DNA from: Kaustia mangrovi
GTDB lineage: Bacteria > Pseudomonadota > Alphaproteobacteria > Rhizobiales > Im1
Direction: 5' to 3'
Length of the DNA: 64,000 nucleotides
Assembly: GCF_015482775.1 (NCBI RefSeq)
Contig: NZ_CP058214.1
Location: forward strand, 2,002,272-2,066,271
The notes under the pieces were generated by a model that did not search any database, had not been told where the DNA came from, and worked only from the letters and a program-made list of their open reading frames with translations. A program made the translations under genes and the position numbers. Shown here piece by piece: positions 1 to 64,000 of the stretch. The stretch's first letter is position 1, and each line of letters begins with the position of its first letter.

Positions 1-1602
1 GGCGCATGGCGGGATATCGCCGCCGTCCAGATGCGCCTGAGCTTCCTGATCCTGTCGGCGGGCATCGCGCTTGGCATGTGGTGGGCCTATGAGGATTTCG
101 CCTACGGGACCCTGTGGCACTGGGACCCTGTTCAGACGGCGATCTTCGCCGCCTGGGCCTTCCTCACAGGTCTCGTCCACGCCCAGAGGCGCTACCGGCC
201 TGCCGGGCCGTTCGCCATGAGCCATCCCGCGCTCGGCCTGCTCGCCGCGATTGCCGCGCTCGGCGCCATGGCCATCACCCGCGAGCCGACGCTCGTCTCC
301 TCCCATCGCTATGTCGGCGAGACATCGGCGGCGATCCTCTTCGCACTCACGGGCGCCCTCGCCGCGGTCCTTGCCGCCGCCGCCGTCTACCGGCTGGCGC
401 GGGGGCCGGGGCTCCGGCTGGCGACCGGCGGGGAACGCAGCACCGCTCTTATCGTCGCGGTGGCGCTGTTCGCGGCGCTGGGCCTCGCCGCCCTCGCCCA
501 GATCGCCATCGCCTATGCCAGCGCGCTCATGGAGCTGCCGCGCCCGAAGGACCTCAAGCCGTTCTTCGAGATGTTGCGCAACTTCGCGCCGGCCCGCGAG
601 ATCGAGGAACTGCGCACCGCCTTCGCCCAATGGGATATCGACACCTACGGCATGAACCGGTGGCTCGCGCCGCTGGCCGTGCTCATCGGGCTCACCGGCG
701 GCTATTACTTCATGCCGCTCGCCCGGCGATGGCGCTGGGCGGCGACGGGGCTCGCCATCGCCGCCTGCCTCGCCGCCGCCTTCTGGATCCATCCCTTCGC
801 GCGCTGGTACGAGGGCACCGGCCTCACCTCCGGCAAGACGGTCGCGCTCTTCCCCTGGCTCGACGCCCTTCTCGCCTCGACCGCCTATCTCGCTCTCGCA
901 GCGGCCACGGCAGGGGTCAGGGCCGCACGCGCCAAGGACGAGCCCCGCTCTCGCCTGGGCTACGATCTTCCCGTCGCCCTCATCCATCTCGGCGTGATGG
1001 TCGCGCTTCTGACCGGCCTCGCGGCGACCGTTCTCGACAGCTATGCCCAGCGCTTCGTTTCCTTTCCCGAAGCCCTCAACCGGCCGATCTCCTTCCCGGA
1101 CGGCTATGCGCTCACCGTCGACGTCGTCTCCACGAGCCGCAAGGCCGATGGCGCGCGCACGGCGGACGGGCAGGCCGCCTTCCGGTCCGTCGCGACGGTC
1201 GGATGGACACTTGAGCGCCACGGCTCCGTCATCGGCCGCGAGACCGGGCACACTGTCTATCGCGATGCGCGCCCGCCGGCGGAGACGGGTCTCGGGGCCG
1301 TCCGGCTCATGTGCGAGATGATCGACTACCGCTATGCCCGCTATCGCAGCGGCGACACGCAGATCATCCATCCCCTGATCTCGCGCGGCCTCCTGAGCGA
1401 CGTCCAGATCTGGTTTCCCGCCGTTGCAGGCGCATCGCCCGGAGAGGGCCGCGCACCGGTTGTCCTCAAGGTCTTTCCCCTGCTTTCATGGGTCTGGATC
1501 GGCCTTGCCGCGGCGGGCGCCGGCGCGCTCTGGTTCTTCATCGCCGAAATGGCCAGGCGCCGGCAACGGCGCGTCACTCGCTTGCGACCGGCCGGAGGCT
1601 GA
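1..1602 (+). CDS. CcmF/CcsA-like cytochrome c heme lyase, 5' part missing
   Basis: The frame is open from base 1, so the N-terminus lies outside the window; 533 residues are visible. The tryptophan-rich motif WWAYEDFAYGTLWHWDP at visible residues 27-43 is the WWD heme-handling motif of the CcmF/CcsA family, which presents heme to apocytochrome c at the periplasmic face. Many hydrophobic helices follow, then a soluble stretch (about 350-490) and a closing helix with PLLSWVWIG, as at the C-terminus of CcmF. Full CcmF is about 650 residues, so roughly 100-150 are missing. Its 3' end overlaps the convergent FAD gene by 29 bp. Family assignment is firm; whether it is the general Ccm system or one dedicated to a special cytochrome cannot be told here. 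Confidence 0.8.
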   Translation, partial: GAWRDIAAVQMRLSFLILSAGIALGMWWAYEDFAYGTLWHWDPVQTAIFAAWAFLTGLVHAQRRYRPAGPFAMSHPALGLLAAIAALGAMAITREPTLVSSHRYVGETSAAILFALTGALAAVLAAAAVYRLARGPGLRLATGGERSTALIVAVALFAALGLAALAQIAIAYASALMELPRPKDLKPFFEMLRNFAPAREIEELRTAFAQWDIDTYGMNRWLAPLAVLIGLTGGYYFMPLARRWRWAATGLAIAACLAAAFWIHPFARWYEGTGLTSGKTVALFPWLDALLASTAYLALAAATAGVRAARAKDEPRSRLGYDLPVALIHLGVMVALLTGLAATVLDSYAQRFVSFPEALNRPISFPDGYALTVDVVSTSRKADGARTADGQAAFRSVATVGWTLERHGSVIGRETGHTVYRDARPPAETGLGAVRLMCEMIDYRYARYRSGDTQIIHPLISRGLLSDVQIWFPAVAGASPGEGRAPVVLKVFPLLSWVWIGLAAAGAGALWFFIAEMARRRQRRVTRLRPAGG

Positions 1603-2968
1603 TCCGCTCGCCAGGCTCCAGAAGCCGGCGCGCGCCGAGCCAGGCAATGGCCGTATCGAGGGCTCCCGGGGACACGCCGAGCGCCTGCCGCGCCGCTTCC
1701 AGGGCCGCCCCGGCCGGCTCGCCCTGCCGGTCCCTCAGTAAGTCGCAAAGCGCTGCGATCTCCACCCCGTCGATCATCCAGATACCGCGGGGCTGGTCGG
1801 GGGTGACGCAGACCCGGCGCTCCACGATGAGCCCATGGCAGTTGACGGGCCGCCGCACGATCCGCGCCTCGCCCGAACCCGCCGCCTCATGGGCCGGCAC
1901 GCCATCCGGCCAGTCGCGGCGCGCCCGCCAGAAGGGCCGGTCGGCGAATGCATCGCACAGGCGATAGAAATCGCGGCCCACGCGGGCATAGCGCATGAAG
2001 GCCAGTTCGGCCCTTTCGGTGAAGAACCGCCGGGCAAGCGCCGAGCGCTTCGGCGCACGCAGCATGGTGCGCACGGTGGCCGCGCCCGCGAGCGCGGAGC
2101 CCAGCGCCTCGAACACGCCATGGCCGGACAGGGGATCGACGGCCAGCGCGGCATCGCCGATGCGTATGGCATCGTCCGCGATCAGGGGTCGGCTGAGATA
2201 GGGCGTGGCATTGCGCGCCTGCGGCGGCATGGTCCAGCCGGCCGACCCGATCTCGCGGCCGGCTTGCGACAGGCGCTTGACGCAGTCGGCGAACAGGGCC
2301 TCGAGCCCGCCGCGCTTCGGCAGCCCGCCGGCGCTGTCGACGAAGATCTGCAGTACGGCACGACCGCCCGCGGCAACGCTCCAGGCCCAGCCATCGCCGA
2401 AGGCCTCGACCATGGTGAAGGAGTCGGTATCGGGGATCTCGGCCTCCGTGACGAGAGCCGTCGTCTCCGGCCCGCGACGAACCCAGGCGGCGGGCTTCGG
2501 TGCGGCGCGTCCGCGCGCCTCCACGAGGAACCGGGCCTCGAGGGTGCACGGCGCCCCCGCCTGCGGGAGACAGGCGACGCGCCAGCCCGCCCCCTCCGGC
2601 AGCCTTTCGCACTCCGGTCCGCCCCGGCCGAGCCGGATCACGGTGACGCCCGCCTGCTCGGCATCGGCGAGGAGCGCGTCGTTGAACGCATCGCGGGCCG
2701 TCACATATTCGCTGTTGCGGGCCTCGGGCGGCGTTCCCCACGCGACGCGCCTGCGCACCATCGCCCCCATGGCGGCGCGCGCATGCTCAAGCCCGTGCGC
2801 CTCCAGCCCCGCCGCGACCCGGTCCGAGAGCCCCTCGATCCGCCCGCCGGGCCGCCGCACCGTAACCAGCGCCACCGGGATGCCGGAGCGTGCGAGGTCG
2901 ACGGCGAGCGTGACGCCGGCCGGCCCGCCGCCCAGAACGGCGACTGTGCATGTGCGCTCCACGGCCAT
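1574..2968 (-). CDS. FAD-dependent oxidoreductase (tryptophan halogenase / LodB / QhpG-like)
   Basis: 464 residues. An N-terminal dinucleotide-binding motif VLGGGPAGVTLAVDLARSG (about 10-28) and the second FAD motif GDAALAVDPLSGHGVFEALG (about 265-285) mark a group A flavin monooxygenase fold. The overall look is of the tryptophan-halogenase-like subgroup, which includes LodB and QhpG, flavoproteins that modify side chains of quinone-cofactor enzymes. The last 90 or so residues (after the motif NCHGLIVERR) form an extra domain outside the FAD fold. It converges on and overlaps the CcmF-like gene, an attractive neighbour if a c-type quinohemoprotein is matured here, but no such substrate gene is visible. 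The exact subgroup is a guess; the flavoprotein call is firm. Confidence 0.65.
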   Translation of the reverse strand: MAVERTCTVAVLGGGPAGVTLAVDLARSGIPVALVTVRRPGGRIEGLSDRVAAGLEAHGLEHARAAMGAMVRRRVAWGTPPEARNSEYVTARDAFNDALLADAEQAGVTVIRLGRGGPECERLPEGAGWRVACLPQAGAPCTLEARFLVEARGRAAPKPAAWVRRGPETTALVTEAEIPDTDSFTMVEAFGDGWAWSVAAGGRAVLQIFVDSAGGLPKRGGLEALFADCVKRLSQAGREIGSAGWTMPPQARNATPYLSRPLIADDAIRIGDAALAVDPLSGHGVFEALGSALAGAATVRTMLRAPKRSALARRFFTERAELAFMRYARVGRDFYRLCDAFADRPFWRARRDWPDGVPAHEAAGSGEARIVRRPVNCHGLIVERRVCVTPDQPRGIWMIDGVEIAALCDLLRDRQGEPAGAALEAARQALGVSPGALDTAIAWLGARRLLEPGERISLRPVASE

Positions 2969-3080
2969 CGCGATCGTCCGGAAAGCGGGCTCCGTCCCTT
3001 CGTCTCCTCCTCCCGAAGACTAGCGCATTTCGGGCGCGGCGTGCATGCCCGGACACCCTCGTCGCAACGGAACCGGCCGC

Positions 3081-3108
3081 TTTCGATTTCCCTTGCGGTC
3101 TCTATACT
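3081..3108 (+). promoter_or_regulatory. Putative sigma70-type promoter of glpD
   Basis: TTTCGA (3081-3086) and TATACT (3103-3108) are separated by 16 bases, about 33 bases before the chosen glpD ATG, in the divergent gap between glpD and the FAD oxidoreductase gene. Pattern match only; no operator was recognised. Confidence 0.3.
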
Positions 3109-3140
3109 GACCGTCGGTTCGATTGGCGGAGAAGACCCGG

Positions 3141-4667
3141 ATGGGGGACGTCCCCTACGACATCGCTATCGTCGGCGGCGGTGTGAATGGCTGCAGCATC
3201 GCACGCGACGCCGCCGGGCGCGGCCTCAAGGTGTTCCTGTGCGAGATGGGCGACCTTGCCGGCGGCACCTCGTCAGCTTCCACCAAGCTCATCCACGGGG
3301 GCTTGCGCTATCTGGAGCAGTTCGAGTTCCGGCTGGTCCGCGAGGCGCTGGCGGAGCGGGAAATCCTGCTGCGGTCTGCCCCGCACATCGTCTGGCCGCT
3401 GCGCTTCGTCCTGCCCTACAGCGAAGGGTTGAGGCCGGAATGGATGATCCGGCTCGGCCTGTTCCTCTATGATCGTCTGGGGGGCCGCAGGCTCCTGCCG
3501 CCAAGCCGCAGGGTCGACCTCAGGCGCGACCCGGCCGGCGCGCCGCTGAGACCCGCCTTCGCGACCGGTTTCGAGTATTCCGACTGCTGGGTGGAGGATT
3601 CGCGGCTGGTGGTGCTGAACGCCGTGGATGCCGCCGAGCGCGGCGCGGATATCCGCACCAGAACGGAATGCCTGTCCGCCGAGCGCGGCGCAGAGGGCTG
3701 GACGCTCACCTGCCGGGCGCAAGGCGAGCGCCAGGCCTTCGCAGTCCATGCAACAACCCTCGTCAACGCGACCGGGCCGTGGATCGGCGGGGTGCTCGCC
3801 GACCGGCTCCACGCCACCGCCGCCGCGCCCGTGCGGCTGGTCAAGGGAAGCCACATCGTCGTGCGGCGCCTATTCGACGGCCCGCAGGCCTATATCGTCC
3901 AGAACGACGACGGCCGCATCGTCTTCGCGATCCCCTATGAACGCGACTTCACGCTGATCGGGACGACCGATGTCGACTATGAGGGCGACCCGGCCCGTGC
4001 CGCCATATCGCACGAGGAAACCGACTATCTGCTGGCGGCGATGGCCACCTATTTCAGGACGCCCGTCACGCGCGACGACGTGGTGCACAGCTATTCGGGT
4101 GTACGCCCGCTCTTCGACGAGGGCACGGCGGAGGCGCGCTCGGCAAGCCGCGATTATGTGCTGGACCTCGACGCCCCGTCGCAGGCGCCGGCCCTCCTCA
4201 ACGTCTTCGGCGGCAAGATCACGACCAGCCGCACACTCGCGGAGGCCGCGCTCGACAGGCTGTCGGACCACCTCCCTGCGACGGCGGGACCGGCCTGGAC
4301 GGCATCCGCCCCCTTGCCCGGCGGGGATTTTCCCGTCGACGGCTTCGGCCGGGAGGTGCGCAGCCTGCTCAAGGCGTGTCCGGTGCTGGCGGAGCCCCAT
4401 GCCCGCCGGCTCGTGCGCGCCTATGGCACGCGCGCGGCGGCCATCGTGGAGGGGGTGAAGCAGACCGGAGATCTCGGCATCCGCTTCGGCGCCGACCTCC
4501 ATGAGCGCGAGGTCGCCTATCTGATGAAGGCCGAATGGGCGGTGACGGCGGAGGACGTCCTGTGGCGGCGCTCCAGGCTCGGCCTCCATGTGGGGCCGGA
4601 AGACGCCCGCCGCCTGGAGGACTGGATGAGGCAGGCCTCGCGCGCCCGGACCGTGCCGGCCGGATAG
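3141..4667 (+). CDS. glpD: Aerobic glycerol-3-phosphate dehydrogenase
   Basis: 508 residues from the ATG at 3141, preceded by GGAG about 9 bases upstream; an in-frame TTG at 3123 would add six residues but has no ribosome site. The N-terminal FAD motif YDIAIVGGGVNGCSIARD and the DAO-family signature TSSASTKLIHGGLRYLEQFE are characteristic of GlpD, the peripheral membrane flavoprotein that oxidises sn-glycerol-3-phosphate to dihydroxyacetone phosphate and passes electrons to quinone. Length fits the family (about 500). The C-terminal GlpD cap domain is present (about 380-500). It stands alone, without glpF, glpK or glpR nearby, so regulation is not apparent. Confidence 0.93.
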   Translation: MGDVPYDIAIVGGGVNGCSIARDAAGRGLKVFLCEMGDLAGGTSSASTKLIHGGLRYLEQFEFRLVREALAEREILLRSAPHIVWPLRFVLPYSEGLRPEWMIRLGLFLYDRLGGRRLLPPSRRVDLRRDPAGAPLRPAFATGFEYSDCWVEDSRLVVLNAVDAAERGADIRTRTECLSAERGAEGWTLTCRAQGERQAFAVHATTLVNATGPWIGGVLADRLHATAAAPVRLVKGSHIVVRRLFDGPQAYIVQNDDGRIVFAIPYERDFTLIGTTDVDYEGDPARAAISHEETDYLLAAMATYFRTPVTRDDVVHSYSGVRPLFDEGTAEARSASRDYVLDLDAPSQAPALLNVFGGKITTSRTLAEAALDRLSDHLPATAGPAWTASAPLPGGDFPVDGFGREVRSLLKACPVLAEPHARRLVRAYGTRAAAIVEGVKQTGDLGIRFGADLHEREVAYLMKAEWAVTAEDVLWRRSRLGLHVGPEDARRLEDWMRQASRARTVPAG

Positions 4668-4681
4668 GCGCAGAGCGCCCC

Positions 4682-4719
4682 AAGCCCCTCGCGCCCGTCA
4701 CGGCGCGCCGGCGGGGCTT
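4682..4719. terminator. Possible bidirectional terminator between convergent genes
   Basis: AAGCCCC (4682-4688) can pair with GGGGCTT (4713-4719), with an inner GCGC/GCGC pairing, and the plus strand runs into CTTTCC. It lies between the end of glpD and the end of the convergent ABC ATPase gene and overlaps that gene's last codons. The U-run is short, so this is tentative. Confidence 0.35.
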
Positions 4720-6350
4720 TCCTCCTCCAGCGTATCGCGCTCGGCAAGCACGCCGTCGAGCCAGTCGGGATCCATTTCCGGCACCGAGGAGAGCAGGAGC
4801 TCGGTATAGTCGTGATGCGGCGGGGAAAGGATCTCCGCCTTGGTGCCCTGCTCCACCACGCGGCCATTGTGCATGACCACGATCTCGTCGGCGATGGCGC
4901 GCACTGTGGCGATGTCGTGGGTGATGAACAGATAGGAGACCTGCAATTCCTTCTGCAGCCGGAGCAGGAGCTTCAGGATCCCTTCCGCGACGAGCTGGTC
5001 GAGCGCCGAGGTCACCTCGTCGCAGATGATGAGGTCGGGCTCGGCGGCGAGCGCGCGGGCGATGCAGATGCGCTGCTTCTGGCCGCCCGACAGCTCGCCT
5101 GGATAGCGGTCGGCGAAGGCGTCCGGATCGAGCTCGATCATCTGGAGGAGCTCGCGCACGCGCCGCTCACGCTCCGCGCCCCTGAGCCCCAGATAGAACT
5201 CGAGCGGCCGGCCGATGATGTCGCGGACGCGCTGGCGCGGATTGAGTGCCGTGTCCGGCATCTGATAGATCATCTGGAGCCGCCTCAGCGCCTGCCGGTC
5301 GCGGTTGGCGAGCGCCGGCGGCAGCGGCTCGTCATGGAACATCACGCCGCCAGACAGTGGCGGCAGCAGGCCGGTGATGACGCGCGCGAGCGTCGACTTG
5401 CCGGAGCCCGATTCCCCGACGACCGCCACGGTGCGCCCGCGCGGCACCTGCACGGTCACATTGTCGAGCACGGTGACGAGGCCGGCATAGGACGCCGACA
5501 CGTCGTGGACGCGCAACAGGACGTTTCCGGCCCCCGTCTCCTCCTCCTTGCGCAGTGTGCGCACGGCGAGAAGCCGCTTTGTATATTCCCGCCGGGGATG
5601 CTCCAGCAGGGCGCGCGTCTCGCCCTCCTCCACGAGCTCGCCATAGCGCAGCACCATGATGCGGTCGGCGAGCTGGGAGACCACCGCCAGATCGTGGGTG
5701 ATGTAGAGGGCCGCGGTGTCGAATTCGCGCACCACGTCCTTGATGGCCGCCAGAACCTCGATCTGGGTCGTCACGTCGAGCGCGGTGGTCGGCTCGTCGA
5801 ACACGATCAGGTCCGGCCGGCAGGCCATCGCCATGGCGACCATGGCGCGCTGGAGCTGGCCGCCGGACACCTGATGGGGGTAGCGCCGGCCGAAGGTCTC
5901 CGGATCCGGCAGGTTGAGCTTGCCATAGAGCTCCACCGCCTCGCGCCGGGCCTCCGCCTCGCTCATCACGCCATGGGCGACGGCCGCCTCCGCATACTGG
6001 TCGATCAGCCTGTGGGCCGGGTTGAAGGAGGCGGCGGCACTTTGCGCGACATAGGCTACGCGCACGCCCCTCAGGCGCCGGCGCCCGGCTTCCGACAGCG
6101 CCATGATGTCCTGGCCATCGAAGACGATCTTGCCGCCGGAGATGCGGCAGCCGGGCCGGGCATAGCCCATGGCGGCGAGCCCCACGGTCGACTTGCCGGC
6201 CCCGGATTCGCCGATCAGCCCCAGCACCTCGCCGCGATGGAGCGTGAGGTCCAGCCCCTTGACGATCTCGTGCCAGGCCTCGTCGCTGAAGCCCTCGATC
6301 CTGAGCCCGCGCATGGTCAGGAGCGGTTCCGCCGGCGCCGATGCCGTCAT
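4698..6350 (-). CDS. Fused dipeptide/oligopeptide ABC transporter ATP-binding protein (DppD-DppF type)
   Basis: 550 residues with two complete nucleotide-binding domains. The first has Walker [10 protein letters not shown], signature VSGGQLQR and Walker B ending DEPTTALD; the second has [17 protein letters not shown] and DEVTSALD. Each half is followed by the C-terminal extension typical of oligopeptide transporter ATPases. The ATG at 6350 is preferred because GAGAGGGAG lies just upstream; an ATG at 6377 overlaps the permease gene by 11 bases but has no ribosome site. It is the last gene of a four-gene operon (binding protein, two permeases, ATPase) and should power import of a peptide-like or other small solute. 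Confidence 0.9.
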
Positions 6351-6366
6351 GTCGGTCTCCCTCTCA

Positions 6367-7305
6367 TCAGTGCTCATCGCGAAGCCCGCTCGTCTTGTGG
6401 AGGAACCAGTCGACGACGAAGTTCACCGCGACCGTCAGGAGCGCAATCGCGCCCGCCGGCAGGAGCGGCGTGATATCGCCATAGGTGATGAGCGTGGCGT
6501 TGTCGCGCACCATGGAGCCCCAGTCCGCCGTCGGCGGCTGGATGCCGAGCCCCAGGAAGCTCAGGGCGGAGATCAGCAGGAAGACGAAGCAGAAGCGCAG
6601 CCCGAACTCGGCCACCAGCGGCGGCAGGATGTTGGGCAGGATCTCGCGGCCCATGATCCAGCCGAGGCCCTCGCCCCTCAGCCGCGCTGCCTCCACGAAG
6701 TCCATCACCGCGACATTCATGCCGACGGCGCGGGCCAGACGGAAGACGCGGGTGGAATCGAGCACCGCGATGACGATGATGAGCACGGGAATGGAGGTGC
6801 CGAAGATGGTGAGCAGCAGGAGCGCGAAGATGAGCTGAGGGATCGCCATCAGCACATCCACGATGCGCGCGAGCGCCTGGTCGACCCAGCCCGCGACCGC
6901 GGCGGCCATGAGCCCCGCCGCGCCGCCGATCAGGAAGGCGAGGCAGGTCGTCATGAAGGCGATGCCGATCGTGTTGCGCGCGCCGTAGATCAGGCGGGTG
7001 AACATGTCCCGGCCGAGATTGTCCGTGCCGAGCATGAAGGCGCCGCCCCAGGGCTCGAACTCCATCCCGACGATCTCCGATTCGCCATACGGGGTGAGCA
7101 GGGGGGCGAACAGCGCCACGAACACATAGACGAGGATCACCGCAAGGCCGATCTTGGCCGTCCACGGCGCCCGCAGGAACTCGCGTCCCATCACGGCCCA
7201 GCGCGACCGGCGCTCGGGCGGGGCCTGCTCGATGATCAGTTCCTCGTCTTCCGGAATGCCGCGTTCGGGCGCGTGCGGCACTGGGCCCGTCGCGTCGTCG
7301 CTCAT
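6367..7305 (-). CDS. Dipeptide/oligopeptide ABC transporter permease (DppC type)
   Basis: 312 residues, inner membrane. After a cytoplasmic leader of about 60 residues come six helices. The sequence LGTDNLGRDMFTRLIYGARN marks the start of the BPD-transp-1 domain and is diagnostic of the DppC/OppC subfamily. The EAA-loop region that docks with the ATPase (around FVEAARLRGEGLG) is present. The ATG at 7305 overlaps the stop of the upstream DppB-type gene by four bases, implying translational coupling. Substrate must be inferred from the binding protein and is unknown. Confidence 0.92.
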   Translation of the reverse strand: MSDDATGPVPHAPERGIPEDEELIIEQAPPERRSRWAVMGREFLRAPWTAKIGLAVILVYVFVALFAPLLTPYGESEIVGMEFEPWGGAFMLGTDNLGRDMFTRLIYGARNTIGIAFMTTCLAFLIGGAAGLMAAAVAGWVDQALARIVDVLMAIPQLIFALLLLTIFGTSIPVLIIVIAVLDSTRVFRLARAVGMNVAVMDFVEAARLRGEGLGWIMGREILPNILPPLVAEFGLRFCFVFLLISALSFLGLGIQPPTADWGSMVRDNATLITYGDITPLLPAGAIALLTVAVNFVVDWFLHKTSGLRDEH

Positions 7306-8258
7306 CTGGGATGCAAAAGCCTCGGATTGGTGACGATGGAAAGGATGTCGGCGGTGAGGTTCAGGAGGATGTAGGTCGCCGCGAAGATCAGGCTGCAGGC
7401 CTGCACCACGGGGATATCGCGCTTCTGCACGGAATCGACCATGAGCTGGCCGAGCCCGGGATAGACGAACACCACCTCGACCACCACCACGCCGACCACG
7501 AGATAGGCGAGGCTCAGCACCACCACATTGATGATCGGCGCAAGCGCGTTGGGCAGGGCGTGGTGCACGATGATGCGCGAACGCGAGATGCCCTTGAGCG
7601 TCGCCATCTCGATATAGGGGCTCGCCAGCAGGTTGATGATCGCCGCGCGCGTCATGCGCATCATGTGGGCGACCACGACCAGCGTCAGCGTGAAGGCGGG
7701 CAGCGCCACGCGGTAGACGCGTTCCCACAGGGGTTCCCCCGGATCGACATTGGACAGGCTCGGAAACCAGCCCGCCTGCACCGAGAGGAACAGGATCAGG
7801 ATATAGGCGATGAAGAATTCGGGGAACGAGATCGACGACAGGGTGACGATATTGATCGTCCTGTCGAACAGGCTGTTGCGATAGAGCGCGGCGAGCAGGC
7901 CGAGCGCAAGCGCCAGCGGCACAGCGATCAGCGCCGTGACGGTGGCCAGGAACAGCGTGTTGAGGAGCCGGCCGCCGATCAGCTCGGCAATGTCGCGGCC
8001 ATTGGCGAGCGAGCGCCCGAAATCGCCGTGCACCACGCCCCACAGCCAGTCGAGATAGCGGATATGCATCGGCAGGTCGAGGCCAAGCGAACGCCGGAAC
8101 GCGGCGACCGTCTCGGGCGTCGCCGTCTGGCCGAGGATCTCCGTGGCGATGTCGCCGGGGAGGAGCTCGACCCCCAGAAAGATGATCAGCGACACGATCC
8201 ACAGTGTGAGGAGGCCCAGAGCCAGTCTCTGGGCCACCAGTTTTGCGAGCTTGTTCAT
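7302..8258 (-). CDS. Dipeptide/oligopeptide ABC transporter permease (DppB type)
   Basis: 318 residues. The N-terminal helix followed by an extended periplasmic segment with the QYLDW-like motif IRYLDWLWGVVHGDFGRS is the standard DppB/OppB layout, and six helices follow. An EAA-loop-like segment (ATLKGISRSRIIVHHALPN) contacts the ATPase. It is the second gene of the operon, 25 bp after the binding-protein stop, and its stop overlaps the next start (ATGA). It forms the heterodimeric channel with the 6367-7305 product. Confidence 0.92.
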   Translation of the reverse strand: MNKLAKLVAQRLALGLLTLWIVSLIIFLGVELLPGDIATEILGQTATPETVAAFRRSLGLDLPMHIRYLDWLWGVVHGDFGRSLANGRDIAELIGGRLLNTLFLATVTALIAVPLALALGLLAALYRNSLFDRTINIVTLSSISFPEFFIAYILILFLSVQAGWFPSLSNVDPGEPLWERVYRVALPAFTLTLVVVAHMMRMTRAAIINLLASPYIEMATLKGISRSRIIVHHALPNALAPIINVVVLSLAYLVVGVVVVEVVFVYPGLGQLMVDSVQKRDIPVVQACSLIFAATYILLNLTADILSIVTNPRLLHPR

Positions 8259-8283
8259 GAGCCGTCCGGTTCGCCGATCCCGA

Positions 8284-9879
8284 TCACGTCTCCTTGAACC
8301 ACCAGCGCTCCGCCGCGCGTAGGCCGTCCATGTCCCAGTTCGTGCCGATCTCGTCGTGGCCGACGGTCTTGGCCAGTGCGTTCACATAGGAGGCGAACAT
8401 CGGCACGACGGTCCCGCCGTCGTCGCGCACGAGCCCCTGCATTTCCGCGTACATCTCGCCGCGCTTGGCCTCGTCGAGCTCGGAACGGGCGGCGACGAGC
8501 AGTTCGTTGAAGCGCGGGTTCATCCAGTGCGTATCGTTCCAGTTGGCATCCGCCGCATAGGCCTGGGAGAACATCCAGTCCGGGGTCGGGCGGCCGGACC
8601 AGTAGCACATGCACCACGGCTTCTTCATCCAGACGTTTTCCCAGTACCCGTCGGACGGCTCGCGCACGACATTGATGTCGATGCCCGCCGGGGCGGCGTG
8701 CTCCCGGTAGAGCACCGCAGCGTCGACGGCGCCGGCGAAGGCGGCGTCGGAGGCCGACAGGTTGACGCTGAGCGAGTCGAGACCGGCCTGCTTGAGGTGA
8801 TATTTCGCCTTGTCCGGATCGTACTGGCGCTGCTCGAGGTCCTTGGCGAAATAGCGGTCGTTCGGGCTGATCGGATGGTCGTTGCCGACCTCGCCATAGC
8901 CGCGCAGGATCGTCTCGACGAGCTTCTCGCGGTCGACGCCGTATTTGAGCGCGAGGCGCACATTCACATCGTCGAAGGGCGCGACATCCACCAGCATGGG
9001 CACCGTGTAGTGCTGGCTGCCGGTTACCGACAGAACATCGACATTGGGATTGCGCTTGAGCAGGTGCACCGTCTTCAGGTCGCACCGGTCCATGGCGTGT
9101 ATCTCGCCGGTGCTCAGCGCGTTGGTGCGCGCGGCGACGTCCTTGATCGCCAGGAACTCCACGGAGTCGAACCAGCCCCGGCCCTCCTTCCAGTAGTCCG
9201 GATTGCGCGTCACATTGGCCTTCACGCCATACTCGATATTCTCGAGCACGAAGGCGCCGCAGCCCACGCCGGAGGAGGGATCCTCCACCTTGCCGTCCTT
9301 CGACGGCATGATGGCGAGGTGGTAGTCCGACATCAGGAACGGGAAGTCGGCATTGCCGCCCTTGAGGGTGAACACCACCTTGGCCTTGCCGTCGGCCTTG
9401 ATGTCCTCGATCGGATCGACGATGCCCTTGGCCGCCGATTTGGAGTCCTCGCCGCGATGGTGGTTGATCGAGGCGACGACATCCCCCGCCTCCAGAGTCT
9501 TGCCGTTATGGAAGGTGACGCCGTCGCGCAGCGTGAAGGTCCATACCTTCGCGTCCGGCGAGGCTTCCCAGTCCTGCGCGAGCGCACCGATGAGCTCGCC
9601 GGTATTGGACACCTCCGTCAGATAACCGTGCACCGAGTGGCCCACCGACTGCATGTAGGTGTCGAGATAGGTCGCAGGATCGAGGGAATCGGTGGTCGAG
9701 CCCGCGCCGATACCCATCTTGAAATGGCCGCCCTTGGAAGGCGCAGCCTTGGCCGCGCCGGAGAACATCGTCGACGCGGCCGCGGTCGTCACGCCCGCCG
9801 CGGCGGCGGCGACGATGAACTCGCGCCTGGAGATCGCGCCCGATCGCGCCAGCGCCTTCAGGGTTTCATATTCCGACAT
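8284..9879 (-). CDS. Peptide-type ABC transporter substrate-binding protein (SBP family 5), Tat-exported
   Basis: 531 residues from the ATG at 9879, which has GGGAGG seven bases upstream; a GTG two codons earlier abuts that ribosome site and is less likely. The leader carries a twin-arginine motif SRREFIV (about 17-23) followed by an Ala-rich hydrophobic stretch, so export through Tat as a folded protein is expected. The body has the family 5 hallmarks: a WTFTLRDGVTFHNGK segment and a long two-lobed periplasmic domain. It heads the operon with the two permeases and the double ATPase. The ligand is not predictable from sequence; members bind peptides, opines, glycosides and amines. Confidence 0.9.
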   Translation of the reverse strand: MSEYETLKALARSGAISRREFIVAAAAAGVTTAAASTMFSGAAKAAPSKGGHFKMGIGAGSTTDSLDPATYLDTYMQSVGHSVHGYLTEVSNTGELIGALAQDWEASPDAKVWTFTLRDGVTFHNGKTLEAGDVVASINHHRGEDSKSAAKGIVDPIEDIKADGKAKVVFTLKGGNADFPFLMSDYHLAIMPSKDGKVEDPSSGVGCGAFVLENIEYGVKANVTRNPDYWKEGRGWFDSVEFLAIKDVAARTNALSTGEIHAMDRCDLKTVHLLKRNPNVDVLSVTGSQHYTVPMLVDVAPFDDVNVRLALKYGVDREKLVETILRGYGEVGNDHPISPNDRYFAKDLEQRQYDPDKAKYHLKQAGLDSLSVNLSASDAAFAGAVDAAVLYREHAAPAGIDINVVREPSDGYWENVWMKKPWCMCYWSGRPTPDWMFSQAYAADANWNDTHWMNPRFNELLVAARSELDEAKRGEMYAEMQGLVRDDGGTVVPMFASYVNALAKTVGHDEIGTNWDMDGLRAAERWWFKET

Positions 9880-9885
9880 GCTCAC

Positions 9886-10259
9886 CTCCCGTCATAAAGT
9901 GAAGTCCTTTCCGTTTCGCGGTCGCGGGGCCTGTCCGGCCCGCGACCCCCTGTCAATAGCCACGGGTCGGACGCGCCATGGCTGCGACGGCGCATCGCCA
10001 ATCCGCACGAGAGTGTCACCCTCATGCCGGACAGCCCCAAGCTTTCGTGCCTTTCTCCCCCTCGGCATCGTGCAGCGCGGCATCCGCTTCCGCAGGCTCG
10101 ACCGCCGCATCTTGTTTCCAGGCGAGGTTGCCGCACGACCCTGCGCCCGTTTGCCCCAACGCTGTCACGGCTCCGCCCCAAGGTCAACTGCGCGGCCACC
10201 CTTCCTTCCGGCTGCAAGTATTCGCGTCGGGGCGGCAAGTAATCCAACCGTTCCTCCTC
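9886..10259. other. Intergenic region holding the promoter of the peptide transporter; one strong hairpin
   Basis: This 374-base gap lies between the end of the carnitine-type operon (stop at 10260) and the start of the peptide binding-protein gene, both on the minus strand. GGTCGCGGG (9920-9928) pairs perfectly with CCCGCGACC (9939-9947), placing a GC hairpin about 40-68 bases ahead of the binding-protein start, in its likely leader RNA. No U-run follows it on either strand, so it is not a typical terminator. I found no convincing small gene in the gap. Confidence 0.5.
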
Positions 10260-11042
10260 CTATTTTCCTGTCCATACGGGGGCGCGCTTTTCTGCGAAGG
10301 CGCGGAATCCCTCCTTGTTGTCGTCTGACTCGTAGAGCTCGTCGACTGTGCGGAACTGGCGCTTGGTGATCCAGTTCATCGCCTCCTGGAACGTCATCGC
10401 CTCCGCCGCGCGCGCCACCTCCTTGATCGCGGCGAAGACGAGCGGCGGACCGCTCTCCAGCAGCCGCGCCACCTCCCAGACACGCGCCTCCAGGCGGTCC
10501 TCGGCGAGCACCTCGTTGACGAGCCCCCAGCGATGGGCCTCCGCGGCATCCATCCAGCGCCCGGTCAGCAGAAGGTCCATGGCGATATGATAGGGCATGC
10601 GCTTTGGCAGCTTGACGGTGGCGGCGTCCGCCAGCGTTCCCGCCCGGATCTCCGGAAGGGCGAAACTCGAATGCTCCGCCGCATAGATCAGGTCGCAGGA
10701 CAGCGCCAGCTCGAACCCGCCGCCGACGGCCATGCCGTTCACCGCCGCGATCACGGGCTTGTTCATGTCGCGCAGCTCCTGGAGCCCGCCGAAGCCGCCG
10801 ACGCCGTAATCGCCGTCGACCGCATCGCCGGAGGCGGCCGCCTTGAGGTCCCAGCCGGCGGAGAAGAACTTGGAGCCCGCCGTGCGCACGATGGCAACGC
10901 GCAGCTCGCGGTCGTCGCGAAAGGCCTTGAAGGTCTCGCCCATCGCCCGCGAGGTCGCAAGGTCGATGGCGTTCGCCTTGGGCCGGTCGAGGGTCACTTC
11001 CAGAATGCCGCCCTCGCGGCGTGTTCCGATCACATCCGTCAC
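10260..11042 (-). CDS. caiD: Carnitinyl-CoA dehydratase / crotonobetainyl-CoA hydratase-like enoyl-CoA hydratase
   Basis: 260 residues from a GTG at 11042, with GGAGGAGG seven to fourteen bases upstream and a four-base overlap (GTGA) with the preceding gene; the length equals E. coli CaiD (261). Close resemblance to CaiD runs through the protein: LDRPKANAID, FFSAGWDLKAA and the oxyanion/catalytic region GGGFELALSCDL with SFALPEIRAG, keeping both glutamates expected in this crotonase. It would interconvert crotonobetainyl-CoA and L-carnitinyl-CoA. It is the last gene of an operon with a CoA ligase, an acyl-CoA dehydrogenase, carnitine dehydrogenase and a beta-keto acid cleavage enzyme, which supports the carnitine assignment rather than general beta-oxidation. 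Confidence 0.82.
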   Translation of the reverse strand: MTDVIGTRREGGILEVTLDRPKANAIDLATSRAMGETFKAFRDDRELRVAIVRTAGSKFFSAGWDLKAAASGDAVDGDYGVGGFGGLQELRDMNKPVIAAVNGMAVGGGFELALSCDLIYAAEHSSFALPEIRAGTLADAATVKLPKRMPYHIAMDLLLTGRWMDAAEAHRWGLVNEVLAEDRLEARVWEVARLLESGPPLVFAAIKEVARAAEAMTFQEAMNWITKRQFRTVDELYESDDNKEGFRAFAEKRAPVWTGK

Positions 11043-13108
11043 GGACCGTCCTCCTCCATTACGATCAGCGCATCGGCGATCCACGCGCCCTTGCCGCGCG
11101 GACAGACGATGAGCGGATTGATGTCCATCTCCGCAAGGCTCGCGGCATGGCGCACGGCAAAGTCCGCGATGCCTTCGAGCGCGGTCACGGCGGCCTCGAC
11201 ATCCGCCTGCATACGGCCGCGATAGCCATCCATGAGCGCGAACAGCTTCAGCGACCGCAGGGCCTCCTCGATCTCCGCCCGCGTCGCCGGCAGGAGCAGG
11301 GTGCGGCTGTCGGCGAGCAACTCGACCAGCACGCCCCCCGACCCGACGGTCATGACGGGACCGAATTGCGGATCGCCCGTCACACCGGCGATGAGCTCGG
11401 CCAGGCCGTCCTCCACCATGCGCTCGACGAGGAAGCCCGAGCCGAGCCCCTCAAGGGCCGACGCTGCCGCCTCCACCTCGTCCCGCGTGCGCAGGTTCAG
11501 GCGCACCGCGCCGCGCTCCGACTTGTGGGCAAGCCCCAGCGCCTTGACCGCGACCGGGTAGCCCACGATCTCGGAGGCGGCGATCGCCTCCGCGACGGTC
11601 GCCGCGCGCTGGCCGGGGGCGACCGGAAGCGCGCTGGCGGCCAATCTCTCCTTCGCCTCGTCCTCATCGAGCGCCGACGGTCCGCACGGGCCCTTTCGGT
11701 TGACGGCGACGACAGGGTCGGCCGGAGGTCGCCGCCAGGCCGCACCGATCTCCGCGGCCGCCTCCACCGCGTCGAGCGCCTCCGTAAAGCCGCTCAGGGG
11801 CACGACGCCGCGCTCCATGATCGCCGCGCAGTAGCCCTCCGGCAGGTTCTCCGGCATGCTCGCCACTATGGCGCCCCTGGCTCCATTGGCCTCGAGCGCG
11901 GCCGCGAAGGCGTCGACGGCGCTCTGCCACTCCGTGTCGAGGCAGCGGTCACCCCGCGGAAAATCGAGCAGCAGGAAATTGAAGTCGAACCCGCCGGAGA
12001 CGAAGGCCCCGAAGGTCTTCTCCATCGCCGGCCGGTCGTCCCAGATGAAGGTGTGGTAGTCGAGCGGATTGGCGATGGCCACGAGCGGGCCCAGCGTTTC
12101 CGCCACACGCGCGCGATGTTCCGGCGCGAGCGGCCGGAACCGGGCGCGCCGCCCCGCCGCATGGTCGGCCATCAGGGCCGCCTCCCCGCCCGAGCAGCTC
12201 ATGGAGGACACCGACAGACCGTCGAGCGGACCCGCCACATGCAGGAGCTTCAGCGTCTCCAGAAAGGCGGGCATGGACTGCACGCGCGCAATGCCGAGAC
12301 GCCTCAGGAACGCGTCCGCCGCCGCGTCGCTGCCGGCCAGCGACGCCGTGTGGGAAACCGCCGCCTCGCGGGCGAGCTCGGAACGGCCCATCTTCATAGC
12401 GACCACCGGCTTGCCGAGCGCGCGGGCCCGCGCGGCCAGCCGTTCGAACCCCTGAACGCTGTCGAAGGCCTCGATATGAAGACCGAGGACCGAGACGCGC
12501 TCGTCCTCGATCAGGCCGAGCGCCATCTCCGACAGTCCCGTCTGGGCCTGGTTGCCGGCAGTCATCACATAGGCGAGCGGAAGTCCGCGCGCCTGCATGG
12601 TCATGTTGACGGCGATATTGGAGGATTGCGTGACGATAGCCGCGCCGCGCCCGCCTTCGCGAAGGCGCACACCGCCATGCTGGTCGGGCCACAGAAGGGC
12701 GCCGTCGCAGTAATTGATCACGCCATAGCAGTTCGGCCCGACGATCGGCATGGGCCCGGCCGCCTCCAGCAACGCGGCGTCCAGCGCCTCGCCGGATTGC
12801 GCTTCGCCCGCCTCCCTGAAACCGGACGCGAAGCAGACCGCACCGCCCGCCCCGCGCTCGCGGAGGTCGCGCACGATTTCCACGGTCAGGTGCCGGTTGA
12901 CGCCGACGAAGGCCGCATCGGGTGCGCCCGGCAGCTCCGCGACGGAGCGGTAGGTCTTCAGGCCCTCCACCTCCTCGCGGGAGGGATGGACCGGCCAGAT
13001 TTCGCCCGCAAAGCCCATCTTCAGCGACTGGCGCACGGCGGCCGCCGCCTGCGCGCCGCCGAAGACGGCAATGGTTCTGGGTCTGAGAAGCCGGTCGAGC
13101 CTGCCCAT
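11039..13108 (-). CDS. Acyl-CoA synthetase, NDP-forming (acetate-CoA ligase family), probably betaine-activating
   Basis: 689 residues; start ATG at 13108 with CGGAG upstream. Order of parts: a CoA-binding Rossmann domain (VFGGAQ, about 12-130), succinyl-CoA-synthetase-like domains with GPNCYGVINY and the phosphohistidine-type motif SHTASLAG (about 255), then an ATP-grasp domain (about 470-689) with VAVKALGLAHKSERGAVRL. Such fused enzymes make an acyl-CoA from acid, CoA and ATP, releasing ADP and phosphate through a phosphohistidine. Sitting between acyl-CoA dehydrogenase and caiD, it is the obvious candidate to activate gamma-butyrobetaine, crotonobetaine or carnitine, in place of the AMP-forming CaiC of E. 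coli. The substrate is inferred from context. Confidence 0.8.
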   Translation of the reverse strand: MGRLDRLLRPRTIAVFGGAQAAAAVRQSLKMGFAGEIWPVHPSREEVEGLKTYRSVAELPGAPDAAFVGVNRHLTVEIVRDLRERGAGGAVCFASGFREAGEAQSGEALDAALLEAAGPMPIVGPNCYGVINYCDGALLWPDQHGGVRLREGGRGAAIVTQSSNIAVNMTMQARGLPLAYVMTAGNQAQTGLSEMALGLIEDERVSVLGLHIEAFDSVQGFERLAARARALGKPVVAMKMGRSELAREAAVSHTASLAGSDAAADAFLRRLGIARVQSMPAFLETLKLLHVAGPLDGLSVSSMSCSGGEAALMADHAAGRRARFRPLAPEHRARVAETLGPLVAIANPLDYHTFIWDDRPAMEKTFGAFVSGGFDFNFLLLDFPRGDRCLDTEWQSAVDAFAAALEANGARGAIVASMPENLPEGYCAAIMERGVVPLSGFTEALDAVEAAAEIGAAWRRPPADPVVAVNRKGPCGPSALDEDEAKERLAASALPVAPGQRAATVAEAIAASEIVGYPVAVKALGLAHKSERGAVRLNLRTRDEVEAAASALEGLGSGFLVERMVEDGLAELIAGVTGDPQFGPVMTVGSGGVLVELLADSRTLLLPATRAEIEEALRSLKLFALMDGYRGRMQADVEAAVTALEGIADFAVRHAASLAEMDINPLIVCPRGKGAWIADALIVMEEDGP

Positions 13109-13111
13109 GGC

Positions 13112-14275
13112 TTATGCTCCGAGCGGTCTCAGCAACGCGCGGGAGATGATATGGCGCTGGATCTCGCTCGTCCCCTCCCAGATGCGCTCGATGCGCGCGT
13201 CGCGCCAGATACGCTCCAGCGGCAGCTCGTCCATGAGCCCCATGCCACCATGGATCTGGATCGCCTCGTCGGCGACCATGGCGAGCATCTCCGTCGCCTT
13301 GAGCTTGGCCATGGCCATGTCGGAATCGGTGACGGTGCCCTGGTCGTATTTCCACCCGGCCTCGAGCACCATGAGCTCCGCCGCCTTCATCTCCGTCGCC
13401 ATGTCGGCGAGCTTGAAGGAGACACCCTGGAACTTGCCGATGGGCTGGTTGAACTGATGCCGCGTCGCCGCCCAGTCGACCGCATGGGCCATGGCGCGTT
13501 CGGCGCGGCCGAGGCAGGTGGCGGCCACCTGCAGCCGCGTCGCGCCGAGCCAGGAATTGGCCACCTCGAAGCCCTTGTGGACCTCGCCGAGCACGGCATC
13601 CTCCGGCACGCGGCAATCGTCGAAGGTCAGGATGGCGTTGGTGTAGCCGCGATGGGAGACATTGCGGTAGCCGGCACTCACCTCGAAGCCCGGACGATCC
13701 TTGTCAACGAAGAAGGCCGTGATCCGCTTGCGGGGGCCGCGCGGCGTCTCCTCCTCGCCGGTCGCGGCGAACAGGATGGTGAAGTCGGCCTCCTCGGCAT
13801 GGCTGATGAAATGCTTGGTGCCGTTGATCACCCAGTCGGAGCCATCGCGCACCGCGGTCGTCTTCATGCCGCGCAGGTCGGAGCCCGCGCCGGGCTCCGT
13901 CATCGCCAGGCAATCGGCCTTCTCGCCGCGAACGCAGGGGAAGAGATACTTCTCCCTCTGTTCGGGCGTCCCGGCCATGAGGATGTTCGACGGCCTCGCC
14001 ACGCAGGTCCAGTGGAGCGCGTAGTTCGCCCGGCCGAGCTCCTTCTCGTAGAGCAGCCAGGTGAGCGTATCGAGGCCCGCGCCGCCCGCCTCCTCCGGCA
14101 TGTTGGCGGCATAGAGCCCGGCCTCGATGGCCTTGGCCTTGAGTTCCTCGACGAGCTCCGGCCTGAGCCGGCCCGTGCGCTCCACCTCCATCTCGTGGGG
14201 ATAGAGCTCGTTCTCCACGAAGGCACGGGTCGTCTCGACGATCAGGCGCTGTTCTTCCGTCAGTGCGAAATCCAT
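13112..14275 (-). CDS. Acyl-CoA dehydrogenase, probably gamma-butyrobetainyl-CoA / crotonobetainyl-CoA specific
   Basis: 387 residues from the ATG at 14275 (GGAGTGAGG upstream). Typical acyl-CoA dehydrogenase fold: all-helical N-terminus, the FAD-contacting motif CLAMTEPGAGSDLRGMKT (about 120-137), the beta domain, and the C-terminal IQIHGGMGLMDELPLERIWRD segment with the region that supplies the catalytic base in this family. E. coli CaiA, of similar size, catalyses crotonobetainyl-CoA reduction; the reverse direction would desaturate gamma-butyrobetainyl-CoA. Three bases separate it from the CoA ligase gene and seven from carnitine dehydrogenase. No electron-transfer flavoprotein genes are in the operon, so the housekeeping ETF would be used. 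Substrate is inferred. Confidence 0.82.
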   Translation of the reverse strand: MDFALTEEQRLIVETTRAFVENELYPHEMEVERTGRLRPELVEELKAKAIEAGLYAANMPEEAGGAGLDTLTWLLYEKELGRANYALHWTCVARPSNILMAGTPEQREKYLFPCVRGEKADCLAMTEPGAGSDLRGMKTTAVRDGSDWVINGTKHFISHAEEADFTILFAATGEEETPRGPRKRITAFFVDKDRPGFEVSAGYRNVSHRGYTNAILTFDDCRVPEDAVLGEVHKGFEVANSWLGATRLQVAATCLGRAERAMAHAVDWAATRHQFNQPIGKFQGVSFKLADMATEMKAAELMVLEAGWKYDQGTVTDSDMAMAKLKATEMLAMVADEAIQIHGGMGLMDELPLERIWRDARIERIWEGTSEIQRHIISRALLRPLGA

Positions 14276-14282
14276 CGCCGCC

Positions 14283-15296
14283 TCACTCCGCTTCGCGTTT
14301 GGCCGCGGCATCGGCAAGGGCTGTCTCATAGGCGGCGAGCGTCCGGCCCGCGCCCCAGTCATTGCCCTTCAATGCCTTCATGATCGCCACCAGATTGTCG
14401 TCGCGCGCCTGTTCGAGCTCGCGGATCGAGAGATGGCCGGACTGGTCGTCCGACTGTCCGGCAATGAGTTCGACGAGTTCGTCGTCGAAGTCGGGCACGT
14501 CGGTGAGCCGCGTCCACGGCCATTTGAGACAGGGGCCGAACTGCGCCAGGAAATGGCGCATGCCCGCCTCGCCGCCAGCGACCCGATAGGTCTCGAACAG
14601 GCCCATCTGCGCCCACCGAAGCCCGAAGCCGTAGCGGATGGCGTCGTCGACCTCCTCCGTCGTGGCAACCCCGTCCTTCACGAGCCACAGCGCCTCGCGC
14701 CAGACCGCCTCCAGCATCCGGTCGGCGACGAAGGCCTCGATCTCCTTGCGGATACGCAAGGGCTTCATGCCGAGCGAGGCGATGAACGCCATGGCCTCCT
14801 CCACCGCTTCGGGCGCCGTGCGCTCGCCGGCGACGACCTCCACGAGCGGCAGGAGATAGACCGGGTTGAAGGGATGGGCCACGAGCAGGCGCCCGGGCGT
14901 CGCCATGGCCTCCTGCAGATCGCTCGGCATAATGCCGGAGGTCGAGGACGCGATGATCGTTTCCCCGGACGCGGCCGCCTCGATCTCGGCATAGACGGCA
15001 TGCTTGATGTCGACGCGCTCGGGCACAGCCTCCACGATCCAGCCCGCATCGGCCACGGCCTCCGCGATGCTCTTCGCATGGGTGATCGTGCCGGCGGGCG
15101 GCAGGGGCGCGGAAGTGAGCCTGTCATAGGCGCGCCGGGCGTTGGCGAGCACCGCCGCGACCTTCTCCTCCGCATCGGGTGCGGGATCGTAGATGGCGAC
15201 ATCGATGCCGTTGAAGGCGAGACGGGCGACCCAGCCCGCCCCGATCACGCCGCCGCCGATGCAGGCGGCCTTGTCGATTGGTCTCACCGCGGTCAC
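14283..15296 (-). CDS. lcdH: L-carnitine dehydrogenase (3-hydroxyacyl-CoA dehydrogenase family)
   Basis: 337 residues from a GTG at 15296 that overlaps the upstream stop by four bases (GTGA). NAD motif CIGGGVIGAGWVARLAFNG (about 10-28) is followed by EAVPERVDIK, SSTSGIMPSDL and HPFNPVYLLPLVEVV, the string that separates carnitine dehydrogenases from ordinary 3-hydroxyacyl-CoA dehydrogenases. It oxidises L-carnitine to 3-dehydrocarnitine with NAD+. In some bacteria a thioesterase domain is fused at the C-terminus; here the protein stops at the basic length. It lies directly after the beta-keto acid cleavage enzyme gene, whose product would consume its unstable product. Confidence 0.9.
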   Translation of the reverse strand: MTAVRPIDKAACIGGGVIGAGWVARLAFNGIDVAIYDPAPDAEEKVAAVLANARRAYDRLTSAPLPPAGTITHAKSIAEAVADAGWIVEAVPERVDIKHAVYAEIEAAASGETIIASSTSGIMPSDLQEAMATPGRLLVAHPFNPVYLLPLVEVVAGERTAPEAVEEAMAFIASLGMKPLRIRKEIEAFVADRMLEAVWREALWLVKDGVATTEEVDDAIRYGFGLRWAQMGLFETYRVAGGEAGMRHFLAQFGPCLKWPWTRLTDVPDFDDELVELIAGQSDDQSGHLSIRELEQARDDNLVAIMKALKGNDWGAGRTLAAYETALADAAAKREAE

Positions 15297-16198
15297 CAGC
15301 GCCTGACGAGCTTCATCTTCTCGCGGACCTCGTCCGGTCCCATGATCCGGCAGCCCATACCCTGCGCGGTCTTCACCGCCTGCTCGGTGAGCTGGCCGTT
15401 GGTCGCGAGAACGCCCTTCTTCAGCCAGATATTGTCCTCCAGCCCGACCCGGATATTGCCGCCGGCAAGCACCGCCATCGCGGCATAGGGAAGCTGATTG
15501 CGGCCGATGGAGAAGGCGGAGAACGTCCAGTCCTCCGGCAGGTTGGCGACGAGCGACATGAGCGTCGGGATATCGTCCGGCGCGCCCCAGGGAATGCCCA
15601 TGCACAGCTGCACCATGACCGGATCGTCGAGAAGGCCCTGTCCGTGGAGCCACTTGGCAAGCAACAGATGCCCGGTATCGAAGACCTCCACCTCAGGCCG
15701 GACACCGAGCTCCTTGATGCGTCCGGCCATCGCCTGGAGCATGGAGGGCGTGTTGGTCATCACATAGCCGCCCTCGCCGAAATTCATCGTGCCGCAATCG
15801 AGCGTGCAGATTTCCGGCAGGATCCGCGCCACATGCTCGAGCCGGGCTTCCGCGCCGATCATGTCGGTGCCCTCATCCGCCGGCGGCAAAGGCTGTTCCA
15901 CGGAGCCGAGCGTCAGGTCGCCGCCCATGCCGGCGGTGAGGTTCAGGACCATGTCGACGCCCGAGGCCTTGATGTGCTCCACGACTTCCTCGTAGAGCGC
16001 CACCTCGCGGGACGGCTTGCCGGTCTCGGGATCGCGCACATGGATATGGGTTATGGCGGCGCCGGCCTGCGCGGCCTCGATGCAGGCATCGGCGATCTGG
16101 CGCGGCGTGACAGGCACCTTGTCGGAGCGGCCCGTCGAATCGCCCGAACCGGTCACGGCACAGGTGATGAAGACATCGCGGCTCGGTGTGAGGCCCAT
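15293..16198 (-). CDS. Beta-keto acid cleavage enzyme (BKACE, DUF849), likely 3-dehydrocarnitine cleavage
   Basis: 301 residues from the ATG at 16198, which has AGGAGGG about 11 bases upstream; longer in-frame extensions run into the divergent promoter. The metal-binding signature ITHIHVRDPETGKPSRE (about 45-61) and the later motifs LDCGTMNFG and EVEVFDTGHL identify the BKACE family, Zn-dependent TIM barrels that split a beta-keto acid using acetyl-CoA. With carnitine dehydrogenase next to it, the natural substrate is 3-dehydrocarnitine, giving glycine betaine and acetoacetyl-CoA. It is the first gene of the operon and is divergent from the regulator gene at 16279. Confidence 0.88.
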   Translation of the reverse strand: MGLTPSRDVFITCAVTGSGDSTGRSDKVPVTPRQIADACIEAAQAGAAITHIHVRDPETGKPSREVALYEEVVEHIKASGVDMVLNLTAGMGGDLTLGSVEQPLPPADEGTDMIGAEARLEHVARILPEICTLDCGTMNFGEGGYVMTNTPSMLQAMAGRIKELGVRPEVEVFDTGHLLLAKWLHGQGLLDDPVMVQLCMGIPWGAPDDIPTLMSLVANLPEDWTFSAFSIGRNQLPYAAMAVLAGGNIRVGLEDNIWLKKGVLATNGQLTEQAVKTAQGMGCRIMGPDEVREKMKLVRRW

Positions 16199-16278
16199 GG
16201 CTTGCTGTCCCTCCTGTTGGCTTTCCCCAAGATCATGTCGGACTTGCGTCTCGATGCTTTGCGAATTACGAAATAATA
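16199..16278. promoter_or_regulatory. Divergent promoter region of the carnitine operon and its regulator gene
   Basis: These 80 bases separate the BKACE gene (minus) from the GlxA/AraC-type regulator (plus). The half near the regulator is AT-rich (TTTGCGAATTACGAAATAATA, ending at the ATG), unlike the GC-rich coding sequence, and is the place to look for a regulator site. I could not define an operator with confidence. Confidence 0.4.
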
Positions 16279-17259
16279 ATGACACTTTACGAAAAAGAAC
16301 CAATCTTCGTCGCGGATTCCTCGCCGATCGCGGTGACGTTCCTCGTCTGCTCCGGCCTGTCGGTCATGTGTGTCGCCTCCGCGCTCGACCCGATTCGGGC
16401 TGCCAACCGGATCGCCGGACGGCAGGTCTTCTCCTGGCGCATCGTGTCCCTCGACGGCGAGCCCGCGATGACCACCTGCGGCCTACCTATCGCCGTCGAC
16501 GGCGCCTTCGACCCGACCGCGCCGTCGGACATCTTCGCGATCATCGCCGGCTTCGGCGCGGATGTCCTCACCGAAAGCACCGTCCTCGCCGGCATCCGGA
16601 AGGCGGCGGCTTCCGCCCGCATGGCCGGCGGCATCGAGGCGGGCACCTGGATCCTCGCCCGCACCGGCCTGCTCGACGGCCACGCCGCCACCACCCATTG
16701 GGAAGATTTCGAGGAGTTCGCGACAACCTTTCCGGAGATCCGCTTCCGGCCCGACCGCTATGTGGTCGACGGCAATTTCTTCACCGCCGGCGGGGCCTCG
16801 CCGACCTTCGACCTCATGCTGCACCTCATCCGCACCCGGCTCGGCATCGCCACCGCGCTCGATGTCTCCAGCGTCTTCATCTATGACGAGGCGCGCGCGG
16901 CGGGCGACGCCCAGCCGCTCGTCTCGCTCGGCCGGCTCGATGCCTACGACCCCCGCCTCGCCGGCGCGGTCAGGATGATGGAGGCGACTGTCGACGCGCC
17001 GCTCACCACCGCGGCCATCGCCACACGGCAGGGCATCACCGCGCGCACTCTGGAGACCCTGTTCAGGCAGGCGCTCGGCGAAACGCCCGGAGCCTATTAT
17101 CTGAGGTTGCGGCTGAACGCGGCGCGGCGGCTTGTGCGCGATTCACGCATTCCGCTCGCCGACATCGCCGCGCGCACGGGCTTCTCCTCCGCCGCCTCCT
17201 TCACCCGCGCCTTCCGCAAGGCCTTCGGCACAAGCCCCAGCGCATTGCGCCGAAAATAG
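16279..17259 (+). CDS. GlxA/CdhR-type transcriptional regulator (DJ-1/GATase1-like sensor + AraC HTH)
   Basis: 326 residues. The N-terminal two-thirds (about 15-190) is a DJ-1/PfpI-like domain of the GlxA group; GGIEAGTWILARTGLLDG is the segment where the nucleophile-elbow Cys of true amidotransferases is lacking, as usual for regulators. The C-terminal 100 residues are an AraC/XylS double helix-turn-helix (TTAAIATRQGITARTLETLF and IAARTGFSSAASFTRAFRKA). Pseudomonas CdhR, which activates carnitine dehydrogenase genes, has this architecture and the same divergent position, so a carnitine-responsive activator is the best reading. Ligand and site are not shown by the sequence. Confidence 0.85.
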   Translation: MTLYEKEPIFVADSSPIAVTFLVCSGLSVMCVASALDPIRAANRIAGRQVFSWRIVSLDGEPAMTTCGLPIAVDGAFDPTAPSDIFAIIAGFGADVLTESTVLAGIRKAAASARMAGGIEAGTWILARTGLLDGHAATTHWEDFEEFATTFPEIRFRPDRYVVDGNFFTAGGASPTFDLMLHLIRTRLGIATALDVSSVFIYDEARAAGDAQPLVSLGRLDAYDPRLAGAVRMMEATVDAPLTTAAIATRQGITARTLETLFRQALGETPGAYYLRLRLNAARRLVRDSRIPLADIAARTGFSSAASFTRAFRKAFGTSPSALRRK

Positions 17260-17293
17260 GCCGGCGCCGCAACCATCGAGCATGGCAATTCCC

Positions 17294-17731
17294 TCACAGC
17301 CGCGCCTTCGTGCTGCGCGGCGTTGCCAGCAGCAGGCTCGTCTCGCTGCCGGTAATGCCCGGAATGAGGCGGACCCGGCGCAGCACGGCATCGAACTCCG
17401 CGAGCGACGACGTCCCGAGCTCGGCCACGAGGTCCCACCGGCCATTGGTCGTGTGCACGGTCGCCACCTCGGGGAACCCCCCAAGGGCGGAGATCACGCG
17501 GTCGGCGGCATGACCCTCGACCGCGATCAGCATGATGCCGCGCACCGCCTGGTCGACCGCATCGGCCCGCAGGATGACCGTGTAGCCGACGATCTCGCCC
17601 GCCCGTTCCAGGCGTTCCATGCGCGAACGCACCGTCGCCCGGGAAACGCCGAGCGCCAAGGCGAGATCGGAGATGCTGCGCCGCGCATCGTGGCGCAGGA
17701 GCGTGACGAGCTTCTCGTCGAGAGAGTCCAT
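17294..17731 (-). CDS. Lrp/AsnC family transcriptional regulator
   Basis: 145 residues from the ATG at 17731; a GTG five codons upstream is possible but neither start has a clear ribosome site. The N-terminal helix-turn-helix (MDSLDEKLVTLLRHDARRSI, then LGVSRATVRSRMERLERAG) and the C-terminal alpha/beta ligand-binding RAM domain give the standard Lrp layout and length. It is transcribed away from arginase and ornithine cyclodeaminase genes, so control of arginine catabolism in response to an amino acid is likely. An imperfect inverted repeat lies in the shared gap (17784-17803). Confidence 0.88.
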   Translation of the reverse strand: MDSLDEKLVTLLRHDARRSISDLALALGVSRATVRSRMERLERAGEIVGYTVILRADAVDQAVRGIMLIAVEGHAADRVISALGGFPEVATVHTTNGRWDLVAELGTSSLAEFDAVLRRVRLIPGITGSETSLLLATPRSTKARL

Positions 17732-17783
17732 GTCCGAACTATTCACTCAAAACGGCAGCGTATTACTCCATAATGATAAGCCT

Positions 17784-17803
17784 ATTCGGCATTTTTGCCA
17801 AAT
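17784..17803. promoter_or_regulatory. Candidate Lrp-type operator between regulator and arginase genes
   Basis: ATTCGGCA (17784-17791) and TGCCAAAT (17796-17803) are inverted repeats with one mismatch around TTTT. The element sits in an AT-rich part of the 144-base divergent gap, a typical place and base composition for an Lrp/AsnC site. Binding is inferred from position only. Confidence 0.4.
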
Positions 17804-17875
17804 TCGACCGTTCACTTTGCCGCCGCCCCGGGGTTCGATGAACCATAGCTTTTGCAAACCGGGACAGTGTTGCCG

Positions 17876-18811
17876 ATGCATTGCACGATCATCGATGCCC
17901 CCGTTCGGGACGGCGCCGGTCGAGCGGGCTGCGACATGGGGCCGGGCGCGCTGCGCGCAGCCGGACTTATCGACGCGATTTCCGGCCTCGGCCACCGTGT
18001 CGCCGACGCAGGACGGATCGAGCGGCGCCCGCTCCGCGCCATCTCTCACGGCAATACGGCGCTTAAGGCCCTGCCGGAGATCGCGGCCTGGACGGAAGCG
18101 CTGTCGGAAGCCGCCTACGCGGCGAGCGACGGCGCCATGCCCATCTTTCTCGGCGGCGACCATTCGATCTCGGCGGGAACGCTTGCCGGCCTCGCCCGGC
18201 GCGCGCAGACCGCCGGGAGACCGCTCTTCGTGCTGTGGCTCGACGCCCATCCCGACTTCCACACGCTCGAGACGACAACGAGCGGCAATCTTCACGGCAT
18301 CCCGCTCGCCTATGCCGCCGGACGGCCGGGCTTTGCCGGCTATCTTCCCGACCTTCCGGCGACCGTCGATCCCGAGCGCATCTGCCTGTTCGGCATCCGC
18401 AGCGTCGACCCTGCCGAGCGCGACGCGCTTAACGCCGCCCGCGTCACCGTCCACGACATGCGCGCCATCCGCCGGCATGGCGCCGCAACGCCCATCGGCG
18501 ACTTTCTCGCCCGCATCGCCCGCGAGGACGGGCTTCTCCATGTCAGCCTCGACGTGGATTTCCTCGACCCCGGGATCGCACCCGCCGTCGGGACCGCGGT
18601 GCCCGGCGGCGCGACCCTCGACGAGGCCCGTCTCGTCATGGCGCTGCTGTCGCAGGCAGGCCTCGTGACGAGCCTCGATCTCGTCGAGCTCAATCCCGTC
18701 CTCGACGGGGACGGCCGCACGGCGAGGCTGATCGTCGACCTCGTCGCAGACCTCATGGGCCGCCGCATCGAGCGCCGCCCCGCCACCGCCCGCCCCACAA
18801 GGAGTTTCTGA
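17876..18811 (+). CDS. rocF: Arginase / agmatinase-ureohydrolase family, most likely arginase
   Basis: 311 residues from the ATG at 17876; an upstream in-frame TTG (17852) is less likely because MHCTIIDAP already begins the first strand. All metal and substrate motifs of the binuclear Mn ureohydrolases are present: GGDHS, DAHPDFHT (usual DAHxDxxT) with SGNLHGIPL, SLDVDFLDP and the GTAVPGG loop. The SGNxHG-type substrate loop and the partner ornithine cyclodeaminase favour L-arginine to L-ornithine plus urea. Two bases separate it from the next gene. The divergent Lrp-type gene is the probable regulator. Confidence 0.9.
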   Translation: MHCTIIDAPVRDGAGRAGCDMGPGALRAAGLIDAISGLGHRVADAGRIERRPLRAISHGNTALKALPEIAAWTEALSEAAYAASDGAMPIFLGGDHSISAGTLAGLARRAQTAGRPLFVLWLDAHPDFHTLETTTSGNLHGIPLAYAAGRPGFAGYLPDLPATVDPERICLFGIRSVDPAERDALNAARVTVHDMRAIRRHGAATPIGDFLARIAREDGLLHVSLDVDFLDPGIAPAVGTAVPGGATLDEARLVMALLSQAGLVTSLDLVELNPVLDGDGRTARLIVDLVADLMGRRIERRPATARPTRSF

Positions 18812-18813
18812 TC

Positions 18814-19890
18814 ATGGCCCATGCGCCTTCCGAGCTCGCCCTCGTCCCCTTCGTCAGCGTGGAGAACATGATGCGGATCGTCCATGCGGTCGGCATCGAG
18901 CGCTTTCTCGCCGAGCTTGCCGGCTATATCGAGGAGGATTTCCGGCGCTGGGAGCGCTTCGACAAGACGCCGCGCATCGCCTCCCATTCGCGCGAGGGCG
19001 TGATCGAGCTGATGCCCACCAGCGACGGCGAGGCCTATGGCTTCAAATATGTCAACGGCCATCCCAGGAACACGCGGGACGGTCGCCAGACCGTCACCGC
19101 CTTCGGCGTCATGGCCGGCGTCGACAACGGCTATCCCGTGCTCATCTCGGAAATGACCATCCTCACCGCCCTGCGCACCGCGGCGATGTCGGCGCTCGCG
19201 GCGAAGCATCTCGCGCCGCCGTCCGCGCGCACCATGGCGATCATCGGCAATGGCGCGCAGTCGGAGTTCCAGGCGCTCGCCTTCGGAGCGCTCCTCGGCA
19301 TCGACCGGGTCAGGCTCCACGATATCGACCGCTCGGCCAGCGAGCGCTGCGCACGCAACCTCGCGGGCCGCGGCATCGACCTGTCGATTTGCGCCACACC
19401 GCAGGAGGCGGTGGAGGGCGCCGACATCGTCACCACCGTCACCGCCGACAAGCAATATGCGACGATTCTGACCGACAACATGGTCGGATCGGGGCTTCAC
19501 ATCAACGCCGTGGGCGGCGACTGCCCGGGCAAGACGGAGCTCCATCCCGATATCCTGAAGCGCTCCGGGATCTTCGTCGAATACCCCCCGCAGACGCGGA
19601 TCGAGGGCGAGATCCAGCAGCTCGACCCCGACCATCCGGTCACCGAGCTGTGGCAGGTCATCGCCGGTACGGCGCCCGGACGCACGGCACGCGAGCAGAT
19701 CACGCTGTTCGATTCCGTGGGCTTCGCGGTGGAGGATTTCTCCGCCCTTCGCTATGTCCGCGCGCTTCTCGAGACGGTTCCCCATTTCGACGCGCTCGAC
19801 CTGCTCGCCGACCCGGACGACCCGCGTGACCTGTTCGGCATGGTGATGCGTGCCGCATCGCCCGCCCCTCGCGCCGCCAACGGAATCTGA
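18814..19890 (+). CDS. Ornithine cyclodeaminase (mu-crystallin family)
   Basis: 358 residues, the usual length for bacterial ornithine cyclodeaminase (about 350). The NAD-binding motif IIGNGAQSEFQALAF (about 145-160), TALRTAAMSALAAKHLA and INAVGGDCPGKTELHPDIL (with the Asp expected for catalysis) are diagnostic. It converts L-ornithine to L-proline and ammonium with NAD+ recycled in the site. AAGGAG precedes the start, inside the end of the arginase gene, and the two genes are almost contiguous, giving an arginine to ornithine to proline unit. Confidence 0.92.
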   Translation: MAHAPSELALVPFVSVENMMRIVHAVGIERFLAELAGYIEEDFRRWERFDKTPRIASHSREGVIELMPTSDGEAYGFKYVNGHPRNTRDGRQTVTAFGVMAGVDNGYPVLISEMTILTALRTAAMSALAAKHLAPPSARTMAIIGNGAQSEFQALAFGALLGIDRVRLHDIDRSASERCARNLAGRGIDLSICATPQEAVEGADIVTTVTADKQYATILTDNMVGSGLHINAVGGDCPGKTELHPDILKRSGIFVEYPPQTRIEGEIQQLDPDHPVTELWQVIAGTAPGRTAREQITLFDSVGFAVEDFSALRYVRALLETVPHFDALDLLADPDDPRDLFGMVMRAASPAPRAANGI

Positions 19891-20001
19891 TTCAAAATCG
19901 ATATAATATTGAATGGAAACCTGCATACGGCCCGATAGTTGCAGTATCAAGGAGTCAATATTTTAAGTATTTAATACAAATTTATTAGTCTTGTTTTGGT
20001 C

Positions 20002-20016
20002 ATACTCCCTGAGTAT
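20002..20016. promoter_or_regulatory. Palindrome upstream of the glycosyltransferase gene
   Basis: ATACTC (20002-20007) and GAGTAT (20011-20016) form a perfect inverted repeat around CCT, 30 bases before the glycosyltransferase ATG, inside a markedly AT-rich 155-base gap that follows the ornithine cyclodeaminase gene. It is a plausible operator or promoter-proximal site; no regulator is assigned. Confidence 0.35.
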
Positions 20017-20045
20017 CACCGATCATCATTACTCTGGGACATCAA

Positions 20046-22145
20046 ATGGCGGCGGGGCGCCGGGCGATGCGGAACGAAGACAGGACCGTGACCGGTTCCG
20101 GCACGGAGGCCGTAAGGGTCGCGGTCGTCATTCCGGCCTACGGGCAGCCATCGCTGCTCTGCGAGGCGCTTCAAAGCGCTCTTGGCCAGCACACCGATTT
20201 CCGGTACGCGATCGTCGTCGTCAACGATGGCTGCCCGCACCCGGACACGCGGCGGATCTGCCTGTCGACGGCGCGCGCCAATCCCGGGCGCATCTTCTAT
20301 CTGGAGAAACGCAATGGCGGGCTGAGCGCGGCCCGCAACAGCGGCATCGACTTCGCGCTCGGCGCCTTCCCCGCGCTCGAGGCGGTCTACTTCCTCGACA
20401 GCGACAACCGCATCGGGCCGCACCTCCTCCAGCGGCTGCTCGACGGGCTGCGCTCGGGCGATGCCCGCACGGGCTGGGCCTACACGGATATCGACAAGTT
20501 CGGCTTCGCCGAGTTCGGCGATACCTCAGGCCCCTATTCGCCACTCGAGCACCTGTTCCGCAACATCACGGAAGCAGGCAGCATGGCCTCGCGGCGCCTG
20601 CTCGATGCCGGCTGCCGGTTCGACACCAACATGCGCAAGGGCCTGGAAGACTGGGAATTCTGGATGCAGGGGTTGGAGAAGGGGTTTCATGGCGTCCATG
20701 TGCCCGATGCCGGCTTCCGCTACCGGCGCCGCGGCGAGAGCATGCTGGCGGCCGCCGAACGCGATCTCGCCCCGATCCTGTCCTATCTGCATGCCCGCCA
20801 CCCGGCGTTGTTCACGCCCGCCGCCGTGCTCCAGACCGAGATCGCGACGAGCGCGCGCTACGCCGTCTATCACCCCGACACCGACCGGGTGAGCCTCATG
20901 GTCACGGCAGGCAGCCGCGAGATCGTCGATCGGGAGGCCTATCTGGAACGCCTGCTGCACGCCATGGAGAGGCCCGGATACGGCCGGTGCCCCGGCCATC
21001 TCGCCGTCATGGACGAGGCGCTGTTCGGCGCGCTCGCCGGGCTGCGCATGCTGACGGGCACATTGTGGATGCTGGAATGTGCCCTCAGGCGCGCGGCCCT
21101 CGTCACCGTGACATTCCGCGAGCCGGCGCCGGGCCAGCGGTTCGGCTGGACGAGCACGCGCATTCCCGTCGGCGCCGACCAGGCCTCGCCCATCACGCCG
21201 ACCGGCGACGTCCATATCGTGGCGGCGGACGCCGGCGCCCTGCTCGCCAGCGTCACATCGGACCATGCCCTCCAGGGGCTTGCCGCCCAGTCGCACAAGC
21301 TTCTCCACGGCCTCTTCCTGGAGGCCGCGATAGCGGGCCTCGAAACCGCGCCGCTCGCCGACTGCGACGCGGCGGGCGCCCTCGCCGATCTCCAGCATGC
21401 CCTGCTCGACACGGCGGCCCGCCAGTACAGGAACCTGTGGAGGCAGGCCCCGCACGACCGCTACCGCGCCCGCCCCGCCTCGCCGGGCGATGTCTACCCC
21501 CACCTCTTCGGCCTGCCCTCGCTTCTGCCCTGCACCGCACAGGACAATGGGCGCCGGGCCGCCCTCGTGGTGGAAACGGGCGGAGAGCGCACTCTCGCCG
21601 CGGCCTCAAGCCTGTGCCGCAACCTCAAGAGCGAGGGCTGGACGGTGGACCTCGTCGTGCTCGGCCAGGAGATCGGCGGCCCCGCCGACGCCCTCGACGG
21701 GTTTGCGGAGATCGTCGGCCTTCCCCTCGACTGCCTCCAGCCGACGCTCGCGCCGATGGAGCGCCGGCGATATTTCGCGACCAGCGCACCGCGGCCCGGA
21801 GGATACGAGGCCGACGACACGCTTGCCACGCTCGCCAACCACCAGCTCGTCATATCGGTGGACGGCGATCTGGCGCACACCGTGATGGGGCGCCTCAGGA
21901 CATTCAAGGTGAAGACCTGGGCCTATCTCGGACATGGCGACGACCGCCGCACACCAAGCGACATGGTCCATGGCTGCACCGCCTTCGAGGCCGCCTATGA
22001 CGGCGTCATCGTGACGGAGGAGCGCATGTGGCATCTCTGCCGCGCGCTCGGGATTCCACACGGCAAGCTCCGCCTGCTGCCCGCGCCCGACCGGGCGGAG
22101 CCCCAGGAAACGACCAACGCAACAGACGAACCGGCCCTGATGTGA
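20046..22145 (+). CDS. Two-part glycosyltransferase: GT2 (GT-A) domain plus C-terminal Rossmann-like region
   Basis: 699 residues; ATG at 20046, with a second ATG at 20067. Residues about 20-250 form a GT2 domain: VAVVIPAYGQPSLLCEAL, VVVNDGCPHPDT, RNGGLSAARNSGIDFA and the metal-binding FLDSDN (DxD-type), then LEDWEFWMQGLEKGF for the acceptor side. A linker region of no recognised type follows (about 260-470). The last 170 residues read like the N-terminal half of a GT-B fold (RAALVVETGGERTLAAAS, WAYLGHGDD, VIVTEERMWHL), apparently without the nucleotide-sugar half. It probably builds or decorates a surface glycan. The next gene starts on its stop codon. The acceptor is unknown. Confidence 0.75.
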   Translation: MAAGRRAMRNEDRTVTGSGTEAVRVAVVIPAYGQPSLLCEALQSALGQHTDFRYAIVVVNDGCPHPDTRRICLSTARANPGRIFYLEKRNGGLSAARNSGIDFALGAFPALEAVYFLDSDNRIGPHLLQRLLDGLRSGDARTGWAYTDIDKFGFAEFGDTSGPYSPLEHLFRNITEAGSMASRRLLDAGCRFDTNMRKGLEDWEFWMQGLEKGFHGVHVPDAGFRYRRRGESMLAAAERDLAPILSYLHARHPALFTPAAVLQTEIATSARYAVYHPDTDRVSLMVTAGSREIVDREAYLERLLHAMERPGYGRCPGHLAVMDEALFGALAGLRMLTGTLWMLECALRRAALVTVTFREPAPGQRFGWTSTRIPVGADQASPITPTGDVHIVAADAGALLASVTSDHALQGLAAQSHKLLHGLFLEAAIAGLETAPLADCDAAGALADLQHALLDTAARQYRNLWRQAPHDRYRARPASPGDVYPHLFGLPSLLPCTAQDNGRRAALVVETGGERTLAAASSLCRNLKSEGWTVDLVVLGQEIGGPADALDGFAEIVGLPLDCLQPTLAPMERRRYFATSAPRPGGYEADDTLATLANHQLVISVDGDLAHTVMGRLRTFKVKTWAYLGHGDDRRTPSDMVHGCTAFEAAYDGVIVTEERMWHLCRALGIPHGKLRLLPAPDRAEPQETTNATDEPALM

Positions 22146-23761
22146 TGCTGCACACCGACCGAGCGATCTTCACCGCCCTTTACGAGGCGACGCCCAAGGC
22201 GATGGTCTTCACGCCGCAACCGGGCGCGACAGTCCCCGAGCCCCATGGCGGGCGTCTGCGCTGGCTGGCCCTCCGCCCCGCGCCGGACGGCACGGCCGTC
22301 ATCCACGACCCGTGCGATCCCCCGTCGGATCGGACCGGCACGTTGCCGCTCGAGATCCCGCCGGCCAATGTGTGGGCACTCTGGCTTCCGGCCCCGGGAG
22401 AGGCCGGCATGGTCGACGCGCTCCTGGCGTGGTGGGCGCGGGCCGGGGGCGAGGCGTCGCTGCCCGCCGTCATACGCGACGACAGGGCCGCTCTCGACCG
22501 CACGCTTCTCGACGCCGCACTGGCCAGGGCGGACGGGCTGGAGCACGACAATGCGCTCCTCAACCGCGATCTCGCCACGCTGCGCCAATGCCTGGAGGAG
22601 GAGGTGCGCATTCCGCCCGAGATCGAGGAGCTGATCGACAATCTGCGCCTGTCGCCGCCGCGTCTCGTCGTGAAGAGCCCGCCACCGGAGGGCGACATCG
22701 CCGCCCCCCGCGCCGACGGCCCGGACGCACCGCGCGATGGCGCGGCCGCGCTGGTCCAGCGCCTGCCCGTCTCGGCCCGCGGCCTTGCGGGCGTCGATCT
22801 CTTCGTGACGCATCCCGGATCCGCCACGTTGCGCATTGCGCTGACCAGCGCCGATTCCGGCCTGACACTCGCCCGATGGGTCCTGCCCGCGGAAACGCTG
22901 AAAGCCGGCTGGCTGCCATTGCGGCTGGAGCAGGCCTCCAGCCGCTCCCTGCGCGCGCTCGATCTCACCGTGTCGTGCGACGGCGGCGAGCCCGCGCGCC
23001 TGTCGATCTGCCCGACGGGTCTTCTGAGGGAATACCGCCTGTCCGGGCCGGGCCAGCCCGGCGACCCCGCATCGCCCGCCCGCATGCTCGCCTTCAGGAT
23101 ATGGGGCGGATATCCGGGTCAGCGGGCGGCGGAGAGCCTGTCCGGATCGCAGGCGGCATCCGTCAATCCCGTCATCGCCGTTGCGGACGATGTCCTCGCC
23201 GGCGTGCGGCTCACCCGCGAGATCACGGCCGGCTTCCCCTGCTTCGGCTATTCGGAACCCGGCGAGATCCTGCTCCGGCCGCTCCGCACCACGCCATCGG
23301 CCGCCGCCTTCGCGCTGCCGCCGACCGCCGGCCTCACCGCCGTCTCCTGCGAGGCGGTCATCGACGACACGCGCTGCCAGACCAGGGGGCTCGGAGCCCG
23401 CCTCGTGGTGATGCCGCACGGCTCGGACGTGGATGCGGCCGAACGCGGCGAGGGCGCGCTGGGGATCAGCGATTGGGAGGAGCTCGACGTGCCGCTCAAA
23501 GGTCACCGGCTGAACGCACGCCTTGCCGAACCGACCGATGCACCCGTCGACGTGCATCTCCTCACGCGCCTGCCGAAGGGCGGATCGATCCGCTATGCCC
23601 GGGTCGTGTTCCGGCGTTTCGAGACCGAGATCCATACGGGCACGGCCTGGGCGACGCCCCCCGCCCTTCCCGTCGACGCCGGAGTCCACGGCACGCCCCC
23701 CTCGACCGGCGACACACCACCGCTTGCGATGGCCGGAGCCGGCGTCCCGGACGCGCGCTGA
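22145..23761 (+). CDS. Protein of unknown function partnered with the glycosyltransferase
   Basis: 538 residues; the ATG shares its first base with the last base of the preceding stop (TGATG), so the two are translationally coupled. I do not recognise it confidently; it may belong to a DUF family that accompanies glycosyltransferases. Visible parts: a mixed N-terminal region (1-115), a short coiled-coil-like stretch (about 118-160, rich in Leu, Glu and Arg), a low-complexity Pro/Ala linker, and two beta-rich segments (about 200-300 and 330-520) that look like jelly-roll or carbohydrate-binding folds. There is no signal peptide or membrane helix. A role with the glycosyltransferase product, such as capsule or exopolysaccharide handling, is inference from position. 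Confidence 0.6.
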   Translation: MLHTDRAIFTALYEATPKAMVFTPQPGATVPEPHGGRLRWLALRPAPDGTAVIHDPCDPPSDRTGTLPLEIPPANVWALWLPAPGEAGMVDALLAWWARAGGEASLPAVIRDDRAALDRTLLDAALARADGLEHDNALLNRDLATLRQCLEEEVRIPPEIEELIDNLRLSPPRLVVKSPPPEGDIAAPRADGPDAPRDGAAALVQRLPVSARGLAGVDLFVTHPGSATLRIALTSADSGLTLARWVLPAETLKAGWLPLRLEQASSRSLRALDLTVSCDGGEPARLSICPTGLLREYRLSGPGQPGDPASPARMLAFRIWGGYPGQRAAESLSGSQAASVNPVIAVADDVLAGVRLTREITAGFPCFGYSEPGEILLRPLRTTPSAAAFALPPTAGLTAVSCEAVIDDTRCQTRGLGARLVVMPHGSDVDAAERGEGALGISDWEELDVPLKGHRLNARLAEPTDAPVDVHLLTRLPKGGSIRYARVVFRRFETEIHTGTAWATPPALPVDAGVHGTPPSTGDTPPLAMAGAGVPDAR

Positions 23762-23767
23762 CGTCCC

Positions 23768-25090
23768 TCACGCATGGGGCGGCAGGGCGGCGCCGGCGAG
23801 CTTCGTCTTCGCCCAGTCCCGGACGCGGTAGTAACGCAGCATCATCTGCGGGGCGAAGGACATGTAGAATTGTGCCGGCGCGAGGGGCTCGAGCCTGAGC
23901 GCCAGGTCCTTCTCCGGCACGTCCCGCGCCCATTCCGCAAGAATGCCGCCGAGCATGCTGCCGGTCGGAACGCCGCGCCCCGACAGGCCGGTAACCGCCA
24001 CGACACCCGGCGCAAGGCTGTAGAAGCGCGGCACGGTGCGCCGCTGCATGTCGAGCTCGCCGAACCAGAGATACTCCCATTCGGGATCGCGGGCGATCTG
24101 GGGATGGAGCCAGCGCAGCCGGTCGGTCATCACCCGGCGCGTAAAGGCGAGGTCGCGCCCGCGCCGGCCCATGGGGAACATCGAGGCGACGATGCGGCCT
24201 TCCGCATTGTACTTGTAGACATAGATGTCGCCACGCCCGTCATGGATGGTGGTGTTGTGCGGCAGGACGGATTTACGCTCCTCCGGCGTCAGCGGCTCGG
24301 TCGCGGCGACGAAGACGCGCATGATGCGGAAGGTCCGGTCGAGCCCCGGCCAGCCGCCGACCGTATAGGCGCCCGTCGCGAAGATCACCTTGTCGGCCAC
24401 GACCGTGCCCTCGCCGGCCTCCACAGCCCAGGCACCGCCCCGCGCCGTCACGCCGCGCACCGGCGAGCCGGTATGGACGATGCCACCCTCCGCCATCACC
24501 GCCCGGGCGAGCCCGCGCGCATAGCCCAGCGGATTGAGATGTCCGCCCTCGGCATGAAACCAGGCCCCATGGAAACGCGGACTGCCGGTCATCGCCTCCG
24601 CTTCCGCCCGGTCGAGCATGCGGGTGTCCGCGCCGACGGCGTTGTATTCGGCCATCTTGGCCTCCAGCCCCGGAAGGGCCGTCGGCGTGTGCGCGGCCAT
24701 GACATAGCCGTTCTGCTGCCACTCGCAGTCGATGTCGTAACGCGCGACCATGTCGGCAACGCGCCTGTTGGCCTGCGTCTGGCGCGCGATCAGCCGCTGC
24801 GCCCACGGCTCGCCCAGAACCCCGGAGAGCTCGGCCAGGCTGTAATGGGTAAAGGTCGGTGTGCAATGGCCGGCATTGCGGCCCGATCCGCCGAAGCCGA
24901 TCTCCTGCGCCTCCAGGAGAACGGTCCGCACGCCGGCCCGGGCGAGTTCGAGCGCGGTGGTAAGGCCGGTATAGCCGCCGCCCACCACGCACACATCGGC
25001 GCGCACGGTGCCCTGAAGCGGTGCGGTATCGGCGGGCGGCGCCGCGGTGGCGTACCAGAGCGTCTCCTCGAAGGGTGAGAACTTGGGCAT
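23768..25090 (-). CDS. FAD-dependent amine/amino-acid oxidase (DAO family, PuuB/OrdL-like)
   Basis: 440 residues from the ATG at 25090 with GAGGAG upstream. The FAD motif ADVCVVGGGYTGLTTALELA (about 32-51) and the adjacent GFGGSGRNAGHCTP resemble gamma-glutamylputrescine oxidase PuuB, whose segment reads GFGASGRNGG; VTGLSGRGVPTGSMLGG closes the FAD site. It would oxidise a secondary or primary amine to imine or aldehyde with release of hydrogen peroxide or transfer to quinone. It is the last gene of a minus-strand operon with a DppABCDF-type importer, so it probably acts on the imported compound. Substrate is not readable. Confidence 0.82.
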   Translation of the reverse strand: MPKFSPFEETLWYATAAPPADTAPLQGTVRADVCVVGGGYTGLTTALELARAGVRTVLLEAQEIGFGGSGRNAGHCTPTFTHYSLAELSGVLGEPWAQRLIARQTQANRRVADMVARYDIDCEWQQNGYVMAAHTPTALPGLEAKMAEYNAVGADTRMLDRAEAEAMTGSPRFHGAWFHAEGGHLNPLGYARGLARAVMAEGGIVHTGSPVRGVTARGGAWAVEAGEGTVVADKVIFATGAYTVGGWPGLDRTFRIMRVFVAATEPLTPEERKSVLPHNTTIHDGRGDIYVYKYNAEGRIVASMFPMGRRGRDLAFTRRVMTDRLRWLHPQIARDPEWEYLWFGELDMQRRTVPRFYSLAPGVVAVTGLSGRGVPTGSMLGGILAEWARDVPEKDLALRLEPLAPAQFYMSFAPQMMLRYYRVRDWAKTKLAGAALPPHA

Positions 25091-25103
25091 GCCCCGGCAC
25101 TCC

Positions 25104-25991
25104 TCAATGAAGGTCGCTGCGCGCGTCCAGCGCATCGCGCAGGCCGTCGCCGATGAAGTTGAAACTGGTCACGGCCAGGGTGATCGTCACGCCCGGCACA
25201 ATGGCGAGCCACGGTGCGCTGGCGAGATATTGCTGGGCGCCGTTCAGCATGTTGCCCCAGCTCGGCAGCGGCGGCTGGATGCCGTAGCCGAGGAAGCTCA
25301 CATAGGCCTCCAGCAGGATCGCGCGTGCGACGGTGAGGGTAGCGGCCACGATGATCGGGCCGATGGCGTTGGGCAAGAGCTCGTGAAGCATCATGGTGCG
25401 GCTGCTCAGCCCCAGCATGCGGCCAGCCAGCATGAAGTCGCGCTCGCGCAAGGACCGCACCTCCGCCTCCACGATGCGCGCGATCTCCATCCAGCTCGTC
25501 ACCGCGATGATGACCGTGATCATGATCGGGCTCGGCTTGATGAAGGCGGCGAGCGCGAGCAGCAGGAAGATGCTCGGAAACGACAGGAAGGCGTCGACGA
25601 AGCGCATGAGCGCGGCCCCGATGCGCCCGCCATAATAACCGGCCACGATGCCGATGGCCGTGCCGATGGCCGTCGACAGCAGCATGGCCGCGAAGCCCAC
25701 GAGCAGCGAGATGCGCCCCGCCATGAACAGACGCGCCGCGATATCCCGCCCGAGCGGATCGGTGCCGAGAATGTGCGAACCGGTGAGCGGCGGCGCAAAA
25801 CGCGCCCTCAGATCGATATAGAGCTCGTCGAAGGGCAGGAGATGGGGCCCGATCACGCAGGCAAGCGTCAAGAGCGTGATGAGGACCACGCCCAGCACGG
25901 CGAGCCTGTGGCGGGCGAAGCGGCGCACCGTCCTGCTCTGCCACCAACGGGTCCGCTCGGCCTGTGCGGTCTGTGACAACGGGGTCGACAT
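25104..25991 (-). CDS. Dipeptide/oligopeptide ABC transporter permease (DppC type)
   Basis: 295 residues from the ATG at 25991 (GGGAGGAAG upstream). Subfamily signature GTDPLGRDIAARLFMAGRIS at the start of the transport domain, six helices and an EAA-loop segment around RMLGLSSRTMMLHELLPNA. It lies 10 bases after the DppB-type gene and 13 bases before the amine-oxidase gene. It forms the inner-membrane channel with the 26002-26952 product, powered by the double ATPase encoded at 31473-33119 at the head of the same operon. Confidence 0.92.
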   Translation of the reverse strand: MSTPLSQTAQAERTRWWQSRTVRRFARHRLAVLGVVLITLLTLACVIGPHLLPFDELYIDLRARFAPPLTGSHILGTDPLGRDIAARLFMAGRISLLVGFAAMLLSTAIGTAIGIVAGYYGGRIGAALMRFVDAFLSFPSIFLLLALAAFIKPSPIMITVIIAVTSWMEIARIVEAEVRSLRERDFMLAGRMLGLSSRTMMLHELLPNAIGPIIVAATLTVARAILLEAYVSFLGYGIQPPLPSWGNMLNGAQQYLASAPWLAIVPGVTITLAVTSFNFIGDGLRDALDARSDLH

Positions 25992-26001
25992 CGCTTCCTC
26001 C

Positions 26002-26952
26002 CTAACCAAGCCTGATGCGCGGATCGGCGACGGCGACGAGCAGGTCGGCAAGGAGATTGCCGATCAGCACGAGGATCGCGGAGAACATGAGCAGCCCCAT
26101 GACCACCGGGTAGTCGTTGTAGCCGAGACTGTCGAGGAACAGCCGGCCCATACCCGGCCATGTGAAGACCGTCTCGGTGACGAGCGCGCCGGACAGGATG
26201 GTCGGGATCTGCAGCCCGGCGAGCGTGATCATGGGCAGGAGCGCGTTGCGGATGACGTGCTTGAAGAGCACGCGGCGCCAGGCGAGCCCCTTGGCCTTGG
26301 CCGTTCGCACGAAATCCTGGTTGATGACGTCGAGCGTGGCGGTGCGCATATAACGGCTCCACACCGCCACATTGACGAGCGCGAGCACCACCGTCGGCAT
26401 GATGAGATGGATGGCGTAGTCGCCGAGCGAGCCGTCGCCGATGGTGTACATGTTGCCCGCCGGCAGCCAGCCGAGCTTGAGCGAGAAGATGTAGATGGCG
26501 ACGAGGCCGAACCAGAAGGTCGGGATCGACAGGGCCACCATGGCACCCACCGTCGCGGCGTAGTCGAACATGGAATAGCGCTTCGTCGCGCCCTTCACGC
26601 CCACCCAGGTTCCGATGGCGATGGACAGCGCCGTCGACGAGCCCATGAGCAGGAGCGTGGCGAAGAGGTGGCCGCCAATCACCTCCAGCACCGGCCTGTT
26701 GTCGCGGTAGGAGCGCCCCCAGTCGCCTTGCAGGAGGTTCCAGAACCAGTCGAGATACTGGACGGGCAGGGGCCGGTCGAGGCCCATCTGGTGCGCGATG
26801 CGCTCAAGCTCGGCCTGGGTCATTCCGGGCGTCAGCGCATATTGCGAGAGCGGCCCGCCGGGGGCGAGATTGAGCACCGCGAAACCGATGATCGAGACCA
26901 GCAGCAACAGCACGAGGCTCTGCCACAGGCGCGCGAGGAGATAGCGCAGCAT
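26002..26952 (-). CDS. Dipeptide/oligopeptide ABC transporter permease (DppB type)
   Basis: 316 residues. First helix, then the periplasmic segment with PVQYLDWFWNLLQGDWGRSY typical of DppB, then the five-helix transport domain with TAKAKGLAWRRVLFKHVIRN as the coupling loop. It is separated from the binding-protein gene by 60 bases that contain a perfect 10-bp hairpin (26978-27001), which may set the lower expression of membrane components relative to the binding protein. Confidence 0.92.
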   Translation of the reverse strand: MLRYLLARLWQSLVLLLLVSIIGFAVLNLAPGGPLSQYALTPGMTQAELERIAHQMGLDRPLPVQYLDWFWNLLQGDWGRSYRDNRPVLEVIGGHLFATLLLMGSSTALSIAIGTWVGVKGATKRYSMFDYAATVGAMVALSIPTFWFGLVAIYIFSLKLGWLPAGNMYTIGDGSLGDYAIHLIMPTVVLALVNVAVWSRYMRTATLDVINQDFVRTAKAKGLAWRRVLFKHVIRNALLPMITLAGLQIPTILSGALVTETVFTWPGMGRLFLDSLGYNDYPVVMGLLMFSAILVLIGNLLADLLVAVADPRIRLG

Positions 26953-26977
26953 GGCTGTCGTCTCCCAAGGACATGAC

Positions 26978-27001
26978 GGGGCCCGGCGCGAGCCGGGCCC
27001 C
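26978..27001 (-). repeat. Perfect intergenic hairpin between binding-protein and permease genes
   Basis: GGGGCCCGGC (26978-26987) pairs with GCCGGGCCCC (26992-27001) around GCGA. In the minus-strand mRNA it lies 11 bases after the binding-protein stop. There is no U-run, so it is more likely an RNA-stabilising or partly terminating element, like those between the binding-protein and permease genes of other importer operons, than a full terminator. Confidence 0.6.
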
Positions 27002-27012
27002 GATTGGGGCCG

Positions 27013-28683
27013 TTACGCCCAGTGCCAGGTTCCCACATTCCAGGAATCGATGCGGACGTTCACATTGGGCGTGACGCCCTCGACGCCCTCCTTGTGGCCA
27101 CGCACCGTGGCGTACTGGAACATGGGCAGGAAGGGCAGGTCGTGGCGCATGATCTCCTGGATCTTCAGGTAGACCTCCTTGCGCTTCTCCGGCACGAACA
27201 GCCGTCCGCCCTCCGCCAGGAGCTTGTCCACTTCCGGATTGGCGTACTGCCAGGTGTTCTGCCCCGCACCGCCCTGCGCGGCGATGGAGGTGGACCGGAA
27301 ATAGTCCGACGTGTCGGGATCGGCGCCGGTCAGGAAGTTGATGCCGACCACGACGCTGTCGAACTGCGACATCATCCAGTACTCGCCCCACATGACCGCC
27401 GGCGGCAGGTTGGAGATCGTCATCTCCACACCGATCTCCTTGAAGGACTGCTGCATGAACTGCTGCACCTGCTCGCGGATATGGTTGCCCGCGGTCGTGG
27501 AGTTGGAGAACGACAGACGCACACCGTCCTTCTCGCGGATGCCGTCGTCGCCCGGCATCCAGCCCGCCTCGTCGAGCAGCGCATTGGCCTTCTCGATGCT
27601 GTACTCGTGCTTGGGCAGGTCCGGATTGTAGTAGAAGGACTGCTGCGGCATGTAGGTTTCGGTGGGCGCCGGCAGGCCGTAATAGAGCGCGTCGATGATC
27701 GTTTCCTTGTCGATCGCGTGGTAGAGCGCCTGACGTACGGCCAGTTCCTTGAACTGCGGGCGTTCCATGTTGAAGGTGACCGATTCCACCGTCGCCGACG
27801 GCACCACCGCCACTGCCTTGCCCGGAAGCTCCTTGGCCTCCTCATAGTGGTCCGGCGTGATCCACTGCAGGCCGATCACGTCGATATCCCCGGTCTTGAA
27901 CTGCGTGTAGAGGACCGTCAGATCGGGGATATATTTGTAGATGATGCGTTCCAGATAGGGCCCTTCGCCGAAATAGTCCTCGTTGGCGGCAAGCTCGATA
28001 TGGTCGCCGGCGACACGCTCCACCCATTTGAACGGGCCGGTCCCGACGGGCGCATTGTTGAAGGGCGCGTTGTTCCTGTCGGCCTCCGGCTCCAGAATGT
28101 GCTTCGGCACGATGAAGGTCGCCGCCAGGATCGAGGGATAGGGCGCGTAAGGCTTCTCCATGCGCCATGTGATCTCGGTCGGCGAGACCACCTCGATGTC
28201 GCGGACGAGATCGTGCCCGGTCCGCCGCCAGCTGCGGAACTGCGGATCGACCAGAAGCTCCAGCGTGAACTTCACGTCCTCAGCGGTGAACGGCGTGCCG
28301 TCGTGCCAGGTCACGTCGTCGCGCAGCTTCACGCGCCAGTTCAGGCCGTCCTCGGAGATACCGCCATTCGCCACGGTGGGCACCTCCGCGGCGAGCGCCG
28401 GGGTGAACTTGCCCTCCGGGTTCACCGCGAAGAGCGGATCGAAGACGCTGAAATGGATGCCCTCATCGACCTCGATATGAGGCATGTGCGGATTGAAGAC
28501 CGTGGGCTCCTGCGAGAACCCGATGATCACCTGGCCGGTCGGCTTGTCCGGCGGCGCCGCGAAGGCCTGTCCCTTCCCCAGGAGACCGGGCATCACGAGA
28601 CCGGACGCGCCGGCGAGCCCCATCATGGTCAATGCCTGACGCCGGGTCGGCCCGACCCCGCCTTTTACGGTGTTTTTCGACAT
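27013..28683 (-). CDS. Peptide-type ABC transporter substrate-binding protein (SBP family 5), Tat-type leader
   Basis: 556 residues from the ATG at 28683 with GGAGAGGAGG upstream. The leader has TRRQALTMMGLAGASG, a twin-arginine-like motif with a hydrophobic core, then a cleavage-type AFA. The body shows SBP family 5 features: LNWRVKLRDDVTWHDGTPFTAEDV-like region at about 120-143 and GTGPFKWVE. It belongs to the operon with permeases at 25104-26952 and the double ATPase at 31473-33119. Flanking oxidases and a dehydrogenase suggest the ligand is an amine or amino-acid derivative rather than a true peptide, but that is inference. Confidence 0.9.
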   Translation of the reverse strand: MSKNTVKGGVGPTRRQALTMMGLAGASGLVMPGLLGKGQAFAAPPDKPTGQVIIGFSQEPTVFNPHMPHIEVDEGIHFSVFDPLFAVNPEGKFTPALAAEVPTVANGGISEDGLNWRVKLRDDVTWHDGTPFTAEDVKFTLELLVDPQFRSWRRTGHDLVRDIEVVSPTEITWRMEKPYAPYPSILAATFIVPKHILEPEADRNNAPFNNAPVGTGPFKWVERVAGDHIELAANEDYFGEGPYLERIIYKYIPDLTVLYTQFKTGDIDVIGLQWITPDHYEEAKELPGKAVAVVPSATVESVTFNMERPQFKELAVRQALYHAIDKETIIDALYYGLPAPTETYMPQQSFYYNPDLPKHEYSIEKANALLDEAGWMPGDDGIREKDGVRLSFSNSTTAGNHIREQVQQFMQQSFKEIGVEMTISNLPPAVMWGEYWMMSQFDSVVVGINFLTGADPDTSDYFRSTSIAAQGGAGQNTWQYANPEVDKLLAEGGRLFVPEKRKEVYLKIQEIMRHDLPFLPMFQYATVRGHKEGVEGVTPNVNVRIDSWNVGTWHWA

Positions 28684-28748
28684 CTCAACCTCCTCTCCAC
28701 TTGTCCAGTGCCCCCTGTTGACGATCCGCCTTCTTTCGCGGGCGGATT

Positions 28749-30080
28749 TCAGAAACCGCTGATCGGCCGGATCTCCGAACCGTCGGAGAACCGGGAAAAG
28801 CGGAAATCGTGCGGATCGACCACCGGCGGCCGGCCAGTGACGATATCGGCCATGAGCCGGCCCGCCGCCGGCCCGATACCGAAGCCGTGGCCGGAAAAGC
28901 CGGTCGCGATATGGAAGCCTGGAATGGTGTCGACGGCGGAAATCACCGGCACCGCATCGGGCGTCACGTCGATATAGCCCGCCCAGCGCTGCGCGATCTC
29001 GGCGGCCTCGAAGGCCGGGAAGGCGCGCTTCAGGTTGGCGAGCGCCCTGTTGGAGAGCCTCTCCGACGGCTTCGGGTCGAGCACGCGGCAATATTCGAAG
29101 GGGCTCGCCTCGTCCATGCGCCAGCGGCCCGGAATGCGCGCCTCGTCGAGGAAGCGGCCGGAGAGGCGGAAGTTGAGCGAGCGCCATTCCTGCCTGAGGG
29201 CCGGCAGGAAGTTCATGGCATAGCGGAAGGACTTCGGAACGATATCGACCACGTTCTCGTGGCCCGAGGCCACGGTGTAGCCGCCGTCCTGGCGCTTGCG
29301 CACGGCAAAGCCGTTCGCCCAGACCGCCTGTTCGGGCCCGCCTTCAAGCGGCTTCGTCCTCAGGACGGAATTCATGACCTTGAGCTGCGGCAGATCGAGC
29401 CCGTAGAGGCCGCAGAACAGGTTGGACCAGGCGCCGCCCGCGAGAATGACGGAGCTGCACGCGATGGCGCCGCGCTCGGTGATGACGCCGGAGACCCTGC
29501 CGCCGGAGGTCTCGATGCCGCGCACCGCGCATTCTGTAAGGATGGCCGCGCCCTTGTCGCGGGCGGCCTCGGCGATGGCCGGCGCGGCCTTCTGCGGCTC
29601 CGCGCGGCCGTCGGCGGGCGTGTAGAGCGCGCCCTTGATATCCATCTCCGCGCCCGGAACGAGCGACCGGAACTCCGCGGGCGTGAGCATCCGCGCCTCG
29701 ATCTGGTAGCCCTGCAGGTTCCGCGGCCAGCTCTCATGGCGCTCATATTCGGCGTCGTCTGCACAAGTGAACACGATGCCTGCGCGCCTGTAGCCGGTAT
29801 CGCGGCCTGTGCGGCGGTCGAGCTCCGGCCAGATGCGCAGGGCTTCCGCCATCAGCGGCACCTCGCGGGGGTCGCGCCTGGAGATCCGCACCCAGCCCCA
29901 GTTGCGGCTCGACTGCTCCTGGCCGATGCCGCCCTTCTCGCACAAGGCGACGCTGACACCGCGCTCGGCAAGCTCCAGGGCCGTGGAACAGCCGACGATC
30001 CCGCCGCCGATCACGACGGCATCCACCCGGCTGGGCAGATCCTCATCCCCGTGGACGGGAACGACGCGAGGTCCGGGCAT
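28749..30080 (-). CDS. FAD-dependent oxidoreductase (DAO family; sarcosine/amino-acid oxidase-like)
   Basis: 443 residues from the ATG at 30080; GGAGGA lies 12 bases upstream, whereas a GTG four codons earlier directly abuts that site. FAD motif VDAVVIGGGIVGCSTALELA (about 19-38) is followed by the typical glycine-rich closing motif IATGFSGHGFGIGPAAGRLM (about 395-414). The family covers sarcosine oxidase beta, D-amino-acid dehydrogenase and similar enzymes. It follows an SDR gene by two bases and precedes the binding protein. A second SDR/oxidase pair is at 38352-40452, so the two pairs may act on related substrates. Confidence 0.85.
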   Translation of the reverse strand: MPGPRVVPVHGDEDLPSRVDAVVIGGGIVGCSTALELAERGVSVALCEKGGIGQEQSSRNWGWVRISRRDPREVPLMAEALRIWPELDRRTGRDTGYRRAGIVFTCADDAEYERHESWPRNLQGYQIEARMLTPAEFRSLVPGAEMDIKGALYTPADGRAEPQKAAPAIAEAARDKGAAILTECAVRGIETSGGRVSGVITERGAIACSSVILAGGAWSNLFCGLYGLDLPQLKVMNSVLRTKPLEGGPEQAVWANGFAVRKRQDGGYTVASGHENVVDIVPKSFRYAMNFLPALRQEWRSLNFRLSGRFLDEARIPGRWRMDEASPFEYCRVLDPKPSERLSNRALANLKRAFPAFEAAEIAQRWAGYIDVTPDAVPVISAVDTIPGFHIATGFSGHGFGIGPAAGRLMADIVTGRPPVVDPHDFRFSRFSDGSEIRPISGF

Positions 30081-30082
30081 GG

Positions 30083-30781
30083 CTAGTAGCACTCCTCCAA
30101 CTGGCAGTTGACGGTGAATTCCGCGACGCTCGCCTCGTTGGGCAGGTCGAGCAGCATGGATGCGGCACGCGCGAGGTCGTCCGGGTCGGTCATGGCGCTG
30201 TCGGCGCGGTCGGTCAGGCCGCGCGCCATGTCGGTGGCCACGAAGCTCGGGCAGATGGCAGTGGCGCGGATGCCGAGGTCCCAGCCGGCCTGGCGAATGC
30301 CGTGGGTCAGGGCAACGGCGGCGAATTTGGACATGGAATACAGGCCCGAGGTCGGCGACTTCACCCGCTTGCCCGACAGGGACGCGATCACGATGACCCG
30401 CCCCCTGCCGCTTTCCGCCAGAGCCTCCCAGGCGGCCGCCGCCAGCCGGCGCGGCGCCTTGACATTGACCGCCATGAGATCGTCCACATCGGCGTCGGTC
30501 GCCTCGATCACCGTCTTCGGGATCACGATCCCGGCATTGGCGACCACGGCGTCGATGCGCCCGAAGGCGGCCTGCGCCTCCGCGGCCCAGGCCGCTTCGG
30601 CCTGCGCGTTGCGCGCGTCATAGGCGAAGAGATGGACACGGTCGCGCGCCGCCCAGTCCGGCATGGCGGGGCTGCGCATGCCGAGCGAGAGCAGCCACCC
30701 GTCATCCGCCAGGCGCTTCGCGATGGCCGCGCCGATCCCGCGATTGGCGCCCGATATCATGGCCACTCTCGTTCCGGTCAT
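30083..30781 (-). CDS. Short-chain dehydrogenase/reductase
   Basis: 232 residues. Classical SDR: cofactor motif SGANRGIGAAIAKRLADDG (about 10-28), NAG (about 81), the catalytic Ser in VIASLSGKRV and the YSMSK catalytic pair (about 148-152). The family interconverts hydroxyl and keto groups with NAD(P)H. It lies between the MarR-type regulator and the DAO oxidase genes in the 33.1 to 23.8 kb operon. The substrate is unknown. Confidence 0.9.
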   Translation of the reverse strand: MTGTRVAMISGANRGIGAAIAKRLADDGWLLSLGMRSPAMPDWAARDRVHLFAYDARNAQAEAAWAAEAQAAFGRIDAVVANAGIVIPKTVIEATDADVDDLMAVNVKAPRRLAAAAWEALAESGRGRVIVIASLSGKRVKSPTSGLYSMSKFAAVALTHGIRQAGWDLGIRATAICPSFVATDMARGLTDRADSAMTDPDDLARAASMLLDLPNEASVAEFTVNCQLEECY

Positions 30782-30817
30782 GTCTCTCCCTCTTTTCTCT
30801 TCGGCCGCCCGGGCCGG

Positions 30818-31300
30818 TCATACGAGCCCGACGATCTGCCGGTATCGCTTTCTCAGAATGTCGAGCACGGTCTTCTGGTCCTCCTCGGAGATGCCGGCGA
30901 AGAAATCGCTCGACTGCCGGGTGACGATGCCGCGCACGCGCCGGGCGAGCTCCGCCCCCCTGTCGGTGACGTAGAGCTCCTGCGCGCGGGTGTCGGCGGC
31001 GGAAACCTCGCGCCTCAGGAGGCCGTGTTCTTCCAGGAAGTCGACGAGCCGGCCCATGGCGGACCGGTCCTTCAAAATGAGCTGGGCTATGACGGACGGC
31101 CGGATCCCGGGATGGCTGTCGACGAGCAGGAGCGTGGTGATCTTTCCCGTACCGCGCGCGACGTCCATGCCCTCCAGGCGATGGTCGAGATCGCGCGACA
31201 TGGCCAGGTTGATGCTCCTGATATAGAAGCTCAGCGTATCCTCGAGGACGTCGAGATCGACATCCCTGATGGAGGTCGGCGGCGTTCCCTTGCCGCTCAC
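30818..31300 (-). CDS. MarR family transcriptional regulator
   Basis: 160 residues from a GTG at 31300 that has GGAGGG seven bases upstream; longer frames exist but have no supporting start. A winged helix-turn-helix with ILKDRSAMGRLVDFLEEHGLLRRE (recognition helix and wing, about 70-93) and VTDRGAEL is typical of MarR proteins, preceded and followed by the dimerisation helices. It sits inside the importer/oxidase operon, after a 172-base gap below the ATPase gene, so it may have its own promoter and respond to the substrate or an aromatic-like ligand. Ligand unknown. Confidence 0.85.
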   Translation of the reverse strand: MSGKGTPPTSIRDVDLDVLEDTLSFYIRSINLAMSRDLDHRLEGMDVARGTGKITTLLLVDSHPGIRPSVIAQLILKDRSAMGRLVDFLEEHGLLRREVSAADTRAQELYVTDRGAELARRVRGIVTRQSSDFFAGISEEDQKTVLDILRKRYRQIVGLV

Positions 31301-31472
31301 AGATCTGCCCTCCGGCACGGCATCCGGCGTCTCCCTTCCGGCTCGCAGGCAGGCCGCCCGTCCGGGCGCGATCCCCGCTTGCCGGCAATGATTGGCCCGA
31401 TAGTGGACAAACGCAACTATTTTCTCGCGACAGCGGCTCCAAAAATGGTCAGGCCTCGAAGATGCTCGTTTC

Positions 31473-33119
31473 CTAGGCAGCCGGCTCCCATTCCCTGCCC
31501 GGGATCGCGGCAACGAGCCGCTTCGTGTAGTCGTCGGCGGGCGCTCGGAAGATGTGCGAGGGCGGTCCGTATTCGACGATCCGCCCCTTGTACATGACCG
31601 CGACCTCGTCGCAGATCTGGCTGGCGACCCGCAAATCGTGCGTGATGAAGATCATCGCGACCTCCATCTCCTCCTGGATCTTCGCCAGGAGCTGGAGGAT
31701 CTGCGCCTGGATGGACACATCGAGGGCGGAGACCGCCTCGTCGGCGACCAGCAGGACGGGATCGAACATGAGCGCGCGCGCAATGCCGATGCGCTGCCTC
31801 TGCCCGCCGGAGAATTCGTGCGGAAACCGGTCATAGGCCCCCTCGTCGAGACCGACGAGCTTCAGCAACCGCAGCGCCTTCGCCTTTGCCTCCCGGGCGG
31901 ACTGCCCGTGCGCCATCGGCCCGACCGTCAGGATGCGCCCGACCGTGTGGCGCGGATTGAGCGAGGCATAGGGATCCTGGAAGATCATCTGGACATGGGG
32001 TCGCAACGGGCGGAACTCGTTGTCGGAGAGAGGCGCGATATCGCGGCCGTCGAACATGATCCGGCCGCCGTCGCTGTCGAGCAGCTTGACGAGCACGCGC
32101 CCCAGCGAGGACTTGCCGGAGCCGGACTCGCCGACAATGCCGAGCGTCATGCCCTTGCGCACAGTGAAGCTCACATCGTCGACCGCCTGCACGACACGGC
32201 CCCTGGAGAAGAAGTTGCCGGTCGTGTGATAGGTCTTGCACAGATGCTGCACATCGAGAACCACCGGCGCCTCCCCGGGCTCCGGCTGGTCGTCCCCGGC
32301 CACGCGCGGCACCGCCGCGACGAGCTTTTTCGTATAGGGATGGCGCGGATGGTTGAGGACCTCGGCGGCCTCGCCCTGCTCCACGATCACGCCCTTCTCC
32401 ATGACGACCACGCGGTCGGCGATCTCCGCGACCACGCCGAAATCGTGCGTGATGAACATCACGCTCATCTTCTTGCGCTGCTGGAGGCGGCGGATGAGGT
32501 CGAGGATCTGGGCCTGGGTCGTCACGTCGAGTGCGGTGGTCGGCTCGTCGGCGATCAGGATGTCCGGCCCGAGCGCGAGCGCCATGGCGATCATGACACG
32601 CTGGCGCTGCCCGCCCGACAGGCGGAACGGATACTGGTGCTGGATGAGCGCCGGCTCCGGGAGCCCCACCTCGTCGAGCAGTTCCAGAACCTTCCGGGCG
32701 CGGCTCGCGGGCGTGCCCACCTTGTGCGCCTCCATGGCCTCCGCGATCTGATCGCCGACCGTCATCAGCGGATTGAGCGCGGAGAGCGGATCCTGGAAGA
32801 CGATGGAGACGGCCCGTCCGCGAAGGTCGCGCAGCGTGCCCTCGTCGGTCTCGAGCAGGTCCATTCCCTTGAAGAGGATGCGTCCGCCGGCGATCGTCAG
32901 CGCCGACGGCAGCAGGCCCATCACCGCATTGGCCGTGACCGACTTGCCCGAGCCGGACTCGCCGATGATGCAGAGGATCTCGCCGGCCCTGAGATCGAAC
33001 GAAATGTCCCTGACGGCATGGGACCGTTCCATGTCGCCCGGCAGGTCGACGGTGAGCCCCCGAACCGCCAGGGCAATATCGCCGGCCTCGTCCACGATCT
33101 CTTCTGCTGGCTGCGTCAT
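31473..33119 (-). CDS. Fused dipeptide/oligopeptide ABC transporter ATP-binding protein (DppD-DppF type)
   Basis: 548 residues from the ATG at 33119 with GGAGGGGG upstream. Two complete ATPase halves: first [27 protein letters not shown]; second [27 protein letters not shown]. Each carries the oligopeptide-type C-terminal extension ([15 protein letters not shown] and [16 protein letters not shown]). It is the first gene of the operon extending down to 23768 and is the only ATPase for that importer. Its promoter region contains a TGTTAT-N5-ATAACA palindrome shared with two other promoters in the window. Confidence 0.9.
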
Positions 33120-33324
33120 GGTCTGGCGCCCCCCTCCATTCCTGTTCTCCCTCGCCACCCCGGCGGGCCTCGCAATGGGCATCTGGCGCCTTTTGCGGCA
33201 CGGCGTGCCTGCCGGGCGGCAGCATTGCACACCATCCGGCCCGCCCTCGCAAGAACGATACCACTTGCACCGCCGGTCTCCGGCAACCCGCCGCTGTGCC
33301 GGATTCCCGACCCGATCCATTATA

Positions 33325-33341
33325 TGTTATTCGATATAACA
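33325..33341. promoter_or_regulatory. TGTTAT-N5-ATAACA palindrome, copy 1
   Basis: TGTTAT (33325-33330), spacer TCGAT, ATAACA (33336-33341). It lies in the 272-base gap between the ABC ATPase gene (minus, start 33119) and the duplicated His/Cys-motif gene (plus, start 33392), 51 bases before the latter. Two more copies with the same arms and spacing are at 34022 and 46801; a GntR-family gene at 47023-47727 is the likely binder. Confidence 0.65.
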
Positions 33342-33391
33342 AACGAGACACCAGGCCTTTCCGCCCCAGCATGCCCACCGGAGGACAGACG

Positions 33392-33904
33392 ATGACCGAC
33401 CCCGCATTCGCCTACAGGGAGATCCCGATCGCCGACTGCACCGCGCTTGGCCGCCGGCTGCATGAGGAGAAGAGGTCGTGGCACATCCACGTTCTCGCCC
33501 CCGATTGCCGGCTGAACCCCAAGCCCGGCCTCTATGCCTTCGTCATCGAGGACAATACCGGCGACGAGATCCATGTCGCCTTCTCCACGGAGCGCCCCCG
33601 CGAGCCCAATCTGGAGCTCCTGAAGCTCCTGCATGGCGACGCCGTTCTCGACGAGGCGCCGAGTTCCGCCGGCGCGCAGGCCGCGCCGCCATCCCCCCTC
33701 GTCGCGCGCGTGCGCGATCTCCACGAGCGCGGCATCGGCTGGCACCACCACATGCATTTCCCCGACTGCAAGCTCAACCCGCATCCGGGACGATGGGCGA
33801 TCTCGCTGGAGGCAGACGACCGCGACACGGTGGAGACGGAGGCCTATGACGAGGAGCCCCATGACGTTCTGAGCGCGATCGAGATCATCTATTTCTCGTC
33901 ATGA
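33392..33904 (+). CDS. Small protein with a duplicated His/Cys motif, unknown function
   Basis: 170 residues from the ATG at 33392, with GGAGG eight to twelve bases upstream. I do not recognise the family. It holds two ungapped 24-residue copies of the pattern LHExxxxWHxHxxxPDCxLNPxPG, at residues 23-46 and 110-133, joined by a Pro/Ala-rich linker (about 88-102). The clustered His and Cys residues in each copy suggest metal binding, or an internally duplicated enzyme-like or sensor fold. It has no signal peptide or membrane helix, so it is cytoplasmic. It lies between two importer operons and shares an operator-like palindrome with them, so it is probably part of that catabolic regulon. Confidence 0.75.
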   Translation: MTDPAFAYREIPIADCTALGRRLHEEKRSWHIHVLAPDCRLNPKPGLYAFVIEDNTGDEIHVAFSTERPREPNLELLKLLHGDAVLDEAPSSAGAQAAPPSPLVARVRDLHERGIGWHHHMHFPDCKLNPHPGRWAISLEADDRDTVETEAYDEEPHDVLSAIEIIYFSS

Positions 33905-34019
33905 CCGCGATCCGCGCATCGCGACCGACGCCGGGGCAGGCCGGTGGATTTCCCGCAGGAAGCCGCCGTTTCCGGGAGGCCGAACCGCCGGCTCCGGCTC
34001 TTATTGCCGCGCAGTTTGA

Positions 34020-34040
34020 TTTGTTATATCTTATAACAAA
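34020..34040. promoter_or_regulatory. TGTTAT-N5-ATAACA palindrome, copy 2 (extended, perfect 9-bp arms)
   Basis: TTTGTTATA (34020-34028) and TATAACAAA (34032-34040) are perfect inverted repeats around TCT; the core TGTTAT-N5-ATAACA is at 34022-34038. It is about 110 bases upstream of aapJ, in an AT-rich spot of a GC-rich gap, and is the best of the three copies. It is probably the operator controlling the amino-acid importer. Confidence 0.7.
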
Positions 34041-34149
34041 TCGATGAGAGGCGTGTTGCAATCCTTAGCGTCCGACCTCGCACGCCGCCGCCTGAGCATA
34101 TCGCGCAGACGGCACCGGGCCGGACACCAACCGAGGGGAGGTTGAAACC

Positions 34150-35193
34150 ATGTTCAAACGCATAATGGCAGGCGCGCTCACGCTCGCCCTGTGGGGCGCG
34201 GCCGCACTGAGCGGGCCCGCACAGGCCGAGACGGGAGAGACGCTGGCCACGATCAAGGATCGCGGCCATCTCCTGTGCACCGGCCACAACGGATCCTATC
34301 TCGGCTTCGCCGAGGTCGACGACCAGGGCAACTGGCACGGCTTCGACATCGATCTGTGCCGGGCGCTCGCGACCGCCATCTTCGGCGACGACGAGGGCCA
34401 TCTCAAGATCGTGCCGACCGGCTGGGCGCAACGCTTCCCGGCCCTCCAGTCGGGCGACATCGACATCATCGTCAAGGCGACGGGCTGGACCTTCAACCGC
34501 GACACCGATCTCGGTGTCCAGTTCAGCCGGCCCTATGTGCTGGCCCCGATCCGCATGCTCACGCGCAAGGAGCTCGGCGCGGAGAGCATCGCCGATCTCG
34601 ACGGCGGCACGATCTGCGTGCCCGCCGGCACGACCATCGAGCGCTATGTGGCCGAATATGCCGCCGCGACCGGCATCCAGGCGGACTTCCTGGCCATCGA
34701 GAAGACCGAGGAGACCGACGCCGCCTATCTGTCGGGGCGCTGCGATGCCTATGCGCAGTGGGACGTCGTGCTCGCGACCGTGCGCCTGAAGGCCGACAAT
34801 CCGGACGACCATGTGATCCTGCCCGACGTCATGAACGCCGAGCCGGTCGCCATGGGCATGCGCCAGGGCGACGACAATTTCGTCGATATCGCCAATTGGG
34901 TCGCCAACGCGCTCTGGCTGGCCGAGGTCAACGGCGTGACCAGCGAGAATGTCGACGAGATGAAGGCCAACCCGCCGAGCCCCGCCGTCGCCAAGCTGCT
35001 CGGCGCGACGCCCGGCATCGGCGCCCAGCTCGGGCTTGAGGACGACTGGGCCTACAATGTGATCAAGAAGTTCGGCAATTTCGCCGAGGTCTGGCGGCGC
35101 AATGTGGGCGAGGACTCGCCCTACAAGCTCGACCGCAGCATCAACGCCACCTACAAGGATGGCGGCGTGTTCTATCCTCTGGTGCTGGATTGA
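34150..35193 (+). CDS. aapJ: General L-amino acid ABC transporter, periplasmic binding protein
   Basis: 347 residues with GAGGGGAGG just upstream of the ATG at 34150. A Sec signal peptide (FKRIMAGALTLALWGAAALS, cleavage near AQA-ET) precedes a family 3 binding fold: LATIKDRGHLLCTGHNGSYLGFAE, GFDIDLCRALATAIFG and the long AapJ-type body that makes these proteins longer (about 340) than ordinary amino-acid binding proteins (about 260). Rhizobial AapJQMP takes up a broad range of L-amino acids. It heads aapJQMP, and a strong hairpin follows its stop. The upstream palindrome points to control by a local GntR-type regulator rather than the usual nitrogen control. Confidence 0.92.
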   Translation: MFKRIMAGALTLALWGAAALSGPAQAETGETLATIKDRGHLLCTGHNGSYLGFAEVDDQGNWHGFDIDLCRALATAIFGDDEGHLKIVPTGWAQRFPALQSGDIDIIVKATGWTFNRDTDLGVQFSRPYVLAPIRMLTRKELGAESIADLDGGTICVPAGTTIERYVAEYAAATGIQADFLAIEKTEETDAAYLSGRCDAYAQWDVVLATVRLKADNPDDHVILPDVMNAEPVAMGMRQGDDNFVDIANWVANALWLAEVNGVTSENVDEMKANPPSPAVAKLLGATPGIGAQLGLEDDWAYNVIKKFGNFAEVWRRNVGEDSPYKLDRSINATYKDGGVFYPLVLD

Positions 35194-35199
35194 CGCGCT

Positions 35200-35232
35200 G
35201 GCGCCGGCCGCCCCCCATGGGCGGCCGGTGCC
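35200..35232 (+). repeat. Strong hairpin between aapJ and aapQ
   Basis: Bases 35200-35213 pair with 35219-35232 over 14 bp with a single G-U wobble, around a five-base loop. The hairpin starts seven bases after the aapJ stop and has no U-run behind it. As with the hairpins after the binding-protein genes at 27 and 51 kb, it probably protects the aapJ message or lowers read-through into the permease genes. Confidence 0.6.
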
Positions 35233-35275
35233 GGATACCGTCCCTTGAGGGGCGCAGCCATCGAAAGGCCGGTCA

Positions 35276-36442
35276 ATGCTCGCCGTTCTGAAGCTCCGCA
35301 AGACCCGGAACTGGATCATCCAGGCCCTGTTCGTCGGCGCGCTCGCCGGCATCGTCATATTCGGCGCCGTGACCGCGAGCCAGACGATGCAGGCCCAGGG
35401 CATGACCTCTGGCTTCGGCTTCCTGTTCCGCTCCACCGGCTGGCCGATCAGCTTCTCGCTCATCCCCTACGGTTTCGGCGACCCCTACTGGAAGGCGCTC
35501 CTCATCGGGGCGCTCAACACGCTGTTCCTCGCCGCGATCTCGCTCACCCTGTCGACCCTTGTCGGCCTCCTCGTCGCCGTCCTGCGCACGACGCGGAACG
35601 GCGTCATGAACGCTCTGGGAACGATCTATGTCGACACGTTCCGCAATATCCCGATCATCCTCCAGGTGTTCTTCTGGTACGCCGTCTACACCCATCTGCC
35701 GCGCCCGCGCGAAGCCTACGACGTCGCGGGAACGGCGTTCCTGTCCGCGCGCGGCCTGTTCCTGCCCGGGCTGAACGTCACCGGGCTTTCGGCCTTCATC
35801 GCCATCGTCTCGGGGATCGCGGCCATCGTCCTCGCCCTGTGGATCGCCCATGGCCGGCGGTTCTCGCGCAAGAAACCAGCGGCGCGCCGGCGGCTGTCAT
35901 GGACCGTCGCCGGCATCGGCGCGCTCGCCGTCATGGCCGTGTTGGTCGCCGGGCGCATCCCCGACACCCAGCTCCTGTCCCTGCCGGAGCTCAAGGGGCT
36001 CAATTTCAAGGGCGGCATCAATGTTTCCCCGGAGCTTGCCGCCATGGCCACCGCCATCGCCATCTATGGCGGAGCCTATCTCGCCGAGATCTTCCGCGCG
36101 GGCTTCCTCGCGGTCCGGCGTGGCCAGATCGAGGCGGCACAGTCCCTGGGGCTCAGCGGATGGGACGTCTTCGCCAAGGTCCGCCTGCCGCTGGCCATAC
36201 GGGCCATCCTGCCAACGCTGACCAACCAGTATGTGTGGCTGCTCAAGGCGACGACGCTCGGCATCGCGGTCGGGTTCGCCGACTTCTTCATGGTGGTCGC
36301 GGTGTCGATCACCCAGAGCGGCCAGACCATGGAGCTGATCGGCATCCTCATGGCCGGCTTCCTGACCATCAACTACACGCTGTCGAGCGTGCTCAACCGG
36401 ATCAACCGGTCCATCGCCCTGAAGGGCCAGAACATCAACTAG
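35276..36442 (+). CDS. aapQ: General L-amino acid ABC transporter permease
   Basis: 388 residues, longer than standard amino-acid permeases because of the AapQ-type insertion between the first helices and the conserved core. Early helices (about 15-35 and 80-105), the family motif NTLFLAAISLTLSTLVGLL, the signature EIFRAGFLAVRRGQIEAAQSLG (about 268-289; EAA loop) and the closing helices are all present. It pairs with AapM in the inner membrane. It follows the aapJ hairpin and precedes aapM by 19 bases. Confidence 0.92.
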   Translation: MLAVLKLRKTRNWIIQALFVGALAGIVIFGAVTASQTMQAQGMTSGFGFLFRSTGWPISFSLIPYGFGDPYWKALLIGALNTLFLAAISLTLSTLVGLLVAVLRTTRNGVMNALGTIYVDTFRNIPIILQVFFWYAVYTHLPRPREAYDVAGTAFLSARGLFLPGLNVTGLSAFIAIVSGIAAIVLALWIAHGRRFSRKKPAARRRLSWTVAGIGALAVMAVLVAGRIPDTQLLSLPELKGLNFKGGINVSPELAAMATAIAIYGGAYLAEIFRAGFLAVRRGQIEAAQSLGLSGWDVFAKVRLPLAIRAILPTLTNQYVWLLKATTLGIAVGFADFFMVVAVSITQSGQTMELIGILMAGFLTINYTLSSVLNRINRSIALKGQNIN

Positions 36443-36461
36443 GGGCCGCCGCCGCACAGAG

Positions 36462-37553
36462 ATGACCGCCACCAGCCACATCGACCAGCAGGAAACGGCG
36501 AGGCCCGCCGCATGGGACTGGCTGCGCGAGACGTTCTTCGCCTCCAGGCTCCATGCCGCCATGTCGCTCGCGGGCGCCATCCTCATCGTTGCGATCGGCT
36601 GGCACCTGCTCGACTGGGCCGTCCTGAACGCGGTCTTCTCCTCCGCCGGCGGACCGGAGGCCTGCCGCGAGGCCTCGGGAGCCTGCTGGGCGATCATCGA
36701 CGCGCGCTGGCGGCTCATCCTGTTCGGGCTCTACCCGCATGAGCTCCACTGGCGCTCGGCGACGGCCTGCATCGTTATCGTCGCGGTCGCCATCGCATCG
36801 TGCATGCCGGTCTTCTGGCGCGCGGCACGCCTCGCCACCCTCTGGATCGCCGGCATGGCGTCCTTCTATATCCTCATGCGCGGCGGCCTGTTCGGCCTCG
36901 CGCCCGTCTCGGAGGCGAAGTGGGGCGGGCTGTCGCTCACCGTCTTCATCTTCTCCGCCGGCGTCCTCGTCGGCATGCCGCTCGCCATCGTCTTCGCCCT
37001 GATGCGGCGCTCCGAACTGCCGGTGATCGCGCGGACCATGAGCCTCGTCATCGACGCCGTGCGCTCGCTGCCGCTCGTCACCATCCTGTTCACCGCGGCC
37101 GTCGTCCTGCCCTTCGTGCTGCCGGGCTGGCTCCAGGGCGACAAGCTCTACCGCGTCATCTTCGGTTTCGCGCTGTTCTTCGCCGCCTATCAGGCGGAGA
37201 TCATCCGCGGCGGCATCCAGGCGATCCCGCCGGGTCAGGACGAGGCCGCGAAGGCGCTGGGGCTGAGCTACTGGCACCGCGTCAGCCGCATCATGCTGCC
37301 GCAGGCCTTCCGCAACGCCCTGCCGCCGACGATCAGCCAGTTCGTCATCACCTTCAAGGAGACCTCGCTCGTCATCATCGTCGGCTTCTTCGAGGTCATG
37401 GCCTCCGGCAACGCGGCCTACGGGACCGGCGACTGGCGCTTCGCCTATATCGAGGTCTATGTGTTCATCGCGCTGATCTATTTCACCTTCGCCTTCAGCC
37501 TGTCGCGCTACGGCGCCTATCTGGAGCGGGTGATGCGCGTCGGCAAGAACTAG
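36462..37553 (+). CDS. aapM: General L-amino acid ABC transporter permease
   Basis: 363 residues, with the second long permease layout of the Aap system. The N-terminal segment WDWLRETFFASRLHAAMSLA and the long periplasmic loop before the core helices are typical of AapM. The core contains VIDAVRSLPLVTILF and the EAA-loop signature EIIRGGIQAIPPGQDEAAKA (about 246-265). It assembles with AapQ and AapP. The ATPase gene follows after 18 bases with a GGAGG ribosome site. Confidence 0.92.
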   Translation: MTATSHIDQQETARPAAWDWLRETFFASRLHAAMSLAGAILIVAIGWHLLDWAVLNAVFSSAGGPEACREASGACWAIIDARWRLILFGLYPHELHWRSATACIVIVAVAIASCMPVFWRAARLATLWIAGMASFYILMRGGLFGLAPVSEAKWGGLSLTVFIFSAGVLVGMPLAIVFALMRRSELPVIARTMSLVIDAVRSLPLVTILFTAAVVLPFVLPGWLQGDKLYRVIFGFALFFAAYQAEIIRGGIQAIPPGQDEAAKALGLSYWHRVSRIMLPQAFRNALPPTISQFVITFKETSLVIIVGFFEVMASGNAAYGTGDWRFAYIEVYVFIALIYFTFAFSLSRYGAYLERVMRVGKN

Positions 37554-37571
37554 GGAGGCTGAACAGGGCCC

Positions 37572-38324
37572 ATGACCACCCGCCCGGCAGACACGGCCGT
37601 CAGGCTGGAGAGTGTGAACAAGTACTACGGCACCTACCATGCGCTCAAGAATGTCGACCTGACGGTCGCCAAGGGCGAGCGCATCGTCGTGTGCGGCCCG
37701 TCGGGCTCCGGCAAGTCCACCATGATCCGCTGCCTCAACCGCCTGGAGGAACACCAGAGCGGCACCATCACCGTGCTCGGCACCGAGCTCAATGACGACA
37801 TCTCCAATATCGAGGAGATCCGCCGCGAGGTCGGCATGGTGTTCCAGACCTTCAACCTGTTCCCGCATCTCACTGTCCTGGAGAACCTGACGCTCGCGCC
37901 GATGCTCGTGCGCAAGGCCTCGCGCGTGGAGGCGGAGGAGGCCGCGATGGCCTATCTCACGCGCGTGAAGATCCCCGAGCAGGCGGAGAAGTTTCCCGGC
38001 GAGCTCTCCGGCGGCCAGCAGCAGCGCGTCGCCATCGCGCGCGCGCTCTGCATGAAGCCGGAGATCATGCTGTTCGACGAGCCGACCTCCGCGCTCGACC
38101 CGGAGATGATCGCGGAGGTCCTCGACGTCATGGTCGGGCTCGCCCGGGACGGCATGACGATGATCTGCGTCACCCACGAAATGGGCTTTGCCCGCGAGGT
38201 CGCCGACCGCGTCGTGTTCATGGCCGATGGCGAGATCGTCGAGGAAGCCCCGCCCTCCAGCTTCTTCACGTCACCCGGAAACGACCGCACAAAGCGGTTC
38301 CTGAGCCAGATTCTCGCGCATTGA
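37572..38324 (+). CDS. aapP: Amino acid ABC transporter ATP-binding protein
   Basis: 250 residues, one ATPase domain. Walker [15 protein letters not shown]-loop region [17 protein letters not shown], signature [15 protein letters not shown] and Walker [14 protein letters not shown], with the polar amino-acid transporter family's C-terminal ending. It closes aapJQMP. The next gene is convergent, 27 bases away, and no classical terminator with a U-run is visible in that gap. Confidence 0.93.
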
Positions 38325-38351
38325 GCCGGAGCGGGCGGCGGCTGTCAGCCG

Positions 38352-39107
38352 TCAGCCCTGCGCGCCCCGCGAATGGAATCGCACCCCGCCGATCACATGG
38401 TGGGTCGGCATGATCTCGATCTGGGTGACGTCGACATGGGGCGGTGCCGACAGGATCCAGTGGATGCAGCCGGCGACGTCGTCGCAGCTCAGGCACTCAT
38501 AGGGATCGTAGAGCAGCTCGGCCGCCCTCGCCTCGTCGCCGCCGAACATCTCCCGGTGCATACCGCTCGCCACCCGTCCCGGGCGCACCTCGGAGACCCG
38601 GATGTCGGTCCCGTAGAGCTCCATGCGCAGATTGAGCGTCATATTGTGGACCGCAGCCTTCGTGGCCGAATAGACCGGCTGGCCGAGCGAGGGATAGAGC
38701 CCCGCCACCGAGCCGATGGTCACCACATGGCCCCTGTTGCGGGCGACCATGCCGGGCACCGTCGCCTCCAGCGTGTTCTGCAGGCCGAGAATGTTCACCT
38801 CCGCCACCGTGCGGCCCGCATCGCCGGCAAGCTCGTAGGTCTTGCCCGACAGCCCGAGCGCGCCAGCGCAGGCGACCACGATGTCGATCTCCCGGTCTGC
38901 CAGCGCGTCGAGCAGGCCCTGCCTGTCGGTGACGTCGAGATAGATCGCCTCGCAGCCGGTCTCGCCGGCCAGCGCATCGAACTTCTCTCGCTCGATGGAG
39001 CCGGCGATCACCTCCACGCCGTCGGCACACAGGCGCCGGACCAGCTGCGCGCCGATGCCGCCCGTGCCTCCGGTGACAAGCGCGGTCAGACCATTGCCCA
39101 ACGTCAT
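38352..39107 (-). CDS. Short-chain dehydrogenase/reductase
   Basis: 251 residues. SDR cofactor motif VTGGTGGIGAQLVRRLCADG (about 11-30), CAG in place of the usual NAG (about 80), catalytic Ser in IGSVAGLYPS and YSATK (about 146-150). The C-terminal part resembles the YdfG group, NADP-dependent 3-hydroxy acid dehydrogenases acting on serine and similar substrates, which fits an amino-acid pathway. It is the last gene of the minus-strand operon starting at 46774 and follows a DAO oxidase gene by 28 bases. Confidence 0.88.
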   Translation of the reverse strand: MTLGNGLTALVTGGTGGIGAQLVRRLCADGVEVIAGSIEREKFDALAGETGCEAIYLDVTDRQGLLDALADREIDIVVACAGALGLSGKTYELAGDAGRTVAEVNILGLQNTLEATVPGMVARNRGHVVTIGSVAGLYPSLGQPVYSATKAAVHNMTLNLRMELYGTDIRVSEVRPGRVASGMHREMFGGDEARAAELLYDPYECLSCDDVAGCIHWILSAPPHVDVTQIEIMPTHHVIGGVRFHSRGAQG

Positions 39108-39135
39108 GAGACCCCCTCTCCTCCCTGGGCCGCCC

Positions 39136-40452
39136 TCAGGTCAGCCCGTACCGGTCCATCGCCTTGTAGACGGGAAAGATGCAGCGCCCGGCGAAGCGCT
39201 TGACGCCTTGCCAGGGAACGGTCCTCGTCCCCTCCGTCACCTCGAGCGGGACATCGTCGAGCGTGCGGCTCTCCGCCACGAATTCCGCGAAGACCCGGCC
39301 GATATTCTGGGCGAGCGACACGCCCCGGGTCGAGAAGCCGAGGATCGAGTAGACATCGCGGTCGAGCACCTGCACGCGCGGCAGGAATTCCGGCGTGAGC
39401 GCGCAATAACCCTCCCAGTAGGTCTCCACCTCCACGGGCCCGAGGCCGGGGAAGAGCTCGGCCATGCGCCGCTTCACATGGGCGGTGCCGATGCGCCGGC
39501 CATTGCCGAGCGCGAAGACCGCGCCACCGGAGATGAGCCGCCCATCCCGGTCGAAACGCCCGAAACCGCCGGATTTCCGGATATCGGTGAAGCAGATCCG
39601 GTCGCGCATGATCGCCCCGCTCTGCTCTGCCGACAGCGGCGTCGTCACCGTGTGGAAGAGATGGACCGGAATGACCGACCGGTCGACCGCGCCGGCGAGC
39701 GCATCGGTATAGCCATTGGTCGCCATGACGACCTTGCGCGCACGCACCCGATGGCCGTTGGCCTCCACCACGGCTCGGCGCCCGTCCCGGCCGATGGCGG
39801 TCGCCGCGGAGCGCTCGTGGATGGCCGCGCCCTCGTTGACGGCCGCCCGCGCCAGCCCCAGCGCCAGCGCGTAGGGGTTGACCATCGCACCGTTCGCCCG
39901 GCGCCAGCCGCCCAGATAGCACGGTGCGCCGAGCGTGCCCTGCACGGCGTCGCGGTCGAGCCACTCGACATCGGCGCCGAAGGCCCGCCAGTCCTCGTAG
40001 ACCTTGCGCACCAGCGCGAGCGCCTTTTGCGAATGGGCCGGCTGGATCCAGCCATTCTGCTCGGCGTCGCAAGCGATCTGGTAGCGTGCGATCTCGTCCA
40101 TGACCCGCGACGGGCCCTCGCCGACGAGCGCGGTCAGCGCCTCGCCCTTGCGCTTGCCGAGAAGGGCCGAGACATGGCTCGGCGTCATGGCGCCGGGAAA
40201 GTGCGGCACCGCGAAGCCACCATTGCGGCCCGACGCTCCGTTGCCGACACTGCCGGCCTCCAGCACCACGACGTCCAGCCCGCGCCTGGCCGCCCCGAGC
40301 GCGACGGACAGGCCGCAATAGCCGGCGCCGATGACAGCGAGATCCGCCTCGCGGTCGGCGTCGAGCGGCGCATGGGGCTTGCGCGGTTCGCGCGCCGTGC
40401 TCGCCCAGATAACCCCGTCCATGCCGGGGTCTATGCGGTCTGTCGCCTTCAT
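39136..40452 (-). CDS. FAD-dependent amine/amino-acid oxidase (DAO family, PuuB/OrdL-like)
   Basis: 438 residues; the ATG at 40452 overlaps the stop of the racemase gene by four bases and has AAGGAGG upstream. FAD motif ADLAVIGAGYCGLSVALGAA (about 36-55) followed by VGNGASGRNGGFAVPHFPG, close to gamma-glutamylputrescine oxidase, with ILGFSTRGVSLAQNIGRV near the end. It probably oxidises an amine to an imine, which the RidA-like protein encoded upstream could hydrolyse. It resembles the oxidase at 23768-25090 but differs enough to have another substrate. Confidence 0.83.
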   Translation of the reverse strand: MKATDRIDPGMDGVIWASTAREPRKPHAPLDADREADLAVIGAGYCGLSVALGAARRGLDVVVLEAGSVGNGASGRNGGFAVPHFPGAMTPSHVSALLGKRKGEALTALVGEGPSRVMDEIARYQIACDAEQNGWIQPAHSQKALALVRKVYEDWRAFGADVEWLDRDAVQGTLGAPCYLGGWRRANGAMVNPYALALGLARAAVNEGAAIHERSAATAIGRDGRRAVVEANGHRVRARKVVMATNGYTDALAGAVDRSVIPVHLFHTVTTPLSAEQSGAIMRDRICFTDIRKSGGFGRFDRDGRLISGGAVFALGNGRRIGTAHVKRRMAELFPGLGPVEVETYWEGYCALTPEFLPRVQVLDRDVYSILGFSTRGVSLAQNIGRVFAEFVAESRTLDDVPLEVTEGTRTVPWQGVKRFAGRCIFPVYKAMDRYGLT

Positions 40453-41269
40453 GCCCCGGCCTCCTTACGGCGGGATCCGCTCCCCGCTATGCCCAGCGAC
40501 TGGCGGACCGTGTCGAGGGCATCGCGCGGCGGCGGGCGGAAATAGCACCGCTCGCTCTTCACGAGCCCCGTTGTCAGCGCAAGATCGGCCATGCATTCCG
40601 CCTGCTTGAGCGCCACGGCCGAACAGTCGACCACGGGAACGCCCGTCCCGGGGATCTCGGTGTAGCCCGCCGTCCTCAGGATCGGCCCGTAATATCCGCA
40701 GCCGACGAGGATCACCTCCGCACCGTCGTCGATGCAGGCCCGCGCCACCGTCTCGAAGCGGGGGATGAAGGTCTTGTGGGGATCGTCGAGCGCCTCGAGG
40801 ATGAGATCGGCGTCGGACGCCGGTTCGATCGCGCGGACGGGGCGCGCAATGGCCCGGGCGGCAAGCCCGTAGGCATTGAGGTCGGCCTCGATGCTGGGGC
40901 CACCTTGTCGGCCACCGTGACGACGGCGAACCTCGCCCCCATGGCGAGGGCGGCGAGCATGGTCTGCTCGCCGACCGAGGCGACGGGAATGCCGAGAACC
41001 TCGCGCGCCTGCCACAGGGGATCGTTCCAGCAGCCGAGAACGACGCCGTCGCAGCCCTCCGCTTCCGCCGCGAGGGCGGCTTCCACCATGCCCACCGCGT
41101 TGAGATGCTCCGCATAGAAGGACCGCCCGAAATTCGCAGACAGGGCGGGGAACGCGAATTCGAGCGTCAGATCGGGCCGCGCGATCGCCGTCTGAGCGGC
41201 CTCCATGCGCTCCCAGAGAGGCCGCATGACCGGTGCAGGACTGGTCGGATGAACCCACTTGATGCGCAT
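40449..41269 (-). pseudogene. Aspartate/glutamate/hydantoin racemase-like gene with a one-base frameshift
   Basis: The ATG at 41269 (MRIKWVHPTSPAP) opens a racemase-like protein that reads correctly to FAVVTVADKVAP, then fails. The continuation (SIEADLNAYGLAARAI through to the stop at 40449) is in another frame. The shift maps to the run GGGG at 40896-40899; one extra base there would give an uninterrupted protein of about 273 residues. Both halves keep the expected Cys motifs: GVVLGCWND in the first and ILVGCGYYGP in the second. Members racemise hydantoins or acidic amino acids, or act as decarboxylases. Its end overlaps the next start (ATGA). It is either a recent pseudogene or a sequencing error in a homopolymer. 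Confidence 0.8.
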
Positions 41270-41356
41270 GGGATGCCTCCCTTGCAAGCGCGCCTCGCCC
41301 GTCTTCTCCATATCAAGGCATATCCCCGTCGCCCTTGCGGGATGGGGGTCTTGCGG

Positions 41357-41752
41357 TCACGTCCCGCAGCCGATCACGGCGGTCGCCGCAATCTCCACCT
41401 TCACATCCGGCACCGGGAAGGCGACGACGAGCGCGGCATTGGTCGGGCGCACGTCGCCGAAGATCCTGCCGAGCTCGGGGCCGACCTCCTGAAAGATCTC
41501 CGGGGTCGTCACATAGGTCGTGATCTGCACGATATCCTTCAGCGACGCGCCGGCCTCGCGAAGCGCCGGTTCGAAATTCGCGATGATCTGGCGCACCTGG
41601 GCGGCCGGATCCTCCGGCACGGTGCCGGTCGTGTAGTCCATGCCGATCGTGCCGGAAATGAACAGCATGTCGCCGACCTTGACCGCCCTCGAATAGCCGA
41701 AGGCCTCCTCGAATTTCGAACCCGAAGAGATGTTCTCGCGTTTGGCAACCAT
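41357..41752 (-). CDS. RidA/YjgF/YER057c family protein (enamine/imine deaminase)
   Basis: 131 residues, standard RidA length. Conserved elements: FEEAFGYSRAVKVGDMLFISGTIG, the QVRQIIANFEPALREAGASL helix and the C-terminal ALVVAFPVPDVKVEIAATAV with the Glu of the active cleft; the usual RPT/RPTNAAL segment is present (VRPTNAALV). RidA proteins hydrolyse reactive imines or enamines to keto acids and ammonia. In this operon it would clear the imine made by the DAO oxidase. It lies 87 bases upstream of the racemase start. Confidence 0.9.
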   Translation of the reverse strand: MVAKRENISSGSKFEEAFGYSRAVKVGDMLFISGTIGMDYTTGTVPEDPAAQVRQIIANFEPALREAGASLKDIVQITTYVTTPEIFQEVGPELGRIFGDVRPTNAALVVAFPVPDVKVEIAATAVIGCGT

Positions 41753-41778
41753 CGGTCTTTCTCCCTGTCAGGACCTTG

Positions 41779-42687
41779 TCAGGATTCACGCCCCTCAGTG
41801 TCAGTCGCACCGAGGGCGCCAAGCGTGGTTTCGTTCATCGGCCACCAGCAGATATGGAGGTCGAGCCAGGCGGCGATGCGCCCGCAATAGAGTATGAGGT
41901 CCTCAAGGGCCGCATCGGTCTCGCACGCCCCGTCCTCAAGGCAGGCAATGCCCGCCTCCAGGACCGCGCCGGTCTCCAGGAGATGGCAGAACCCGGCAAC
42001 GCGCGAGATCGCCGCCTTGAGCGCGAAGACCGCGATCTTGCGCTTGTCGGCGTCGCTGCGCGTCTCGCCGCGCCCCTCCCAGAGGCGCCAGAGGAGCTCG
42101 TGCAGCTTGCGCATCTCGCCCTCCGCCATGTGAAGGGGGCCGAAGGGGATCATCTGGCCACGTCGGCCGAGAAGCTCCGCAATCTCCTCCGGCTCCGCCT
42201 CCCAGGCGGCGATCCGCGCCCGCCGGACCGTCGCCAGCGGCTCCGCCACCGGGGCGGGCTCCGGCCGGTGCGCAGGCTGAAGCCCCGGCCCCGGCAGGAG
42301 TTCGGCGGTGAAGACCGCGCGCCCCTGCTCGCGGCGCTGGCGCTCGGCATAGTCCCGCAGCCAGGCCGGATCGTGCTTCAGCCGGCCGAGATAGTTCACC
42401 TCCGCAGCCTCCGCCTGAAGCGCGTCGTAGGTGATCTCCAGATACTGTCGCTCCGGCCAGTAGAAGAACGCGCCCGGCGGCATGGAGAGCACGTCCTGCG
42501 CGGCCTCCAAGCGGGCAAGGAATGGAACCGGCCACATGATGTGGCACCCGGCGATCTTGGCGCAGTGGATGTCGATGGCGGCCGGCACGAGGCCGGTCAC
42601 CGCGCGCAGCGTCTCCGGCGCGAACCCGTCCGCGAGCTCGATGGGATGGTCCTCGCCCTCGACCCGGAAAATCAGCTCACCGCTCAC
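41779..42687 (-). CDS. Unknown protein; N-terminal half possibly cyclophilin-like (DUF3830-like)
   Basis: 302 residues. The first 110 or so (GEDHPIELADGF, HCAKIAGCHIMWPVPF, PGAFFYWPERQYLEITYD) have the look of a small beta-barrel such as the cyclophilin-like DUF3830 proteins that occur with amidase and racemase genes; this is a weak resemblance. The second half (about 160-290) is mainly helical and rich in Glu, Ala, Trp and Leu, ending with LILYCGRIAAWLDLHICWWP. No signal peptide. It sits between RidA and an SDR gene in the E1/E2 dehydrogenase operon, so a role in the same pathway is likely but undefined. Confidence 0.6.
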   Translation of the reverse strand: MSGELIFRVEGEDHPIELADGFAPETLRAVTGLVPAAIDIHCAKIAGCHIMWPVPFLARLEAAQDVLSMPPGAFFYWPERQYLEITYDALQAEAAEVNYLGRLKHDPAWLRDYAERQRREQGRAVFTAELLPGPGLQPAHRPEPAPVAEPLATVRRARIAAWEAEPEEIAELLGRRGQMIPFGPLHMAEGEMRKLHELLWRLWEGRGETRSDADKRKIAVFALKAAISRVAGFCHLLETGAVLEAGIACLEDGACETDAALEDLILYCGRIAAWLDLHICWWPMNETTLGALGATDTEGRES

Positions 42688-42708
42688 CGTCTTCTCCCTT
42701 TCGGATCG

Positions 42709-43476
42709 TCACTGCGTCGGATAGCCATTCGCGATCCATCCGCCGTCGACGGGAAGGACGTGGCCGGTGACCATCGAGGCCTCGTCGCTGGCGAGGAAGC
42801 CGCATGCTGCGGCCACCTCCTCCGGCTCGGCCAGCCGGCCGAGCGGCGTGCGTGCGCGCACACCGTCGAGATTGTAGATGCCCTGATCGATGAGCGACTG
42901 CACCATCGGCGTGCGAACACCCGTGGGCGCGACGCAGTTGACACGGATGCCGAGCGGCCCCCATTCGACGGCGAGGCTCTGGGTGAGATTGTGGATCGCC
43001 CCCTTGGAGGCGCAATAGGCGGTGCGCTTCGGCGCGCCGCCCGCACCGTAGACGGAGCCGATGAAGACGATCGCGCCCCCGCCCCGCTCCGTCATGACGC
43101 GCGCGGCGGCCTGCGCGGCGAGCCAGCTTCCCACCACATTGATCTCCAGATGGTCCCGGAAGGTTTCCGGCGGGACCTCGAGCGCCGGCTCCACCTTCAC
43201 GATGCCGGCGGAGGTGACGACGCAGTCGATGCCGCCAAAGGCCTCGACCGTCCGGCTCGCCATCTCGTCTGCGAAGGCGGGGTCGGTGACGGAGCCCTCG
43301 AGTGCTACGATCTGCGCGCCCGCGGGCATCGCCCGGCGCGTTTCCCCAAGCCCGTCGCCATCGCGATCCGCCAGGCACAGCTTCGCGCCCTCGGCTGCGA
43401 AATACCGCGCCGTGGCGCTGCCGATGCCGCTGGCCGCACCCGTGACGAGAACCCGTCTTCCCTCATGCCGACCCAT
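42709..43476 (-). CDS. Short-chain dehydrogenase/reductase (3-oxoacyl-ACP reductase / 2,3-butanediol dehydrogenase-like)
   Basis: 255 residues from the ATG at 43476 (GGGAGGA upstream). Cofactor motif VTGAASGIGSATARYFAAEG, SAG in the NAG position, catalytic Ser in FIGSVYGAGG, YCASK (about 155-159) and the FabG-like C-terminal motif VTGHVLPVDGGWIANG. The Asp after the second strand (LADRD) favours NAD. It follows the E2 gene by 49 bases. In acetoin/butanediol operons an SDR makes acetoin from 2,3-butanediol, which would fit the neighbouring acetoin-type E1/E2 genes, but other hydroxy substrates are equally possible. Confidence 0.9.
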   Translation of the reverse strand: MGRHEGRRVLVTGAASGIGSATARYFAAEGAKLCLADRDGDGLGETRRAMPAGAQIVALEGSVTDPAFADEMASRTVEAFGGIDCVVTSAGIVKVEPALEVPPETFRDHLEINVVGSWLAAQAAARVMTERGGGAIVFIGSVYGAGGAPKRTAYCASKGAIHNLTQSLAVEWGPLGIRVNCVAPTGVRTPMVQSLIDQGIYNLDGVRARTPLGRLAEPEEVAAACGFLASDEASMVTGHVLPVDGGWIANGYPTQ

Positions 43477-43525
43477 GGCCGTCCTCCCTGTTCCGTGACC
43501 TGTTTCAACCGGTTCGGTGCGGATG

Positions 43526-44824
43526 TCACCTCCCGCCGTCATTGTCTCTCAGGCTCCCGGCGGACCGCACGGTCTCCCCGATGAGCCGCGCGACGAGGTC
43601 GGGCCGCTCGATCTGGGGCATATGGCCCACATGCGCGACACGGTGCAGCGCGACATGGGGGGCAAGCCCCCTCGTCTGCCGGATCGGCAGGATCCGGTCG
43701 CTCTCGCCCCAGATCAGCCGGACCGGGCCGGCGAACCGCTCAAGGGCCGGCCGCATGTCGAAGCCCTGCGTGCCGTCGGGAAAGAGCTCTTCCGCAAGGG
43801 CTGCCTGATAATCGCGGAGCGCATCGTCCCCGCGCCGGCGCATTACCGCCTGCGCATAGCCCTCAGGCACGCTGGCGGGCGTTGAGAACAGCGCGCCGAG
43901 CCAGGCGCCAAGGCTTTCGATCCGCGTCGCACGGGCGAGTCCGTGAAGCACGGCCCCGTCGATCTCCGGGCCGAGGCCCGCAGGGGCGAGAAGGGTCAGC
44001 GAGCGCACGGCCAGCGCCCCGCTGTCGGCAAGCGCCAGCGCAACCGCGCCGCCGAGCGAATGGCCGACGATATGGCAACGGGACACCCCCTCCGCCAGAA
44101 GCGTTTCGGCCACCGCGTCGGCCAGGGCGGCCGGCGAGCCCATGGCCTTCAGCCGCGGCGACCGGCCATGGCCCGGCAGATCGATCCCGATTGTGGAAAC
44201 CGACGGGCCGAGCTTCGCGAGGAGGCCGTTCCAGACGGCGAGATCGGCGGCAAGGCCGTGCAGGAAGACCACCGGGTCCGGCCCGCCCTCCTGCCGCGTC
44301 TGGACGAAGAGCCGCTCGGCTCTGCCGCCTCCGGGCACCGCCTGCCGCGCGACGGCCGGCGCCTCGCGCAGCGCGCGCTCGACATCGCGGCGCTTGATGC
44401 GCCCGCGCGGGCCGGTGCCCTCGACGGTCGTCAGATCCACGCCCTCCTGCGCCGCGATGCGGCGCGCGAGCGGGCTTGCGACGACACGGCCGTCACGGAC
44501 CCGGCGGATCGGCGCGGCGGCGGCCTCGGGCGGCGGGTCCGCGGGCACGGCGCTGGCTGCCGGCGCCTCCTCCGCAACTCCGGTTCCATCGTCGATGCGA
44601 CCGAGCACGGCGCCGATCTCGAGCTCGTCGCCGACATCGGCGACGATCTCCGCCAGCGTCCCGTCGCAGGGCGCCTCGACGTCGCTGGCCGCCTTCGCCG
44701 TTTCCACGACGGCAATCGTGTCGCCGGCCCTGACCGTGTCGCCGACGCCCGCGCACCACTCGACCACAGTGACCGAGTCCATGTACTCGCCGCCGGCGCC
44801 GGTGATTGTGACGTCCCTTGCCAT
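43526..44824 (-). CDS. Acetoin-dehydrogenase-type E2: lipoyl domain, E3-binding domain and alpha/beta hydrolase fold
   Basis: 432 residues from the ATG at 44824. Order: lipoyl domain with the lipoylated Lys in ETAKAASDVEAPCDG (about 44), an Ala/Pro linker, peripheral subunit-binding domain ASPLARRIAAQEGVDLTTVEGTGPRGRI-type segment (about 113-140), and instead of the CAT acyltransferase an alpha/beta hydrolase domain (about 180-425) with nucleophile elbow GHSLGG, Asp in GESDRILP and His in VGHMPQ. This composition is that of AcoC, the E2 of acetoin dehydrogenase, which cleaves a C-C bond rather than a simple 2-oxo acid. It ends an E1alpha-E1beta-E2 run; no E3 gene is present. Confidence 0.85.
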   Translation of the reverse strand: MARDVTITGAGGEYMDSVTVVEWCAGVGDTVRAGDTIAVVETAKAASDVEAPCDGTLAEIVADVGDELEIGAVLGRIDDGTGVAEEAPAASAVPADPPPEAAAAPIRRVRDGRVVASPLARRIAAQEGVDLTTVEGTGPRGRIKRRDVERALREAPAVARQAVPGGGRAERLFVQTRQEGGPDPVVFLHGLAADLAVWNGLLAKLGPSVSTIGIDLPGHGRSPRLKAMGSPAALADAVAETLLAEGVSRCHIVGHSLGGAVALALADSGALAVRSLTLLAPAGLGPEIDGAVLHGLARATRIESLGAWLGALFSTPASVPEGYAQAVMRRRGDDALRDYQAALAEELFPDGTQGFDMRPALERFAGPVRLIWGESDRILPIRQTRGLAPHVALHRVAHVGHMPQIERPDLVARLIGETVRSAGSLRDNDGGR

Positions 44825-44828
44825 GGCG

Positions 44829-45803
44829 TCAGGCCACCGCCCTTCGACAGGCCTGCGCGATGCGCCCGGCATCGGGAAGCACGGCCATCTCGAGAGGCTC
44901 GCTATAGGGGATCGGCATGTCGAGCGTGCCGACACGCTCGACCGGCGCATCGAGCGCGTCGAAGGCATGGTCCATGATCGTCGCCGACAGCTCCGCCCCG
45001 TAGCCGCAGAAGGTCCAGCCCTCATTGACGACGACGGCGTGATTGGTCTTCTCCACCGAGGCGACGATGGCAGAAAGATCGAGCGGGCGCAGTGTCCGCA
45101 GATCGACGATTTCCGCCTCGATGCCCTCGGCGCTCAGCGCCTCGGCGGCCTTCAGCGCCTCGTGCACCATGCGCGAAGTGGCGAAGACGGAAACATCGCG
45201 GCCCTCGCGCAGGACGGCCGCCCGGCCGATCTCGGCCACATGCTCGCCGTCGGGCACCTCGCCGCGCATGTTGTAGAGCAGCTTGTGCTCCAGGAAGATC
45301 ACCGGATGGGGGTCGCGGATCGCCGCCTTGAGCAGCCCCTTGGCGTCCGCCGGGCTTGCGGGCGCGACGACCTTCAGCCCCGGAATGTGGGCGACGAACG
45401 CATCGAGGCTCTTGGAATGCTGCGCACCGGCCCCCGCCCCGCCGCCGCCTTGCGTGCGCAGCACGAAGGGCAGCTCCACCTGACCCGCCCAGATATAGTT
45501 GTAGATCGAGGCTTGGTTGGCGAGCGCGTCGACGGTCAGCGGCAGGAAGTCCGCATACATGATTTCCAGCACGGGGCGCGTGCCGGTCATGGCGGCGCTC
45601 ACCGTCATGGCGGTGAGCGCCTGTTCGGAGATCGGCGTGTCGCGGACGCGCTCCTCCCCGAACCTCTCCATCAGGTCGCGCGTCACCTTGAACACGCCGC
45701 CATAGACGCCGATGTCCTCGCCGAGGAGCCAGACGGCGGGGTCGCGCTCCATCTCCTCGCACAGCGCCTGGTTCAGCGCCTCGGCATAGCGCAGCTTCGC
45801 CAT
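44829..45803 (-). CDS. 2-oxoacid/acetoin dehydrogenase E1 component, beta subunit
   Basis: 324 residues; the ATG at 45803 shares a base with the E1alpha stop (TGATG). Pyruvate-dehydrogenase E1beta/transketolase-like fold: LGEDIGVYGGVFKVTRDL, DTPISEQALTAMTVSAAMTG with the catalytic Glu, and the QGGGGAGAGAQHSKSLDAFVAHIPGLKVVAPASP region, closer to AcoB than to ordinary PdhB because of the extended glycine run. It forms an alpha2beta2 TPP enzyme with the upstream product and transfers the acyl group to the lipoyl E2 encoded four bases downstream. Confidence 0.9.
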   Translation of the reverse strand: MAKLRYAEALNQALCEEMERDPAVWLLGEDIGVYGGVFKVTRDLMERFGEERVRDTPISEQALTAMTVSAAMTGTRPVLEIMYADFLPLTVDALANQASIYNYIWAGQVELPFVLRTQGGGGAGAGAQHSKSLDAFVAHIPGLKVVAPASPADAKGLLKAAIRDPHPVIFLEHKLLYNMRGEVPDGEHVAEIGRAAVLREGRDVSVFATSRMVHEALKAAEALSAEGIEAEIVDLRTLRPLDLSAIVASVEKTNHAVVVNEGWTFCGYGAELSATIMDHAFDALDAPVERVGTLDMPIPYSEPLEMAVLPDAGRIAQACRRAVA

Positions 45804-46774
45804 CACGACACCTCGCTGTAGGGGCGGCTTGCGGGATGGCCGGCAAAGCCCGGCAGCGGATCGGCGAGCGCCTGCGCGAAGGCATCGTCCACCTCCTTGT
45901 GCGCCTCCGCCTCGACCGCCGAGAGGCGCTCCTCGCCGATATGGCCCTCAAGCGCGGCGCGCAGTCGCGGGATCGGGTCCCGCGCGCGCCATTCGGCGAT
46001 CTCCCCGTCCGGCTGATATCCGCCCATATCGCTCGTGGAGAAGCCATCGAAGCGGTAGGTCTTCGCCTCGATCAGCGTCGGCCCCTCGCCGCGCTTCGCC
46101 CGCGCCACCGCCTCGGCCACCGCGCCATAGACCGCGACTGCATCGTTGCCATCGATCAGCACGCCCGGCATGCCGTAGCCCTCGGCACGCACGGAAAGAT
46201 CCTCGACCGAGGACTGACGGCTCGAATGAACGGTGAGGCCGTACTGATTGTGCTCCAGAAGGAAGATGACGGGCAGCTTCCACAGGCTCGCAATGTTCAT
46301 GGATTCATGGCAGATGCCGGTCTGGGCGGCGCCGTCGCCGAACAGGCACATGGCCACCGCGTCCCGGCCCGTCAGCCGGATCGAGCAGGCCATGCCGGTC
46401 GCCGCCGGAATGCCCGCCCCCACGATGGCGTTGCCGCCGATCATGCCCTTGGCGGCATCGGCGACGATCATGTGCCCGGCGCGGCCCTCGCAATAGCCGG
46501 TCTCGCGCCCGAGGATCTCCGCGACGACGCGATAGGGATCGAGCCCCTTGCCGATATAGTGGGCATGACCGCGGTGGGTGCTGGTGATGTAGTCGGTGTC
46601 GGCGAGCATGGCGGTCGCACCGACACCGACGGCCTCCTGCCCGTCGCAGCGGTGGATCGGCCCGCGCGTCTTGCCGGCCTTGTGGAGCTCGCCGAGTGTC
46701 TCTTCCATATGTCGCACGACGACCATCTTGCGGAACATCTCAAGCTGGTCGTCGACGGATGGGGCGTTCCTCAT
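45803..46774 (-). CDS. 2-oxoacid/acetoin dehydrogenase E1 component, alpha subunit
   Basis: 323 residues from the ATG at 46774. TPP-binding motif GDGAAQTGICHESMNIAS (about 158-175) with EHNQYGLT after it, the SxxR phosphorylation-loop region SVRAEGYGMPGVLIDGNDAV, and GHMIVADAAKGMIGGNAIVG are typical of E1alpha of the AcoA/PdhA type. First gene of an operon that runs to 38352: E1alpha, E1beta, E2, SDR, unknown, RidA, racemase, oxidase, SDR. A TGTTAT-N5-ATAACA palindrome lies 27 bases before the start, within the expected promoter, so repression by the GntR-type regulator is likely. Confidence 0.9.
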   Translation of the reverse strand: MRNAPSVDDQLEMFRKMVVVRHMEETLGELHKAGKTRGPIHRCDGQEAVGVGATAMLADTDYITSTHRGHAHYIGKGLDPYRVVAEILGRETGYCEGRAGHMIVADAAKGMIGGNAIVGAGIPAATGMACSIRLTGRDAVAMCLFGDGAAQTGICHESMNIASLWKLPVIFLLEHNQYGLTVHSSRQSSVEDLSVRAEGYGMPGVLIDGNDAVAVYGAVAEAVARAKRGEGPTLIEAKTYRFDGFSTSDMGGYQPDGEIAEWRARDPIPRLRAALEGHIGEERLSAVEAEAHKEVDDAFAQALADPLPGFAGHPASRPYSEVS

Positions 46775-46800
46775 GGGGCATCTCGGCAGGACGTTTATTC

Positions 46801-46817
46801 TGTTATAACAGATAACA
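46801..46817. promoter_or_regulatory. TGTTAT-N5-ATAACA palindrome, copy 3
   Basis: TGTTAT (46801-46806), spacer AACAG, ATAACA (46812-46817), 27 bases before the E1alpha ATG. On the minus strand TTGTTT and AATAAA flank the element with 17-base spacing, so it would sit between the -35 and -10 boxes, a repressor position. The GntR gene lies 206 bases further upstream of the palindrome. Confidence 0.65.
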
Positions 46818-46860
46818 AACAACGAAACGCCCCGCAAGCGCCTATATGCGTGCCCCCGAC

Positions 46861-46898
46861 CGGGCCGGGATGCCCATGTCTGTAGCGGCCCCGGCCCG
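46861..46898. repeat. GC hairpin in the gap between the GntR gene and the E1alpha operon
   Basis: CGGGCCGGG (46861-46869) pairs with CCCGGCCCG (46890-46898) across a 20-base loop. It lies downstream of the GntR gene in the same transcription direction and could end that transcript, but no U-run follows on the minus strand, so the role is open. Confidence 0.35.
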
Positions 46899-47022
46899 TT
46901 CCTCTCAGGCATGAGCGGCAAGGATACACAAGGCGGCAGATCGTGGGGCCCGATCGGGTCCGGTTTAGCGCCGCACCCGCATAGCCACAGATAGTCGATA
47001 GGAAATGTGTCGGAGCGGCGCC

Positions 47023-47727
47023 TCAGCGCGGGCGCTTGGCCTTGCCGTCCCCATCGGCGCGGATCATCGCCTGGAGCGCGTTGGCGGCGTAGCGGATATC
47101 GCGGCACACGGCCTGGCTCATGGCCTTGCCGTCGCGCGCCTTCACCGCCTCGATGATGGCGACATGGTTGCGGATTCCCTCGTCCACCTCGCCGAATGTC
47201 GGATACATCACGTTGAGATAGGAGCCGGTCATCAGCCAGCAGCTCTCGATCATCCGGGTCAGCATCGGCATGCGCGCGGCCTCGTAGATGCCGAAATGGA
47301 CCTTCCAGTTGAGCGTGATCACGCGCTGGTAGTCGCCCTTTCTGTTGGCCTCGATCATGGCGTCATTGTCCGCGACGATCCGGCCGATCGCCTCCTCGTC
47401 GAGATTGGCGGCTGCCTCCTTGGCCGCGAGCCCCTCCAGCGAGATGCGGATTTTGGTCAGCTCGCCGATTCGCGCGTCGTCCAGCTTGGGAACGTAGACC
47501 GAGCCGTTGGGGCCCACCTCCAGCGCCCCCTCGGAGACGAGGTTGTAGAGCGCCTCGCGTGCCGGCGTCAGGCTGACCTCTAGCGCATCCGCGACAGCGC
47601 GCAGCGTGAGCTTCTCGCCGGGCTCGAAGCGGCCCGCCATGATCGCGGAACGCAGTTCCTCGCGCACGCGGCTGCCCAGTGTCTCCGTCCGCTCGACAGG
47701 TGCAAATTTCTTCAATGCGTTCGACAC
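47023..47727 (-). CDS. GntR family transcriptional regulator, FCD (FadR) subgroup
   Basis: 234 residues. N-terminal winged helix: VREELRSAIMAGRFEPGEKL then LTLRAVADALEVSLTPAREA (about 19-60). The C-terminal helical FCD domain carries the metal-coordinating pattern D/N...H...H: NWKVHFGIYEAA, then GIRNHVAIIEAVKARDG. Such proteins usually repress nearby catabolic genes until an organic acid or amino-acid derivative binds. It lies just upstream of the E1alpha operon. The palindrome at 46801, repeated at 33325 and 34022, has the A/T-rich symmetry expected for this family and is its most probable operator. A single half site (ATAACA at 47794-47799) lies upstream of its own start. Confidence 0.9.
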   Translation of the reverse strand: MSNALKKFAPVERTETLGSRVREELRSAIMAGRFEPGEKLTLRAVADALEVSLTPAREALYNLVSEGALEVGPNGSVYVPKLDDARIGELTKIRISLEGLAAKEAAANLDEEAIGRIVADNDAMIEANRKGDYQRVITLNWKVHFGIYEAARMPMLTRMIESCWLMTGSYLNVMYPTFGEVDEGIRNHVAIIEAVKARDGKAMSQAVCRDIRYAANALQAMIRADGDGKAKRPR

Positions 47728-47869
47728 GAATTCCGTCCCGTAAAACCCTTCCTTGTGGGCCGCGACTCATACAGCCTATCGCGGTACCTTGCTATAACAT
47801 ATGAAATATCGAAGCCGCCGGCGCAATCTTCCTCGCACCGCCTCCGGCCAATCACCCCCGGTCGCCCGC

Positions 47870-48703
47870 TCACTGGTGCGGGATGATGCTGCGCAGATGT
47901 TCCAGGAAGATGGAGAAGAGCTCCGACTGCGAGGAGATGCCGAGCTTGGAATAGACGTTGCGCCGGTGGACCTTCGCCGTGCCGATGCTGATGTCGAGAT
48001 GGAGCGCGATGGATTCCGTGGAGTGGCCCTTCAGGATATAGGTGACGATCTCCGATTGCCGCTCTGTCAGGATGCCCTGCCCGATGGCGTTGAGCGCGGT
48101 TTCCAGCGGGTGGGCCGGGGCGTCGCGCACATCGCCATTGCTGCCGTCCATCTCGTCGAACCGGTGATGGAGGTCCGACCAGTGGCGCTGACCGAAGGCG
48201 CTCAGCAGCGGTGCGGCCTGCGACAGGAGCACGATCTCGGAACGCTCGAAAGGGGCGCTGCCATGGCGCCGCGTCACGCTGTGCACGGCCGTGACCCCGC
48301 CGGGCAGCCCCATGAAGATGCCGGCCTCGTCCACGATCTTGGTCCGCGCATAATGCTGGTGGAAGTATTCGCTCTCGTAGAAATGGTCGGGCGCGAGATC
48401 GTTCAGCGTCGCCAGCCCCGAGACCCGCCCGCGCGTGACCTCGGAGAAGAAGGGATCGAGCACATAGGGCCCGATGACATAGTCGTCGACGATGACGGAG
48501 GCCTCGCCCGGCGCGAGATCGTCATAGACGCCTATCGGGCGCCCGTTGCCGCGGTAGGCGAACAGCATCGAGTTGTCGAACGGCACGAGGCAGCGCACCG
48601 CCTGGTCGAACCTCAGGGGAAATTCCGGCGTCCCCAGCGCCATTGCCGCGCGCGCGAGTGCTGTGTTCCAGGCGGCGAAGCGGGGATCGTCCACAACCGT
48701 CAT
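47870..48703 (-). CDS. LuxR family transcriptional regulator
   Basis: 277 residues from the ATG at 48703. The C-terminal 65 residues are a LuxR/GerE helix-turn-helix: LTERQSEIVTYILKGHSTES and IALHLDISIGTAKVHRRNVY, with the usual KLGISSQSEL. The N-terminal 200 residues have no autoinducer-domain motif I recognise. They may hold a ligand pocket for the substrate of the divergent operon (glutamine-synthetase-like gene, ABC importer, amidase, alcohol dehydrogenase), which it probably activates. A much longer in-frame extension across the divergent gene exists but is antisense coincidence. Confidence 0.85.
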   Translation of the reverse strand: MTVVDDPRFAAWNTALARAAMALGTPEFPLRFDQAVRCLVPFDNSMLFAYRGNGRPIGVYDDLAPGEASVIVDDYVIGPYVLDPFFSEVTRGRVSGLATLNDLAPDHFYESEYFHQHYARTKIVDEAGIFMGLPGGVTAVHSVTRRHGSAPFERSEIVLLSQAAPLLSAFGQRHWSDLHHRFDEMDGSNGDVRDAPAHPLETALNAIGQGILTERQSEIVTYILKGHSTESIALHLDISIGTAKVHRRNVYSKLGISSQSELFSIFLEHLRSIIPHQ

Positions 48704-48847
48704 CGAGACGCGCCGGCATTCTTGCCAGGGCCGGCGGCATAGCCGGCAGCGCATACACCTTTGGGGATATTCCGCGAGAGACGCACATCCCCATACCCTG
48801 TTGCCACAATGGGGAAGAGGAAAAAGCGGAGGCACTTGTCCGTATCG

Positions 48848-50203
48848 ATGGGCATAACGATAAACGATACCCAAGATCGCGCAGGCTTTGAAGATATTCT
48901 GACAGACCTCGAGGCGGAGCACGTTCATCTCGGCGTGTTCGACGCCGACGGTGTCTTCCGCCACAAGCGGGTGGATGCCGCCAAGGCCGCGAAGCTCGCC
49001 CGGAACGGCTATCAGTTCTGCGACGTGCTCTACAACTGGGATACTGCCGAGCGCCCCTATGGCGGCGGCGCGTTCATCGACCGCCCCGCCTTCCTCGATA
49101 CCGCATCCGTGCGCAGCTATCCCTTCGCCGACCGCGAGGCAGTCTGCATCGCCGATTTCGCCATGCCCTTCGGCGAACGCAGCGCGCGCAACCAGCTCGC
49201 CCGCCTGCTCGACAGGGCGCACGGCCTCGGCTTTACGGTCAACTCCGCCTTCGAGTTCGAGTTCATGGTGCTCGACGAGACGCCGGAAAGCCTGCGCGCC
49301 AAGGCGTTTCGCGACCTCGACCATTTCGCCGCGGGAAACCGGACCTACTCGCTCCAGACCGCCGCACTCCACGGCGATCTTCTCACGGGGCTTGAGGCCT
49401 GCATGGCCACGCTCGGCATCGGGCTCGATTCCATCCATACCGAGCTCGGACCGGGCTGTTTCGAGGCCCCGCTGCAACATGCGGGGGGCATGCGCGGGGC
49501 CGACAATGCCGCCCTGTTCAAGAGCTTCGCCAAGGCCTATTTCCTGCGTCACGGCCTGATGGCGGCCTTCCTCTCCAAGATGGGCGAGGCCATGCCGGGC
49601 CAGTCCGGCCATCTCCACATCTCGTTCAGCGGGGCGGCCGACGGCGCGCCGGCCTTCGCCGACACCTCCGCGCCGGACGGGCTCAGCACGCTTGCGCGCC
49701 ATTTCGTCGGCGGGCTCGTCACGCTGATGCCGGAGCTGCTGGCGCTGTGCAGCCACACGGTCAACGCCTACAAGCGCATGGTGCCCGGCGCCTGGGCGCC
49801 GACCTATGCTGCCTGGGGGGTGCAGAACCGGACGGCGGCAGTGCGCGTGATCAACGACACGGCGGAGGCCACGCGCATCGAGTTCCGCGTGCCGAGCGCG
49901 GACACCAACCCCCACGCCGCTCTCGCCATGTGTCTCGGCGCGGGGCTGTGGGGCATCGAGAACGAGATCGCACCGCCATCGCCGCGCGACGACGACTGCT
50001 ATGCCACGCCGCCGGATGCCGGCGCGGCGTTTCCAGCCACGCTCGGCGAGGCGGCGGAGCGGCTGTCTACCTCGCGCGCGGCGCGCGCGATCTTCGGCGA
50101 CACGTATATCGACACGGTGGTTCAGGCCCGCCGTATCGAGGAGGGGGCGTATCGCAGGCATGTCAGCACATGGGAGCTGAACCGCTATCTCGAGGTCGTT
50201 TGA
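48848..50203 (+). CDS. Glutamine synthetase family protein (GlnT / gamma-glutamylamide ligase type)
   Basis: 451 residues from the ATG at 48848; alternatives at 48809 (ATG) and 48836 (TTG, nearer a GGAGG) are possible. The glutamine-synthetase fold is complete: AFEFEFMVLDE (metal and Glu site, about 135-145), GQSGHLHISF (ATP/metal His), NAYKRMVPGAWAPTYAAWG and RIEFRVPSADTNPHAALA. It matches the type III/PuuA-like branch, whose members often join glutamate to amines such as putrescine, ethanolamine or methylamine. It is divergent from a LuxR regulator and upstream of a polyamine-type importer, so gamma-glutamylation of an imported amine is a reasonable hypothesis. Confidence 0.85.
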   Translation: MGITINDTQDRAGFEDILTDLEAEHVHLGVFDADGVFRHKRVDAAKAAKLARNGYQFCDVLYNWDTAERPYGGGAFIDRPAFLDTASVRSYPFADREAVCIADFAMPFGERSARNQLARLLDRAHGLGFTVNSAFEFEFMVLDETPESLRAKAFRDLDHFAAGNRTYSLQTAALHGDLLTGLEACMATLGIGLDSIHTELGPGCFEAPLQHAGGMRGADNAALFKSFAKAYFLRHGLMAAFLSKMGEAMPGQSGHLHISFSGAADGAPAFADTSAPDGLSTLARHFVGGLVTLMPELLALCSHTVNAYKRMVPGAWAPTYAAWGVQNRTAAVRVINDTAEATRIEFRVPSADTNPHAALAMCLGAGLWGIENEIAPPSPRDDDCYATPPDAGAAFPATLGEAAERLSTSRAARAIFGDTYIDTVVQARRIEEGAYRRHVSTWELNRYLEVV

Positions 50204-50272
50204 CGGCCCGGCGGCGAGTGCCCGGGACATGGCTGCACAACTGAAACCGGACGACAATCAGGGGAGACGGAG

Positions 50273-51415
50273 ATGATCAAGACAACCGGAACGCGCAAGC
50301 CCGCGCATCCGACGCGGCGCACGGTGCTGAAGGGAACGGCGGCCGCGGCCGCGACGGGCCTTCTCGGCTCGGCGATGCCCCGGCGCGCCAGCGCGGCCAC
50401 CTCGATGCGCTACATGTGCTGGGAGGGCTATGACAAGCCGTCCATCATCCAGCCCTTCGAGCAGGCGCACGATGCGGAGATCGCGATCGACCTCATCACC
50501 GACAGCGCAGGCGGCTTCGCCAAGCTGGCCGCTGGCGGCTATCGCGATTTCGACGTCGTGTCGAGCGACAGCCCGTGGATCGCGCGCATGGGGCCGGCCG
50601 ACATCTGCGAGTTCATCGACGATGCGGAGTTCGCCGACGCCTATGAGAGCTTCTACCCGCAGTTCCAGGCCCCGTTCGCGCCTCTGCAGTGGGAAGGCAA
50701 GACGACCGGCCTGCCCACGCGCTGGGGCTGGGTCGGGCCGACGGTGAACACCAAGTTCGACAAGCTGGAGACCTGGTCGAGCTACGCGCCGTGCTTCGAT
50801 CCCGCCTATCGCGACAAGATCTGCGTGCTCGACTGGGGCGACTGGCCGATCATGCCCATGGCGCTCTATGCCGGCATCAATCCCTACAAGGAGCTGGACG
50901 AGGCCGAGCTTGCCGAGATCCGCAAGGTGCTGCGCGCGCTGTTCAAGAACACCCGCGCACTGGTCGGCGACCTGTCGGTCGCACAGAAGGGCCTGCTCGA
51001 CGGCTCCTTCCGCGCACTGATCGGCGGCGGCACCTATTGCACCTCCGCGCTGCGCAAGGACGGGCACGACTATATCCAGTCGATCGTTCCCGAGCCGAAG
51101 GACGGCCTCAAGCAGGGCATCATCTGGATGGAGGCCACCGGCATGCTGAAGGGGTCCGACAATCCGGAGCTCGCCAAGGACCTGGTGCGCCACATGGTCT
51201 CTCCGGAGGTCGCCGTCGACCTCGCCTGGACCGAGGCGACCTGCAATCTCGTGCCGAACAGCAAGGCGGAAGACCTGTTCACGGCCGAACAGAAGAACGT
51301 CCTGCAGATGGACTATATGTGGGAAGCCTGGGACAAGAGCCAGTTCCACGACATCGCTCCCAATGTCGACGAGATGCTGGCGATCTTCCAGGAAGAGCTC
51401 GCCGCGGCGCGCTGA
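50273..51415 (+). CDS. Spermidine/putrescine-type ABC transporter substrate-binding protein, Tat leader
   Basis: 380 residues with GGGGAGACGGAG upstream. The leader has a twin-arginine motif TRRTVLKGTAAAAATG (about 14-29). The mature part is a PotD/PotF-like fold: SMRYMCWEGYDKPSIIQPFE, FDVVSSDSPWIARM and TRWGWVGPTVNT. Substrate could be a polyamine, opine, thiamin-like or other amine; the acidic residues that bind polyamine ends cannot be assigned by eye. It is followed by PotA-, PotB- and PotC-type genes. A strong hairpin (51435-51470) lies just after its stop. Confidence 0.88.
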   Translation: MIKTTGTRKPAHPTRRTVLKGTAAAAATGLLGSAMPRRASAATSMRYMCWEGYDKPSIIQPFEQAHDAEIAIDLITDSAGGFAKLAAGGYRDFDVVSSDSPWIARMGPADICEFIDDAEFADAYESFYPQFQAPFAPLQWEGKTTGLPTRWGWVGPTVNTKFDKLETWSSYAPCFDPAYRDKICVLDWGDWPIMPMALYAGINPYKELDEAELAEIRKVLRALFKNTRALVGDLSVAQKGLLDGSFRALIGGGTYCTSALRKDGHDYIQSIVPEPKDGLKQGIIWMEATGMLKGSDNPELAKDLVRHMVSPEVAVDLAWTEATCNLVPNSKAEDLFTAEQKNVLQMDYMWEAWDKSQFHDIAPNVDEMLAIFQEELAAAR

Positions 51416-51434
51416 TCTTCGCCATCCACGGGGT

Positions 51435-51470
51435 CCGGCATGGGGCCGCGCCGCGCGCGCCCCGTGCCGG
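51435..51470 (+). repeat. Strong hairpin after the polyamine-type binding-protein gene
   Basis: CCGGCATGGGGC (51435-51446) pairs with GCCCCGTGCCGG (51459-51470) with one G-U wobble, around a 12-base GC-rich loop, 20 bases after the stop. No U-run follows. It is the third such hairpin found directly behind an importer binding-protein gene in this window. Confidence 0.55.
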
Positions 51471-51494
51471 GTGCCCATTTCGTGATCTGTCCGC

Positions 51495-52616
51495 ATGGGA
51501 AGCCATCGAGCCGTGAGCGACAACACCCCCATTATCGATGCGCGTGGCATCGACAAGTTCTACGACGCCCACCAGGCCCTGAGGAACGTCTCCCTGACCG
51601 TGGGCGCGGGCGAGTTCGTGGCTCTTGTCGGCCCGTCGGGCTGCGGCAAGACCTCGCTTCTGAAGATCCTCGCGGGCTTCGAGGAGGCGAGCGCCGGCAC
51701 GCTCGCCATAGACGGGCGCAGCATGATCGGCGTGCCCTCCTCGCAGCGCCCGACCCGCATGGTGTTCCAGAAGCTCGCCCTGTTCCCGCACAAGACGGTC
51801 GGCGACAATATCGCCTTTCCGTTGAAGCTCGCCCGCACCGACCGGGCCGAGACGGACCGGCGCGTGCGCGAGATCATGGGCCTCATGCATCTGAGCGAGG
51901 CCTATCGCGACCGCTATCCCGCCCAGCTCTCCGGCGGCGAGCAGCAGCGCGTGGCGCTCGCCCGCTCCATGATCTCCAATCCGAGCGTGCTCCTGCTCGA
52001 CGAGCCGCTCTCCGCGCTCGACGTGAAGCTGAAGAAATCGCTCCAGGCCGAGATCAAGCGTCTCCACCGGTCCGTCGGCACGAGCTTCGTCCACGTCACC
52101 CACGATCTTGAGGAGGCGATGATGCTCGCCGACCGCATCTGCGTGATGCGCGCCGGGCGCATCCTCCAGATCGGCACGCCATCGGACATCTATTACCGGC
52201 CGAGCGACACCTTCGTGGCGGGCTTCATCGGCGAGACCAACCTCATCGCCGTCGATCTCGAGCGGCGTGGGTCAGCACATGCCTTCGCCAATGGCGCCAT
52301 CCGCTGCGCGGCGCCCGAGATCGCCGCCCGGCAGATCGCCGACGGGCTCTCGCCCGGCCGCGCCGTCCTCATGATCCGCCCGGAGATGATCGCGCTCGAG
52401 GGCGCCGAACAGGAGCCCGGCGAGTGCACCATGGAGGGCACGGTCGACGAATTCTTCATCAAGGGCGCGTCGATCCAGTATCGGGTCGCCGTCGACGGCA
52501 TCGCCGATCCGGTGATCGCGGAAGTCCAGGGGACTGCAACCCCGCCCGCCGATGTCGGCGAGCGCGTGCGTCTCGGCTTCGCCCTGGCCGACGTCTTCAT
52601 TCTCGCGACGGAGTAG
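51495..52616 (+). CDS. Spermidine/putrescine-type ABC transporter ATP-binding protein (PotA type)
   Basis: 373 residues from the ATG at 51495; a GTG at 51513 with GGGAAG upstream would give 367 and may be the true start. ATPase domain: GPSGCGKTSLLKILAGFEEA, LSGGEQQRVALARSM, LLLDEPLSALDVKLKK and THDLEEAMMLADRI, followed by the TOBE regulatory domain (about 285-373). In place of the usual VFQNYALFPH it has VFQKLALFPHKTV, a minor Q-loop variation. Powers the permeases encoded directly downstream. Confidence 0.9.
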   Translation: MGSHRAVSDNTPIIDARGIDKFYDAHQALRNVSLTVGAGEFVALVGPSGCGKTSLLKILAGFEEASAGTLAIDGRSMIGVPSSQRPTRMVFQKLALFPHKTVGDNIAFPLKLARTDRAETDRRVREIMGLMHLSEAYRDRYPAQLSGGEQQRVALARSMISNPSVLLLDEPLSALDVKLKKSLQAEIKRLHRSVGTSFVHVTHDLEEAMMLADRICVMRAGRILQIGTPSDIYYRPSDTFVAGFIGETNLIAVDLERRGSAHAFANGAIRCAAPEIAARQIADGLSPGRAVLMIRPEMIALEGAEQEPGECTMEGTVDEFFIKGASIQYRVAVDGIADPVIAEVQGTATPPADVGERVRLGFALADVFILATE

Positions 52617-52620
52617 GCCC

Positions 52621-53496
52621 ATGGAGGTGAAGCCCAGATCGTGGCGCGACCGCGGCCTCCAGGCCGCCACCCTGCCGCTGACGACCGTGCTGATGGTGTT
52701 CTTCCTGGTGCCCCTCGGCCTCACCGCCGTGCTCAGCTTCCAGAGCACGCGGTACTACAGGCTGGTCTGGACATGGGATCTCGACACCTGGGTCGACGTC
52801 TTCACCCATGTCCACTACTGGTCGATCATGGCGCAGACCATCACGATGGCGGCAGCCTGCGTCGCCCTGTGCATCGCGCTCGGCCTGCCGGTCGCCTATG
52901 CCATGGCCCACCGTGTCTCCACGCTCGAGCATCACATCACGGTGCTGATCGTCTTCGCCTTCCTGACAGATGCCGTGCTGAAGACCTTCGGCTGGGTGCT
53001 GTTCCTCGACCGCAGCGGCGTGCTGAACGGCGCTCTGGACGCCGTCGGCCTCGGCCCCGCGGCGACCGATATCCTCTTCACGCCGAGCGCGACGCTTCTC
53101 GGCATGGTCTACAACCTCCTGCCCTACACGATCTTCACCATCTACCTGTCGCTTGTGCGCATCGACCGCGATCTCGTGCTCGCGGCCTACGATGCGGGGG
53201 CCTCGAAGACACGGACCTTCCTGGAGGTGACGCTGCCGCTCGCCCGGCCAGGCATCTTCGCCGGCGGCGTGCTCGTCTTCGTCCTGAGCCTCGGCGTGTT
53301 CCTGGAGCCGAAGGTGATGGGCGGCGGAACGTCCCCGATGGCCGCCGAACTCATCCGACAGTCCTTCGAGACGCGGGTGAACTGGCCGCTCGGCGCGGCG
53401 CTGACGCTGGTCGTCATCACCATAGGCGCGGGCACGCTGGGACTCGCCGCGCTCGTTCTCATGCGCCTGTCCGGCCGCAGGGAGGCCACGCGATGA
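52621..53496 (+). CDS. Spermidine/putrescine-type ABC transporter permease (PotB type)
   Basis: 291 residues from the ATG at 52621 (GGAG ten bases upstream), four bases after the ATPase stop. Six helices; the first is TTVLMVFFLVPLGLTAVLSF, then a periplasmic loop with the aromatic-rich RYYRLVWTWDLDTW. The EAA coupling motif LAAYDAGASKTRTFLEVTLP is at about 190-209. The stop overlaps the PotC-type start (ATGA). Confidence 0.9.
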   Translation: MEVKPRSWRDRGLQAATLPLTTVLMVFFLVPLGLTAVLSFQSTRYYRLVWTWDLDTWVDVFTHVHYWSIMAQTITMAAACVALCIALGLPVAYAMAHRVSTLEHHITVLIVFAFLTDAVLKTFGWVLFLDRSGVLNGALDAVGLGPAATDILFTPSATLLGMVYNLLPYTIFTIYLSLVRIDRDLVLAAYDAGASKTRTFLEVTLPLARPGIFAGGVLVFVLSLGVFLEPKVMGGGTSPMAAELIRQSFETRVNWPLGAALTLVVITIGAGTLGLAALVLMRLSGRREATR

Positions 53497-54329
53497 GCAT
53501 GCACCGGCTGGAAACCCATCTCGCCAACATCCTGCTCTACGGGTCCGTCGCGGCGGTGCTCGTGTTCTTCTACGTCCCCATCGCGACGCTCATCGTGTTC
53601 TCCTTCACAGAGAGCCGGTTCCTGAGCTTTCCGATCACCTCCTTCTCGCTGCGCTGGTATGGCGAGTTGTTCGCATCGAAGGACTTCTGGCCCGCGCTCA
53701 CGAATTCCGCCCTTCTGGCCTTCGTCTCCACCGTGTTCGCGACACTCTTCGGCATTGGCGGCGCCATTGCGTGGATACGGTGGCGCTTCCGCTTCCAGCG
53801 GGCATTCCAGGCGCTGACCTTCGCGCCGCTGCTCTTTCCCCAGCTTCTTCTCGGCGTGGTGATGCTCCTGTGGTTCTCCGTGCTCGGATCCTGGCTCGAT
53901 TTCTCGCCCTCGCTGTGGACGGCGATCGTCGGCCATGTGGTCTACATCACGCCCTTCGCCCTCATCATCATCGCGGTGCAGGTTCACGGCTTCGACGATA
54001 CGCTGGAGGATGCCGCCCGCGATGCCGGGGCGACGGGCTGGGAGGTATTCCGCGAGGTCACCCTGCCGCTGATCTGGCCGGGCGTCGTTTCCGCGGGGAT
54101 CTTCTCCTTCCTGCTGTCCTGGGGCAATTTCTACATCACCTACAGCCTGTCCGGCACGGCGCGCACGCTGCCGACCTTCGTCTTCAGCGGCATCGCCGTC
54201 GGCTCCTCGCCGATCTATCCGGCGCTCGCCACGCTGACCTTCCTGCCGGCCCTTCTGCTGCTGGGCCTTGCCGACTTCTTCAGGCGCCGCGCCGCAGCGC
54301 GCAGGGCGATACCGGTCAAGAGCGAGTAG
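53493..54329 (+). CDS. Spermidine/putrescine-type ABC transporter permease (PotC type)
   Basis: 278 residues, start at 53493 overlapping the PotB-type stop, GGAGG upstream. Typical PotC features: FFYVPIATLIVFSFTESRFL near the N-terminus, FSLRWYGELFASKDFWPALT, and the coupling motif LEDAARDAGATGWEVFREVT at about 171-190. It forms the inner-membrane channel with the PotB-type protein. The amidase gene follows after five bases, so enzyme and importer are one transcription unit. Confidence 0.9.
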   Translation: MSMHRLETHLANILLYGSVAAVLVFFYVPIATLIVFSFTESRFLSFPITSFSLRWYGELFASKDFWPALTNSALLAFVSTVFATLFGIGGAIAWIRWRFRFQRAFQALTFAPLLFPQLLLGVVMLLWFSVLGSWLDFSPSLWTAIVGHVVYITPFALIIIAVQVHGFDDTLEDAARDAGATGWEVFREVTLPLIWPGVVSAGIFSFLLSWGNFYITYSLSGTARTLPTFVFSGIAVGSSPIYPALATLTFLPALLLLGLADFFRRRAAARRAIPVKSE

Positions 54330-54334
54330 CCGCA

Positions 54335-55756
54335 ATGACGGGCCTGCCGCCCCTCACCGCCCACGACATGGCGACGGGCGTCCGCGCCGGCCGTCTCGAC
54401 CCCCGCGATCTGGTCGAGACGGCGCTGGAGCGCGCGGAGGCCATCGCGCCGCTCAACGCCTTCACGGCGATCGACCGGGAGGGGGCGCTTGCCGCCGCCC
54501 GCCATGTGGAGGAGCGGCTTGCCGCCGGCGGGGGCGGAGCCATGCCGCTTGCCGGCGTGCCCGTGGCGATCAAGGACTTCACGCCGACGGCGGGCCTGGC
54601 CTGCACCCGCGGCTCATGGAGTACCGACGACCGGCTGGCCGACCGCGACCCGGCCGTCATTGCCCGCCTGAAACGGGCCGGCGCCATCCTCGTCGCCCGG
54701 ACGACCACGCCGGAGTTCGCCTATTCGAGCTTCACGCAGAGCCCGCGCTGGGGCGTGACGCGGAACCCGCACGATCCGGCGCGCACCCCGGGCGGCTCGT
54801 CGGGCGGCTCGGCGGTTGCGGTGGCGACGGGCTGCGTGCCGCTGGCCGAGGGCTCCGACATGGGCGGCTCGGTGCGCATTCCGGCCGCTCTGTCCGGCGT
54901 GGTGGGGGTCAAGCCGAGCCTCGGCCTGATCCCGATGGACATCCTGCCCTGCGGCCCCGACCTCATGTCGCATTTCGGGCCGCTCGCGGCTTGCGTCGAC
55001 GATGCCGCGCTGTTCCTTGCGGCCACGGCTGGGCCGGACGCCGGCGACTATTTCTCGCAAAGCCGCCCGGACGTACCCGCAAGTCCGGTCCCCCCGGCAC
55101 CGCCCGGCACGCGCATCGCGCTCAGCGTCGATCTCGGCTATTACGCGGTGGATCCCGGCGTCGTCCGCCAGGTCGAACGGGCCGCGGAACGCCTGCGCGG
55201 CCACGGCATGACCGTGGAGCCGGTGCCGCTCGGCTGGACGCGGGACATCAACGATGCCTGGCTGATGCAATGGGCGGTCGCGCTCGCGGCCAACTGGGGT
55301 TCCGCGCTCGACACCCATCGCGACCGCATGGACCCGGCCCTTGTCGCTCTCATGGAAACGGGACGGGACTGCGACGCGGTCGCGCTTGCCCGCCTCGGCG
55401 CCGTGCGCGAGCGGCTCTGGCGCGACCTCGCAGAGGTCTTCGAGCACTATGACGCGCTGATCTGCCCGACCTGCGCGACCACCGCACCGCCGGTCACCAT
55501 GAGCGACGCGGATTTCGAGACGACCGCGCCCGACGGCCGGTTCGCCGGCCTCGACCTCGCCTGCCCGTTCAATCTCGTCAGCGCCTGCCCCGCCGTCTCC
55601 GTGCCCATCGGTCTGTCGGAGGGCCTGCCCGTCGGGCTCCAGATCGTCGCACCCCGTTTCCGCGACGCAGTGGCGCTCGGTATCGCGAAATCCGTCGAGG
55701 CGTGCTTCCCGCCGGAAGCCGTAGTCGAGACAATCCGGGAGAGAGATCCGACATGA
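54335..55756 (+). CDS. Amidase (amidase-signature family)
   Basis: 473 residues from the ATG at 54335. The catalytic Ser-cisSer-Lys triad is visible: Lys in VPVAIKDFTPTAG (about 77), and the serines in TPGGSSGGSAVAVATGCVP and GSDMGGSVRIPAALSGVVG (about 151 and 175). Family members hydrolyse amides, from fatty or aryl amides to allophanate and glutamyl-tRNA. Here, behind an amine-type importer and ahead of an alcohol dehydrogenase, it may open an imported amide or a gamma-glutamyl amide made by the local glutamine-synthetase-like enzyme. No signal peptide, so cytoplasmic. Confidence 0.9.
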   Translation: MTGLPPLTAHDMATGVRAGRLDPRDLVETALERAEAIAPLNAFTAIDREGALAAARHVEERLAAGGGGAMPLAGVPVAIKDFTPTAGLACTRGSWSTDDRLADRDPAVIARLKRAGAILVARTTTPEFAYSSFTQSPRWGVTRNPHDPARTPGGSSGGSAVAVATGCVPLAEGSDMGGSVRIPAALSGVVGVKPSLGLIPMDILPCGPDLMSHFGPLAACVDDAALFLAATAGPDAGDYFSQSRPDVPASPVPPAPPGTRIALSVDLGYYAVDPGVVRQVERAAERLRGHGMTVEPVPLGWTRDINDAWLMQWAVALAANWGSALDTHRDRMDPALVALMETGRDCDAVALARLGAVRERLWRDLAEVFEHYDALICPTCATTAPPVTMSDADFETTAPDGRFAGLDLACPFNLVSACPAVSVPIGLSEGLPVGLQIVAPRFRDAVALGIAKSVEACFPPEAVVETIRERDPT

Positions 55757-56907
55757 CCGAGGATGCACCGACTGCCAATTGGGGTTTTCCGACACCGGTC
55801 CGCTTCGGTGCAGGGCGCGTGAACGAGATCGCCTCCGCCCTCGCCGAGATCGGCGCGCAGGCTCCGCTCATCGTGACCGATACGGGGCTTGCCGGCCACG
55901 ACATGGTGACGTCGCTCGCCGCCGCGCTGTCCGGCGCGGGGCTCGCCCATGCACTCTTCTGCGACGTGAAGCCCAATCCGACGGACGCCAATGTGAAGGC
56001 CGGCGTCGCGGCCTTTCGCGAGGGCCGGCACGACTGCGTGATCGCCATTGGCGGCGGCTCCGCGCTCGACGCCGGCAAGGCCGTGGCCTTCATGGCCGGA
56101 CAGGACGCCCCGATCTGGACCTTCGAGGATATCGGCGACAACTGGCGCAAGGCGCGCCGCGACGCCATCGCGCCCGTGATCGCCATCCCCACCACGGCGG
56201 GCACGGGGTCCGAATTCGGCCGCGCCTCGGTCATCACCCGGCTCGACACGCATCGCAAGGTTATCGTGTTCCACCCCGATATGCTGCCCCGGCTGGTGAT
56301 CATGGACCCGGCGCTGACGGTGGGCCTGCCGGCGGGGCTCACCGCGGCAACCGGCATGGATGCGCTCAGCCATGCGCTCGAGGCCTTCTCCGCGCCGGGC
56401 TACCACCCGATGGCGGACGGCCTCGCCGTGCAGGCGCTCGCCATGATTTCCACCGCCCTGCCGGCCGCCTATCGCGACGGCACCGACATGGCCGCGCGGG
56501 CCGACATGCTGGCGGCCTCGGGCATGGCCTGCATCGCGCTCCAGAAGGGGCTCGGCGGCGTCCATGCGCTGTCCCATCCGCTGGGCGCTGTCTACGACGC
56601 CCATCACGGGCTCCTGAACGCCGTCCTGCTCCCGCATGTGCTGCGCCACAACTGGCCGGCCATCGCCGGCCGCATGGCGGGCCTCGCTCCCCGCATCGGC
56701 CTCGGCGACGAGCCGCAGGCCGTTCTCGACTGGGTGGTCGCCCTGCGCCGCTCGCTCGACATCCCCGACACGCTCGGCGCGATCGGCGTGACCGTCGAGG
56801 ATCCCGCCAGTATCGCGGACATGGCAGTGGAAGACCCCAGCGCGACGGGCAACCCCGTGCCCTTCGACAGGGCGGCCGCCCTGTCCATCCTGTCCGCTGC
56901 CCGGTGA
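55753..56907 (+). CDS. Iron-containing alcohol dehydrogenase (group III)
   Basis: 384 residues; the ATG at 55753 overlaps the amidase stop (ATGA). NAD-binding region VIAIGGGSALDAGKAVAFMA (about 94-113) and IPTTAGTGSEFGRASVI, then the metal site: Asp/His in TGMDALSHALEAF and His residues in GVHALSHPLGAVYDAHHGL (about 273-291). It would oxidise an alcohol or reduce an aldehyde, such as the amino-alcohol part released by the amidase. Last gene of the 48.8-56.9 kb unit; a possible terminator hairpin follows at 56921-56950. Confidence 0.9.
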   Translation: MTEDAPTANWGFPTPVRFGAGRVNEIASALAEIGAQAPLIVTDTGLAGHDMVTSLAAALSGAGLAHALFCDVKPNPTDANVKAGVAAFREGRHDCVIAIGGGSALDAGKAVAFMAGQDAPIWTFEDIGDNWRKARRDAIAPVIAIPTTAGTGSEFGRASVITRLDTHRKVIVFHPDMLPRLVIMDPALTVGLPAGLTAATGMDALSHALEAFSAPGYHPMADGLAVQALAMISTALPAAYRDGTDMAARADMLAASGMACIALQKGLGGVHALSHPLGAVYDAHHGLLNAVLLPHVLRHNWPAIAGRMAGLAPRIGLGDEPQAVLDWVVALRRSLDIPDTLGAIGVTVEDPASIADMAVEDPSATGNPVPFDRAAALSILSAAR

Positions 56908-56920
56908 GGCACGGATTTGC

Positions 56921-56950
56921 GGGCGCGCGGGCCATAGCGAAGGCGCGCCC
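56921..56950 (+). terminator. Possible terminator after the alcohol dehydrogenase gene
   Basis: GGGCGCGC (56921-56928) pairs with GCGCGCCC (56943-56950) around a 14-base loop, followed by TTCCTGTCC. The stem is strong but the T-run is poor; position at the end of the operon is the main support. Confidence 0.4.
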
Positions 56951-57073
56951 TTCCTGTCCGACATGCGACGATACCGCCGGCGCCGGGCCGCTCCGGTGCA
57001 CGTCACCGCGCGGCTTGCGTTTGGCCACGGGTGTTGCCACATTAACTTCAAGAAATATAAATCAATAATTTTT

Positions 57074-57088
57074 TTATTTGACAAATAA
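57074..57088. promoter_or_regulatory. Promoter-operator candidate of the TPP/fumarate-reductase-like operon
   Basis: TTATTTG-A-CAAATAA is a perfect palindrome of 7-bp arms at 57074-57088, and it contains TTGACA (57078-57083), a consensus -35 hexamer. It lies in a 50-base AT-rich stretch, 54 bases before the GTG of the TPP enzyme. No good -10 box is found at 17 bases, so an activator or a non-standard promoter may be involved. Confidence 0.45.
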
Positions 57089-57141
57089 CAAATCTAAACG
57101 GATCGTTCCCCCAACGGCGTCATGCAAGAGAGCGCAGCAGG

Positions 57142-58794
57142 GTGGAACGCGAAATCCAGAGATCGGGGACCGGTGCGCAGCTTCTGACCGAGACCCTCGC
57201 AAGGGCCGGGGTGCGCACGATCTTCAGCCTGTCGGGCAACCAGATCATGCCCGTCTACGATGCCTGCATCGACGCGGGGCTGCGGATCGTCCATGTGCGC
57301 CACGAGGCGGCGGCCGTCGCCATGGCGGACGCCTATGCCCAGCTCACCGGAGAGGTCGGCGTCGCCCTCGTCACGGCCGCCCCCGGCTTCCTCAACGCGT
57401 TGTCCCCGCTCTATTCCGCACGCCTGTCGGAAAGCCCCGTCCTCCTGCTGAGCGGCGATTCCCCCGTCGCCCAGGACGGCATGGGCGCCTTCCAGGAACT
57501 GGCCCAGACGACGATCTCCGGCCCGCTGGCGAAACGCGCCCTGAGGCCGCTTCGCGCCCGCGATCTCGGCTTGGAAGCGGCGAGCGCCATACGCGCGGCA
57601 CGCGCCGGCCGGCCCGGCCCGGTCCATATGGCGCTGGCCTTCGACGTGCTGTGTGCGCAGACGGGCTCCGCCGTCCTGCCCGGTGCGGGGGATTTCGTGC
57701 CGCAGCGCCAGCCCCTGGACCCCGGCATGGCGGACCGGATCGCGACCCTCGTCGCGGAGGCCCGGCGGCCGGTCGTGCTCGCCGGCCCGTCCCTGTCCCC
57801 AAGCCGCGCCGGCGACCTCGCCACGAGACTGTCGCAGCGGCTCGCCGCACCGGTCGTCCCCATGGAAAGCCCGCGCGGCCTGCGCGATCCGGCACTCGGC
57901 GCCTTCGCCGAAGAGCTTTCCAGGGCCGATCTCGTGGTGCTGCTCGGCAAGACGCCCGATTTCACCACCGGGTTCCTCGGCGGCGCGGCGCTCGCCGAAG
58001 ACGCGAAACTCGTCGTGATCGACCCGGAGACGGACGCGCTCGATCGCGCATGGCGGCTGGCCGGCGAGCGGATCGTGCTTGCCGCCTGCACCGACACCCG
58101 CGCCGCGGCGGAAACGCTCGCCGCGGGCACACCGCTCGCCGCACGGGCCGACTGGGCCGAAACGGTCGCCCGGAGCCTTGCATGGCGCGGCGACGAGCCG
58201 GCCTCGGGCGCGGCCATCCATCCCGTCGCCGTCTGCCGGGCCGTCCAGCGCGTGCTCGACGCGGCGCAAGACGCCGTCCTCGTCTGCGACGGCGGGGAGT
58301 TCGGGCAATGGGCGCAAGGCTATTGCACCGCCGGCACGCGCATCGTCAACGGCATGTCGGGCGCCATCGGATCCGGGCTCTGCTACGCGATCGCGGCGAA
58401 GATCGCGCGCCCCGGCGCGACCGTCGTCGCCATGATGGGCGACGGCACGGTGGGCTTCCACCTGGCCGAGTTCGAGACGGCGCTGCGCGAGGACGCGCCC
58501 TTCATCGCGCTGATCGGCAATGACAGCCGCTGGAACGCCGAATACCAGATCCAGCTTCGCGACTATGGCGCCGACCGCCTGATCGGCTGCGAGCTCACCG
58601 CCGATGCCCGCTACGACGCCGTCGCCCGGGCGCTCGGCTGCGAGGGTACGCTCGTCACCGATGCCGCGGCTCTTCCCGACGCGCTCGCCGATGCCGCGAC
58701 GGCGGCCGTCCCGGCCTGCGTCAATGTCGGGATCGAGGGCGCACCCGCACCGCTGTTCACGCGCACCGGCAAACCTGCCGCCAGCGCGCATTGA
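57142..58794 (+). CDS. Thiamine-pyrophosphate-dependent enzyme (acetolactate synthase / decarboxylase superfamily)
   Basis: 550 residues from a GTG at 57142 (no in-frame ATG nearby). Three-domain layout: Pyr domain with the catalytic Glu in VRHEAAAVAMADAYAQLTG (about 50-68), central domain (about 190-320), and PP domain with GNDSRWN following MMGDGTVGFHLAEFETALRE (Mg-TPP motif GDG...N, about 432-462). The family includes acetolactate synthase, glyoxylate carboligase, oxalyl-CoA decarboxylase and sulfoacetaldehyde acetyltransferase; the sequence does not settle which. It opens the operon with the fumarate-reductase-like complex, so a 2-keto or 2-hydroxyacyl derivative of a dicarboxylate is the likely substrate. 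Confidence 0.85.
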   Translation: MEREIQRSGTGAQLLTETLARAGVRTIFSLSGNQIMPVYDACIDAGLRIVHVRHEAAAVAMADAYAQLTGEVGVALVTAAPGFLNALSPLYSARLSESPVLLLSGDSPVAQDGMGAFQELAQTTISGPLAKRALRPLRARDLGLEAASAIRAARAGRPGPVHMALAFDVLCAQTGSAVLPGAGDFVPQRQPLDPGMADRIATLVAEARRPVVLAGPSLSPSRAGDLATRLSQRLAAPVVPMESPRGLRDPALGAFAEELSRADLVVLLGKTPDFTTGFLGGAALAEDAKLVVIDPETDALDRAWRLAGERIVLAACTDTRAAAETLAAGTPLAARADWAETVARSLAWRGDEPASGAAIHPVAVCRAVQRVLDAAQDAVLVCDGGEFGQWAQGYCTAGTRIVNGMSGAIGSGLCYAIAAKIARPGATVVAMMGDGTVGFHLAEFETALREDAPFIALIGNDSRWNAEYQIQLRDYGADRLIGCELTADARYDAVARALGCEGTLVTDAAALPDALADAATAAVPACVNVGIEGAPAPLFTRTGKPAASAH

Positions 58795-58806
58795 GGATTG
58801 CCGACG

Positions 58807-59586
58807 ATGGACGACACACCCCGCGACATGGCTCCCGAGGCCGCCCCCCGGACGGAGACGCCCCACGACGAGGCGACGATCCGGGCGCGCGTCTGGCGCG
58901 GCGACCGCCGGGGCCGTTTCGTCACCTATGAGGTGCCGCATCGCGAGAACCAGACGGTGCTCGACGTCGTGTCCGAGATCCAGCGCTATCACGAACCCGC
59001 GCTCGCCTACCGCTTCGCCTGTCGCGTGGGCGTGTGCGGCTCCTGCGCCATGACGGTCAACGGCCGCCCGCGCTGGACCTGCCGGACCCATGTGAAGCGC
59101 GTGGTGGAGAACGGCGAGATCACCATCGAACCCTTGCGCAACATGCCGCCGATCAAGGATCTCGCCTGCGACATGTCGGCCTTCTTCGACAAGTGGCACA
59201 GGGCCGGCGGCCGCTTCGAGGGCACCGCCACGCGGCACGACCCGCCGATCCCGGTCGACCCGGCGAGCAAGACGCGCAGACACGCCGATGCCGGCATCGA
59301 ATGCATCAATTGCGGGGTCTGCTATGCGGCCTGCGACGTGGTGTCGTGGACCGACGACTATGTCGGCCCGGCAGCCCTCAACCGCGCCTGGACACTCGTC
59401 AACGACGAACGCCACGCCGACCGGCGCGGCACGCTCGACAAGGCGACGGCACAGGGCGGCTGCAGCTCGTGCCACGCCCAGGGCAACTGCACGACCCACT
59501 GCCCCATCGGCATCAGCCCGACACGCTCCATCGCGGGCCTCAAGCGCATGAGCCTCCTCGACCTGCTGAACCGGAGGGCACCGTGA
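58807..59586 (+). CDS. Succinate dehydrogenase/fumarate reductase-like iron-sulfur subunit
   Basis: 259 residues from the ATG at 58807 (GAGG ten bases upstream). An N-terminal 2Fe-2S ferredoxin domain with FACRVGVCGSCAMTVNG and WTCRTHV (about 75-98) is followed by IKDLACDMSAFFDKW, then the C-terminal helical domain: CINCGVCYAACD for the 4Fe-4S cluster and CSSCHAQGNCTTHCPIGISP for the 3Fe-4S region. It is the electron conduit between the flavoprotein and the membrane anchors. Gene order here is B, anchor, anchor, A. A 30-residue acidic N-terminal extension is unusual. Confidence 0.9.
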   Translation: MDDTPRDMAPEAAPRTETPHDEATIRARVWRGDRRGRFVTYEVPHRENQTVLDVVSEIQRYHEPALAYRFACRVGVCGSCAMTVNGRPRWTCRTHVKRVVENGEITIEPLRNMPPIKDLACDMSAFFDKWHRAGGRFEGTATRHDPPIPVDPASKTRRHADAGIECINCGVCYAACDVVSWTDDYVGPAALNRAWTLVNDERHADRRGTLDKATAQGGCSSCHAQGNCTTHCPIGISPTRSIAGLKRMSLLDLLNRRAP

Positions 59587-59921
59587 CCGAAGCGCGCCTG
59601 TTCGCCCTTCAGCGGATCACCGCCATGGTGCTCGCGCCCATGGTCCTGATCCATCTCGCCGTCATCGTCTATGCGGTGCGCGGCGGGCTGACGGCACAGG
59701 AAATCCTTGCGCGCACCGGCGCCAGCGCGCTCTGGCCGCTCTTCTATCTCCTCTTCGTGGCGGCCGCCGCGATCCATGCGCCGATCGGCCTGCGCAACAT
59801 CCTGCGCGAATGGACGGGCCTTTCGCCGCGCCTCGTCGACGGGCTCTGCCTCGTCTTCGGCCTCGCGCTCGCCGGCCTCGGCATCCGCGCGGTCATCGCG
59901 ATCTCGGGGTGGGCGGCATGA
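59583..59921 (+). CDS. Succinate dehydrogenase/fumarate reductase-like membrane anchor 1 (SdhD-like)
   Basis: 112 residues from a GTG overlapping the preceding stop by four bases, with GGAGGG upstream. Three helices: about 12-32, 48-68 and 85-107. LQRITAMVLAPMVLIHL and IHAPIGLRNILREW resemble SdhD segments, with the His of IHAPIG as a candidate axial ligand of heme b. It forms the quinone-reactive membrane part with the next product. Confidence 0.8.
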   Translation: MTEARLFALQRITAMVLAPMVLIHLAVIVYAVRGGLTAQEILARTGASALWPLFYLLFVAAAAIHAPIGLRNILREWTGLSPRLVDGLCLVFGLALAGLGIRAVIAISGWAA

Positions 59922-60283
59922 GATCGGCGCCACGGCATCACGCAAGCTACGTCGCCTTTGTCGGGCACCGGCTGTCCGGCCTCGCGCTCGCAATCTTCCT
60001 GCCGCTGCATTTCCTCGCGCTGGGTCTGGCGCTCGAGGGGCGCGAGGCCTTCGACGGCTTCCTCGCCTATGCGGACATGCCGCTCGTCAAGGCGGCCGAA
60101 TGGGGGCTCGTGGTGCTCCTTTCCGTCCATCTCTTCTTCGGGGTGAGGCTGCTCGCCCTGGAGCTTCTGCCATGGCGGCGCGACGACGATCTGCGCACCG
60201 GCTGGATCGGCTGGGGCGCGGGCGGCGCCGTGGCGGTCGGGCTGATCTTTCTGATGGGAGCGTTCGGGTTCGATGCAGGTTGA
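59918..60283 (+). CDS. Succinate dehydrogenase/fumarate reductase-like membrane anchor 2 (SdhC-like, cytochrome b)
   Basis: 121 residues; ATG overlaps the previous stop (ATGA). N-terminal FVGHRLSGLALAIFLPLHF matches the SdhC pattern HRxSG involved in quinone binding, and VHLFFGVRLLALEL matches the HxxxGxR heme-ligand motif. Three helices. Its 3' end overlaps the flavoprotein start by 11 bases, so all four subunits are tightly coupled. Confidence 0.82.
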   Translation: MRSAPRHHASYVAFVGHRLSGLALAIFLPLHFLALGLALEGREAFDGFLAYADMPLVKAAEWGLVVLLSVHLFFGVRLLALELLPWRRDDDLRTGWIGWGAGGAVAVGLIFLMGAFGFDAG

Positions 60284-62009
60284 GCGCACGACGACCGATA
60301 TCCTGATCCTCGGCACGGGCGGCGCGGGGCTGTTTGCCGCTCTTCACGCCAAGCAGGCCAATCCCGATCTCGACGTCACGCTCGCGGTCAAGGGCCTCGT
60401 CGGCAAATGCGGCTGCACTCGCATGGTCCAGGGCGGCTACAATGTGGCGCTGGCGCCGGGCGATTCCGTGGAGCGCCATTTCATGGACACGATCCACGGC
60501 GGCAAGTGGCTGCCGCGCCAGGATCTCGCCTGGCGGCTCTGCGAGGGCGCGGTGGAGCGCATCCGGGAGCTGGAGAACGAGGTCGGCTGCTTCTTCGACC
60601 GCAACCCCGACGGCTCGCTCCACCAGAAGGCCTTCGCCGGCCAGACCTTCGACCGCACGGTTCACAAGTCCGACCTGACCGGCATCGAGATCATCAACCG
60701 GCTGATGGAGCAGGTCTGGCAGCGCGGCGTGCACAAGCTCGAGGAGCACCGCGCCATCGAGCTCGTCCCCGCGCGCGACGGCAGCGGCATTGCGGGCGTG
60801 CTCCTGATCGACATGCGCGAGGGCACCTACCGCCTCGTCCAGGCCCGCGCGGTGATGCTCGCCACGGGCGCCGGGCCGACCATGTATCTCTACCACACAC
60901 CCTCCGGCGACAAGACCTGCGACGGGCTCGCCATGGCGCTGCGCTACGGGCTGAAGCTGCGCGACATGGAGATGGTGCAGTTCCACCCGACGGGCCTGCT
61001 CGGCGGCCCGAAGACCCGCATGACCGGCACCGTTCTGGAGGAGGGGCTTCGCGGCGCCGGCGGCCATCTCCTCAATGGCGACGGCGAGCGCTTCATGGAC
61101 CGCTACGATCCGCGCGGCGAGCGCGCCACGCGTGACGTGGTCTCCCGCGCGATCTATGCGGAGATGCGCGCCGGCCGCACGAGCCCGATGGACGGCGTCT
61201 ACATCAAGATGAGCCATCTGGGGCCCGACCACGTGGCCAAAACCTTTCCGGGCATGGTCAAGCGCTGCGCCGACAGCGGCTTCGATCTTGCCGGCGGCCT
61301 CGTGGAGGTCGTGCCCACCGCGCATTACCTCATGGGCGGCATCGAGTTCGGGATCGACGGATCGACCGCCTCCCCGGGCCTGTTCGCGGCGGGCGAGGAT
61401 TGCGGTGGCGTGCACGGGGCCAACAGGCTCGGCGGCAACGGGGTCGCCAACTCCACCGTCTTCGGCGGCATCGCCGGCGACAGCATGGCCGCCTTCATCG
61501 CCGCCGGCGCACCGCTGCGCGACCCGGACGAGACCGCGATCGACGCCGGCATCGCCCGGGCCGAACGCCCCTTCGCACTGAAGGCCGGCGACCTGTTCGA
61601 CCTGCGCGAGCGCCTGTCGCACACAATGTGGGACGATGTCGGCGTCATGCGCACCGCTGAAGGCATCGCCCGCGGCCAGGCAAGGCTCGCCGACCACGCA
61701 GGCGAGCTTCTCCGGACGGGACTGGCCGACGGCGAGCGCGCCTTCAACCTCACCTGGCACGACTGGCTCAATCTGGAGAGCCTGATCGCGGTCTCGAAAA
61801 CCATCGCGGCCGCCGCGCTCGCCCGCGAGGACAGCCGCGGCGCGCATTTCCGCGAGGACTTCCCCGAGACGGGACCGCTCGAGACCACGCGCTACACCCA
61901 GGTCTCCATGGCCGGAGACCAGCTGGCGCTCGACATGGTTCCCGTCTCCTTCGACGTCGTGCGCCCCGGCGAGACGCTCGTGAGCGACGACGGGACGGTC
62001 GCCGCATAA
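60273..62009 (+). CDS. Succinate dehydrogenase/fumarate reductase-like flavoprotein with Cys at the FAD-linking position
   Basis: 578 residues, GGGAG upstream of the ATG at 60273. FAD motif TDILILGTGGAGLFAALHAK; dicarboxylate-site elements intact: QFHPTGL (about 235), RATRDVVSRA (catalytic-Arg region), PTAHYLMGGIE and HGANRLGGNG. In E. coli SdhA/FrdA the FAD-bearing His lies in SHT(V)xAxGG; here the aligned stretch is GCTRMVQGG, so His is replaced by Cys and the FAD is probably not 8-alpha-histidyl linked. Enzymes without that link have a lower flavin potential and favour fumarate-type reduction. With the TPP enzyme and hydro-lyase alongside, the substrate may be a substituted C4 or C5 dicarboxylate. 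Confidence 0.88.
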   Translation: MQVERTTTDILILGTGGAGLFAALHAKQANPDLDVTLAVKGLVGKCGCTRMVQGGYNVALAPGDSVERHFMDTIHGGKWLPRQDLAWRLCEGAVERIRELENEVGCFFDRNPDGSLHQKAFAGQTFDRTVHKSDLTGIEIINRLMEQVWQRGVHKLEEHRAIELVPARDGSGIAGVLLIDMREGTYRLVQARAVMLATGAGPTMYLYHTPSGDKTCDGLAMALRYGLKLRDMEMVQFHPTGLLGGPKTRMTGTVLEEGLRGAGGHLLNGDGERFMDRYDPRGERATRDVVSRAIYAEMRAGRTSPMDGVYIKMSHLGPDHVAKTFPGMVKRCADSGFDLAGGLVEVVPTAHYLMGGIEFGIDGSTASPGLFAAGEDCGGVHGANRLGGNGVANSTVFGGIAGDSMAAFIAAGAPLRDPDETAIDAGIARAERPFALKAGDLFDLRERLSHTMWDDVGVMRTAEGIARGQARLADHAGELLRTGLADGERAFNLTWHDWLNLESLIAVSKTIAAAALAREDSRGAHFREDFPETGPLETTRYTQVSMAGDQLALDMVPVSFDVVRPGETLVSDDGTVAA

Positions 62010-62029
62010 GGCAGGGACATACGAGGACC

Positions 62030-62995
62030 ATGATAGCCAACAGCACCATAGAGGAGGCGGCCTACAGGGTCATGGAGAAGGCCGCCATCGATATCCCCGA
62101 GGACTATCTGTCCGGCATCAAGGGGATGATCGACCTCGAGAAGGGCGACCTTTCCGCCTTCGTCCTGCAGTCCATGGTGGAGAACTGGGAGGCGGCCACC
62201 GAGGACCGCCGGCCGATGTGCGCCGATACGGGGCTGCCGCGCTATTACGTCAAGGTCGGCAACGAGGCGGCGGCGGAGAAGGGGTTCGTCGGCATCGAGC
62301 GCGCGCTGCGTTGCGCGACGGCGCGCGCGACCCATGACGTCCCGCTCAGGCCGAACCGCGTCCACCCGCTCTGGCGCACCGACAACAACAACAATGTCGG
62401 CATCAACGCGCCGGAGATCGAGTGGAGCTTCGAGCCCGGCGCCGACTGGATCGACATCACCACCGTGCACAAGGGCGGCCTGTTCGGCACCGACTACCGC
62501 ATGCTGTTTCCCGGCGACGGGATCGACGGCATCAAGCGCTTCTATCTCGACACGCTCGTCGCCTTCGGCAAGCGTGGGCTCGCCTGCCAGCCGGCCATTG
62601 TCGGCGTCGGGCTCGGCGGATCGAAGGACACCTGCATGCAGCTCGGCAAGCAGGCCGCCTGCCTGCGCACGGTGGGCGACCGCAATCCCGACCCGAAGAT
62701 CACCGAGCTGGAGCTGGAGCTGAAGGCGCTCGGCAACGATATCGGCATGGGCGCGATGGGCTTCATCGGTTCGTCCATGGTCGTGGACTGCCATATCGAG
62801 GTCGGCCACACCCATACGGGCGGCATGCCCATGAGCGTGCACACCTTCTGCCTCAGCTCGCGGCGCGCCACCGCGCGCATCCACGCCGACGGGACGGTCG
62901 CCTACCGCACCGATCCCCAATGGTTCACCCCCTATCTTCGCAGGGAGACCGTCGAATGGCAGACGCCAGCGGAACCCTTAAGCAATTCCGGCTGA
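62030..62995 (+). CDS. Class I fumarase / tartrate dehydratase-type hydro-lyase, alpha (N-terminal) subunit
   Basis: 321 residues with GAGG upstream. It corresponds to the N-terminal domain of FumA or the TtdA subunit: MCADTGLPRYYVKVG carries the first cluster Cys, GVGLGGSKDTCMQLGKQA the second region, and VDCHIEVGHTHTGGMP a third Cys, giving the three ligands of a 4Fe-4S cluster whose free iron binds the substrate. Class I enzymes hydrate fumarate, mesaconate or dehydrate tartrate; the exact substrate is open. It overlaps the beta-subunit gene by 40 bases. Confidence 0.88.
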   Translation: MIANSTIEEAAYRVMEKAAIDIPEDYLSGIKGMIDLEKGDLSAFVLQSMVENWEAATEDRRPMCADTGLPRYYVKVGNEAAAEKGFVGIERALRCATARATHDVPLRPNRVHPLWRTDNNNNVGINAPEIEWSFEPGADWIDITTVHKGGLFGTDYRMLFPGDGIDGIKRFYLDTLVAFGKRGLACQPAIVGVGLGGSKDTCMQLGKQAACLRTVGDRNPDPKITELELELKALGNDIGMGAMGFIGSSMVVDCHIEVGHTHTGGMPMSVHTFCLSSRRATARIHADGTVAYRTDPQWFTPYLRRETVEWQTPAEPLSNSG

Positions 62996-63636
62996 GCCTT
63001 CCGGCCACGCCGGACGATATCGCCAGGCTGGAGCTCGGCTCCGTCGTCTTCCTCGACGGCATCGTCTATACGGCGCGCGAAGGGGTCTACAAACGCATCC
63101 TGGAGGACGGCGAGCCGCTGCCGGCCGACCTCTCCTCCATCAGCAACGTCAACTTCCACTGCTCGCCCGCCGCCGCGCTCGACGGCGACGGCACCTACCG
63201 CATCGGCGGCGTGACGGCGACGGCGAGCTTCCGCTTCTCCAAATGGATGTCGGACTGGCTCGACCGGACCGGCACCCGCATCGTCATCGGCAAGGGCGGC
63301 ATGGCGAGCGACGACTACAAGTCCGTCCTCGTGCCCCATAGCGCCGTCTATCTCACCACGGTCGGCTACGGCACGGGCGCGCTGCTCGGCCGCGGCATCA
63401 AGTCGGTGCGCGATGTCTTCTGGCTCGACGAGCTCGGCATCGCACAGGCCATGTGGCTGTTCGAGGTGGAGCGCTTCGGCCCCTTCATCGTCGACAGCGA
63501 CCTTGAGGGCAACTCGCTCTTCGCCCAGCACGGAGAGGCCGTCAACCGGCGCCTCTCCGCGCTCTATGACGGACTGAAACCGCCGGCGCTTCACCGCTAC
63601 GGCGAAACCGACGATCGCAAGAAAGAGGTGATGTGA
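62956..63636 (+). CDS. Class I fumarase / tartrate dehydratase-type hydro-lyase, beta (C-terminal) subunit
   Basis: 226 residues from the ATG at 62956 inside the end of the alpha gene. Features of the FumA C-terminal domain or TtdB: LELGSVVFLDGIVYTAREGVYKR, RIVIGKGGMASDDYKS (GKGGM substrate loop) and DVFWLDELGIAQAMWLFEVERF. It completes the catalytic site with the alpha subunit. Separate subunits, rather than one fused chain, are the archaeal/TtdAB arrangement. The TTT binding-protein gene follows after 84 bases. Confidence 0.88.
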   Translation: MADASGTLKQFRLSLPATPDDIARLELGSVVFLDGIVYTAREGVYKRILEDGEPLPADLSSISNVNFHCSPAAALDGDGTYRIGGVTATASFRFSKWMSDWLDRTGTRIVIGKGGMASDDYKSVLVPHSAVYLTTVGYGTGALLGRGIKSVRDVFWLDELGIAQAMWLFEVERFGPFIVDSDLEGNSLFAQHGEAVNRRLSALYDGLKPPALHRYGETDDRKKEVM

Positions 63637-63720
63637 TCGTCGCGCGGGCCGGCAAGACAAGAAGAAGGCGATCAAGCCCGCCACAACGAAAAACGCTTTG
63701 AACAGAGGGAGGAAACAGAC

Positions 63721-64000
63721 ATGAAACTACTTCGCATGGGAGCGGTCGTCGGCGCGCTGATGGCCGCCGTCCTGCCTGTCCGGGCCGAATATCCCGAGCA
63801 GGCGATCCAGCTCGTCATCCCCTATGGGGCGGGCGGCGCGACCGACCTTTCGGCCCGCGCGCTCGCCAACGCGCTCTCGCCGGTCGTCGACGAGCCGATC
63901 CTGCTCGTCAACCGGACGGGCGCGGGCGGCGCGACCGGTTCGGTCTCTGTCGCGAAGGCCGACGGCGACGGCTATACGCTGCTCGCCGCCCGGGTCGGCT
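63721..64000 (+). CDS. Tripartite tricarboxylate transporter substrate-binding protein (Bug/TctC family), 3' end outside window
   Basis: 93 residues are visible from the ATG at 63721, with GAGGGAGGAAAC upstream. A Sec signal (LLRMGAVVGALMAAVLPVRA, cleavage near VRA-EY) precedes EYPEQAIQLVIPYGAGGATD and GAGGATGSVSVAKADGDGYT, the hallmark of Bug periplasmic receptors, which bind citrate-like and other small acids and feed TctAB membrane proteins. Its position after the hydro-lyase suggests the imported acid is the substrate of this operon. The rest of the gene is cut off by the window end. Confidence 0.9.
   Translation, partial: MKLLRMGAVVGALMAAVLPVRAEYPEQAIQLVIPYGAGGATDLSARALANALSPVVDEPILLVNRTGAGGATGSVSVAKADGDGYTLLAARVG

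Follow-up and report, generated by a model that had tools for sequence, protein, structure and literature searches.

A putative operon for gamma-butyrobetaine and carnitine catabolism with an NDP-forming acyl-CoA synthetase in Kaustia mangrovi

In other bacteria, trimethylamine can be the end product of gamma-butyrobetaine (GBB) and carnitine. In E. coli, fix genes are linked to the cai genes, and CaiC is a ligase of the AMP-forming type. In P. aeruginosa, thioesterase activity is supplied by cdhB. Acetoacetate is one of the two products of BKACE. Lonza patents may reportedly describe bbu genes of strain HK1349. According to the available passages of PMC3546705 and PMC2131755, strains HK4 and HK13 convert GBB to L-carnitine, which is processed onward via L-carnitine dehydrogenase, and Kulla 1991, as cited in the former, ascribes the conversion in HK4 to CoA chemistry. 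However, Table 2 of PMC2131755, as far as that paper is available, places the HK strains under GBB hydroxylase activity, at odds with its own text. An Arctic SAR11 island contains GBB dioxygenase, carnitine dehydrogenase, BKACE, acyl-CoA thioesterase, and a glycine betaine ABC transporter (PMC12421898, excerpt), and the S. meliloti dehydrogenase is given as dual-function in the accessible part of PMC12482172. A literature search, with subscription journals and patents outside its reach, found no paper on the gene cluster described here.

In this study, we analysed a stretch of 64,000 nucleotides (the window) from contig NZ_CP058214.1 of K. mangrovi. Domain profiles and NCBIfam matched all six families exactly where the initial annotation had placed them (Table 1). 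The genes form a tight operon beside a divergent AraC/GlxA-type regulator, the start of which lies 80 bases from that of BKACE. The junctions, previously described as overlapping or 3-7 bases long, were measured as 4-base overlaps (BKACE/CDH and ligase/CaiD) and gaps of 7 bases (CDH-ACAD) and 3 bases (ACAD-ligase), with the gene starts chosen among several in-frame candidates. BKACE adjoins CDH, and the divergent regulator is of the CdhR type, as in aerobic carnitine-to-betaine operons; the best NCBIfam match of the regulator is GbdR, with 210 bits against a cut-off of 480. A promoter and terminator scan gave no signal clearly exceeding shuffled sequence.

Table 1. Genes of the locus and of the adjoining transporter, with their assignments and proposed roles
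Feature	Coordinates	Strand	Assignment or proposed role
CdhR/GbdR-like regulator	16279-17259	+	DJ-1/PfpI + AraC HTH
BKACE	15293-16198	-	PF05853, 318 bits
Carnitine 3-dehydrogenase (CDH), 337 aa	14283-15296	-	PRK07531, 572 bits
Acyl-CoA dehydrogenase (ACAD)	13112-14275	-	domain match; proposed gamma-butyrobetainyl-CoA to crotonobetainyl-CoA
NDP-forming acyl-CoA synthetase, DddX-like	11039-13108	-	CoA_binding_2, Succ_CoA_lig, ATP-grasp_5; proposed gamma-butyrobetaine/crotonobetaine:CoA ligase
CaiD-like crotonase	10260-11042	-	PRK03580, 303 bits; proposed crotonobetainyl-CoA hydratase giving L-carnitinyl-CoA
ABC substrate-binding protein, peptide/nickel (Dpp/Opp/Nik) type	8284-9885	-	proposed betaine uptake
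ABC permease 1	7302-8258	-	
ABC permease 2	6367-7305	-	
ABC ATP-binding protein, two nucleotide-binding halves	4698-6377	-	

Judged from its sequence, the locus is probably an aerobic catabolic operon for GBB, crotonobetaine, and carnitine that ends at glycine betaine. In the proposed route, a betaine would be imported by the Dpp-type ABC transporter, the ATP-dependent NDP-forming ligase would make gamma-butyrobetainyl-CoA via a phosphohistidine, ACAD would convert this to crotonobetainyl-CoA, and CaiD would add water to give L-carnitinyl-CoA. Carnitine would be freed by a thioesterase or by the reversed ligase and converted by CDH to 3-dehydrocarnitine, which, together with acetyl-CoA, BKACE would turn into betainyl-CoA and acetoacetate. 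Finally, glycine betaine would be freed by the ligase or by a thioesterase coded elsewhere (candidate G000:C1:752019-752474). We infer all substrates, the direction of the CoA branch, the transporter cargo, and both release steps. It had been proposed that CDH and BKACE yield glycine betaine and acetoacetyl-CoA from carnitine, but BKACE makes betainyl-CoA (PMC12482172, in the part available), and therefore two thioesters need opening in the route.

A search for the same gene order in relatives, suggested in the initial annotation, showed that 72 of 80 named relatives' loci, selected by ligase similarity, contain the six genes in that order. Such conservation indicates that the arrangement is not due to chance. 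Among the remaining eight loci, six begin or stop at the end of a contig, including L071, which in addition shows no CaiD downstream, and two (L067 and L070) are variants. Across the 72 full loci, BKACE is 60-81% and ACAD 62-88% identical (except in L098, with an ACAD of 50%), and a regulator homologue of 33-66% identity occupies the same place. The cluster is kept in many rhizobia, and homologues on a Rhizobium plasmid are annotated as carnitine 3-dehydrogenase and carnitinyl-CoA dehydratase, the latter being 74% identical to the crotonase. In most Mesorhizobium loci, an HD-domain gene sits between BKACE and CDH. An HD-domain oxygenase step was considered and rejected, as this Mesorhizobium gene has no match in the Kaustia genome at E 1e-10.

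The locus combines two modules which are also found apart, ligase with ACAD and CaiD, and CDH with BKACE (and in some cases a thioesterase). With own rows and dehydrogenase rows weaker than E 1e-73 excluded, a dehydrogenase lies within 9 kb of the ligase in 58 of 88 ligase matches from the taxonomic order, namely in 56/66 of the best ligase rows versus 2/22 of the weakest. Six of the ten unlinked loci among these 66 best rows were inspected (L187-L192), and all six have ACAD and a CaiD homologue beside the ligase and none has a BKACE match near it. Nine loci with a fused thioesterase and no ligase within 9 kb (L212 and L215-L222) contain BKACE, dehydrogenase, and thioesterase in every case, and an ACAD or CaiD match in none. 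Thus, gene content and linkage support the joining of the CoA branch to the CDH/BKACE branch in this locus. The earlier suggestion that the former feeds the latter holds insofar as modules separate elsewhere are joined here; its oxidative direction is presumed.

The ABC transporter (4698-9885) follows CaiD, and in 28 of the 80 named loci a substrate-binding protein and permeases follow CaiD on the same strand, accompanied in 27 of these by the ATP-binding protein. For this reason the transporter probably belongs to the functional unit, which would then be larger than six genes. Its cargo is not fixed by this association, since the transporter also adjoins ligase-less carnitine modules (L219 and L221), and the flanking regions of loci titled Mesorhizobium, covered for up to 10 kb, gave no match to it.

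The ligase has the CoA-binding, ligase, and ATP-grasp domains and the phosphohistidine of the NDP-forming acyl-CoA synthetase superfamily. Among the structural matches listed for its predicted fold, most of which lie within residues 1-460, DddX (PDB 7cm9) is the top one, aligning over the full length with TM 0.88 and Z 38.5 despite 26% identity, and by sequence it ranks second (1.3e-58) to 4-hydroxybutyrate--CoA ligase (1.3e-59). In an alignment whose genes were called by a longest-ORF/GC-position heuristic that is wrong in places, the phosphohistidine His253 is present in 134/134 ligases, the window copy (L001) included, and Glu213 and His528 are likewise invariant. Of 110 window-type ligases (L001 included), 107-110 retain each of Trp140, Tyr351, Trp356, and Trp394. 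These aromatics do not prove an onium substrate, because Trp140 and Trp356 are also kept in paralogues of 40% identity (a set of 12 sequences, ten paralogues and two close relatives, L209 and L210). The DddX residues Trp391 (cation-pi), Phe435, and Glu432 (the proposed base) correspond in the alignment to His352, Trp394, and Asp391 of the ligase, the last of which is variable in its relatives. DddX, an ATP-dependent DMSP lyase, resembles the window ligase in its full-length fold, its phosphohistidine, and its activation of an onium acid (in the window, a proposed substrate); unlike the proposed ligase reaction, it eliminates DMS after activation.

Ligases of 37-42% identity occur in parallel clusters that also contain ACAD (9 of 10 loci), BKACE (7/10), CDH (6/10), and CaiD-like homologues, and thus the gene logic appears to have been adapted to several substrates or contexts. 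From these clusters it might be supposed that the ligase trio serves another 4-substituted butyrate and shares only its regulation with carnitine breakdown. We regard this as unlikely, given that the trio is linked to CDH in most of the best ligase matches and kept together in 72 of the 80 named loci, and that the crotonase matches no family better than CaiD. The CaiD family (NF002936/PRK03580) ranks first of 73 families, although its 303 bits fall below the cut-off of 500.

The best NCBIfam match of CDH is NF005716/PRK07531 (572.1 bits, below the cut-off of 592). CDH covers positions 4-335 of the 495 in this model; positions 336-495 have no counterpart, and CDH is without the fused C-terminal 4HBT_2 thioesterase, whereas dehydrogenase homologues in 34 of the 80 named loci carry a fused thioesterase. 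Among window ORFs of at least 90 aa, no profile match was found for a betainyl-CoA thioesterase, either fused or in the operon, and the window has no match to a CaiB-type transferase. The reported absence of both enzymes is therefore true of the window but not of the genome, which has five CoA_transf_3 matches and seven 4HBT_2 stretches elsewhere. A thioesterase-free genome was rejected, since a stand-alone homologue (G000:C1:752019-752474), about 1.26 Mb from the locus, matches the profile at E 2.1e-46. This homologue falls in a general clade including genomes without the dehydrogenase (midpoint-rooted FastTree). By visual inspection, none of its neighbours is a carnitine gene, with genes called by the above heuristic, which here chose the reverse strand over the thioesterase itself, so its role is that of a candidate only. 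A second dehydrogenase-like match (G000:C1:3173696-3174625) has no ligase, BKACE, ACAD, or CaiD match adjoining it.

We compared genomes by fusion state, keeping the own row and excluding weaker dehydrogenase rows. A stand-alone thioesterase match is present in 36/36 fusion-less genomes (one of which, G114, is of uncertain class, its dehydrogenase being cut by a contig end) versus at least 26/50 genomes with the fusion, not counting the fused copy; these numbers are per-genome totals minus fused copies, drawn from a match table that reaches down to about E 2e-47 with up to 9 candidates scored per genome, and are hence lower bounds. By genus and fusion state, the values are 15/15 versus at least 19/35 (p 0.0009, phylogeny being handled by genus collapse alone, as for the other p value). 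A thioesterase profile match is also found in at least 90 of 311 genomes without this dehydrogenase. The ligase is present in 34/36 fusion-less genomes versus 32/50 with the fusion (40%-identity paralogues not counted; G024, 42%, counted), and by genus in 14/15 versus 22/35 (p 0.04). The ligase as a universal thioesterase replacement was rejected, because those 32 genomes carry both. In thioesterase-less operons, a reversible ligase could conceivably charge GBB, discharge carnitinyl-CoA and betainyl-CoA, and regain ATP. The ligase distribution fits such a triple role, but the stand-alone homologue in all 36 fusion-less genomes opposes it, and we consider it rather unlikely. If true, a single NDP-forming ligase would shuttle CoA between three betaines, and GBB would be converted to glycine betaine at no net ATP cost for CoA chemistry.

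CDH belongs to the 3-hydroxyacyl-CoA dehydrogenase superfamily, and so it may be asked whether the route is instead a beta-oxidation at the CoA level, where the dehydrogenase acts on L-carnitinyl-CoA, a thiolase from elsewhere cleaves 3-dehydrocarnitinyl-CoA to betainyl-CoA and acetyl-CoA, and BKACE serves only external carnitine. This would sidestep the release of carnitinyl-CoA, a step without an evident enzyme in the locus, and the genome has nine thiolase-domain matches. However, none of the nine is in the window, CDH is closest to free-carnitine dehydrogenases, and it is paired with BKACE whether or not the ligase trio is present, which makes this route quite improbable.

Its family score places ACAD outside the CaiA orthologues (NF002885, 194.5 bits, cut-off 540) and nearer to acryloyl-CoA reductase (NF042972, 307 bits, also below its cut-off of 640). 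One ETF pair was found in the genome, about 0.7 Mb from the locus, and no second, Fix-type ETF. A CoA branch running reductively from carnitine to GBB as an electron sink, as in E. coli Cai, is extremely improbable, for although the three activities are the same in kind as CaiC, CaiD, and CaiA, it would work against the carnitine oxidation encoded by that very operon, and the CaiA score, the distant single ETF pair, and the lack of a CaiB match in the window all speak against it.

For the favoured oxidative route to glycine betaine, the first half is already known from industrial carnitine strains, and what is of some interest is the unusual ligase together with the absence of a local thioesterase. 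The locus provides candidate genes, among them those for an NDP-forming betaine ligase and an importer, for an industrial L-carnitine route known, from the available text, as physiology. The missing thioesterase raises the question whether the ligase recovers thioester energy. A trimethylamine-free route in many rhizobia would also bear on soil nitrogen cycling.

The claim that the locus joins two pathways usually described apart is true of the modules, which occur apart elsewhere, but the combination is not wholly new, in view of HK4/HK13 (PMC3546705, PMC2131755) and SAR11 (PMC12421898), as far as these sources are available. The Rhizobium/Agrobacterium-like strains HK4, HK13, and HK1349 belong to a similar bacterial group and share the CoA thioester, desaturation, hydration to L-carnitine, and L-carnitine dehydrogenase, but the accessible text describes them as physiology, without sequences, ligase class, transporter, release enzyme, BKACE, or glycine betaine. 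The SAR11 island, in the excerpt available, likewise has a single locus that links GBB use to carnitine dehydrogenase and BKACE, with a dioxygenase in place of the CoA branch and the thioesterase within the island. BKACE, carnitine dehydrogenase, and a divergent CdhR-type regulator are common to the carnitine operons of S. meliloti and P. aeruginosa (PMC5806209, PMC12482172, available parts). Those sets (CDH-thioesterase or cdhCAB) include thioesterase activity, whereas the window dehydrogenase has none and its operon contains ligase, ACAD, and CaiD in addition. The caiTABCDE set of E. coli has a CaiD-like hydratase, an ACAD, and a CoA ligase for the same betaines (proposed substrates in the window), but it runs in the opposite direction and uses the CaiB transferase and CaiC instead of an NDP-forming ligase. 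In E. timonensis bbuABCDEF, as given in the available part of PMC8364193, GBB is also handled as a CoA thioester with an ACAD-family enzyme, but anaerobically, with two CoA transferases and trimethylamine elimination.

We found by ORF and family analysis that all six ORFs of the locus proposed in the initial annotation to carry gamma-butyrobetaine to glycine betaine are present in the place described, with the junctions noted there (two 4-base overlaps and gaps of 7 and 3 bases) and with 80 bases between the regulator and the BKACE start. The observation of the locus is confirmed, and its interpretation is partly supported.

Features of the proposed betaine locus and its candidate partners
Feature	Position	Strand	Remark
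BKACE (PF05853 family)	16198-15293	minus	
carnitine dehydrogenase	15296-14283	minus	
acyl-CoA dehydrogenase	14275-13112	minus	
NDP-forming acyl-CoA synthetase (ligase)	13108-11039	minus	
CaiD-like crotonase (CaiD)	11042-10260	minus	
AraC/GlxA-type regulator	16279-17259	plus	
Dpp/Opp/Nik-type ABC transporter	4698-9885	same as CaiD	374-base gap after CaiD
stand-alone thioesterase homologue of the window's genome	G000:C1:752019-752474		

A ligase scan of named genomes gave at least 590 candidate stretches, and all six genes, in the same order, were found in 72 of the best 80 of 534 confirmed loci, a set biased to close relatives and including Mesorhizobium, Rhizobium, Ensifer, Phyllobacterium, Roseovarius, and a gammaproteobacterial symbiont; the search for this gene order elsewhere was among the checks first suggested. 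Extra genes interrupt the order in some loci (L087, L110). Among the eight remaining loci, six are truncated at a contig end; the other two, L067 and L070, have a pair of distant acyl-CoA dehydrogenases. In this variant, to which L210 also belongs (Bradyrhizobium / Sinorhizobium numidicum), ligase and CaiD are accompanied by the two distant enzymes (25-27% identity) in place of the single one. Among 397 genomes of the order, the ligase was found in 73 (E 1e-120) and the carnitine dehydrogenase (hereafter the dehydrogenase) in 92 (E 1e-60). The dehydrogenase lies within 9 kb of the ligase in 58 of 88 ligase matches, own excluded, this linkage holding for 56 of the 66 best ligase rows versus 2 of the 22 weakest.

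Of the 10 ligase loci without this linkage in the group of 66, we read six (L187-L192), which lack the dehydrogenase by choice of set; in all six, ligase, acyl-CoA dehydrogenase, and CaiD homologues are still clustered, and no BKACE match was found nearby (L192 is a 6-kb contig). Nine loci (L212, L215-L222), chosen because their dehydrogenase carries a fused thioesterase and has no ligase in the surrounding 9 kb, all contain BKACE, dehydrogenase, and thioesterase, with an acyl-CoA dehydrogenase or CaiD match in 0/9; other DNA separates BKACE from dehydrogenase in L217, L221, and L222, and L222 stops shortly past the thioesterase. The window operon is the union of two modules which occur apart elsewhere.

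The ABC transporter is found downstream of CaiD on the same strand in 28 of the 80 best ligase loci, and convergent in 3 more. Its homologues also accompany the ligase, acyl-CoA dehydrogenase, and CaiD alone in L191 (63-77% identity) and stand beside carnitine modules lacking this trio in L219 and L221. Because it accompanies CaiD, the lone trio, and carnitine modules, we regard it as a putative betaine importer. A second peptide-type ABC transporter (window 25134-28704), with binding protein and permeases ~22-33% identical to the CaiD-side one, adjoins an ORF (23768-25135) resembling, by eye, an FAD-dependent oxidase. Window 17294-19890 encodes arginase and ornithine cyclodeaminase, both exceeding NCBIfam cut-offs, with a divergent Lrp-type regulator.

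The sequence evidence establishes the identity, order, and conservation of the genes and a predicted fold. In the pathway that we infer, as to substrates, direction, and release steps, gamma-butyrobetaine would be imported, charged to its CoA thioester in an ATP-dependent step, desaturated, and hydrated to L-carnitinyl-CoA; carnitine would then be released from CoA and oxidized to 3-dehydrocarnitine, which BKACE would cleave before glycine betaine is released. The oxidative direction of the CoA branch is favoured by the presence of the dehydrogenase together with BKACE in the operon, by the finding of just one ETF pair genome-wide, and by the description of strain HK4 as converting gamma-butyrobetaine to L-carnitine.

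The closest solved structure to the predicted ligase fold (mean pLDDT 86.9; longest stretch below 50 at residues 243-251, just before the phosphohistidine) is that of the ATP-dependent DMSP lyase DddX, with a TM-score of 0.88 and a Z of 38.5 across 675 residues, the next match having 37.2 over 423. By sequence, DddX is second (1.3e-58 versus 1.3e-59 for 4-hydroxybutyrate--CoA ligase), matching ligase residues 10-677 in one continuous stretch. Ligase His253 aligns with His292 of DddX, a residue at which mutation abolishes DddX activity (PMC8163506), and Trp394 with Phe435, a proposed holder of the sulfonium group; DddX Trp391 aligns with ligase His352, as counted on the sequence alignment. Trp140 and Tyr351 are conserved in 110/110, Trp356 in 109/110, and Trp394 in 107/110 ligases of both locus sets, own copy included. 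Paralogues of 37-42% identity also keep Trp140 and Trp356, in a comparison covering the 110 ligases and these paralogues. As judged from alignment and model, these residues and the fold would fit an onium-acid substrate, and prove none. The paralogues (L199-L208) adjoin acyl-CoA dehydrogenase homologues in 9/10 loci, BKACE in 7/10, carnitine dehydrogenase in 6/10, and CaiD-like crotonases (27-51% identity) in 8/10, perhaps a parallel gene set for another 4-substituted butyrate.

Since the product of BKACE is betainyl-CoA (PMC12482172), two thioesters have to be opened at this locus, that of carnitinyl-CoA and that of betainyl-CoA. The initial annotation saw no dedicated thioesterase, and none was found in the window here either. 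Among the 80 best ligase loci, a C-terminal 4HBT_2 thioesterase is fused to the dehydrogenase in 34, a separate one lies inside the locus in 2, and none was found in 44 (two of these, L071 and L104, without the dehydrogenase stretch). Among the 397 genomes, a stand-alone homologue (E 1e-30) is present in 36/36 with a fusion-less dehydrogenase, 26/50 with a fusion, and 90/311 without this dehydrogenase; by genus, in 15/15 fusion-less versus 19/35 fused. The copy in the window's genome falls in a general thioesterase clade, and its neighbours are unrelated as judged by eye; it is a candidate gap-filler by homology, without a tie to the operon. In L213:9561-11292 and L214:9566-11124, a separate thioesterase, branching apart from the general clade, adjoins a fusion-less dehydrogenase. 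The operon of a Paracoccaceae MAG contains a tandem class III CoA transferase (L087:3812-6328; 838 aa, PF02515 twice), which could supply CoA transfer there.

Other loci carry further genes. An HD-domain protein is encoded between BKACE and the dehydrogenase in L031:7069-7698, other Mesorhizobium loci, and L083:6785-7408; it weakly resembles PhnZ/TmpB oxygenases (TIGR03276 33 bits, far below cut-off; PhnZ 4.6e-5). At E 1e-10, the window's genome gave no match to it. A hormone-sensitive-lipase-type esterase downstream of CaiD (L031:12918-14012, LipP1 216 bits, below cut-off; L056:13070-14011 and L073:12846-13802, assigned by eye) is possibly an acylcarnitine hydrolase, by analogy to hocS.

Our searches of open-licence papers turned up neither this gene set with an NDP-forming ligase, nor its transporter, nor the thioesterase-less form. 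As physiology, the route from gamma-butyrobetaine through carnitine to carnitine dehydrogenase is already known, because the Rhizobium/Agrobacterium-like HK4 is described, in the excerpted sources, with the same chemistry of thioesterification, desaturation, and hydration to L-carnitine (PMC3546705; PMC2131755), although Table 2 of PMC2131755 gives a hydroxylase for HK strains instead. A SAR11 island containing gamma-butyrobetaine dioxygenase, carnitine dehydrogenase, and BKACE, as excerpted from PMC12421898, likewise joins gamma-butyrobetaine use to the latter two enzymes, but does so via the dioxygenase.
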